Source: a virus
IMG/VR virus record: IMGVR_UViG_3300037070_001255
Coordinates: 1-31,492 of that record
DNA: 31,492 nucleotides
Reading direction: 5' to 3' (one strand)
Of this stretch, positions 1 to 31,492 are shown piece by piece. The translations under genes and the position numbers were made by a program. Within the stretch, counting starts at the first letter, position 1. Every line of letters starts with the position of its first letter. The notes beneath the pieces were generated by a model. That model had not been told where the DNA came from, made no database searches, and saw only the letters and a program-made list of their open reading frames with translations.

Positions 1-345
1 ATCGCCTCAATGGCAAACGCCATGCACGGCACGGTGTTTGTGGTTGAACGTTATATCATCACCCCAGCGACTGCGAAAATGTCTCAGCAACATGACGCCC
101 TGGAGATCATCGGGGCGCTCAAGTACCTCGTCCGGCAGCACGACCACCACCTCGTGCTCCAGACACCCGCTGCCGCTAAGGGGTTCGCTACTGACGAGAA
201 ACTTAAGCGGGCGGGGTGGTACAAACCGGGGATGGGACATGCCCGTGATGCCTCCCGCCACGTATTGACATACCTTGCAGGACAAGGGATCATTGACCTG
301 GCCACCCTCCTTCCAGATGGTATGATGGAGGTTCACACTACTTGA
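1..345 (+). CDS. RuvC-like Holliday junction resolvase (N-terminus outside window)
   Basis: The reading frame is open to the window edge. An ATG exists at 10, but the sequence before it is also open and the family needs an N-terminal strand with the first catalytic Asp, so this is probably the C-terminal two thirds of the gene. Visible family marks are a VVERYII segment (the Glu fits the second acidic residue of RuvC), then QHDALEIIGALKYL, and a C-terminal GHARDASRHVL stretch whose HxxDA arrangement fits the last catalytic acidic residue. RuvC-fold nucleases cut branched DNA. In phages they resolve recombination or replication intermediates before packaging. It lies 7 nt upstream of the ribonucleotide reductase in the DNA-metabolism operon. 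The family assignment comes from motif recognition only, and the exact subfamily is uncertain. Confidence 0.72.
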   Translation: MASMANAMHGTVFVVERYIITPATAKMSQQHDALEIIGALKYLVRQHDHHLVLQTPAAAKGFATDEKLKRAGWYKPGMGHARDASRHVLTYLAGQGIIDLATLLPDGMMEVHTT

Positions 346-352
346 GGAAACT

Positions 353-2284
353 ATGACTGACTACTTCCACGGGGCACCGCTCGGTGCCCTCATTTACGAG
401 CGAACCTACTCCCGGGATGGGGAAACCTGGCCTGAAACCGTGCGACGGGTGGTTCGTGGTAACGTATCTTTAGTACCTGAGGAGCATATCGAAGACGGCG
501 AAGCAGAGCTGCTTGAGGAGCTTATGCTCAAGCGTGCTCTCCTTCCGGCTGGACGCCACCTGTGGATGTCCGGCGTGGAGGGTCGTCAGTACCTGGCTAA
601 CTGCTTTGTTGCGCCCTGGGAAACTGCCGAGCGCCACTTTGGGTTCATGTTTGGTGAGCTGATGAAGGGCGGTGGGGTCGGGTCTAACTACTCGGCCCGG
701 CATGTCTCCACCCTGCCCTACGTCAAGCGTGTCCCGCTACCGGTGTTCGTCTGTAAGAGGGACCACGAGGACTATCAGTCTATCGTCACTAGACTAGCGT
801 TTGCAGCGGTCAACATTGATGAACCTAACTGGTTCACCATCCCGGACACCCGTGAGGGTTGGGTGCAGGCCCTCGAGATCTTGGTCAAAACTGCTACAGC
901 GGATGAGGTTGTCTCACCCGTGATTGTATTTGACGTGTCCAAGATCCGGTGCAAGGGTACCCCCATCAAGACGTTCGGTGGTATTGCCGCTGGGCCTGAG
1001 CCGCTCATGGAGCTGCTGAAGCAGGTGACCATCCAGCTCGCAAAGGTGGAGGGCCACCCGTGGTCGGCTCGTGCGTGTATGGCCATCGACCACCACATCG
1101 CTGAGGCTGTCATCTCGGGGAACGTGCGGCGCTCTGCCCGTATGTCTATCATGCGGTGGGATGACCCGGAAATCAACTGGTTCCTGGAATGCAAGAAAGA
1201 CCCGTCCATGCACTGGTCCACCAACATCAGCGTTGAACTAGACTGGAGGTTCTTCCACCAGCTCAGCAACAAGTACAGTGAGGCGAGCCGTGTCTTCAAC
1301 CGAGTCATTGACGGAATGCTGGCTAACGGGGAGCCGGGCTTCTTCAACTCACAACTCGCAAGTGAAGGTGAACCAGTGTATGTGGACACCACTAACCCCT
1401 GCGGAGAGATTGCACTCCAGCCCGGCGAGCCTTGCGTACTGGGCCACGTCAATCTTGCATATGACTGGGAGACTCCCGCACACCTTGAACGAGCCTTTAT
1501 GCTTATGTCGAGATTCCTGCTTAGAGCCACCTTCATGGACTCTACCGACGAGCTGACCGCCGAGGTTCTGAAGCGGAACCGCCGTATCGGCGTGGGTTTC
1601 TTCGGTGCTCAGGAGTACCTAGCCAAGCAGGGCATCAAGATGTCCAAGGCAGCGTGGAGCCAGTTCCCTATGGAGATGGGCCAATGGAAGCACACCGTAC
1701 GAGAGGAGGTTGACTATTACGCAGCAAAGCTTCAGATCAATCCGCCTATCAAGACGACGACCGTTGCCCCCACAGGTACCATTGCTAAACTTGCAGGGAC
1801 GTCGGAGGGCATTCATCCGATCTATTCCAGGTACTACATCCGTCGTGTACGGTACGCAACCAATGATTCCAATATGCCAACTGGCGTCCACCTGGAACCT
1901 GACGTGGCCTCAGCGAATACGGTCGTCGCTTCGTTTCCCACCCGTGACGCAGTGGCCGATCGTGTCGGGGACGCCTACCTGGAACAAGCTGACGAGCTTA
2001 GCCCCGCAGACGCTGTGGCCTTCCAGGCCCTGGTTCAGGGCTGGTACGCTGACAATGCGATCAGCCACACCATCAACGTCCCAGCAGGAACCACCCACGC
2101 CGACCTGAGTGCGGCCATCCGGCCCTACCTGGCGGTGTTGAAGGGTATCACTGTGTTCCCTGACCTTAGCCGTCCCCAGTCCCCACTGGAGCGGATCACG
2201 AAGGAGCAGTACGAAGGTATGACTGGTGGTACCATTGGCCAGGCCGAGATTGAGTGCGGCCCGGTGGGGTGCCCGATTCGATAG
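353..2284 (+). CDS. nrdJ: Adenosylcobalamin-dependent ribonucleotide reductase, class II monomeric (RTPR) type
   Basis: This enzyme reduces ribonucleotides to deoxyribonucleotides for phage DNA synthesis using a B12-generated thiyl radical. The product is 643 aa. The catalytic set is complete: C84 (LANCFV) and C361 as the redox pair, C350 in N348-P-C350-G-E352 as radical Cys with its Asn and Glu partners, and C635/C640 in a CGPVGC tail that shuttles electrons. The 11-residue C350-C361 spacing and 5-residue tail spacing match the Lactobacillus-type monomeric enzyme (C408/C419, C731/C736). That family is usually longer (about 740 aa), so this is a trimmed version. PTGTIAKLAGTSEGI near the C-terminal third is the usual phosphate-binding region. 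The start ATG follows TTGAGGAAACT. No nrdB radical subunit is nearby, consistent with class II and hence oxygen-independent function that needs cobalamin. Confidence 0.93.
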   Translation: MTDYFHGAPLGALIYERTYSRDGETWPETVRRVVRGNVSLVPEEHIEDGEAELLEELMLKRALLPAGRHLWMSGVEGRQYLANCFVAPWETAERHFGFMFGELMKGGGVGSNYSARHVSTLPYVKRVPLPVFVCKRDHEDYQSIVTRLAFAAVNIDEPNWFTIPDTREGWVQALEILVKTATADEVVSPVIVFDVSKIRCKGTPIKTFGGIAAGPEPLMELLKQVTIQLAKVEGHPWSARACMAIDHHIAEAVISGNVRRSARMSIMRWDDPEINWFLECKKDPSMHWSTNISVELDWRFFHQLSNKYSEASRVFNRVIDGMLANGEPGFFNSQLASEGEPVYVDTTNPCGEIALQPGEPCVLGHVNLAYDWETPAHLERAFMLMSRFLLRATFMDSTDELTAEVLKRNRRIGVGFFGAQEYLAKQGIKMSKAAWSQFPMEMGQWKHTVREEVDYYAAKLQINPPIKTTTVAPTGTIAKLAGTSEGIHPIYSRYYIRRVRYATNDSNMPTGVHLEPDVASANTVVASFPTRDAVADRVGDAYLEQADELSPADAVAFQALVQGWYADNAISHTINVPAGTTHADLSAAIRPYLAVLKGITVFPDLSRPQSPLERITKEQYEGMTGGTIGQAEIECGPVGCPIR

Positions 2285-2291
2285 GAGGAAG

Positions 2292-2459
2292 ATGACGTAC
2301 TGTTACAAGTGCAAGCTGTGCGGCCAGAAATGGACACAGGATCTGAGCGTAATCGTGAGCTACTGCCACGAGTGCGAGCAGTTCGACTGTGTAGTCCGGG
2401 ACTACAAGGCCGAGGGCGTGAACGTCGATACGGCTGTCCTCAGGGAAGCCCGTGGCTGA
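2292..2459 (+). CDS. Small zinc-ribbon-like protein, unknown function
   Basis: A 55-residue product with seven cysteines, arranged as C4-x2-C7-x2-C10 near the N-terminus, then C26-x2-C29 and a further Cys at 34. The CxxC...CxxC pattern predicts a small zinc-binding knuckle or ribbon. The start ATG is chosen because a perfect AGGAGG lies just upstream (2283-2288), overlapping the reductase stop; longer in-frame extensions into the reductase gene lack this. The last codons overlap the GTG start of the helicase gene by 8 nt, so its translation is probably coupled to the helicase. Phages often carry such mini zinc proteins next to replication genes, but nothing here shows a specific role. Confidence 0.75.
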   Translation: MTYCYKCKLCGQKWTQDLSVIVSYCHECEQFDCVVRDYKAEGVNVDTAVLREARG

Positions 2460-4107
2460 CATCTACGTAGGAGATGACAAGTGCTACTTCGTCGTAGAGG
2501 CCGGGTTCCGAGAACGAGAGATGATGAAGACAGTACCCGGTGCCGTGTGGCGGCACCGGACGCAGCAGTGGAACATCCCCATGACCTGGGCCGCACTGGC
2601 GGCAATGCGGGGGACGTTCGGCTCCGAGCTGAATATGGAGCCGGGGGTGATCTCGTGGGCCTGGTCCGAGCGGGAGAGGGTGGAGGCAGCCCTAGCTGCC
2701 CGTGTGGTCGAGCCTGCCCCTGGCCAGTACAGCTTTCAAGAAGTGGGCATTTCATTCTTGAATATTGCGGGGTCTGCTCTGCTTGGCGACGAGATGGGCT
2801 TGGGCAAATCACGTCAGGCTATTATCTCGGCTGACCTGCCCTGCCTGGTGGTGTGTCCGAACTCGATGAAGTACGCATGGCGAGAGGAGTGGTTCAAATG
2901 GCGATCCGAGTGCTCAGTCTCTGTTGTCGATGGAACACCTACTGCAAAGGCCAAAGCACTATCCTCCGGTGCGGACGTTGTGATCGTGAACTGGGAATCG
3001 CTGAGATCCTATTCACGTCTGGCCCCTTACGGGTCTATCCGCTTGTCCGACAAGCAGAAAGAACCTGGACCGCTGAACCGAGAGTGGGCAACAGTGATAG
3101 CGGACGAAGCGCATCGAGCAAAGGACCCACACAGTCAGCAGACGAGAGCGCTGTGGGCCACTGGTGCAACTGCAACAAGACGCATCGCTTTGACCGGTAC
3201 GCCTGTGGCAAACTCCCCGGCGGATCTCTGGAGCGTGATGCACTTCGTGAGTCCGGAGGAGTGGCCCTCGAAGACGAAGTTTATCGACCGCTACTGCAAC
3301 TCCTCACAGAACTTCTGGGGCGGCCTGGACGTCTACTCATTGAAGCAGAGTACGAGGGCGGAAATGGATGCCTTCTTCGAGCCACGCTTTTTAAGAAGGA
3401 CGAAAGCGGAAGTTCTGCCACAGCTTCCAGCGAAGACGTACTCCGTGCGCAACGTGATTATGGCCCCGGCCCAGCTCAAAGCGTATGAGTCGCTTCGCAA
3501 GGACATGCTGGCTCAACTGGACTCAGGCATTCTTGCTGCGTTTGATCCGCTTGTTCAGTCGCTACGGCTACTCCAAACGGCCTCTGCCCTGCCAGTTCTC
3601 GATGAGGCGGGTGGGGTATCGGCTCTCTCGCTACCGTCGTGCAAGGTTGAGGCACTCCTGGACCTCCTCGATGAAGCGGCGGGGGCGCCGATGGTCGTCT
3701 TCGCTGCATCCCGAAAGCTCATCGAACTCTGCTCCGAGAAAGTAGATTGTGACCACATCCTCATCACCGGAAGTCAGTCCTCGGTGGATCGGGCGACTAG
3801 CATCGAGCGTTTTCAACGAGGAGGAGTACCATTGGCCCTTGTCACGCTGGGAGCAGGAGGAGAAGGAATCACCCTCACCGCTGCATCTCGGGCAGTGTTT
3901 CTTCAGCGATCCTGGTCTCTGGTGCAAAACTTGCAGGCTGAGGACCGTATCCACCGTATTGGTCAGATCGGAGATTCTGTAGAGATCATCGACGTAGTGT
4001 CGACTGGCACCCTGGAGGAGAAGGTGCGGGAGGTGATGTACGACAAAGAAGCTACGCTAGCGGATGTTGTGAAGGACCCGAAGCGACTGAGGGACTTGCT
4101 GATATAA
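2452..4107 (+). CDS. SNF2/DEAD-box family superfamily 2 helicase (ATPase)
   Basis: A 551-residue SF2 ATPase of the SNF2 type, expected to translocate on duplex DNA during replication, recombination or repair. Motifs in order: Walker A GDEMGLGKS (K119), Walker B/motif II D218-E-A-H, motif III LTGTPVANS, and in the second RecA lobe motif V (GAGGEGITL) and motif VI QAEDRIHRIGQ with its arginine finger. The N-terminal ~95 residues, with WRHRTQQWNIP, resemble the HARP-like module that precedes many phage and SMARCAL1-like helicases. The start is a GTG at 2452 overlapping the previous stop. The gene is directly followed by a promoter-like TATAAT at 4103-4108 overlapping its stop codon region. Assignment to SF2/SNF2 is firm; the cellular role is inferred from neighbours. 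Confidence 0.92.
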   Translation: MADIYVGDDKCYFVVEAGFREREMMKTVPGAVWRHRTQQWNIPMTWAALAAMRGTFGSELNMEPGVISWAWSERERVEAALAARVVEPAPGQYSFQEVGISFLNIAGSALLGDEMGLGKSRQAIISADLPCLVVCPNSMKYAWREEWFKWRSECSVSVVDGTPTAKAKALSSGADVVIVNWESLRSYSRLAPYGSIRLSDKQKEPGPLNREWATVIADEAHRAKDPHSQQTRALWATGATATRRIALTGTPVANSPADLWSVMHFVSPEEWPSKTKFIDRYCNSSQNFWGGLDVYSLKQSTRAEMDAFFEPRFLRRTKAEVLPQLPAKTYSVRNVIMAPAQLKAYESLRKDMLAQLDSGILAAFDPLVQSLRLLQTASALPVLDEAGGVSALSLPSCKVEALLDLLDEAAGAPMVVFAASRKLIELCSEKVDCDHILITGSQSSVDRATSIERFQRGGVPLALVTLGAGGEGITLTAASRAVFLQRSWSLVQNLQAEDRIHRIGQIGDSVEIIDVVSTGTLEEKVREVMYDKEATLADVVKDPKRLRDLLI

Positions 4108-4108
4108 T
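4103..4108 (+). promoter_or_regulatory. Extended -10 box for leaderless start at 4115
   Basis: TATAAT preceded by TGA (TG-n extended -10), exactly 6 nt before the ATG at 4115. With normal -10 to +1 spacing, the transcript would begin at the A of the ATG. It lies inside the 3' end of the helicase gene. No convincing -35 box is visible. Confidence 0.6.
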
Positions 4109-4114
4109 GGTGGT

Positions 4115-4369
4115 ATGAGTCAGCACGAGCACGTCGGAAGTCCGAACAGCTACATGAAGCATCGAAGGCGGGGTGAACCTGCCTGTAAGAACTGTAAGGA
4201 TGCATGGGCTGCATACTACAGGGAGAGGAGACACTATTACACGCACGGTGAACCAATCGGAACTAACAACGTTCATGAGGTGCCGCAGGAAATGGAACTG
4301 GAGCTACCTCCAGAACTTGAGTCCTTCCTCCTACAACTCGAATCTCAGCGTAGGGTCTGCGGTACATAA
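4115..4369 (+). CDS. Small basic protein with CxxC motif, start of recombination operon; overlaps nuclease
   Basis: An 84-residue product. The N-terminal half has a recognisable phage-type pattern: a GSPNSYMKHRRRGEPACKNC motif followed by KDAWAAYYRERRHYYTHG. Such Arg-rich CxxC mini proteins are frequent in actinophages and their function is unknown to me. The second half (from about residue 45) is acidic and Leu/Glu-rich and lies over the nuclease gene in another frame, so it may be a by-product of reading across the overlap. The start is supported by a TATAAT box exactly 6 nt upstream, predicting a leaderless message. The stop at 4367-4369 lies about 120 nt inside the nuclease gene, an unusually long same-strand overlap for this genome. 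Confidence 0.6.
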   Translation: MSQHEHVGSPNSYMKHRRRGEPACKNCKDAWAAYYRERRHYYTHGEPIGTNNVHEVPQEMELELPPELESFLLQLESQRRVCGT

Positions 4370-5099
4370 CGCTCTACAGTCGTACTACAAGGGCGACGTT
4401 TGGCAGTACGCACTAGAGGCGTACTGGCTGCCCATCTACGACAGCATGTCCAGCGAGGACATCATGATGGGCCAACTCATCAAGGACTCCGAGCTGTCGT
4501 ACATCATGATGGAGGGCTACATGGAGTGGCTCAACGAATCCTCGGCAGATGCCAATCTCAAGCCTGTCCTCATCGAGGAGAAGGTGGAGATGGAGATCCT
4601 GCCGGGTGTAATCTTGCACGGGACGTTGGACCTCGTGCAGGAGGACGGCAACCACAACCTGTGGCTGACCGACCACAAAACAACTGCGGCCTTCGGGGCA
4701 CTGGTGGACCGCAGACTGCAACTCAACTTCCAGTTGCTGACGTACGCTGTTCTCTGCCGTGAGCATTACGGTGACCGTGCCCCACTGGGGGCTAAGCTGA
4801 ATATGCTCCGCAAGGTCAAACGCACAGCCAGTGCGAAGCCGCCGTTCTATGCACGGGAGACAGTCTACTTCAACATTACGCAGTTGAACAACCACGTCAA
4901 GCAGATGCAGGCGATTACCCGAGATCTTCTCAGGACCGAGGAAGCTATCGCTGCCGGTGACAACACTGTGGCATACCCTGTCGTGGATCAAGACTGTAGC
5001 TGGAAGTGTCCGTTCCTCAGCGTTTGCGCCTTCGCTGATGACGGGTCCGACATCTCAGGCGCACTCAATGAACTCTACGTCCAGCGTGACAGGAGCTAA
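4248..5099 (+). CDS. PD-(D/E)XK exonuclease, RecB/Cas4-like with four-cysteine Fe-S set
   Basis: A RecB-family nuclease that would resect DNA ends for phage recombination with the neighbouring Sak4-like ATPase and SSB. Numbered from the GTG at 4248 (283 aa): C12 in TTFMRCRRKW, H40 in GSAVHNAL, D128 in LHGTLDLV, D142-x-K144 in LTDHKTT, and a QxxxY motif (Q162-Y166). C250, C254 and C260 (CSWKCPFLSVC) together with C12 form the AddB/Cas4-type iron-sulphur cysteine set. An ATG at 4173 would give 308 aa, but those extra 25 residues are the out-of-frame reading of the conserved part of the 4115 gene, so GTG 4248 is preferred. GGAGAGGAG at 4222-4230 lies rather far upstream (17 nt), leaving the start uncertain. 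The stop abuts the next ATG. Confidence 0.88.
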   Translation: MNQSELTTFMRCRRKWNWSYLQNLSPSSYNSNLSVGSAVHNALQSYYKGDVWQYALEAYWLPIYDSMSSEDIMMGQLIKDSELSYIMMEGYMEWLNESSADANLKPVLIEEKVEMEILPGVILHGTLDLVQEDGNHNLWLTDHKTTAAFGALVDRRLQLNFQLLTYAVLCREHYGDRAPLGAKLNMLRKVKRTASAKPPFYARETVYFNITQLNNHVKQMQAITRDLLRTEEAIAAGDNTVAYPVVDQDCSWKCPFLSVCAFADDGSDISGALNELYVQRDRS

Positions 5100-5801
5100 A
5101 TGGAACCGAACCTTACACTAGTAGTCCACGGCGAATCCGGCGTGGGCAAGACGTGGCTGGGTGCAACCGCACCCGGCCCCCGCCTCATCATCGACGCTGA
5201 AGGCGGCAGCGGCTGGACCCCAGGCAAGAAGGTTGCTTGGGACGTGGACAAGGGCACCCCACCCCCGGACACCGAGGAGACCTGTGTTTCCACCGTCAAG
5301 AACTTCAAGACGCTGGGTCTCATTCTCCAGTGGCTCCAATCGGGCCAGCACCCGTTTCGGAGTGTCGTCCTGGACAGCCTCACTGAGATTCAGAAGCGGT
5401 GCCTGGACAACATTACGGGTGTGGAGCAGGCAGACCAGAGAGCCTGGGGTGAGGTACTCCGCAAGATGGAAGGTCTGGTCCGGACTTTCCGTGACCTCAC
5501 TATTCCTAACGGCGTGCCCACGCTCGACACAGTGGTCTTTGTCGCTGGTTCACAAGTCAAGGATGGGGTCACCCGGCCTCACCTCCAGGGACAGCTCGGA
5601 AACACGCTGCCCTACTTCGTAGATGCTGTAGGTTACCTGTATCTCAAGCAGGACGAGGACGGCGAGATTGCCCGTCAGCTTCTCGTGGCCCCTGTGGGTG
5701 GGTACGTGGCCAAGGATCGGACCGGCAAGTTCGGCACGGTCATTCCCAATCCCAACGTAGCCGACATGCTCGGCCTCCTGAGGAAGGATTACAATGCTTG
5801 A
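5100..5801 (+). CDS. Sak4-like RecA-fold ATPase (recombination/annealing)
   Basis: A 233-residue single-domain P-loop ATPase. Walker A is G11-ESGVGKT (K17) and Walker B is SVVLDSL with D92. Following residues such as FVAGSQVKDG and the C-terminal GGYVAKDRTG fit the phage Sak4/RecA-core family rather than a helicase loader. Sak4 proteins bind ssDNA and stimulate homologous pairing or annealing together with an SSB. Here the gene sits between a Cas4/RecB-like nuclease and an SSB-like gene, the canonical recombination trio. The ATG overlaps the nuclease stop region (TAAATG) with AGGAG at 5091-5095. Annotation as a generic AAA ATPase is the main alternative. Confidence 0.85.
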   Translation: MEPNLTLVVHGESGVGKTWLGATAPGPRLIIDAEGGSGWTPGKKVAWDVDKGTPPPDTEETCVSTVKNFKTLGLILQWLQSGQHPFRSVVLDSLTEIQKRCLDNITGVEQADQRAWGEVLRKMEGLVRTFRDLTIPNGVPTLDTVVFVAGSQVKDGVTRPHLQGQLGNTLPYFVDAVGYLYLKQDEDGEIARQLLVAPVGGYVAKDRTGKFGTVIPNPNVADMLGLLRKDYNA

Positions 5802-5970
5802 GAAGACCCTGACCGAAACCATCCTGACTATGCAGGCGTTCCGGGCTAACCTGCCCCACACCGAGGTGGCTGGGCTGTCGTTTGCCATTGAGGTGCTGTG
5901 CATCTCCATGCTGGAGAACCTGGAAGACATGGCCGCTCAGGCCGACGAAACCGAAGAGGAGAACAACTAA
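5794..5970 (+). CDS. Small acidic hypothetical protein
   Basis: A 58-residue product between the Sak4-like ATPase and the SSB-like gene. It starts with ATG 5794 inside the ATPase stop (ATGCTTGA overlap), with AGGAAGG at 5781-5787 as ribosome binding site, and ends in a TAATG that starts the next gene. The sequence is a predicted amphipathic helix pair with Leu/Met-rich centre (AIEVLCISMLENLEDMA) and a highly acidic tail (DETEEENN). No known motif is recognised. The position suggests a recombination accessory factor, but that is inference only. Confidence 0.72.
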   Translation: MLEKTLTETILTMQAFRANLPHTEVAGLSFAIEVLCISMLENLEDMAAQADETEEENN

Positions 5971-6440
5971 TGGCATCTGTCAACTGGAACTCGTTTGTCG
6001 AGAAGGCTGAGGCTGCTGGCGAGAGCATCGGGGAATACTCCCCGGTTCCCGAAGGCACCTACGAGACCAAGGTTCTGGAGTGCAAGGCGAAGAAGGCGTC
6101 CACCGGCAAGGACATGCTGGTCCTCACCCACGTCATCGAGGGTGGAGAGTTCGCCGGGCGGCGGCTCTTCCAGAACATGGTCTGGTCCCCGGACAGCCAC
6201 AAGTCGGTGGCTATCTTCGTTCGCCAGCTCCGGTCCCTCGGCCAGGGCGAGCTGCTGGACCAGCAGGCCAGCTTTGAGCAGATTGCTGCGGGCCTGGTCA
6301 ACCAGCTTGCCACCGTCAACGTCGTCGTAGGCGAGTACAACAACAAGCCTAAGAACGACATCAAGGGAATTTCCGGTCGAAAGTTCGACCCGGCATCCAA
6401 GCCGCAGACGGTCAAGGCCCCGCCTGGACTCCCGATCTAG
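5970..6440 (+). CDS. DUF669-like single-stranded DNA-binding protein
   Basis: A 156-residue protein. The N-terminal half contains the pattern YSPVPEGTYETKVLECKAKK, then STGKDMLVLTHVI and GRRLFQNMVW. This is the usual start of the DUF669 family, OB-fold-like proteins found beside phage recombinases and thought to bind single-stranded DNA. The C-terminal region is Lys- and Pro-rich (SGRKFDPASKPQTVKAPPG). ATG 5970 is chosen over upstream in-frame codons because it forms a TAATG junction with the previous gene and follows GAAGAGGAG. It is the last gene before the lysis block, whose promoter overlaps its stop codon. Confidence 0.75.
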   Translation: MASVNWNSFVEKAEAAGESIGEYSPVPEGTYETKVLECKAKKASTGKDMLVLTHVIEGGEFAGRRLFQNMVWSPDSHKSVAIFVRQLRSLGQGELLDQQASFEQIAAGLVNQLATVNVVVGEYNNKPKNDIKGISGRKFDPASKPQTVKAPPGLPI

Positions 6441-6446
6441 TATAAT
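6441..6446 (+). promoter_or_regulatory. -10 box for near-leaderless endolysin transcript
   Basis: Perfect TATAAT overlapping the end of the SSB-like gene, 7 nt before the endolysin ATG at 6454. No Shine-Dalgarno sequence fits in that space, so translation is expected to be leaderless. The match of both base composition and spacing to the other TATAAT-ATG pairs supports it. No clear -35 element. Confidence 0.6.
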
Positions 6447-6453
6447 AGTCCGT

Positions 6454-6993
6454 ATGACGCCTGAACTCCAAGCAATGGCCGACTTCATGAAGGATAGTGG
6501 TGTCCCTTATAGGATCACCTCCACCATCCGGTTGAACGACGCCGGTAGCTATCACGCCTTGGGCCTGGCTACCGACTTCGCAGGACCACTGCCTTGGAAC
6601 CAGGCCAAGCCTTCTCCCCAGCTTGTTGCCATCTGGAACGCCTGGATGGCACAGGCGGGGGGACTTACCGAACTGATCTACTCAGGCGCACCCTTCTATG
6701 TCTCAAAGGGTGTGGTAAGGTCGATCAATACTCTCAGCTCTGACCTTAGAGCTGCGCACTGGAATCACGTCCATGTCGCTGTCCCCAAGGGGTGGCGCTA
6801 CACAAAGAAGGTAGTTGTGCCTGAGATTGCTCCCCCTGATATTGACATCCAGTCCCCGCCCGGGTTTGTCGCCGCTGGCATCGCAGCCCTTTGCGACAGC
6901 AACGGAGTCTGTACTGGATATCTGATCCTTGGTACTGATGGAGGGGTGTTTGGGTTCGGGCCTGGCTCCCGATACTTCGGGAGAGTCCACTAA
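6454..6993 (+). CDS. Endolysin, M15-type (D-Ala-D-Ala/L-Ala-D-Glu) metallopeptidase
   Basis: A 179-residue lysis enzyme predicted to cut peptide cross-links of host peptidoglycan. Zinc-site residues fit the M15/VanY family: H34 and D41 in YHALGLATDF, and the H105-V-H107 pair in AHWNHVHVAV. The catalytic part covers about residues 1-115. A short linker leads to a C-terminal GYLILGTDGGVFGFG repeat-like module of the kind common in actinobacterial secreted wall proteins, probably for wall binding. No signal peptide is present, so it needs a holin (candidates at 6993 and 8216). The start is preceded by TATAAT and no RBS. The stop overlaps the next ATG as TAATG. Confidence 0.85.
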   Translation: MTPELQAMADFMKDSGVPYRITSTIRLNDAGSYHALGLATDFAGPLPWNQAKPSPQLVAIWNAWMAQAGGLTELIYSGAPFYVSKGVVRSINTLSSDLRAAHWNHVHVAVPKGWRYTKKVVVPEIAPPDIDIQSPPGFVAAGIAALCDSNGVCTGYLILGTDGGVFGFGPGSRYFGRVH

Positions 6994-7190
6994 TGGATGG
7001 GCAGGCCATCCTCATTACTGCAATGATTGCGGCTCCGCCCTTCGTTGCAGCCTTGGCGTCGTGGCGGTCTGCCAACAAAGCTGTGAACCAAACCAACGGC
7101 CAACTTCACGACAAGCTAGACCGCATGGAAAACAAGATTGACGACCTGTCTGAGTGGCAGGGCGATCATATCCATCGTTGGCACAACTAG
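6993..7190 (+). CDS. Small membrane protein with coiled coil, lysis-associated (DUF2746-like)
   Basis: A 65-residue protein with one N-terminal transmembrane segment (about residues 5-22, ILITAMIAAPPFVAALASW). It is followed by an amphipathic helix (LDRMENKIDDLSEWQ) that ends His-rich. This N-out, membrane anchor plus cytoplasmic coil layout is typical of actinophage lysis-cassette membrane proteins that lie directly after lysin genes. It could be a second holin or a holin regulator. Its ATG overlaps the endolysin stop (TAATG), so the two are translationally coupled. The function is inferred from topology and location, not from a specific catalytic motif. Confidence 0.7.
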   Translation: MDGQAILITAMIAAPPFVAALASWRSANKAVNQTNGQLHDKLDRMENKIDDLSEWQGDHIHRWHN

Positions 7191-7201
7191 AGGAGAAGAG
7201 T

Positions 7202-8032
7202 ATGCACCAGTGTTCTGACTGTGGTTCAACAGACAGGGCACCCGGCCGCTCTCGCTGCTACCCTTGTTACTACATCCACCGGACCGCACAAGAGGCTCTT
7301 AGCCCCATGCGGGTCCTGTGCATTGACATTGAAACGTCCCCCAACGTGGCTTACACTTGGGGGCTTTTCAATCAGAACATCGGTATCAACCAGATCATCG
7401 ACACAAGCCGAGTGCTGTGTTTCTCAGCGAAATGGTTAGGAGAGGAGAACCAGTTTGCCGCAGAATGGATCGACCGAGAACTCATGCTTCAGAAAGCGTG
7501 GGATCTCCTCAACGAAGCGGATGCCGTCATCCACTACTACGGGAGTAAGTTCGACGTCCCCCACCTCAATCGAGAGTTCCTTATGGCGGGCTTTGGTCCT
7601 CCCTCTCCGTACAAGCAGATCGACCTCAAGGTCGCAGTAGCCAAGACGTTCAAGTTCACCAGCAACAAGCTTCAGCATGTGAGTGAGGCGCTTGGCTTGG
7701 CTGGCAAGATCAAGACGGACTTCAGCCTGTGGGAAGGCTGCCTCAACAACGACCCCGCATCCCAAGCGGAGATGGAGGAATACAATCGCCAGGATGTCGA
7801 GCTTCTGGAAGAGCTGTACCACCAGATGCTCCCGTGGATTCCGCAACTCCCCAACCGAAACCTCTACGACGCCTTCTCAGGTTGCCCCTACTGCGCCGGT
7901 GAAGATGTCGTGCGAGATGGATTCACCTACACCGCCCTTAGCCGATACAAGCGATTCCACTGCAACGACTGTGGCGCTTGGCTCCGTGCTCCCAAGCGGG
8001 AGAACGGGGTGCAACTACAGCCTGCGGTATAA
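7202..8032 (+). CDS. DEDDy 3'-5' exonuclease (RNase H-like) flanked by zinc ribbons
   Basis: A 276-residue nuclease. An N-terminal zinc knuckle (C4, C7, C19, C22) precedes a DnaQ/YprB-like core with D42 and E44 (CIDIETSP), D118 (YGSKFDVPH) and Y194-x3-D198 (YNRQDVEL), the DEDDy acidic set. A second zinc ribbon (CPYC about residue 228-231 and CNDC about 254-257) closes the protein. The enzyme likely degrades single-stranded DNA or RNA 3' ends. ATG 7202 is chosen because AGAGGAGAAGAG lies immediately upstream; the longer in-frame start at 7154 lies within the preceding gene. Having two zinc modules around the core suggests template or nucleic-acid docking. Its place between two lysis-type genes is odd for a DNA enzyme. 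Confidence 0.86.
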   Translation: MHQCSDCGSTDRAPGRSRCYPCYYIHRTAQEALSPMRVLCIDIETSPNVAYTWGLFNQNIGINQIIDTSRVLCFSAKWLGEENQFAAEWIDRELMLQKAWDLLNEADAVIHYYGSKFDVPHLNREFLMAGFGPPSPYKQIDLKVAVAKTFKFTSNKLQHVSEALGLAGKIKTDFSLWEGCLNNDPASQAEMEEYNRQDVELLEELYHQMLPWIPQLPNRNLYDAFSGCPYCAGEDVVRDGFTYTALSRYKRFHCNDCGAWLRAPKRENGVQLQPAV

Positions 8033-8226
8033 TGAACGAAGAACTCCCGGAACTCGTGTGTCTCGTGGTCTCCATCCTCTGGAACCAAGAGACTGATACT
8101 GTCAGCGTGGACTGTGAGGGACTCAACCGTATGGAGGTCTTGGGCCTCATGCATGTAGCACTCGAACAACTTAGCGACGAAGCCTATTGGTGGTCGTCAG
8201 AATGTGAGACAGAAGATGAAGAGTAG
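8032..8226 (+). CDS. Small acidic hypothetical protein
   Basis: A 64-residue product starting at the TAATG formed with the exonuclease stop. It is strongly acidic, with a CETEDEE terminus and a Trp-Trp pair just before it. The middle (LNRMEVLGLMHVALEQLSDEA) predicts one amphipathic helix. It is not recognised. Its 3' end overlaps the holin start by about 10-20 nt, so it belongs to the holin-Pup translation unit. An upstream in-frame ATG at 7978 lies in the exonuclease gene and is not favoured. Confidence 0.65.
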   Translation: MNEELPELVCLVVSILWNQETDTVSVDCEGLNRMEVLGLMHVALEQLSDEAYWWSSECETEDEE

Positions 8227-8410
8227 TTTCGTCAAGGCTTTTGGTATGGAGTGGGCTGGCCCCATCCTGCGTACCGCCGTCCAGGCGGGCCTCGTCATCC
8301 TGGTCGGTTCCGGTACTGACTGGTACGACGGTCAGGTGTGGAAGTCGGCCTCCCTCGCAGCCGGTGCTGCGGCTCTTGCTGCGCTCCAGGCTAAGGTCCG
8401 GGATGAGTGA
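8216..8410 (+). CDS. Putative holin, r1t-type small membrane protein
   Basis: A 64-residue protein with two hydrophobic segments, about residues 12-27 (PILRTAVQAGLVILVG) and 37-52 (ASLAAGAAALAALQ). They are separated by a short GTDWYDGQ turn and flanked by charged ends. This is the layout of r1t-like holins of actinophages, which let the endolysin reach the wall. A GTG at 8204 would add four residues (two possible starts are a common holin feature, but neither has a strong RBS). The last 8 nt overlap the start of the Pup-like gene. The role is inferred from size, topology and the endolysin at 6454. Confidence 0.72.
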   Translation: MKSSFVKAFGMEWAGPILRTAVQAGLVILVGSGTDWYDGQVWKSASLAAGAAALAALQAKVRDE

Positions 8411-8588
8411 AAAGGTGCAGATCAAAAAGTCTGCTCCGAAGAAGTCTGAGCAGGTGGAAGAGGTCGCCCCGAAGGATCAGCAAGTTGACCACGCAGAGCT
8501 TGATGCTCTACTGGACGAGATCGACGGGCTGCTCGAAGAAAACGCCGAACAGTTCGTGAAGGGTTACATCCAAAAGGGCGGTGAGTAG
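8403..8588 (+). CDS. pup: Prokaryotic ubiquitin-like protein Pup, Gly-Gly-Glu form, phage-encoded
   Basis: A 61-residue protein with the defining Pup signature. A disordered, Lys- and Glu-rich N-terminal half is followed by the conserved helix LLDEIDGLLEENAEQF (residues 36-51) and the C-terminal VKGYIQKGGE. Mycobacterial Pup has LLDEIDDVLEENAEDF and ends QKGGQ. In hosts with a C-terminal Gln, Dop first deamidates Gln to Glu; PafA then ligates that Glu to lysines of targets, and Mpa delivers them to the proteasome. Here the Glu is encoded (GAG before TAG), so deamidation would not be needed. Lysines at 4, 8, 9, 13 and 14 could accept further Pup. No pafA, dop, mpa or proteasome gene is in the window. 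The gene starts inside the holin stop with TAAGGT upstream, and its end overlaps the next GTG. Confidence 0.93.
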   Translation: MSEKVQIKKSAPKKSEQVEEVAPKDQQVDHAELDALLDEIDGLLEENAEQFVKGYIQKGGE

Positions 8589-8871
8589 TACCATTCGGCG
8601 GCTCCACCCAGTGCTTGCACTGGCTGGGGCCGTCGTTCTCATTGACCTCGTGTGTGAGAAGACCATCACCAGCGAGCTGCGGAGAAACCGAGATGAAGCA
8701 ATGATCGGGATTCTCTGGCTCGCCCTACACGTATGGAAGGAGGACAATGTTGCTGGGATGGGGAATGACCCGGGAACAGTACGACGAGTGGTTGGCAAGA
8801 GTACAGGCTGGTATGCCCGTGCCCAAGGTAAGAGAAGTAGTTTGCCCACCACCCGATACACGCCCGTATAG
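8581..8871 (+). CDS. Possible small membrane protein downstream of Pup
   Basis: A 96-residue frame starting with GTG 8581 inside the Pup stop region (GGTGAGTAG). One hydrophobic stretch (about residues 9-24, PVLALAGAVVLIDLV) and a second weaker one (AMIGILWLALHVW) give a possible two-helix membrane protein. From about residue 56 it overlaps the 8747 gene in another frame and becomes Arg/Gly-rich without pattern. Only the first half therefore looks selected for coding. It may be a membrane partner in the lysis block or a protein whose natural end was lost. Start codon and full length are both uncertain. Confidence 0.5.
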   Translation: MSSTIRRLHPVLALAGAVVLIDLVCEKTITSELRRNRDEAMIGILWLALHVWKEDNVAGMGNDPGTVRRVVGKSTGWYARAQGKRSSLPTTRYTPV

Positions 8872-9151
8872 CCAGACCTGCACTTACGAGCAGTGGATCG
8901 TCATGATGAGGGAGTGCGGGTGGTGGACTGAAGGCGTGTCTGAGGAGGAGTTCTGGGCTAGGATTGCCGAGGCTGATCGACTCGAATACCTGACAAGAAC
9001 TTCAGAATCTCCGCAATCGTCTTCTTGTCCTTCTTCGACTTCCCAGTCAGATCCTCTGTGGTCACCGGACCCACCCGACCCGGCAGCCTTGCAATTGACG
9101 GGAGCTGACTTGCAACTAAGCGCTGAGCAGATGACACAGCGCCCGGCTTAA
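8747..9151 (+). CDS. Hypothetical Trp-rich protein, 3' part antisense to the virion operon
   Basis: A 134-residue frame with a strong AGGAGG (8738-8743) just 3 nt before ATG 8747; ATG 8765 (MTREQYDEWL) is a possible alternative. Residues 7-85 look coding: an acidic, Trp/Tyr-rich segment with YEQWIVMMRECGWWTEG and SEEEFWARIAEADRLEYL, probably helical. From about residue 70 on it runs over the 3' end of the 1083-aa gene on the opposite strand. There it becomes Ser/Pro/Gln-rich, suggesting the original stop was lost and the frame read on. It is not recognised. It is the last + strand gene before the convergent junction. Confidence 0.55.
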   Translation: MLLGWGMTREQYDEWLARVQAGMPVPKVREVVCPPPDTRPYSQTCTYEQWIVMMRECGWWTEGVSEEEFWARIAEADRLEYLTRTSESPQSSSCPSSTSQSDPLWSPDPPDPAALQLTGADLQLSAEQMTQRPA

Positions 9152-12100
9152 CCCGAGCACCAGAGAAGAGGTCGGTGCCCGAGTGGATCTCCTGAAGAGC
9201 CTTGAGGAGTCCAGGAGCAGGGCCTGACGGCAGGTTAGCAATGGCGCCCGCAGCCTCCTTCCCCTCGCCCTTAATGGCGTGGATGAGGGGGCTGAGGGTT
9301 TCACCGGCAGCATAGATAGGGCGGTCAGGGGTGGAGATCATGCCACCGAAGAAGGGGATGAGAGGGTTCACACCACGGCTGCCCTGGTCCTGCTGGTATC
9401 CGGGAGCGCCCTCAGGGAGCGGGGTGGACACAGCCTGGCTGATCTTCTCAGGAATCGTGATTCGCATGGGATTCTCAGCCAGCGTCTGAAGCTGGTGTGG
9501 GAGGTTCTTACGCATGAAGGTGTAGAACGGGATCACGTTCTTCATCACCTTCTGCTCGAACTGGGTCAACTCACCGTAGTCGAACAGCACCTTCTTGGTG
9601 CGCTGGGCGGCAAGCACGGGGTCCCCGTACTTGTCGATGTTGTGCATGTACAGCGCCATACGGGCGTTCTTCTCGATACCGGAGTTGATCTTGTAGCCGG
9701 TCTGCGAGACCTTACCCTCACGGCCGAGGACGAACTTTACTCCACGCTGCGCACGGTTGCCCTGGGCAGGCAGATACTTGGAGTCCTTGACTCCCACGCC
9801 CTTGAGGCGCCCACCCATAGGGTTCTTGATGTTGGTGTGGAAGAAGCCGGACGTGATGATCCCGTCCTGCTGCATCTGCTTGAACTCGTTATATTGCGGT
9901 CCTAGCTTCTGCTTGAGCACCTCGTCCAGACCATGCTTGTTGACGAGATCCTTGAACTTCCCGGCGTACACGTCCCGGACGGTGTTCTCCATCTTCTTCG
10001 CCTTGGTCATGTACTCGATGACCTGCTTGGGGTTCATCCCCTCAGTCATCATGAGGTACACGTTGGAGCGAGCGTTACGCATGGCGAACGGTAGCGCACC
10101 GAGGAGACCGGTGGTAGCCTGTGTCTTCCAGAACTGGCCCCAGGCGGTCATGGCCTTCTCGAAGTTGGGAATGAAGTCGTCCTGGCCAATGACCTGGACG
10201 ATGTTCTTCATCTCCGTAACGACTTCCTTGGGGGCATAGTGGGTGCCCAGCTCAGGCAGGTCGAACTTCTCCCACCCGGCTTCGTGGAGCTGCTTAGGGG
10301 TGAGGCCAGCGTCGAGCATAGACGCCTCGTCATGGAGGACGCCTAGTCCGTTCTTAGCTTCCTTGTTCAGGCCCTTGAGATCCTTGACGTAATCTCGTGC
10401 GGCGATCGCCTCGTTGGCGCTCTCGGCACGGGACAGCAAAGACGACACCGCAGACTGCTTGAAGATCTCAGCGTCAGCGGGAACCTTAGCTGCGACATCA
10501 GCCATCGCCTTGGCCTGCATCTCGATGTTCTTGCCCTTGACATACTTGGCGTACTCGGGGTCATTGAGGGCGTTGAGGATGGCGTCGTAGCCACTGCTGC
10601 CGTTGCTCTCCGCAATGTGATACGCCTTGTGAAGATCGTTGATACCTTCCACCGGCATCTCAGGGAACAAACCACGGAACTCAGTGGCGCTCTGCTTAAG
10701 AGCTGCCTTGAGGCTGTGGCCGCCCCGGACAGTGTCGCCTACAGCTTCGGCTGCCTTGTCGCCAGGCAGGCGTTGAAGATAGGTGCTGGTGTCGTGAACA
10801 CCAGAGATGCCCTCGACAGTCTTGTCTGCGACCTTGGTGGCCTTCTTGGCTTCGCTGGACTTGGTGAGCCATTCGGAGCGAACCTTACGGCCCTTCTCCT
10901 CAATCTTCTTGGCCGTCTTCTCAATGGCGGTCACCCGAGACTTCTGCTTGTTCAGCTCATCCAGCGTGATCTTGCCCTCGGAGTGGGCACGCACAGCCTT
11001 GACCAGCTTGGACTTGGCTGTCCTCGCATCCTTGGCAGCTCTGGCGGTAAGACCCTGTGCCCGCTTGTTCAGCTCTTCGGCTTCCTGGGTCAGGGTGTCA
11101 GCGGACTCCCGAGCCTTGGTCACATCATCAGCAGTGGTGACCTTGCCGAGTGCGCCAGCCTTGATCTGCTTGTCAGTGACCTTGACCCGCATGTTGTGCA
11201 TGGTGTCAGCGATGTCACCCAGTTGAGGGTGGGTCTCCTTGAGCGCCACACGAGCCTCGTCGCCCTTCTCCAGGACGGAGTGGAGCAGTGCGTCCTCTTC
11301 GCCGGTAAGATCCCGGCCGAGGGTGGACACAGCGTTCTTGAGTTCGTGGAAGGTCTCGTCATTGGCGATCCACTTCTTGTTGCCCCGGACGTTCCCGAGC
11401 TCCCTAATCTGGCGGGCAATGAGGGTGTCCCCACCCAAGTCGTCGGCCAACTTGCCGACAGGGTTGGTGGCGGAGCGGAGGCCCTTGAGAAGCTTACCAC
11501 CCTTCTCGGTGCCTTCGATGAGGGCCTTAGTCTTGGCGATAGGCTTGAGGCCCTGCCCGAACTGGACTCCCTTCTCCGTCAGAGGGATGGATACCTTGAC
11601 GCCCCCACCTGCACGCAGCTTGGTGGCCTTGCTGATCTTGGTGGCTTCCTTAGCCTTGGACCCACCAAACTTGAGGCCCTCTTCGAGCAGCTCTCGGTCA
11701 GCCGACCCCTTGGTCAGCTTGATAGCACCGGACTTCAATCCGGCACGAATAGCGTCATCGGTCTCGCCCTTGAGTAGGGCTAGAGTCTTGACGCCCTTAG
11801 CGGCAGCGGCGCCTTCCCCGATACCGACGTACATGGTGGGGTCAAGTGCAGCCGAGCCGACGAAGTTCACACCATAGGGGAGCTTGCGATCCCGGTAGCC
11901 GCCCTCTTGGCTCTTGTCCCGGTGGGCCAGCGCCTTGGCGAGGTCGATATCCCCCGGCTCCTGGCCGATGGTTACAGCCTCCTTGAGACCCTTACCTACG
12001 GAGCCAAGCGCCCCACCGATGTCTCCCTGGACGCCCTTGTTGATGCCCTCCACCGCACGGAGAGCGACCTGCTGGGGCGCAGACAGACCGGACAGGACGG

Positions 12101-12209
12101 CGCCGCCGACCCGCCCGAGAATGCCTTGCTTCTTCTTCTTGCCCGTGGGTGCGGAAGGATCAACAACCTTGCTGTCCTTCCCACCCTTCACGGTGTCAAG
12201 CGCACCCAT
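8958..12209 (-). CDS. Large internal virion / DNA-ejection protein
   Basis: 1083 residues, the largest gene in the window and the last in the virion operon. The N-terminus is Lys/Gly-rich with a hydrophobic GILGRVGGAVLSGL segment. The centre (about residues 365-465) is a long Ala/Lys/Glu-rich coiled coil. Near residues 900-960 is NVIPFYTFMRKNLPHQLQTL, a sequence type I associate with podophage internal core proteins. Lack of a tape-measure gene and a place after nozzle and core-like genes fit a role analogous to T7 gp16, forming the trans-envelope ejection channel. No lytic transglycosylase motif is evident. The ATG overlaps the previous stop (TAATG). Its 3' end overlaps the + strand gene at 8747-9151 by 194 nt. 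Confidence 0.72.
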   Translation of the reverse strand: MGALDTVKGGKDSKVVDPSAPTGKKKKQGILGRVGGAVLSGLSAPQQVALRAVEGINKGVQGDIGGALGSVGKGLKEAVTIGQEPGDIDLAKALAHRDKSQEGGYRDRKLPYGVNFVGSAALDPTMYVGIGEGAAAAKGVKTLALLKGETDDAIRAGLKSGAIKLTKGSADRELLEEGLKFGGSKAKEATKISKATKLRAGGGVKVSIPLTEKGVQFGQGLKPIAKTKALIEGTEKGGKLLKGLRSATNPVGKLADDLGGDTLIARQIRELGNVRGNKKWIANDETFHELKNAVSTLGRDLTGEEDALLHSVLEKGDEARVALKETHPQLGDIADTMHNMRVKVTDKQIKAGALGKVTTADDVTKARESADTLTQEAEELNKRAQGLTARAAKDARTAKSKLVKAVRAHSEGKITLDELNKQKSRVTAIEKTAKKIEEKGRKVRSEWLTKSSEAKKATKVADKTVEGISGVHDTSTYLQRLPGDKAAEAVGDTVRGGHSLKAALKQSATEFRGLFPEMPVEGINDLHKAYHIAESNGSSGYDAILNALNDPEYAKYVKGKNIEMQAKAMADVAAKVPADAEIFKQSAVSSLLSRAESANEAIAARDYVKDLKGLNKEAKNGLGVLHDEASMLDAGLTPKQLHEAGWEKFDLPELGTHYAPKEVVTEMKNIVQVIGQDDFIPNFEKAMTAWGQFWKTQATTGLLGALPFAMRNARSNVYLMMTEGMNPKQVIEYMTKAKKMENTVRDVYAGKFKDLVNKHGLDEVLKQKLGPQYNEFKQMQQDGIITSGFFHTNIKNPMGGRLKGVGVKDSKYLPAQGNRAQRGVKFVLGREGKVSQTGYKINSGIEKNARMALYMHNIDKYGDPVLAAQRTKKVLFDYGELTQFEQKVMKNVIPFYTFMRKNLPHQLQTLAENPMRITIPEKISQAVSTPLPEGAPGYQQDQGSRGVNPLIPFFGGMISTPDRPIYAAGETLSPLIHAIKGEGKEAAGAIANLPSGPAPGLLKALQEIHSGTDLFSGARVKPGAVSSAQRLVASQLPSIARLPGRVGPVTTEDLTGKSKKDKKTIAEILKFLSGIRVDQPRQS

Positions 12210-13303
12210 TACTCAGCAAGCTTCTCTCTAGCAGTTCTGGAACTGCTGATACTACCGGCCGTAGGCACTTGCTCATTCAGAGCGTCCTGCAAGATCTGGA
12301 AAATCCGGGGCTTGTTCTGCTCTTCAAGGAACGCCTTTCGCAGTCCGACCAAGACCTCTTCCCGAGGCTTGCCTTCAGCACCCTTCATGATGTAATCCAT
12401 GACATCAATGAAGTCCTTGTCCTTGAGGATGTCGGCTGCAACCTTAGGCGTCACGTTGATGCTAGCATACTTCTTCGCCAGAGCATCAGCCTGAGCATTC
12501 TTCTGTGCGGGACTCAGGTTCTTGATAGTGGTCGAGATAGAGCTGTTCTTGGATGGAGCGAAGATCCCAGCCAGGGTGGCCTCGTCCACCTGCGATGCAC
12601 GGCCGATGTCCTGAGCCAGATTTTGGATGCCGGTGGCGTCGAGTCTAGCATTCTTGTAGACACCAGGCGCAGCTACGCCAGTGCTCTGCCCAATAATGCC
12701 CTGCGCCCTTTGCTTTTCACGGACCGCCGCTCCGAGAAGCTGGTCCACCGTAAGAGGCTTGGGAGCGTTCTTTGACGCTTGTGAGATAGCAGCACGCTGG
12801 TTGGCGTTCTTCTCCCGGAAGGCGTCACGCTCAAGGGTGAAGGCATTCTGCTCAGCCTGCTGAGCGGCCTTAGCTTCTGCCGCAGCCTGAGCTTCAGCAA
12901 TGACCTGCTTGATCCCGGCTTCCTTATCGGCAATCTTCATTCGGTTCTGCTCTTGCAGAGCGGGAAGAGAAGCCTGGAGCTTGTCCAGGTACGAAGCGCC
13001 AGACGCCCCGGTCTGCTGCAAAGCGCCCTCAAACCCAGCCTGCTGAGTCCCGAGGATGTTCTGCTGCTGGCCGTAGGAGGCTCCGGTCTTGCCTTGCAGC
13101 TCAGCCAGGCCAGCCTCGGTCACTCCACCGAGCTGAGCCTGCTGCTGCGCACGGGCGAGGGCCTCCTGCTGCTGAGTGTTGATCCCGGCTCGGGCGTCGT
13201 CGTACGCCTTCTTACCGGCCGTGCCCGCAGTGGCCACAGCCTCCAGGAGCTTCTTCCTGGACTCGTCAACTTGTGATGTTGCGCTACCGTACGGATCAGC
13301 CAT
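12209..13303 (-). CDS. Ala/Gln-rich coiled-coil internal virion protein
   Basis: 364 residues, very rich in Ala, Gln and Lys. Long helical stretches (GINTQQQEALARAQQQAQLG, then AEAQAAAEAKAAQQAEQNAF) predict extended coiled coil through about residue 170. A globular C-terminal part (about 185-350) has PLTVDQLLGAAVREKQRAQG. The composition and position, between the peptidoglycan-binding gene and the 1083-aa protein and linked to both by TAATG overlaps, fit an internal core protein ejected with the DNA (T7 gp15-like by position). No family motif proves this. A tail-fibre chaperone is a less likely alternative because of size. Confidence 0.65.
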   Translation of the reverse strand: MADPYGSATSQVDESRKKLLEAVATAGTAGKKAYDDARAGINTQQQEALARAQQQAQLGGVTEAGLAELQGKTGASYGQQQNILGTQQAGFEGALQQTGASGASYLDKLQASLPALQEQNRMKIADKEAGIKQVIAEAQAAAEAKAAQQAEQNAFTLERDAFREKNANQRAAISQASKNAPKPLTVDQLLGAAVREKQRAQGIIGQSTGVAAPGVYKNARLDATGIQNLAQDIGRASQVDEATLAGIFAPSKNSSISTTIKNLSPAQKNAQADALAKKYASINVTPKVAADILKDKDFIDVMDYIMKGAEGKPREEVLVGLRKAFLEEQNKPRIFQILQDALNEQVPTAGSISSSRTAREKLAE

Positions 13304-13968
13304 TAGAATTGCCCCGGATACTTCTTCTTGAGAGCGTCATAGTCGTTGGTGAGAGCCTGCTGCTGAGCGGTACCGAACCCAAGCTCAGCGGCCTTCTGCT
13401 GCTGCTCAGCTACACGGTTAGTCATGCTGGCATTCAGGTCTGCGATGTTGGTGGCTGTGTTGGTCTGGAGCTGCCCGAGCTGGTTGGTGTACTGGTCCTC
13501 CTGGACCTGGCGATTGGCTAGGCGCTGACCTCCACGGAACACGCCTCGTGCTTCGGCGCTGTTGTCGGCACTCTTCAAGCCTTGTTCCCTATTCTGCTGG
13601 AGGCTCTGGCTGCCCGCCTGAAGTGCTGTCTGGTACGCCTGCTGCTTGCGGGCCACGTCGGCCGCAGCGATCTCCAAGCCCTGACCTGAGGCCCGCTGGA
13701 AGGCGAGGAAGGCGGGGTCTTGGTAGAGGGTGTTGACGTTGTCAACAGGCGGAGCGGCCGGGGCGATAGGGGCAGGAGACACGCCCTCGGGGGTTGGAGT
13801 AGGCGCAGCAACAGCCCGCTGGGGCTGAGGAGCTGCTGCCTTCTGCGTATTGAATTGAGCCAGAGCCGCCTTGGTCTTCGGCCCCATCACCCCATCGAGG
13901 GGGCCAGGATTGAAGCCAGCAGCGAGCAGTTGCTTCTGCAACGCTAGTGTTTGCTGGTTAATCGCCAT
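13303..13968 (-). CDS. Virion protein with N-terminal peptidoglycan-binding domain
   Basis: 221 residues. Residues about 6-40 (LALQKQLLAAGFNPGPLDGV, then GPKTKAALAQFN) are a clear PG_binding_1 domain, a wall-binding three-helix module. A Pro/Ala/Thr linker (about 42-78) and a Gln/Ala-rich helical region (about 80-215) follow. The protein could anchor the ejection apparatus to the cell wall as DNA enters, or be a core protein similar to T7 gp14 in position. The start is ATG 13968 with TATAAT exactly 6 nt upstream, so the message is leaderless; the longer frame to 14049 overlaps the promoter and the previous gene. The TAATG overlap leads into the next coiled-coil gene. Confidence 0.75.
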   Translation of the reverse strand: MAINQQTLALQKQLLAAGFNPGPLDGVMGPKTKAALAQFNTQKAAAPQPQRAVAAPTPTPEGVSPAPIAPAAPPVDNVNTLYQDPAFLAFQRASGQGLEIAAADVARKQQAYQTALQAGSQSLQQNREQGLKSADNSAEARGVFRGGQRLANRQVQEDQYTNQLGQLQTNTATNIADLNASMTNRVAEQQQKAAELGFGTAQQQALTNDYDALKKKYPGQF

Positions 13969-13974
13969 GTTTGT

Positions 13975-13980
13975 ATTATA
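13975..13980 (-). promoter_or_regulatory. -10 box for leaderless internal virion gene
   Basis: TATAAT on the - strand, exactly 6 nt before ATG 13968. It lies in the 14-nt gap after the 13983 stop. It would give the core/ejection genes (13968 to 8958) their own late promoter separate from the fibre and nozzle genes upstream. Confidence 0.6.
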
Positions 13981-13982
13981 CC

Positions 13983-14567
13983 TTAGATCGGAGCAGCGCC
14001 GTCGTACATGAAGTGAAACGAGTAAGCATCCCCTGTAGCCAAAGCCCAAGGAACTGAGTTGCTGAGGAAGGTGTTAGGACTGGCCCCAGTGAATTGTACT
14101 GTAAAGACGTTGCTGTCAGAAAATGAAGGAACGTTGATTGCAACTGTCCTGACTTCGCCGGTACTGGAGTCTAGGATATACCCACCTCCAATGTTGATGG
14201 GGTTGATGATGTTGAGGTTGGGGTTTTCCCTGGGAGTAGGGAGTGAGAATCTCCACCCCTCGGCGGGAACAGACCCTGGTGCAGCGCCAGCACCTGCCTG
14301 GATGATGATGGTACCCAACACAGTCCTGCCAAATCTAGTGTAGTACCCCTGGACCACGCCGCTACCAAAGGTAGGTGCAGTACCACTACCGACTGTGACG
14401 ACAGGGACATAGCCAATCCAGCGGCCGGTGCCCAACATAGATTCCAAGTTGGTGTCTCTGTCTTGAAGAAGCCTGACCACATTCTCGAAGTCAGGCTCCA
14501 GCTTCGCCCGCCAAGGCTCTAATACTGTGTTGATGTCGTATGGGTACTCGTACTGATTGTTGGGCAT
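13983..14567 (-). CDS. Short tail fibre or needle-like protein with beta-sandwich C-terminus
   Basis: 194 residues from ATG 14567, which follows the nozzle stop by one base; longer frames extend antisense-like into the nozzle gene. The N-terminus has LEPWRAKLEPDFENVVRLLQ, predicted helical. The C-terminal two thirds is beta-rich, with SGVVQGYYTRFGRTVLGTII and WRFSLPTPRENP. This YxRxGRTV pattern recurs in phage fibre heads and is also seen in the C-terminal part of the 18577 protein here. Predicted to be a receptor-facing tip or tail knob. No enzymatic motif is seen. The gene ends just before the leaderless promoter. Confidence 0.65.
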   Translation of the reverse strand: MPNNQYEYPYDINTVLEPWRAKLEPDFENVVRLLQDRDTNLESMLGTGRWIGYVPVVTVGSGTAPTFGSGVVQGYYTRFGRTVLGTIIIQAGAGAAPGSVPAEGWRFSLPTPRENPNLNIINPINIGGGYILDSSTGEVRTVAINVPSFSDSNVFTVQFTGASPNTFLSNSVPWALATGDAYSFHFMYDGAAPI

Positions 14568-14568
14568 G

Positions 14569-16101
14569 TTAGAGCCTAACTGAGCTGGATTCGATGATGA
14601 CTTCGATGCGCCGGAAGGCGACACCTCGGCAGTTGGTGAAGTGGATTTGGAATCCGTTGCCGCCACCCTGATCGCCCATACTGATGAACTTGCGTCGGAC
14701 GGTACCTTCGGTGCTGGACTGCGTACCGATACCGTCCCAGGATTCGGTGTGGCTGACGATGGGGGAGGAGTTGTCGTAATTGCGATAGCTATCAACCCGG
14801 CAATCAAAGTGGTTGCTGAGAGTACCGCCAGTGTTCCAATCCCTGAAGTCAACAATGACCCCACGAACCACGACTTCTGAACCTTCATCTGAGTGCCACT
14901 CCGGGAGAGAGAAGTTGCCGGTGAGTTGGGCCAGAGAGTTGTCTCCCGGCAGGTTGTTGCCAGGGATGGCGAGGGTTGTTGAGCCTGGAGAGTCCTGACC
15001 TAGAGACCACAGATACACCTGAGATGTACCGGCATCATTGGCGAAAGCGATAGTAGTCGGCTGGTCATCCGAGGTGAGAGTGGGGATAGTACGACTAGCT
15101 GAGGTCACAAACTGGAGATCAGTTGCAACAGAGGATCCAAAGGTATGTTGTGTCCAGCAATTTCGGTAGTACACCCACATCTTCAACCCAAGAATGCTGG
15201 AGGTGAGGTAAATAATCGCATCACGCTCACGCATGATGTATGACATCGAACCGAAACCTTCAGCGAAATAGTTGTCAAGGAGCCGGTCGTATGATCCGTC
15301 GAACGAGGCCAGACAAGACTGATCGTTGGGAACAAACAGAAGTTGGCCGTTGGCACCAAGCGTGTCGCCGTCCCGTTGCCAGGTGGGGCCTGGCGACGAG
15401 GTGACCCGACGTAGAGTTTCGTTGACGCCCGGCACACCAGACAGCACGAAGAACCCCTCGGGCTTGGCAATGAGGAGCTGGGTCCGCTGAGTGTAGAGGC
15501 CGGTGATAGGTGAGGTATCCCCGCCTACGGCAAGCGTGTTCAGTGCAGGCCACGTGGTAAAGTCACCAGCAGCACTGTAATAGAGAATGTTTGGTGTGGA
15601 CGCAGCAGTTCTGCCCCCGACAACCAGACGATCACCATACAGTGCAATAGCACCGCCGCCTGGCGAGTTCACGTATTTGGTGAGGACCGGCAAACCAGTA
15701 GCTACACTGACCTTGTATGAGTCGTCGTCCGCAGCGTCGGTATAGTAGATGACCTGGGACTCACCTCTGGTGACAGCCGAGGTGCTGGTCGGCGCTGAGT
15801 CGAGAGACCCTGTAGTGCTCCCCACCCCGTTTTGTGGATCAAAGGCAATGATCTGGGTGCCCTTGATGACGATGATACGCTGACTGTTGTAAGGGCCAAT
15901 CATGTGGCCGATGGGGTTCCCAGCGAACCCAGTAACGTTGGTGACGCTGAGGCCCTTAAGGCCGGTGCGCACACCAAGCTCTCCCGTACGATACGGGATC
16001 ATGTTGGTACCGGTCCAACTTCCCTTAGGTGCGTTCCACGGGCCAGCGGCCCCGAACTCACCCTTGGTGAAGTCGTCAAAGATTACAGTTCTACGTGCCA
16101 T
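14569..16101 (-). CDS. Tail nozzle-like structural protein (podovirus tubular B type by position)
   Basis: About 510 residues from ATG 16101 (MARRTVIFDDFTKG); a GTG at 16134 would add 11 residues but lies further inside the upstream gene. Rich in beta-strand repeats with evenly spaced Gly-Asp-Arg and Gly-Asn-Pro turns (GPYNSQRIIVIKGTQIIAFD, ALYGDRLVVGG, NGQLLFVPNDQ). This is the layout expected for a beta-propeller nozzle such as T7 gp12 or P22 gp10. It directly follows the adaptor-like gene, as in podophage operons. The C-terminal part (about 410-510) is another jelly-roll-like segment. The assignment is by size, fold pattern and gene order. Confidence 0.7.
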   Translation of the reverse strand: MARRTVIFDDFTKGEFGAAGPWNAPKGSWTGTNMIPYRTGELGVRTGLKGLSVTNVTGFAGNPIGHMIGPYNSQRIIVIKGTQIIAFDPQNGVGSTTGSLDSAPTSTSAVTRGESQVIYYTDAADDDSYKVSVATGLPVLTKYVNSPGGGAIALYGDRLVVGGRTAASTPNILYYSAAGDFTTWPALNTLAVGGDTSPITGLYTQRTQLLIAKPEGFFVLSGVPGVNETLRRVTSSPGPTWQRDGDTLGANGQLLFVPNDQSCLASFDGSYDRLLDNYFAEGFGSMSYIMRERDAIIYLTSSILGLKMWVYYRNCWTQHTFGSSVATDLQFVTSASRTIPTLTSDDQPTTIAFANDAGTSQVYLWSLGQDSPGSTTLAIPGNNLPGDNSLAQLTGNFSLPEWHSDEGSEVVVRGVIVDFRDWNTGGTLSNHFDCRVDSYRNYDNSSPIVSHTESWDGIGTQSSTEGTVRRKFISMGDQGGGNGFQIHFTNCRGVAFRRIEVIIESSSVRL

Positions 16102-16732
16102 TAAGCCACATCGCTCCAGGTCGGACACGGACACGGGCAGGCGCAGCGCTACGGCGCCGGTTGTCCTGCATCCGCTTCAACCATGCCTGGTACTGGGACA
16201 TCTCGGCTGCGGCTCGGGGGTCTTCGTTCTGCCGTGCGTATCCCATACTAGCGGCCAGGTGGACGATGGCGTAGCGGAACGGGATGGGCATCACAGGGGC
16301 GTCCTCGTTGTTGACGAGGATGGGTTCCTGGCGGATGTAGTCGTGAGTGTATTGCAAGGCGCTGCTGGGAATAGGCGCCAGGATCAACTGCTCTTGGGTG
16401 ATGCAGTACCAGATTGGAATACCCCGGCCGTCACCGGCGCCTCGGATCTCCTTCAGCGGGTGCCACTCCAGCACGTCATCGTTCACCCTGGCTAGGCCAC
16501 GGGTGCGGGACCAGACATGGCCGACGTTGACGGGAGGCGTGTAGCTTTGCGTACCAGCCACCGTGTTGAGGGTGGCGCTGGACTGCAACCACGGCCAGTC
16601 CTCCTCCAGGGCGATGGCCTGAATGGCCTCGTTAACGAGGTCGTCCAGGATGGGCGCCGTGTAGAAGTTGTCAGCCTCGGGCACACCCAGCCGGGTGCGC
16701 ACAGACTCTCGGAGGGTTTCAAGGTTCATCAT
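16091..16732 (-). CDS. Head-tail adaptor protein (podovirus tubular A-like)
   Basis: 213 residues. The N-terminal helix set LETLRESVRTRLG, LVNEAIQAIALEEDWPWLQ and later LQYTHDYIRQEP and RYAIVHLAASMGYARQNED is the pattern of phage connector/adaptor proteins that sit below the portal ring. The C-terminus is Arg-rich (RMQDNRRRSAAPARVRVRPG). The two adjacent ATGs at 16732 and 16729 overlap the upstream TGA; either may be used. The stop overlaps the nozzle start by 11 nt, linking adaptor and nozzle synthesis. The role is inferred with good confidence from pattern and position. Confidence 0.78.
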   Translation of the reverse strand: MMNLETLRESVRTRLGVPEADNFYTAPILDDLVNEAIQAIALEEDWPWLQSSATLNTVAGTQSYTPPVNVGHVWSRTRGLARVNDDVLEWHPLKEIRGAGDGRGIPIWYCITQEQLILAPIPSSALQYTHDYIRQEPILVNNEDAPVMPIPFRYAIVHLAASMGYARQNEDPRAAAEMSQYQAWLKRMQDNRRRSAAPARVRVRPGAMWLNGT

Positions 16733-17127
16733 GGGAGGGTAGCCACCTTAGCAGCCGAGACAGACACGATCTGGTTGGCCGTGACTCTAACGTACCACAC
16801 CCGCTTGCCGCCATCGACGTCCGGGATCAGCTCGGTCACTTGGTACCAGCTCCCGAGGGGGCTGATGTTGGCGTTCGACTCAACCGGGCACTCCCAGTAG
16901 CCGACAGCGTTGGACACGACGATGACCTGCCGTGCCACCTCAGCGTTGGGAATGCTGAGGCGGAACCCGGCAGTTGGCATGAGCTTGATCTCCACCTGCA
17001 CCCCAGGGACGGGGAGCTGGGCGGGATCTAGGATTGTGTTGTAGAGAAGTCCGAGGGTGCCAGTGATTGCGGAGAACGCACCTGCATAAGCAGCTCCACC
17101 GTATGGCGCCCCACCATAGGTAGGCAC
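16729..17127 (-). CDS. Hypothetical virion protein, Gly/Tyr N-terminus
   Basis: 132 residues starting with GTG 17127 (TAGTG overlap with the preceding gene). The first 20 residues are Gly/Ala/Tyr-rich (YGGAPYGGAAYAGAF), a flexible tether typical of virion accessory proteins. The rest is a predicted beta-sandwich with PVPGVQVEIKLMP and SNAVGYWECPVESN, resembling carboxypeptidase-regulatory-like folds used in fibre bases. It lies between the three fibre-like paralogues and the adaptor, so it may link fibres to the portal vertex. No family is firmly recognised. Confidence 0.62.
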   Translation of the reverse strand: MPTYGGAPYGGAAYAGAFSAITGTLGLLYNTILDPAQLPVPGVQVEIKLMPTAGFRLSIPNAEVARQVIVVSNAVGYWECPVESNANISPLGSWYQVTELIPDVDGGKRVWYVRVTANQIVSVSAAKVATLP

Positions 17128-17843
17128 TAGACTGCGCTCCCGATGTCTTCAACTAGGATATAGGCGGGGAAGTCGGCCCCTGCTTCGGTTCCTACTGTGC
17201 CCGCTCCAGAGACTTGGTCAATAGTCAGCTTGTAGGTATGTGACCCAACGGACGGAGTGGTGACATACGCTCCGTACATATTCTCGGAAACTCCCGCCAG
17301 GTGGCTGCCGCCATCCCACATTCGTTGGAGATACGTTGTACCTTCTTTGAGAAACACAATAAAGCGAGTAGTGGCGTCAGTCGACGCAACCATAGCCTTA
17401 GCGGTAATCCGAACACGCCGGTTCGCAGGAACTATGACCGTCACTGCGAGGCCGGTCAGATCAACCTCAACTCCCGTGATGCCTCCTTGGCTGGTGGTGG
17501 TTTGGGCGTACCCCAACTGCCCCCCAGCCTTCACGTCGAAGTCTCGTACGGTCGGCCCGTGGAACCACGTGGTGTTGAAGACGTGGCTGCGGGCAACGGA
17601 GCCTTCCTGGCCCCGGAGGACCGTGACGGACGTGGCAGCGGCTGTATGGGCCGTGACCATGACGATCTCAGCCGTGCCCCCCACTTCGAGGGGGTCGAGG
17701 ATGAGGATGAGGTGCGAGGTAGCATCCACCACAGGCAGGTCGGCAAAGCCGGGACTGTTGATTGTGGTGGCGCCAATCGCCAGGGGGTTGTCGGAGATAG
17801 TGCCCGAGGTGTTGTTCTGTCGGATGCGGATTTCGTTAGCCAT
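17127..17843 (-). CDS. Fibre-like paralogue C (shared N-terminal anchor)
   Basis: 238 residues. Residues 1-100 repeat the anchor seen in the next two genes: MANEIRIRQNNTSGT, INSPGFADLP, HLILILDPLEVGGTAEIVMV and TTWFHGP. The C-terminal domain (about 105-238) differs from the 18577 protein but is distantly similar to that of the 17843 protein (PANRRVRITAKAM, then GSHTYKLTIDQVSGAG and YILVEDIGS at the end). Predicted all-beta. The conserved end ILVEDIG in this and the next protein suggests a jelly-roll trimer tip. The ATG starts at a TAATG junction. Likely a tail or head fibre. Confidence 0.75.
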   Translation of the reverse strand: MANEIRIRQNNTSGTISDNPLAIGATTINSPGFADLPVVDATSHLILILDPLEVGGTAEIVMVTAHTAAATSVTVLRGQEGSVARSHVFNTTWFHGPTVRDFDVKAGGQLGYAQTTTSQGGITGVEVDLTGLAVTVIVPANRRVRITAKAMVASTDATTRFIVFLKEGTTYLQRMWDGGSHLAGVSENMYGAYVTTPSVGSHTYKLTIDQVSGAGTVGTEAGADFPAYILVEDIGSAV

Positions 17844-18577
17844 TAGGTAGCCGGTCCTATGTCTTCAACCAAGATGAAGCCGGGATCTTGGGCTGCGTGT
17901 TCGATTGAGGCCGTGCCCGTGCCTGCAAATCGCACAACAGATACTCGGTAGTTGTGGGACCCTGCTGTGGGGTTGTTGACGATGACGGGCACCCCAAAAC
18001 GATCACGCTCGCCTACCACATTGCCTGGGATAATCCCCGTGCGCCCCAGCTCCGTGACCCCGTTCTCCCGGATCACACCGTAGTATCCGGCTGAGTTGGT
18101 CACTGTCAGGATTTGAATAGCACTGGAGATCATCAGGCGGCGGTTGGCGGGGGTGTTTATTGTGACTGTGAGGTTGGTGATGTCCGCACTAGCTCCAATG
18201 CCTACCTGATTCGACGTAGTTTGGGCGTAGGGAGCAGTTCCAACAAGGTTTGTGCTGGTGAAGGCCAAGTTGAAGTCCGACGCAACCGGCCCGTGGAACC
18301 ACGTGGTGCCGGAAGAGTGTGTGCGGGCCGCTGAGCCTTCTGCACCCCGGACTACTGTGACCACGGAGGCCGCAACACTGTGAGCCGTAACGGTCACGAT
18401 TTCGGCGGGGCCAGCCAACTCCAGGGGGTCCAGGATCAGGATAAGGTGGCTAGTCGTGTCAACAGTCGGCAGGTCCACGAACCCAGGGCTGTTGATCGTG
18501 GTGGCCACGTTCGTCAGCGGATTATCCGTTGTGGTCCCTGAGATGTTGTTTGAGCGGAGTCTGATCTCGTTAGCCAT
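17843..18577 (-). CDS. Fibre-like paralogue B (shared N-terminal anchor)
   Basis: 244 residues. It has the same ~100-residue anchor as its two neighbours (MANEIRLRSNNISGT, INSPGFVDLP, HLILILDPLELAGPAEI, TTWFHGP). A distinct C-terminal beta domain follows with PANRRLMISSAIQIL, GSHNYRVSVVRFAG and a terminal FILVEDIG. The C-terminal domain is related to that of paralogue C, less to A. In phages such anchors bind the virion while the tip meets the host surface, so this is a probable receptor-binding or decoration fibre. Start and stop are TAATG overlaps with both neighbours, giving near-equal coupled synthesis. Confidence 0.75.
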   Translation of the reverse strand: MANEIRLRSNNISGTTTDNPLTNVATTINSPGFVDLPTVDTTSHLILILDPLELAGPAEIVTVTAHSVAASVVTVVRGAEGSAARTHSSGTTWFHGPVASDFNLAFTSTNLVGTAPYAQTTSNQVGIGASADITNLTVTINTPANRRLMISSAIQILTVTNSAGYYGVIRENGVTELGRTGIIPGNVVGERDRFGVPVIVNNPTAGSHNYRVSVVRFAGTGTASIEHAAQDPGFILVEDIGPAT

Positions 18578-19425
18578 TAGGACGCTGCCTCATACGTTGC
18601 GTTGAAGCCGATCTGATCGCCCGCAGCAATGGCCAGAGCGAAGCCGCTGCCAGCGTTGCCCAGTACCTGGACAGCTTCATTCGCTGAGTATCCGCCTCGG
18701 AACTGGACCCGCCCGTTGTTGCCGGTGTCGCAGATCACGTTGCTGGAGAAGCCCTGTGCAAGGCTGGTGTCAAAGAGTGTGTGGGTCCCAAGCTCCCGAG
18801 GCACCGACGCCGACGCTATTGCCACGGGCACTGTCACTGAGATCGTCGTCCCTGCGGACCCTGCGCCAGTCGCTGTCAGGAACACGTTCACCGTGATCTT
18901 GCGACCGGACCTATGGAAGCGGGCATAGTTCAGCGTATAAGTGATCGTGGCTGCGCCCTGGACCCAGACCGGTGTGTAATCGGTCCACTGACCCATCGGG
19001 ACAACGTCTTCCCAGGTGTCATTGCCCGCTCGCCCCACGAACTTATCCGTGTCGATCTCGTAGATCAGGTCTCCCCGATACGGGATCGTCGGTCGGGTGG
19101 CAGAAGTGACGCTCTCGACCCAATCACTGACCACCGGCCCGTGGAACCAAGTGGTGCCCAGGCCGTGCTGGCGGGGGGTGGTAGTCTCAGCTCCACGGAC
19201 AACAGTAACCGTAGATGAAGCGGCTGCGTGGGCCGTCACCTGGACAATTTCAGCCGCCCCGCTCAGCTCCAGCGGATCCAGGATGAGGATGAGATGGTTT
19301 GTGGTGTTGACAGTGGGCAGGTCAACGAAGCCCGGCGAGTTGATCGTCGTGGCGCCGATGAGGAGTGGGTTATCGGTGATCGTCCCGGAGATGTTGTTCG
19401 CCCGGAGCCGGATCTCGTTGGCCAC
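18577..19425 (-). CDS. Fibre-like paralogue A (shared N-terminal anchor, different tip)
   Basis: 282 residues with a GTG start at 19425 (TAGTG). The first ~100 residues match paralogues B and C (MANEIRLRANNISGT, INSPGFVDLP, HLILILDPLELSGAAEI, TTWFHGP). A middle segment (about 115-145, YRGDLIYEIDTDKFVGRAGN) and the C-terminal C1q/jelly-roll-like domain (from WTDYTPVWVQGAATITYTLN through ARFHRSGRKITVNVF) are unique in the trio. They resemble tips of other phage tail proteins, including the 13983 product. This suggests domain exchange of the receptor-facing part on a fixed anchor. Confidence 0.77.
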   Translation of the reverse strand: MANEIRLRANNISGTITDNPLLIGATTINSPGFVDLPTVNTTNHLILILDPLELSGAAEIVQVTAHAAASSTVTVVRGAETTTPRQHGLGTTWFHGPVVSDWVESVTSATRPTIPYRGDLIYEIDTDKFVGRAGNDTWEDVVPMGQWTDYTPVWVQGAATITYTLNYARFHRSGRKITVNVFLTATGAGSAGTTISVTVPVAIASASVPRELGTHTLFDTSLAQGFSSNVICDTGNNGRVQFRGGYSANEAVQVLGNAGSGFALAIAAGDQIGFNATYEAAS

Positions 19426-19829
19426 TAGATTGTGCTGCCTCGGCCGTAGCTCTTCATAGCCTTCGTAGTCTTAGGCTGCCGGTAGCTAGGGGTTGAAGGC
19501 TTAGATGCGGAGGTGACCACGGTGGGCTTGGGAGCCTTAGCCGGGGGGCCGCTGGTCGTAGTAGCGGTAGGCGTAGGAGCCTTGCCCTTGGCGGGAGCAA
19601 TCTTAGTTACGCTCTTGTCGCCTGCGCCAGCCTGACCACCAGGGGCCTTCTCGGCGCCCATAGCCCGGTTGATAGCTTCCTTCTGGGCACCAACCTTGAT
19701 GCGGTGCGTATAGAAGCGCTTAGCCGCCTCCAGGAACTCTGGGTCAGCCTTGCCCGAATTGGCGTGCTCGATGGCCTTGGACATGCCCATGGCCTTCATC
19801 TCGTTGATCTTAGCTTGACTAACCTTCAT
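19425..19829 (-). CDS. Hypothetical virion-operon protein with disordered Lys/Pro/Thr tail
   Basis: 134 residues. Helical N-terminal part (about 1-60: AKINEMKAMGMSKAIEHANS, EFLEAAKRFYTHRIKVGAQ), then a low-complexity tail rich in Ala, Pro, Thr, Lys and Gly to the C-terminus. The ATG at 19829 overlaps the upstream stop by 11 nt. The pattern (short helical bundle plus long basic disordered tail) suggests binding to DNA or to a capsid protein. A structural role is inferred only from being between capsid and fibre genes. Confidence 0.62.
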   Translation of the reverse strand: MKVSQAKINEMKAMGMSKAIEHANSGKADPEFLEAAKRFYTHRIKVGAQKEAINRAMGAEKAPGGQAGAGDKSVTKIAPAKGKAPTPTATTTSGPPAKAPKPTVVTSASKPSTPSYRQPKTTKAMKSYGRGSTI

Positions 19830-20289
19830 CTGAGTCCTTCTTCCAAGGTGCGGCCGGGAGGGGCATGAAATCTCTTGTGCTGCCTGTCAGCGTTGCTCCG
19901 ATGTCCCGTTGGAACCCGTGGTAGATGCGTTCGGCGGCTTCCCCCATCTTATCATACTGGGCGTCATCCAGCTCTTTACGTCTGGCGTCGTTGGCCTTCT
20001 TCACCTCAGCGTGGGGGTCGAAGCCACGGCGGGGGTCATGCTGGACGAGGAATAGGACCAGCCCCATGTCAGCGACACGCTGGCCGGGTTTGCCCCTGAT
20101 GATGAGGCGGTGCTCTCCGTCCTCGCAGTTCCTCCACAGCTCCATGCGGGAGGTGTCCCGGTTCCAGGCCAGGTAGAGGCGAGGATCACCTTCCCAGCCG
20201 AGGGGGCTGTAGCCTTCATTCAGGGCCTTCAGGACGTCGGAGTCGATCTCGACCATGCCGCCGTCCGGTTGAATGTGGGGTACGATCAT
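19819..20289 (-). CDS. Hypothetical protein heading the post-capsid unit
   Basis: 156 residues (MIVPHIQPDGGMVEIDSDVL...). The middle region WEGDPRLYLAWNRDTSRMEL with later RRGFDPHAEVKKANDARRKE resembles a short conserved phage protein found after capsid genes, but I cannot name a family. The C-terminal third is helical and charged. The start ATG 20289 is preceded by TATAAT at exactly 6 nt with GAGGAT between, so either leaderless or minimal-leader translation is possible. It follows the terminator-like hairpin after the capsid gene. Confidence 0.68.
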   Translation of the reverse strand: MIVPHIQPDGGMVEIDSDVLKALNEGYSPLGWEGDPRLYLAWNRDTSRMELWRNCEDGEHRLIIRGKPGQRVADMGLVLFLVQHDPRRGFDPHAEVKKANDARRKELDDAQYDKMGEAAERIYHGFQRDIGATLTGSTRDFMPLPAAPWKKDSDEG

Positions 20290-20295
20290 ATCCTC

Positions 20296-20301
20296 ATTAT
20301 A
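20296..20301 (-). promoter_or_regulatory. Extended -10 box for leaderless start at 20289
   Basis: TATAAT on the - strand with TGT before it (extended -10), 6 nt before ATG 20289. The gap reads GAGGAT. It lies immediately after the hairpin at 20305-20332, so the capsid transcript would end and a new one start here. Confidence 0.62.
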
Positions 20302-20304
20302 ACA

Positions 20305-20332
20305 GAAAGCCCTCTCCGAAGAGGGGGCTTTC
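20305..20332 (-). terminator. Terminator-like hairpin after the capsid gene
   Basis: An inverted repeat of GAAAGCCC/GGGCTTTC type with a TTCG-containing loop; a two-base bulge interrupts the stem on one side. Read on the - strand it is followed by CTGTTATAATG, giving only a short U-rich tail (the stem itself ends in CTTTC). Located 84 nt past the capsid stop. It would lower read-through from the abundant capsid message into the next genes. Confidence 0.6.
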
Positions 20333-20415
20333 AGTTTCCTTGTCGGGAGATGAGGGCCAGCGTCGTCATAACGGCGACTATAGGGCTGACCACCGCCTTA
20401 TTCGTTAAACCTCGG
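20333..20415 (-). other. Short non-coding gap after capsid gene
   Basis: 83 nt between the capsid stop and the hairpin. A 20-codon GTG frame (20 aa, hydrophobic, ending SRQGN) preceded by AAGGCG is present on the - strand but is too short to call. The capsid stop sits within a tandem copy of GTGACCGAGG. Confidence 0.3.
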
Positions 20416-21657
20416 TCACGCCTCGGTCACACCAGTGAACTTGCCGAAGCTGTTGCGTCGGTCAGTAGTCAGCTCGTGGAACCGGAAGAGAGTAGCCTCG
20501 TACCGGGCCTTGTTGGGCTGGCGGCTCCAAATGGCGCCGTCCAGGTCCATCCACTCCCAGTCGCCAGCGACGTGGAGCTTCAGGTGCTCGGAGTTGATAC
20601 CGTAGACCACGCCGGTCTGGCAGTCACGGTCGTCGGTAAGAGCAGCCTCGGAGTTACCCGAGCCAACCGACAGACCCTTGAAGCCACCCTTGAGGTCGAG
20701 GGTGTTGACAAACCGCTTCTGGCTGAGAAGCGAAGCCGAGTAGGCTCGCATCACGCCGTCCGAGGTGAGGAAGATGGCCGGATCCTTGCCGCACTCGTAG
20801 TTGACCCGGTTCATGAGGCGAACCAGAGCCAGCTCGGAGATGGCGCCAAGGGCGGTCTCAACGTAGCTGGTCCACCGAGGCTCGGTGGCGGGGTCCACGT
20901 TGAAGAGGACGCCAGCGTTATTGATGATCGCAGCCAGGCCGGTAGCTTCCACACCGACCGCCGAAGCGTCGGAGAGGCCAGCACGGTACAGGAAGTGCGT
21001 ACCGTCAGTGGTAGCGGCGAGGGCCGCACCGTCGACGGTGATGGTACCAGGAAGAGCGGCGAAGGAGACACCAACCACGGTACGGAAGTCAGCAATGACG
21101 TCGGCGTCGGCAACAGTACCGATGTCGATCTGCATACCGATCTCCACCTGACGCTGCTGCACACGAGTCGTGGCAGTAGCGAGCGGGACGGTATTGTCAC
21201 CACCGGCGTCGGTACCAATACCGACAACGATACCGGAGCCATCTCCGAAGAGCTGGCGGTTGAAGTCCTTCTTCATGTCCTCAGCGAGACCCTTGGTCTC
21301 AACGTTCATGACGTTGATGAAGGAGCCACGGTTGGTCTTAGCGGCCTTGAGGACACGCTCGTCCACCTGGATACGACCGAAGAGCTGCTTGAGCGGAACC
21401 CGCTCTTCAGCATAGCCCTGCTGGCCGATGGAGGTGGTGGCACCGGAAGTGCCGGGGAGGTCGGCGCCGTCAACACGGGCACCGAGGGAGCCGTTACGAC
21501 GGGTGTGAAGCGAGAGGACGGCGTACCGACCCTCAACGTCAACCTTACCCTTAGAAACGTACTCAAGAAGCACGTTCTTGTTGTTGATCTGCTCACGCAC
21601 CGGGTCAAGATAGAAGTTCTTGAGGGCGGCGTCGGCAGTGGACATTGACTGACCCAC
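20416..21657 (-). CDS. Major capsid protein (HK97-fold type)
   Basis: 413 residues forming the head shell. Recognisable features: an N-terminal arm (MSTADAALKNFYLDPVREQI), then the extended region DGADLPGTSG, YAEERVPLKQLFGRIQVDER and NVETKGLAEDMKKDFNRQLF, the long spine-helix type segment seen in many actinophage capsids. A beta-rich A-domain follows, to KLHVAGDWEWMDLDG near the C-terminus. It is preceded by a scaffold gene, as expected for a shell assembled on scaffold. GTG 21657 (7 nt after AAAGGTG) is preferred; ATG 21645 is 4 codons inside. A TATACT promoter-like box lies about 130 nt upstream, so it may have its own strong transcript. Confidence 0.85.
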   Translation of the reverse strand: MGQSMSTADAALKNFYLDPVREQINNKNVLLEYVSKGKVDVEGRYAVLSLHTRRNGSLGARVDGADLPGTSGATTSIGQQGYAEERVPLKQLFGRIQVDERVLKAAKTNRGSFINVMNVETKGLAEDMKKDFNRQLFGDGSGIVVGIGTDAGGDNTVPLATATTRVQQRQVEIGMQIDIGTVADADVIADFRTVVGVSFAALPGTITVDGAALAATTDGTHFLYRAGLSDASAVGVEATGLAAIINNAGVLFNVDPATEPRWTSYVETALGAISELALVRLMNRVNYECGKDPAIFLTSDGVMRAYSASLLSQKRFVNTLDLKGGFKGLSVGSGNSEAALTDDRDCQTGVVYGINSEHLKLHVAGDWEWMDLDGAIWSRQPNKARYEATLFRFHELTTDRRNSFGKFTGVTEA

Positions 21658-21694
21658 AGTGATTCACCTTTCGTGTGATAGTGGGGATGGGAGT

Positions 21695-21799
21695 TTACTT
21701 AGTAGGGCTGGGACTCGGTTCCGGCACCTGGCCATTCCCGCACTGCACACAAAGGCAAATCTCGCCACCGGGGTTCGACTTGACGCTAGTATACCACAA
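21695..21799 (-). CDS. Possible 34-residue CxC-x2-C protein before the capsid gene
   Basis: An open frame in the 147-nt gap between scaffold and capsid: TTG start at 21799 then 34 residues, containing GGEICLCVQCGNGQVPEPSP and ending PTK. Three cysteines and a Pro/Ser tail resemble zinc-knuckle mini proteins seen in actinophages. Against it: no Shine-Dalgarno sequence before the TTG, and the region also holds a promoter-like TATACT. It could equally be an untranslated leader whose sequence is open by chance. Confidence 0.3.
   Translation of the reverse strand: MWYTSVKSNPGGEICLCVQCGNGQVPEPSPSPTK
21788..21793 (-). promoter_or_regulatory. Candidate -10 box for the capsid transcript
   Basis: TATACT on the - strand, in the scaffold-capsid gap. 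Expected start near 21781, leaving a leader of roughly 125 nt before GTG 21657. There is no clear -35 box. A CTGGCC/GGCCAG stem lies just upstream at 21800-21819, over the scaffold stop codon. Confidence 0.4.
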
Positions 21800-21804
21800 C
21801 TGGC

Positions 21805-22539
21805 CTAGAGACCGGCCAGCCACTGATCGAGGGCCTTATCGGCATCCTCGAAGGTCTTGATAGAACGCTCACCGGAGGCAGGAGCGCCTCGGTCGGTGAC
21901 CATCGGATTGGGGCGACCGCCCACCTCGGCAACCTGCTTGTCAAAGTAAGACTGGTACTTGGCCTGGATCTTTTCGTGAGCTTCCTTGATGTCGCCGGTC
22001 TTGGTCTTGCTGGCGTGCCAGAGGAGTTCCTCGTAGCTCTCCGATCCGACCTCGTAGCCGAGTTCCGTGGCCTGAGCTTCGATCCCCACCACTCGGCGTT
22101 GGATGTCCATCTCGTGGTCACGCTGTGCCATGAGCTGCTCGAAGTCAGCCCGAGTCATGACGGGGTTGTCCGGGTCGGACTCCTCAATCAGCTCTTCGAC
22201 TTCTTCCTGGAAGTTGGACTCGATGGCCTCGTAGATCTCCTTGAACCGCTGAGCAGCGGTACGGGGATCAGACTTCAGGGCGTTAGCCAGGTCAAGCCAC
22301 TCGGAGACTGCTTCCTCCTCGTAGCCATCAAAGGCTTCGTTGTACTTCTTGGCACGCTCACGGTAGGAGGCAGACTCCTTGCGGAGCTTCTCTACGTAAG
22401 CACGGTCGAACTTGTCCCCTTCAGGAAGGGGGTCGGGGTCGGACTCTACGGCTGGAGTATCAACAGGGGCGGGGGTTTCAACGGCGTCATCGCCGTCACT
22501 GGCCAGGAACGCATCTAGAGCTTCTTCATCGACAGGCAT
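21805..22539 (-). CDS. Capsid scaffolding protein
   Basis: 244 residues, strongly acidic and mostly helical. The N-terminus is disordered and Asp/Pro/Glu-rich (SDGDDAVETPAPVDTPA). The middle is predicted coiled coil (YVEKLRKESASYRERAKKYN, then FQEEVEELIEESDPDNP and FEQLMAQRDHEMDIQRRVVG), ending in a short basic-acidic helix (KTFEDADKALDQWLAGL). This composition between portal and capsid genes is typical of scaffold proteins, which guide procapsid assembly and then leave. ATG 22539 follows GAAAGGATAGG. It is unlikely to be a protease, as no catalytic motif is visible. Confidence 0.83.
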   Translation of the reverse strand: MPVDEEALDAFLASDGDDAVETPAPVDTPAVESDPDPLPEGDKFDRAYVEKLRKESASYRERAKKYNEAFDGYEEEAVSEWLDLANALKSDPRTAAQRFKEIYEAIESNFQEEVEELIEESDPDNPVMTRADFEQLMAQRDHEMDIQRRVVGIEAQATELGYEVGSESYEELLWHASKTKTGDIKEAHEKIQAKYQSYFDKQVAEVGGRPNPMVTDRGAPASGERSIKTFEDADKALDQWLAGL

Positions 22540-22554
22540 CGGGCCTATCCTTTC

Positions 22555-24573
22555 TTAGCTTGGAGTTGGCGCACCCGGTTCGGGAGCCAATACCTCGCCC
22601 GGACCGGGCGGAGGCTGCATCTCGGCAGGACTGCCGGACGTGGGGCCAGGCAGCGGCTGTTCCGCACCTGGCATACCTTCCATCATCCCTGCCATCTGGG
22701 GAATCTGGGCAGGCTCAGAACCTTGAGCTGCCGCAGCCAGTGCGGGGTTGACGTTCATCTGTGCGACTTGCTGGCCAGCCTCTTCGGCAGCCATAGTCTC
22801 GTGGGCCTGAATCCACATATCCACGTTGCTCTGGAATTCCTCAGGGAGGCTTTCGTAACGGAGCGTCTTGCGGAATTTGTTGCCCACCTCGATGGACTTG
22901 GCGTGGTCATCGAAGTCCCGAGGGACAGGGATGCGCCCAACGGCCAGGTCACGCATACAACGCTGGGCCTTGGCCTTGTCAGCGTCGATGGCGTCCAAGA
23001 GGTTATCTTGGTCGGGGAGGTCTGCGATTCGAGTGAACATCTCCGGGTCTTGAATGATCTTTCGGTCCCAGAGTTCTTTGGCGAAGGCTAGGAGGGCGGT
23101 TCGCGAACGAGGCATTACTGCGTCCATCGGGACGGTTGCTTCGGTCTGACCTGCTAGGCTCTTTCCGTTCCATTCAACAATCTCCGGGGACTGGCCCCGC
23201 TGCTGAAGCTTCGCCTTGCGGGTGTCCTTCACCAGAGCTGCGTAGGTCTCCAGGACCAGGCAAGCGTACCTCTGGAATCCGAACGCCATCTCCCGTGTAA
23301 GGGCGCCCAAAGGCGTAGAATCTTGTTCGACAAGGACACTTAGACCGACACCAGACTCGATGCCGGAGGGCGCAACGCCTCGGGAGATTTCGTGCAACCC
23401 AAGAGTGTCGTCCATCTGCTCTGCGATCATCCGAGGGTTCTCGATCACCCAGGCTTGCATTGCTGCGGGTGTCATCCATTCAGGCTTACCTGCCGCATTG
23501 TTGTAGTTGAGGATCTCGCCAGGGAGGTCCGTCAGTTCTTCGATGCCGTCCAGGGCGGCATCCGGGACGAGCATACGGGCGTTGCCCGCAAGCTTGATGT
23601 GCTCCAGGATGTTGGACCAGGACTGGTTGTAGGCGACCTGCATGGGGACCACGGCGTTCATAACCGTGTCTCCCTGGGCACGGCCCTGCACCTTGGTCTC
23701 CCGGAAGACCACCATGTTCAGGCGGTCCTTGAAGGGGAACGGCCAGTCGTGGGGACCGTCTACGAACTTGTTGTCAACGACTGTGGCAACCGCACCCTTG
23801 GGACGTCCCTTGGTGGGACGCTCGAAGTACGTCAGTACCAGCGTCAAGTTCGGCCTGGGCCGGTTGGATTCCTCCATTGTGAGAGTGCGTCCAAGATAGC
23901 CTTGGGCTGCGGTTGCATCCGCAGGCGGTAGGTCTTTCAGGCCGTACATCGCCTGCACCTGGGTCGGGGGCAGAGCCTGAGCCTTGATCCACCACATCGC
24001 CTTTTCGGCGTCCTTGGCACCCGGCTCCCACGCAACTTCCAAGATGTTTAGCGGACATTCGTAGATGTCACCTCCACCGATGTCGGAGCCGTCCTGGCGG
24101 TAGCCAAGCGTCTTGCCCCGGTCCTGATCCCACTCGAACCCGAGCACAGCGGTCCCGCCCAACCATGCGGTCCAGGCAAGCTGCTCTCTGACGTTCTCCC
24201 AGTTGTTTGTCTTAGCGATAGCTTCGAGGACAGCCTCGGCGGTGTGGGCGCCCCGGACAGAGGCGTCATCGGCTTCCGAAGGCGCCACCTCAAACACGAG
24301 GGGGCGGCTGAGAAGCTTTGCCATAAGGTGCCGAGTGGCAGGCCAGATCCGATTGAACGTGCAGCGAAGCCTGTCAGGCTCTCGGGGGATAGCCGCAACC
24401 GACCTGGACACGGTGTCGAATGTAACCCACTGCTGTCCGTGCAGCATGGCACGGTTGAGGATGAACGACCACTGCTCTTTGAGCATGGCCTGGTTCGATT
24501 CCTCAAACTTGTCCTTAATCTCGGAACAGGAGACCTGTCCGCTATCCTTAGCCTTCGAGAAGATGTTTGCCAT
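22555..24573 (-). CDS. Portal protein (large, podovirus-type)
   Basis: 672 residues; the dodecameric DNA gate of the head. Patterns typical of large portals: an N-terminal helical part with WSFILNRAMLHGQQWVTFD and RCTFNRIWPATRHLMAKLLS, the wing region with RPNLTLVLTYFERPTKG, the stem/crown region with YNQSWSNILEHIKLAGNARM, and PSGIESGVGLSVLVEQDS before a long helix. The C-terminal ~80 residues are a Pro/Gly/Ala/Gln-rich disordered tail. Longer than most siphovirus portals, which fits podophage portals with long barrels. ATG 24573 has only a weak GTAGGA ahead. It follows a small membrane protein gene by 2 nt. Confidence 0.85.
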   Translation of the reverse strand: MANIFSKAKDSGQVSCSEIKDKFEESNQAMLKEQWSFILNRAMLHGQQWVTFDTVSRSVAAIPREPDRLRCTFNRIWPATRHLMAKLLSRPLVFEVAPSEADDASVRGAHTAEAVLEAIAKTNNWENVREQLAWTAWLGGTAVLGFEWDQDRGKTLGYRQDGSDIGGGDIYECPLNILEVAWEPGAKDAEKAMWWIKAQALPPTQVQAMYGLKDLPPADATAAQGYLGRTLTMEESNRPRPNLTLVLTYFERPTKGRPKGAVATVVDNKFVDGPHDWPFPFKDRLNMVVFRETKVQGRAQGDTVMNAVVPMQVAYNQSWSNILEHIKLAGNARMLVPDAALDGIEELTDLPGEILNYNNAAGKPEWMTPAAMQAWVIENPRMIAEQMDDTLGLHEISRGVAPSGIESGVGLSVLVEQDSTPLGALTREMAFGFQRYACLVLETYAALVKDTRKAKLQQRGQSPEIVEWNGKSLAGQTEATVPMDAVMPRSRTALLAFAKELWDRKIIQDPEMFTRIADLPDQDNLLDAIDADKAKAQRCMRDLAVGRIPVPRDFDDHAKSIEVGNKFRKTLRYESLPEEFQSNVDMWIQAHETMAAEEAGQQVAQMNVNPALAAAAQGSEPAQIPQMAGMMEGMPGAEQPLPGPTSGSPAEMQPPPGPGEVLAPEPGAPTPS

Positions 24574-24575
24574 TC

Positions 24576-24788
24576 CTACAATCCGTACGGGGTGGGGGTG
24601 TCGGGCTTCATCTTCGGCTTGGCCTTAGACGTAGTGATCCTCTCAAGCATACTATATTCTTGAGGAGTGCGAGCAATGATTGCGTTGAGGAGGCGCCGTC
24701 GCTCGGCGGCTGCCGACCTGCACCCGGCGAGGAGCAAAATTGTCTCCCCAACGCAAGCTGTTGAGAGCGCAACTACAGCCCAAATCAT
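24576..24788 (-). CDS. Small single-pass membrane protein
   Basis: 70 residues from ATG 24788, which overlaps the upstream TGA (ATGA). One N-terminal transmembrane stretch (about 2-20, WAVVALSTACVGETILLLAG), then a basic helix (AAAERRRLLNAIIARTPQEY) and a Lys/Pro-rich tail. The positive-inside rule predicts N-out/C-in. It is not recognised. Its location between the zinc-binding protein and the portal gene is unusual for a lysis factor. It may be a spanin-like or injection-related membrane component, but that is a guess. Confidence 0.68.
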   Translation of the reverse strand: MIWAVVALSTACVGETILLLAGCRSAAAERRRLLNAIIARTPQEYSMLERITTSKAKPKMKPDTPTPYGL

Positions 24789-25135
24789 TTGGCCACCGCA
24801 GGTTCCGGTTCGGGAACCGTAGTCAACCAATCTTGCATTGAGGCCACAGCGGCCTCGGCCTTGTAGGCACGCTTCTCGGCACGGGCACGATCTGCCTCGG
24901 CCTTCATGACCTGCCCACGAAGCTTGGCGCTGTCATGGGGAGAGAGCATCTGGTAGCCCTTCTCGGCCCACTCCATGATGCAGCGACCACAGATCTTCGG
25001 AATCCCCTCAAACTCGATTTCAAGGCCAGGGTCCAGGACGGGAAGGTTGTTGTCCGGGAGCTTGGGAACCTTGCAGAAGTAACAGACGTTGCCTGGGGCA
25101 TTGTCATAGTTGTCACAGAACTGGTAATATGCCAC
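24785..25135 (-). CDS. Zinc-knuckle protein with helical tail
   Basis: 116 residues from GTG 25135 (MAYYQFCDNYDN), preceded by GAAAGGACC; the much longer upstream frame crosses the neighbouring gene and hairpin and is rejected. Two CxxC pairs (CYFC about 18-21 and CGRC about 49-52) predict a zinc site in the first half. The second half is a long Ala/Arg/Lys/Glu helix (MKAEADRARAEKRAYKAEAA). Could bind nucleic acid or the portal complex. No named family. Confidence 0.7.
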   Translation of the reverse strand: MAYYQFCDNYDNAPGNVCYFCKVPKLPDNNLPVLDPGLEIEFEGIPKICGRCIMEWAEKGYQMLSPHDSAKLRGQVMKAEADRARAEKRAYKAEAAVASMQDWLTTVPEPEPAVAK

Positions 25136-25161
25136 TCGGAATCGGTCCTTTCGTGGAAATA

Positions 25162-25188
25162 GAGCTGGGGGCGGAATGCCCCCAGCTC
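25162..25188 (-). terminator. Perfect 11-bp hairpin between surface-protein genes and portal unit
   Basis: GAGCTGGGGGC and GCCCCCAGCTC pair perfectly around a 5-nt loop. On the - strand it is followed by TATTTCC, a weak U-tract, so it may be a partial terminator or an RNA stability element. It lies 14 nt downstream of the 25203 stop and 27 nt before the GTG at 25135. Confidence 0.6.
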
Positions 25189-25202
25189 GGTGTAGCGGTG
25201 AA

Positions 25203-25415
25203 CTAGGTAGTCTTACGCCAGAGTTCGAGGCCAGACACAGCGATGGTACCAGCGACAATTGCGTCCTCAAGAGCCTTGAGGAAGTTGCCCTGATTACCCT
25301 GAGACTGGGGCTGACAACCAGCGCCCATAGCGGTACCCTGGTCACGGACGATGAATCGGATTTCGTGGTAAACGTCGGTCCCCTTGACGGGACCAGCGGC
25401 AACAGCAACGGCCAT
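25203..25415 (-). CDS. Small conserved-looking virion-operon protein
   Basis: 70 residues from ATG 25415, with AAAGGTT in its leader. The sequence MAVAVAAGPVKGTD, then YHEIRFIVRDQGTAMG and ALEDAIVAGTIAVSGLELWR looks like a compact alpha/beta unit. It is probably a minor structural protein or a control protein for the surface-protein group. The stop codon of the 37-residue membrane gene upstream overlaps its RBS region. No family is recognised. Confidence 0.62.
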   Translation of the reverse strand: MAVAVAAGPVKGTDVYHEIRFIVRDQGTAMGAGCQPQSQGNQGNFLKALEDAIVAGTIAVSGLELWRKTT

Positions 25416-25419
25416 TAGG

Positions 25420-25533
25420 TTAACCTTTCACTAGAGCCAACAGGATGTTGACTACTTGCAGCACTGCTATAACCACTATACCATACTCAGCCCGCCTAGA
25501 GGGCTTGTACGGTGCAGGGGAGGATGAGAGCAT
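25420..25533 (-). CDS. 37-residue single-pass membrane protein
   Basis: A short gene overlapping the upstream stop as TAATG. It encodes 37 residues: a basic N-terminal part (APYKPSRRAEYG) and a strong hydrophobic helix (about 19-34, GIVVIAVLQVVNILLALV) with a short KG end. The coding frame ends in AAAGGTTAA, so its terminal codons provide the ribosome binding site of the next gene (25415). TAATG coupling, hydrophobic helix and SD reuse make it more likely real than chance. The TATAGT at 25475-25480 inside it could be a promoter for the following gene. Confidence 0.6.
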   Translation of the reverse strand: MLSSSPAPYKPSRRAEYGIVVIAVLQVVNILLALVKG

Positions 25534-25907
25534 TACAGGATCTCCTCTACCTGTTCGGCCATTGTGACAGAGCCGGTTCCGGTAGTTCCGGTGATGTTGA
25601 CGGACACGAAATGCCCCTTAGGAACCAGATAGCTGAGCTGGGATCTCTGGAGGTTGGTGGCCAGCACACCTGAGAGTTGGTTCCGAGTAGACGCCCGAGC
25701 CGTCACAGGAGGGTTGCTGGCATCCGACAAGAGCGTTACCTGGCGGTTTGCAGTGCCCAGTAGGGTAGATGAGATGCTGATCTCCACGGTGTAGGAAACA
25801 TAACAAGGCCTATCTGGAGATGGCTGGAACGCCGTGCCTAGCACTCGGACAGGGGTGGTCGGCTGGAAGTTCGGGTTCATAGTGTCCCGAATTACAGCGG
25901 CGCCCAC
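25533..25907 (-). CDS. Beta-rich virion surface or fibre-associated protein
   Basis: 124 residues from GTG 25907 (TAGTG overlap). Contains PCYVSYTVEISISSTLLG, RQVTLLSDASNPP and LSYLVPKGHFVSVNITGTTG ending EEIL. This pattern (YTVEIS, LLSD, SYLVP-G) is the beta-sandwich module that occurs at the ends of many phage tail or hypothetical virion proteins. It is probably a small decoration or fibre-tip protein. It belongs to the row of short beta-rich genes between terminase and portal. Confidence 0.68.
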   Translation of the reverse strand: MGAAVIRDTMNPNFQPTTPVRVLGTAFQPSPDRPCYVSYTVEISISSTLLGTANRQVTLLSDASNPPVTARASTRNQLSGVLATNLQRSQLSYLVPKGHFVSVNITGTTGTGSVTMAEQVEEIL

Positions 25908-27169
25908 TAGACTTGCTCCGACACTAGGACAGTGGTGTTCACGGCAGCTTCCCGGATCATGAAGAGCTGCTCATCCGGGCAGAAGGGCATCTGAAGGATC
26001 AGCGTGTCGCCTGGAGCGAGTTGGGCGATGCCTGTAGTGGCCGTGACCCCAGTGACGCCAATCCGGCAGGTGCCAGCAGCTCCGATGTTCTTGATGATGC
26101 AGGACTTACGGTTGGCGTTGGCTGCCAGGATTGCGATCTGACCGGCTCCCGCTGTCGTTACCTGAGCGCCGTTGGTTGCAGTTCCGGCTACTCCAGCAGC
26201 AAGAAGGATCGTCATCGTGAACAGGTTGATGTTCATGTTGTCGATATCAGACTCGATGTTGTCCAGGCTGGTGTTGGCAGCATGGAGATCGCCGTCGATG
26301 TGGGTCAGCAGCGTGGTCTGAGCGTCTAGCTCGGCGTTGACAGCATCCAGATCGGTCTCGATATTGACAAGCACGGCAGTCTGAGTGTCCAGCTCCGTGT
26401 TAATGTCGTGGAGGTCGCCGTCCATGTGGGTCAGGAGAACGGTCTGGGTGTCCAGCTCAGCGTTGACTTGATCGAGGTCGGTCTCGATGGTAGTCAGCAG
26501 GCCAGTCTGGGTGTCCAACTCGATGTTGACGTCCACCAGCTCGGCGGTGATGGCAGCCAGCTCAGCCTCAATAACAGAGAGATCTGAGGTGGTGACCTTG
26601 ACTTCCCGGTCGGCGTTGAGGTGGAACGGCTCGTAGTTCTGTTCGGCTGGGACGCCGGGGATGATCCACTCGAAGTCGTCAATGAAGGAGGCGTCAAGAC
26701 CTGCGGTCCCGGAGCCGTCCTTGATATAGCGCATCGTGACAGTGGTGGCACCGGCAACATTGAGGGTCACCTGGGTCCACGTGTTCGCCGTCCCGGAGAC
26801 CTGCAAGAGCAGGTTGCCTGGGATGATAGCGTCCTTGTAGACCCGGAAGAAGTCGAAGTTCGGCTCCGAGGACACCCGGTACCAGAACCTCAAAGCCGTG
26901 GCGGTGGCCGGGATGTTGAAAACCTGATCGGTGCTGGCGTTGGACCCGATTACCGCCGACCGGAGGCAGTTGGTGCCGGTGTGGGGGCTTGAGGTGGTGA
27001 TCGTCCAGGTACCTGTACCGGCTACGCCACCCTCGAAGTCCTCAGTCGCAACGATCTCCTCGGGGACGGCGGGAACGCCGTCGAGGATACCGAGCGCCAT
27101 AGTCCCACGGTCGCCCTCTAGGGCGTCAGCGGTCCACGGCCACTGGATGTTCGGGCTGTTTATAGGCAT
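25907..27169 (-). CDS. Fibre protein with lectin-like domain, 21-residue coiled-coil repeats and beta module
   Basis: 420 residues in three parts. Residues about 40-175 form a jelly-roll/MAM- or CBM-like domain (ATEDFEGGVAGTGTWTIT, then TALRFWYRVSSEP and DASFIDDFEWIIPG), suited to sugar binding. Residues about 195-320 are a coiled coil with four perfect 21-residue units starting at E217, E238, E259 and E280 (each ELDTQT or ELDAQT), alternating in type. Residues about 330-420 are a small beta module (RKSCIIKNIG, LAPGDTLILQMPF) shared with the next genes. Such parts make a trimeric fibre. It starts at a TAATG overlap. Receptor binding is the expected role. Confidence 0.78.
   Translation of the reverse strand: MPINSPNIQWPWTADALEGDRGTMALGILDGVPAVPEEIVATEDFEGGVAGTGTWTITTSSPHTGTNCLRSAVIGSNASTDQVFNIPATATALRFWYRVSSEPNFDFFRVYKDAIIPGNLLLQVSGTANTWTQVTLNVAGATTVTMRYIKDGSGTAGLDASFIDDFEWIIPGVPAEQNYEPFHLNADREVKVTTSDLSVIEAELAAITAELVDVNIELDTQTGLLTTIETDLDQVNAELDTQTVLLTHMDGDLHDINTELDTQTAVLVNIETDLDAVNAELDAQTTLLTHIDGDLHAANTSLDNIESDIDNMNINLFTMTILLAAGVAGTATNGAQVTTAGAGQIAILAANANRKSCIIKNIGAAGTCRIGVTGVTATTGIAQLAPGDTLILQMPFCPDEQLFMIREAAVNTTVLVSEQV
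26270..26521 (-). repeat. Four in-frame 63-bp repeats coding 21-residue heptad units
   Basis: Within the 25907-27169 gene, four consecutive units of three heptads each start with the codons for ELD(T/A)QT. Units 1 and 3 carry I-E-T-D-L-D, units 2 and 4 carry D-G-D-L-H, giving a 42-residue super-repeat. This is direct evidence of tandem duplication in the stalk. The copy number sets fibre length. Confidence 0.85.
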
Positions 27170-27996
27170 TACCTAAGCTCCGATACTCTAGCGAATCCGT
27201 CAGCGAAGTCCCAGATGCCGTTCAAGAATCCGGCAGCGCCGGTACCACCCCACATCGGCCAGGACTGCGGCAGGCAGAACGTATGCTGCGGGGGCACCTT
27301 GACGTCGAAGGTAGTCAGCGTAGCCGCCAGGTTGTAGCGGATCATCAGGTTGCCACGAGTGGTGTCGTTGAAAACTTCCAGTGCCCGGCGAGTCGGACCA
27401 CCCGTGTTGCCAGGGTCCAGGAGGGCGTTGACCAGAGAGGCGGTAATGGTGCTGCTGGTGCTGGTGAACTTGGGTGCCGGTGGGACCACGACCTGATTGA
27501 ACATGGTGGCCGACACTTCATCCACCCGGGCCTGCAAGGGCTGGAAGGTGCCGGACAGCAGCTTACCGAAGTTCAGGTTGTTGACAATCTGGGCGTCCGG
27601 GCTGCCGGTGATGAAGCCCACCGGGGCCACCGAGCCTGAGATCGTACCTCTACGGAGCAGAGTTTCGATGTGGAGGTTGGACTGACCAGTCCCTGCGGCG
27701 TGGTACAAGACCCGCATCACCTTCCCACGGACAACAGCGTGTACCGTCTGGAAGGTCGTCAGGTTAGACCCGAAGATGGTGACGTCCAGGAAGACGTCAT
27801 CGGAGTCGTACCACTCAATGCGGATGGCATCCGCAGCCGCAGGGGCCACGTTCCCGGCTGCCATTACCGTGATCGTGGTGTAGTCAGTCACATCGACCTT
27901 GGTGCCCGTGAAGAAGGCGTTGACGCCCAGGTTGATACCGTGGGCGCTGTTCCCAAGGGAGATGACGTTGATGTCTGTCGGTGACAGGCCGGGCAT
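27169..27996 (-). CDS. Virion surface protein with C-terminal beta module
   Basis: 275 residues. The N-terminal half (about 10-120) is a beta domain with YTTITVMAAGNVAPAAADAI and IRIEWYDSDDVFLDVTIFG, resembling small phage decoration folds. The C-terminal ~70 residues (RRALEVFNDTTRGNLMIRYN, TTFDVKVPPQHTF, GIWDFADGFARVSEL) are homologous to nearly all of the next gene's product. It starts and ends in TAATG overlaps. Probably a head or tail surface protein. Confidence 0.7.
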   Translation of the reverse strand: MPGLSPTDINVISLGNSAHGINLGVNAFFTGTKVDVTDYTTITVMAAGNVAPAAADAIRIEWYDSDDVFLDVTIFGSNLTTFQTVHAVVRGKVMRVLYHAAGTGQSNLHIETLLRRGTISGSVAPVGFITGSPDAQIVNNLNFGKLLSGTFQPLQARVDEVSATMFNQVVVPPAPKFTSTSSTITASLVNALLDPGNTGGPTRRALEVFNDTTRGNLMIRYNLAATLTTFDVKVPPQHTFCLPQSWPMWGGTGAAGFLNGIWDFADGFARVSELR

Positions 27997-28331
27997 TAGG
28001 TGACTTCCGTAACTCGTGCGTTGCCGGTCGCAGCGTCCCAGATGCCAGCCACCACGCCCGTATAGGCAGGATACTGGAACTCGTAGGAGGAGTTACCGGT
28101 GATCTTCAGGGTGAATGCTGACAAGGAGGATGTCGCCGCAAACGCCAGGTACAGCGGAGAGGTTGAGTCGTTATACACGATCAGGGCCTTGCGCAGGGGG
28201 TTGCTGGCCTTGATTACTACCGTGGTGATGGACGCCGCAACAGACGTCAGGACAGCCGTATCAACCCCGGAGATGTCTCCTGGGATGATGTTAGCAACTA
28301 CTTGTCCACTATTTGCGCCGGTCTTTGCCAT
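27996..28331 (-). CDS. Single beta-module virion protein
   Basis: 111 residues. Residues about 45-111 are the same module as the C-terminus of the upstream-listed 275-residue protein: RKALIVYNDSTSPLYLAFAA, SAFTLKITGNSSYEF, GIWDAATGNARVTEV. The N-terminal 40 residues are Ser/Thr/Val-rich and possibly extended. It may be a free decoration protein or a monomeric partner that docks beside the fibre. TAATG overlaps on both sides. Confidence 0.7.
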   Translation of the reverse strand: MAKTGANSGQVVANIIPGDISGVDTAVLTSVAASITTVVIKASNPLRKALIVYNDSTSPLYLAFAATSSLSAFTLKITGNSSYEFQYPAYTGVVAGIWDAATGNARVTEVT

Positions 28332-28606
28332 TACTGCCTAAGCTTCAGAATGCAGATGTCGGCGTTACCGCCTGAGGTGACACCGTAGAGGACGTCGTTG
28401 ACCATGAGGTCTACGTCTAACGTAGCCCCTGCACGTAGAAGGTAGCCGGTACCAGTGGTCACCGTTTCGCCTCCGAGGTCGACATCCGCTGGTCCCAGGT
28501 TCAGGAGGGAGGCGGTCATTGGGTCCCCAACAGGCCGGTTGATGGGGTTGGGACTGAGGACGGTAACTGCACCAGTCACCGTCACTCGTGTCCCTACGAT
28601 AGCCAC
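28331..28606 (-). CDS. Small beta-module virion protein
   Basis: 91 residues from GTG 28606. Its pattern SLLNLGPADVDLGGETVTTG, YLLRAGATLDVDL and VLYGVTSGGNADICIL is the minimal beta-sandwich seen in phage decoration and fibre-tip modules and is distantly similar to the modules in the two neighbouring genes. Linked by TAATG/TAGTG overlaps, so it is made in step with them. Confidence 0.68.
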   Translation of the reverse strand: MAIVGTRVTVTGAVTVLSPNPINRPVGDPMTASLLNLGPADVDLGGETVTTGTGYLLRAGATLDVDLMVNDVLYGVTSGGNADICILKLRQ

Positions 28607-28965
28607 TAGCCGAGCGGTTCGAGAACGAGGAGGAACTCTCGGTTAGCTGCCTGAGCAGCCGATGTCACCAGGCGGAAGTGTGCCCCACCCAGCTTCATGA
28701 GGTTGCTGATCTCAACGTAGGTGCCAGCAGCCGGACCGGTGATGATAACTGGGACTAGAGCACCGGTAAGCGTGGTCGATGTAACGACCCCGTAGACGCC
28801 ACCTTCCGACACCGGCTTAGGGCTGGCAGTGAAGGTGATGTCCCCAGCCGTATAGGCTGCGGGCATGTGGATGCCAAGAATCCGCCACTCCTTCAGGTCC
28901 ATTTCTCCTGAAATCGTGGTAGACGTGGCAATCGTGATGATAGCGGTTTGGCGTCCGAAAGGCAT
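28606..28965 (-). CDS. Beta-rich virion surface protein
   Basis: 119 residues from ATG 28965. MDLKEWRILGIHMPAAYTAG followed by DITFTASP and, in the second half, GTYVEISNLMKLGGAHFRLV and REFLLVLEPLG are typical of small phage structural proteins with a carbohydrate-module-like sandwich. It lies between the 82- and 91-residue genes. No catalytic residues. The role is inferred as capsid decoration or fibre base. Confidence 0.66.
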   Translation of the reverse strand: MPFGRQTAIITIATSTTISGEMDLKEWRILGIHMPAAYTAGDITFTASPKPVSEGGVYGVVTSTTLTGALVPVIITGPAAGTYVEISNLMKLGGAHFRLVTSAAQAANREFLLVLEPLG

Positions 28966-28968
28966 GGG

Positions 28969-29217
28969 CTAGACCCCAATCAGTCCGAGGGCGACCAGAG
29001 CGGCGTGGACGGCGGCAATAGAGACCGCAACGCCGGTCTGCTTGGCAATAGGAGTGGTGCCATAGAACCCGACGCCTGTAGCGTTGGTGTCCAGGTGCTG
29101 AGCGTTGACCTCGCCTACGAGGCTGGCCGTCACCGTACCACCTGCGGGGAGAGTAATCTTGGTTGGATCCTGGGTGTCCTGGAATCGACAGGGTGCGATT
29201 TCACCTGAGCTGGGCAT
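28969..29217 (-). CDS. Short structural protein, hydrophobic C-terminus
   Basis: 82 residues from ATG 29217, one base after the preceding stop; a longer frame to 29526 is antisense-like within the 29219 gene and rejected. The sequence starts MPSSGEIAPCRFQDTQDPTK, then VGFYGTTPIAKQTGVAVSIA and ends in a hydrophobic helix (HAALVALGLIGV). The GFYGTTPIAK motif followed by an Ala-rich helix is a pattern of short phage structural proteins found near capsid genes. Function not known. Confidence 0.66.
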   Translation of the reverse strand: MPSSGEIAPCRFQDTQDPTKITLPAGGTVTASLVGEVNAQHLDTNATGVGFYGTTPIAKQTGVAVSIAAVHAALVALGLIGV

Positions 29218-29218
29218 G

Positions 29219-29563
29219 TTAGTAACCGATCGCCATAGCCTTGACAACGCACCCGGTGGGGTACGCCTCAGCGCCAGTCTTCTCAAGGAAAGCCAGGCCA
29301 GTAGCGGCCGACTCGAAAAACAGGACGACGCCCGCAGCAGCGGTGGTCGCAAGGTACTTCGGAGCAATGGCGGTCTCGCCGTCAGCGGCAATAGCCACCC
29401 CGTCGAAGAACAGGTTGTCGAGGACGCCGCCCTGGAGGCCCAGTGCAGCGGCGGTAATAGCTTCGCCTTCATCCGGGTAGTTGCCCGAGAAGGTGAGGGT
29501 GACGTTATGACAGCGACGGTCACCATAGACGGACATCTTGTTGACTACAACGGCTACGGCCAT
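29219..29563 (-). CDS. Capsid-associated or decoration protein candidate
   Basis: 114 residues from ATG 29563, preceded by AGGAGAAATC. The pattern VTLTFSGNYPDEGEAITAAA, LGLQGGVLDNLFF, then GVVLFFESAATGLAFLEKTG is one often found in small phage head proteins. A longer frame from 29656 lacks this RBS. It is the first gene after the terminase, with its own promoter-like TATAAT over the terminase stop. Probably a head surface protein. Confidence 0.68.
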   Translation of the reverse strand: MAVAVVVNKMSVYGDRRCHNVTLTFSGNYPDEGEAITAAALGLQGGVLDNLFFDGVAIAADGETAIAPKYLATTAAAGVVLFFESAATGLAFLEKTGAEAYPTGCVVKAMAIGY

Positions 29564-29596
29564 GATTTCTCCTGGAATTGGAAGGGGTATCGGTTC

Positions 29597-29602
29597 ATTA
29601 TA
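29597..29602 (-). promoter_or_regulatory. -10 box overlapping the terminase stop codon
   Basis: TATAAT on the - strand formed by the last codon and TAA of the terminase gene. Transcription would start near 29590, giving a 27-nt leader with an AGGAGA ribosome site before ATG 29563. Unlike the other boxes here, this one serves a leadered gene. Confidence 0.5.
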
Positions 29603-31172
29603 GCAGGTTCCCCCAGCGGGAGGCTGAGGTGCGGAGCTTCTTCTTGCGCCGGGCAATGATCCTGTCCGTGTAAACCTTGTTGATGTCGTAGACTTCGGGG
29701 TCTTTCTCCACCTTCGGAGGCCGGATACGGTCCGTCATGTGCCGTGCGGCGTAGGAAAGGCAGTCTACCATGTCGTCGTGGGCTGCATTCGGGAACTGCT
29801 GGAGTTCCTGCTCGAAATCGGTCAGCCACGGGGCGCTTTGGGGGAAATAGATGGCTCCAGCCTCAAGAAGCGCTACGGCACTCCACGCCCGAGCAACCTT
29901 ATCCTTGTCCGGGATCAGTTCAATGGTCGCAATGCCTCGGCGGCGGAGCTGCGTAAGCAGTGTCAGGCCGAAAGTGGACTTCTCAATGCCGTGATACCGG
30001 ATTTTGTGCTTGTTGTTGAGCGCTCTTACAAGGGATTCGTGCTCTGCGGACTCAATTCGCTTGCGGAAGAGGTCCAAAAGCAGGATTTCCCGGTCCGGGG
30101 TAACCCCCCAGACGCAGAAAACGGTGTAGTCGCCCGAAGTTTTCTCGGTTGCAGCCAGGTCTGACGTCGTAAAGCACCAAAGCGCCTCCGCTTTGACGGC
30201 TTTCATCACCCCACCTGGGGCGTTATATGAATACTGTAGGCCGTTAGGGGTATGTTGCGGAGTAAAGTACCGGAAGTCCTGGGCTTTGAACATGTTACCA
30301 CCCTGGATGGTCGGCTTCTGCTGGTATTCCGCAGACCACCACCTGGACCCCATGCCCTGCTGAATCTCCCTGAGAACCGGTAGGTCGAAACGCTCGGGCC
30401 AGAGCGGCTCTCCGGGAAGACGGCCCACTTGGTCTAGGCCGGATCCTTCCGGGTGGTCGGCAATAGCCGGGAGGGAGAGCTGATACCAGAGATCCGGGTT
30501 CTCCTGTAGGCAGCGTCCCGCCAGGTCGTCCTCGTGCCAGCGGGTCATCACCATGATGAACACGCAGCCCGGCTCCCTACGGGGAATAACCGTACCCTGC
30601 CACCACTTCCAGTGCTTGTCCCGCACCAGATCCGAATCCGCCTCTTCGGCTGATTTGACGGGGTCGTCAATGACAAACAGGTGGGCGCCCTTGCCCGTGA
30701 TAGGGCCTCCAGCCCCCGCCGTCTTGAGGCCGCCCTGATGGTTGAGAATCGCCCAGTTGCTTTTGGAGGCGGTGGAGGGGTCGAGGTAGATGCCCAGCTC
30801 CGGGTGGGTCTGGATGTAACGGCGTGCGTCGGCGCCGAAGTCCGCTGCAAACTCTGCCTCATATCCCGTAACAATCACCCGGCGGTCCGGATAGCGGGTC
30901 AGGAACCAAGGCGGGGTGGCTCGGGTCAGCAGCTCGGACTTGCCGTGTCTTGGCGGCATGTTCACCATGAGGCGGGAAACGAGGTTGCCGGTAGTTGGAT
31001 GGAACAGTTGGTTTTCTACTAGTTGTGTGGTAATCGAGGAAAGCAGGCGGACATGGGGTGGGGTGAGAAACTCGGGGTTGTTATATTGTGCATAGGCGAG
31101 TGGGCTAGATGTAGCAACCTGGCGTCGGAGTTCTGCTTCGATGCGGTCCAGATCCTGAGTCTTGAGAGCCAT
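29598..31172 (-). CDS. terL: Terminase large subunit
   Basis: 524 residues; the packaging motor that cuts and translocates DNA into the head. ATPase domain: Walker A MPPRHGKS (K78), Walker B LFVIDDP (D169-D170), coupling motif TRWHEDD (210-216). RNase H-like nuclease domain: D338 (TTSDLAATEK), E397 (GIEKST) and D466-D467 (AHDDMVD), which should coordinate metal. The length is usual for the family. The start is ATG 31172 with TATAAT exactly 6 nt upstream, so no RBS. No small terminase is visible in the window; it may lie beyond the right edge or be absent. It is the first gene of the leftward virion operon. Confidence 0.95.
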   Translation of the reverse strand: MALKTQDLDRIEAELRRQVATSSPLAYAQYNNPEFLTPPHVRLLSSITTQLVENQLFHPTTGNLVSRLMVNMPPRHGKSELLTRATPPWFLTRYPDRRVIVTGYEAEFAADFGADARRYIQTHPELGIYLDPSTASKSNWAILNHQGGLKTAGAGGPITGKGAHLFVIDDPVKSAEEADSDLVRDKHWKWWQGTVIPRREPGCVFIMVMTRWHEDDLAGRCLQENPDLWYQLSLPAIADHPEGSGLDQVGRLPGEPLWPERFDLPVLREIQQGMGSRWWSAEYQQKPTIQGGNMFKAQDFRYFTPQHTPNGLQYSYNAPGGVMKAVKAEALWCFTTSDLAATEKTSGDYTVFCVWGVTPDREILLLDLFRKRIESAEHESLVRALNNKHKIRYHGIEKSTFGLTLLTQLRRRGIATIELIPDKDKVARAWSAVALLEAGAIYFPQSAPWLTDFEQELQQFPNAAHDDMVDCLSYAARHMTDRIRPPKVEKDPEVYDINKVYTDRIIARRKKKLRTSASRWGNLL

Positions 31173-31178
31173 AGGGTT

Positions 31179-31184
31179 ATTATA
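31179..31184 (-). promoter_or_regulatory. -10 box for leaderless terminase start, head of virion operon
   Basis: TATAAT on the - strand 6 nt before ATG 31172. The upstream side on the - strand is C-rich (the complement of a G-rich tract), with no -35 consensus. It is the first promoter of the whole leftward virion operon. Confidence 0.62.
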
Positions 31185-31195
31185 CAGGGTTGGTT

Positions 31196-31227
31196 GGGGG
31201 AGGGCGGGGAAGGGGAGGGAAGGCGGG
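31196..31227 (+). other. G-rich tract with quadruplex potential
   Basis: Runs of 5, 3, 4, 4 and 3 G separated by 1-2 nt, then GGCGGG. This fits the G3+ N1-7 rule for a four-strand G structure on the + strand. It lies just upstream of the terminase promoter on its template side. Confidence 0.5.
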
Positions 31228-31239
31228 AGTGTGCGGGTT

Positions 31240-31305
31240 GTGCTGGTGCTAGTATTCCCCCCCTAGAAATATGTTTATCCTGGGGGGGAATATAGTGACC
31301 AGCAC
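31240..31305. repeat. Interrupted inverted repeat with C7/G7 core
   Basis: Outer arms GTGCTGGT (31240-31247) and ACCAGCAC (31298-31305), inner arms TATTCCCCCCC (31253-31263) and GGGGGGGAATA (31282-31292), all perfectly complementary, with an 18-nt loop and unmatched 5-nt spacers. As RNA or cruciform it would form a two-part stem. As DNA it offers two half-sites. A third copy of the outer half-site (as GACCAGCAC) is at 31336-31344. Confidence 0.75.
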
Positions 31306-31307
31306 GA

Positions 31308-31449
31308 CATGCAACTACCTGCGGTTATGTTATACGACCAGCACAGTAGAGCGCTGGGGGTGGACCACTACAGCGCGCGCCCGAGGTGCAGGGGGGTGTG
31401 GGGGTCCGACAGGGTTGCATCATGCAACCCGCCAGTTGCGACATGCAAC
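31308..31449. repeat. CATGCAAC repeats with a 19-bp palindrome
   Basis: CATGCAAC occurs at 31308-31315, 31421-31428 and 31442-31449; the first and third share CGACATGCAAC. The second is half of the palindrome GGGTTGCAT-C-ATGCAACCC (31412-31430); the third faces GTTGC at 31435-31439. These look like operator or iteron sites. Confidence 0.6.
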
Positions 31450-31470
31450 CCGCTCCTTCCCCTCCCCGCA

Positions 31471-31492
31471 GCGCTCCCCTGGGATCGAACCG
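31471..31492 (-). tRNA. Possible 3' part of a tRNA cut by the window edge
   Basis: On the - strand the last bases read GGTTCGATCCC, a perfect T-loop (box B) consensus, followed by AGG and GGAGCGC (possible 3' acceptor strand) and a T discriminator, with no encoded CCA. The second base pair set of the T-stem cannot be fully checked because the 5' part lies outside; one visible position (C against A) would mismatch. Phages often carry tRNAs here, but a chance match or an attachment-site remnant cannot be excluded. Confidence 0.4.

Follow-up and report, generated by a model that had tools for sequence, protein, structure and literature searches.

Klebsiella phages carry several receptor-binding proteins (RBPs) in which a conserved N-terminal anchor is joined to an exchangeable C-terminal specificity domain (Latka et al. 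2019, PMC6872550). Usually one RBP in these systems possesses the anchor, and the others use conserved short peptides to dock on a branch resembling T4gp10 (PMC6872550). In SU10, the adaptor has six docking sites for trimeric long fibres and the nozzle has six for short fibres; one long fibre type, made of two proteins, and one short fibre type are present, and the trimers are held by their N-termini (PMC9509320).

The three neighbouring genes analysed in this study (A, B and C, with an anchor beginning MANEIR) resemble the Klebsiella systems in having an anchor, exchangeable ends and re-used N-terminal elements. However, the Klebsiella tips are depolymerases, whereas the tips of A, B and C look like binding domains and the full anchor is present in each gene. 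SU10 is similar in its adaptor type and fibre-bearing tail, and the docking of A, B and C is drawn by analogy with it, but three anchor-sharing genes are found here in place of one long and one short fibre type. Multiple RBPs re-using N-terminal elements are already established, and the design of A, B and C is fairly ordinary; the retention of a complete anchor by each of three neighbours is the less common point and is somewhat unusual. Overall, our analysis suggests that these genes probably encode three short podovirus receptor-binding fibres that share an anchor, arose by an old duplication and include one fibre, A, whose tip was replaced.

Arrangements of the same kind were identified in other IMG/VR contigs. 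Contig L063 has three tandem genes that begin with 'S(S/T)NRP/STRP..YETDT' and bear three tips, with a capsid-like gene upstream and an adaptor-like gene downstream, and L016 and L022 each have two 'MASTFPT..LD.FTNP' genes followed by a gene with the ILVEDIG tip described below. All three contigs are like the locus studied here in having neighbouring genes with a common start and different tips, one of them of the ILVEDIG type; the shared start, however, differs in sequence from the MANEIR anchor. In L063, the open reading frames (ORFs) 5965-6504 and 7326-8012, located ahead of the tandem fibre genes and between them, look on inspection like homing endonucleases of the HNH and GIY-YIG types and could promote cassette exchange.

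Virion genes of the phage

The window, that is, the whole stretch of DNA analysed, is a 31,492-base IMG/VR virus sequence in which the virion module is encoded on the minus strand. The features of this module that bear on the analysis are as follows.

29598-31172, minus strand: terminase-like protein (sequence inspection)
22555-24573, minus strand: P22-type portal (PF16510, E 4e-15)
21805-22539, minus strand: probable scaffold (position)
20416-21657, minus strand: major capsid protein (PHROG, E 8e-75)
18577-19425, minus strand: gene A, 282 aa, GTG start; anchor, linker and second-type tip
17843-18577, minus strand: gene B, 244 aa; anchor and ILVEDIG-type tip
17127-17843, minus strand: gene C, 238 aa; anchor and ILVEDIG-type tip; AlphaFold model
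16729-17127, minus strand: 132 aa protein just downstream of C (phmmer E 2e-22 to a protein of L027)
16091-16732, minus strand: SU10-type head-tail adaptor, candidate docking ring (PF24175, E 2e-21)
14569-16134, minus strand: probable nozzle/tail protein (weak similarity to same-position proteins in L005 and phage DS1)
13983-14888, minus strand: probable tail protein with a C-terminal domain in the family of the A tip (profile comparison)

After the capsid gene the order is a 156 aa protein, a 134 aa protein, A, B, C, the 132 aa protein, the adaptor and the probable nozzle, with further tail proteins and probable ejection proteins downstream. Judged by its genes, which include both an SU10-type adaptor and a P22-like portal, the phage is a short-tailed one (podovirus). 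Its nearest isolated relatives are Microbacterium phage Shocker, Arthrobacter phages of the Jasmine group and Cellulosimicrobium phage DS1, with identities of 26-36% for the capsid and 20-24% for the portal; they infect laboratory strains of these three actinobacterial genera.

The first-pass annotation had proposed, from coupled translation, that A, B and C are all made together. This is a weak argument, since the one-base overlapping stop/start junction (TAATG/TAGTG) is common across the structural genes and recurs at seven other sites (25907, 27169, 27996, 28331, 28606, 12209 and 13303).

Three further proteins or pairs of the module were recorded. The 132 aa protein has a homologue in the N-terminal domain of a protein of L027 (2986-4152) that ends in an ILVEDIG tip; it is possibly an anchor left without its tip, or a piece of an adaptor that has none. 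Between terminase and portal, a second pair of neighbouring paralogues is found (27169-28331, minus strand), in which a 111 aa protein is homologous to the C-terminus of its 275 aa neighbour and has a further match at the end of an L047 ORF of 835 aa. The 420 aa protein encoded before the portal (25907-27169, minus strand) contains a repeated heptad-like 'IETDLDxVNAELDTQTxLL' pattern, with weak coiled-coil and fibritin-like matches, and is perhaps another trimeric coiled-coil fibre.

The shared anchor, its relatives and its age

Analysis of A, B and C located the following parts and a short DNA block, GGCCCGTGGAACCA.

19120-19425, minus strand: anchor of A, about residues 1-102
18269-18577, minus strand: anchor of B, residues 1-103
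17535-17843, minus strand: anchor of C, residues 1-103 (9-100 modelled as a beta domain)
18991-19116, minus strand: linker of A, 'TSATRP...YEIDTDKF' (approximate)
18577-18990, minus strand: tip of A (approximate)
17843-18244, minus strand: tip of B (approximate), ILVEDIG family
17127-17519, minus strand: tip of C, residues 109-238, ILVEDIG family, predicted TNF/C1q-like jelly roll
19136-19149, minus strand: GGCCCGTGGAACCA block in A, WFHGP codons
18288-18301, minus strand: GGCCCGTGGAACCA block in B
17554-17567, minus strand: GGCCCGTGGAACCA block in C

The shared N-terminus of about 100 residues described in the first-pass annotation was confirmed: the ORFs lie exactly where it had placed them, and over about 102 gapless N-terminal residues the anchors are 78% (A-B), 70% (A-C) and 71% (B-C) identical. 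Comparison by phmmer gave 3e-48 for A-B and 8e-66 for B-C. Unrelated anchors had been named as one of two findings that would count against the proposal, and the clear anchor homology in the protein alignment removes it. A, B and C have no Pfam match up to E 1, and a tblastn search with all three against 50,697 phage records gave no match. The best PDB sequence match of the anchor is 8jov, a 'putative tail fiber protein' (18 chains), which aligns at the corresponding N-terminal position; with an E of 0.19 the match is not significant and serves as a lead only. A literature search on 8jov and on TNF-like phage tips found nothing relevant.

Synonymous change in the aligned anchors, a check proposed beforehand, was high, with dS of 1.5-2.2 and dN of 0.19-0.25 for the anchor pairs (NG86). 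Identical codons occur at 35 of 78, 31 of 70 and 37 of 72 identical residues for A-B, A-C and B-C, respectively, against 31.8, 29.9 and 30.4 expected from codon usage. Since silent sites are saturated, these sequence comparisons indicate that the duplication is old and that the anchor is kept by purifying selection on the protein.

Similarity of the three genes at the DNA level, also claimed earlier, held for the GGCCCGTGGAACCA block, of which the window has exactly three copies, one in each gene over the WFHGP codons; the rest is only as alike as the protein forces, and outside the block no excess DNA identity was found among the anchors. At the block, an exact run of 15 nt is common to all three genes (P about 0.016 with synonymous codons drawn at random) and one of 22 nt around it to B and C (P about 0.013), both values being uncorrected for the examination of several runs. 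The block is located where the anchor ends, as one would expect of a recombination joint, but the signal is weak. Recent gene conversion between the anchors was considered as a general feature and rejected, codon identity being near expectation and one short block slightly above chance. GC3 is lower in the tip than in the anchor in B (0.63 versus 0.74) and in C (0.59 versus 0.80); in A (0.73 versus 0.77) it is not clearly so.

Searching IMG/VR with a 5-row anchor alignment identified nine contigs, representing seven distinct phages after the near-duplicates L066/L067 and L068/L069 were merged. Whole-contig searches found one strong anchor copy per record, some records being fragments, versus three in the window. 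Among the nine contigs the anchor sits on at least four different C-terminal ends. The ends joined to anchor homologues are an ILVEDLG tip in L065, an A-type linker with an ILVEDIG tip in L010 and L069, another tip type in L066/L067, an end with a weak C1q match in L071 and a Gp10_C end in L072 (PF21939, E 9e-29). The comparison of tips among related phages, as the first-pass annotation had recommended, thus revealed the same anchor on different ends. No loci were recovered when C alone, a 3-row anchor alignment, the nozzle or the portal was used as query; no anchor was found in bacterial genomes or in the capsid homologues L004-L006.

The neighbours of the anchor gene in these contigs bear on where the proteins belong. 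In L065 and L073 it comes after a gene for tape measure protein (PF06791, E 5e-11, and PHROG, E 5e-182, respectively), and in L010 it adjoins a minor tail protein gene (E 4e-48). As in anchor-type RBPs, a conserved N-terminal domain is therefore found on unrelated C-terminal ends among virion tail genes. A placement on the head would make A, B and C capsid-decorating fibres with a capsid-bound anchor, aiding adhesion to cells or surfaces. In agreement with such a role, the genes lie after that of the major capsid protein, from which A is separated by only two small genes, and before that of the adaptor; an anchor gene also follows the capsid gene in L066/L067, and TNF/C1q-like tips occur on surface proteins outside the tail as well (the matches include a Bacillus collagen-like protein). 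Nevertheless, we consider it unlikely, because the anchor gene stands among siphophage tail genes in L065, L073 and L010, and in L072 directly follows an adaptor-like gene and carries the baseplate/tail-fibre Gp10_C end.

An 'ELFYVW..RGYNGTTAAAHTAG'-like stretch is present in adaptor-like proteins of L063 (12375-12995), L058 (475-1374) and L072 (3939-4838). With the anchor profile its scores, 10.6-12.7 bits, are weakly above those of shuffles (7.0); a domain related to the anchor may also be used in the connector.

Tips and the origin of the A tip

A degenerate-DNA scan for [FY]ILVEDIG identified 55 IMG/VR stretches, in which about 46 ORFs share a homologous C-terminal domain of about 130 residues on many different N-termini. 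The MANEIR anchor is on the same protein as this tip in L010 and L045 (anchor E 3e-30), and in L025 it is in a gene neighbouring the ILVEDIG gene.

The tips of B and C are homologous (blastp E 8e-23, 37% identity), whereas blastp of the A tip against those of B and C gave nothing (best E 2.5 and 0.7). The earlier description of B and C as alike and of A as unrelated to them is thus correct, but the A tip does have relatives, such as the protein at 13983-14888. A profile built from other contigs only gave 22 bits for the A tip and 30 bits for the C-terminal domain of 13983-14888, against 7 for the best of 500 shuffles; B scored at shuffle level. Scores above the shuffles place the A tip in a family that is found on a different N-terminus within the same genome. 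Further relatives of the A tip are proteins in L015, L016, L022, L023, L033, L037, L039 and L053. In L010 the A-type linker connects the anchor with an ILVEDIG tip, and the same linker type stands at the start of the tandem fibre genes of L063 and L058.

In the anchor tree (102 columns), A and B are sisters with support 93/94, no branch being fully starred. Forcing B and C into an anchor clade costs 9.45 lnL (AU p 0.034), while the tip tree neither confirms nor rejects B and C as sisters (p 0.34). The anchors pair A with B, yet a common tip type is confined to B and C, and from this incongruence the A tip was most likely replaced rather than inherited. The presence of the ILVEDIG tip on B, C, L010 and L065 makes an ancestral ILVEDIG tip, replaced in A, the simplest history.

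Whole-gene duplication followed by fast tip divergence, with B and C as working fibres, the A tip extremely diverged and no exchange within the phage, would also leave homologous B and C tips. The tip phylogeny is compatible with a simple sister pair, and in these trees tips evolve much faster than anchors. Even so, this history appears quite unlikely, as the A tip reaches 22 bits to a different tip family where shuffles reach 7 and B stays at shuffle level, and as other phages have the same anchor on a clearly unrelated end (Gp10_C). Duplication plus tip exchange, as first proposed, is supported by the incongruence of anchor and tip, by the anchor on different C-terminal ends and by the combination of an A-like linker with a B/C-type tip in L010.

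Predicted fold and role of the fibres

In the AlphaFold model of C from a 29-row alignment (mean pLDDT 91.9), which replaced a model from 3 sequences with pLDDT 46, a disordered N-terminus precedes a beta domain (9-100), and a short hinge connects this domain to a jelly roll (109-236). Among PDB structures, Foldseek matched the C tip compactly to the BC2L-C N-terminal lectin (TMt 0.65) and the Photorhabdus TNF-like lectin PLTL (0.63), which have the predicted jelly-roll fold in common with the tip but sequence identities of 13-16%. The matches also include the cyanophage A-1(L) short tail fibre, the lactococcal phage 1358 RBP and the receptor-binding domain of TM4 gp23, and those in BFVD (viral library) include tail proteins of actinobacterial phages. 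Birnavirus VP2 and Cry proteins had the top Foldseek E-values and were set aside as generic jelly-roll matches (rmsd 15-21 Å, TM 0.1-0.3). According to the model, the tip of C and, by homology, that of B are TNF/C1q-like jelly rolls. Domains with this fold are usually trimeric and often bind sugars. A, B and C would be trimers, and their tips probably bind sugars.

An enzyme fold was the other finding named beforehand as counting against virion parts. GDSL esterases are present in the capsid-adaptor interval of Shocker and Casserole, together with a beta-helix protein in Shocker, and A, B and C in the same interval might by this token be virion or secreted enzymes, e.g. esterases. This is very improbable: A, B and C match no enzyme family, no recognisable catalytic domain of an esterase or depolymerase was found in them with Pfam up to E 1, and the predicted tip of C is lectin-like. 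Tail-gene neighbours in the relatives, the lectin-type tip fold and the lack of an enzyme family together support the assignment as virion tail proteins. The contents of the interval in Shocker and Casserole make it plausible that the slot is used across the group for proteins that recognise surfaces, with some phages having enzymes there and the present one binding tips.

In the reading as three short receptor-binding fibres, the beta-rich N-terminal domain would attach each fibre to the tail and the C-terminal tip would contact the cell surface. The anchors would most likely dock at or near the adaptor/nozzle encoded just downstream, by analogy with SU10. Tandem duplication of an ancestral gene with anchor and ILVEDIG tip would have given the set, and the tip of A would later have been replaced by a type also present elsewhere in the genome. 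Homology, modularity, the predicted fold and the tail context in relatives support this reading directly; the attachment point, the trimer state, sugar binding, a different target for each tip and the production and display of all three are inferred.

A receptor-range system, as the first-pass annotation had called the set, is a plausible role on these sequence data. No reverse transcriptase with template repeat and no invertase were noticed on reading the ORF translations of the window. As all three full anchors are under strong purifying selection, the fibres may share docking sites. Competition for the same sites, giving a random mosaic of tips on each virion, or mixed trimers, is a tentative extension that we regard as rather doubtful. 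If true, mosaic virions would be a built-in hedge on receptor choice without switching machinery.

Descriptions of the MANEIR anchor and of the ILVEDIG tip, a widespread domain, would be useful for annotating many tail proteins, as neither has a Pfam family or a significant PDB sequence match. The tree and the recombinant relatives document that several tips are kept on one anchor by a small podovirus, and if its fibres share docking sites, this phage would offer a simple system in which to study mosaic virions.
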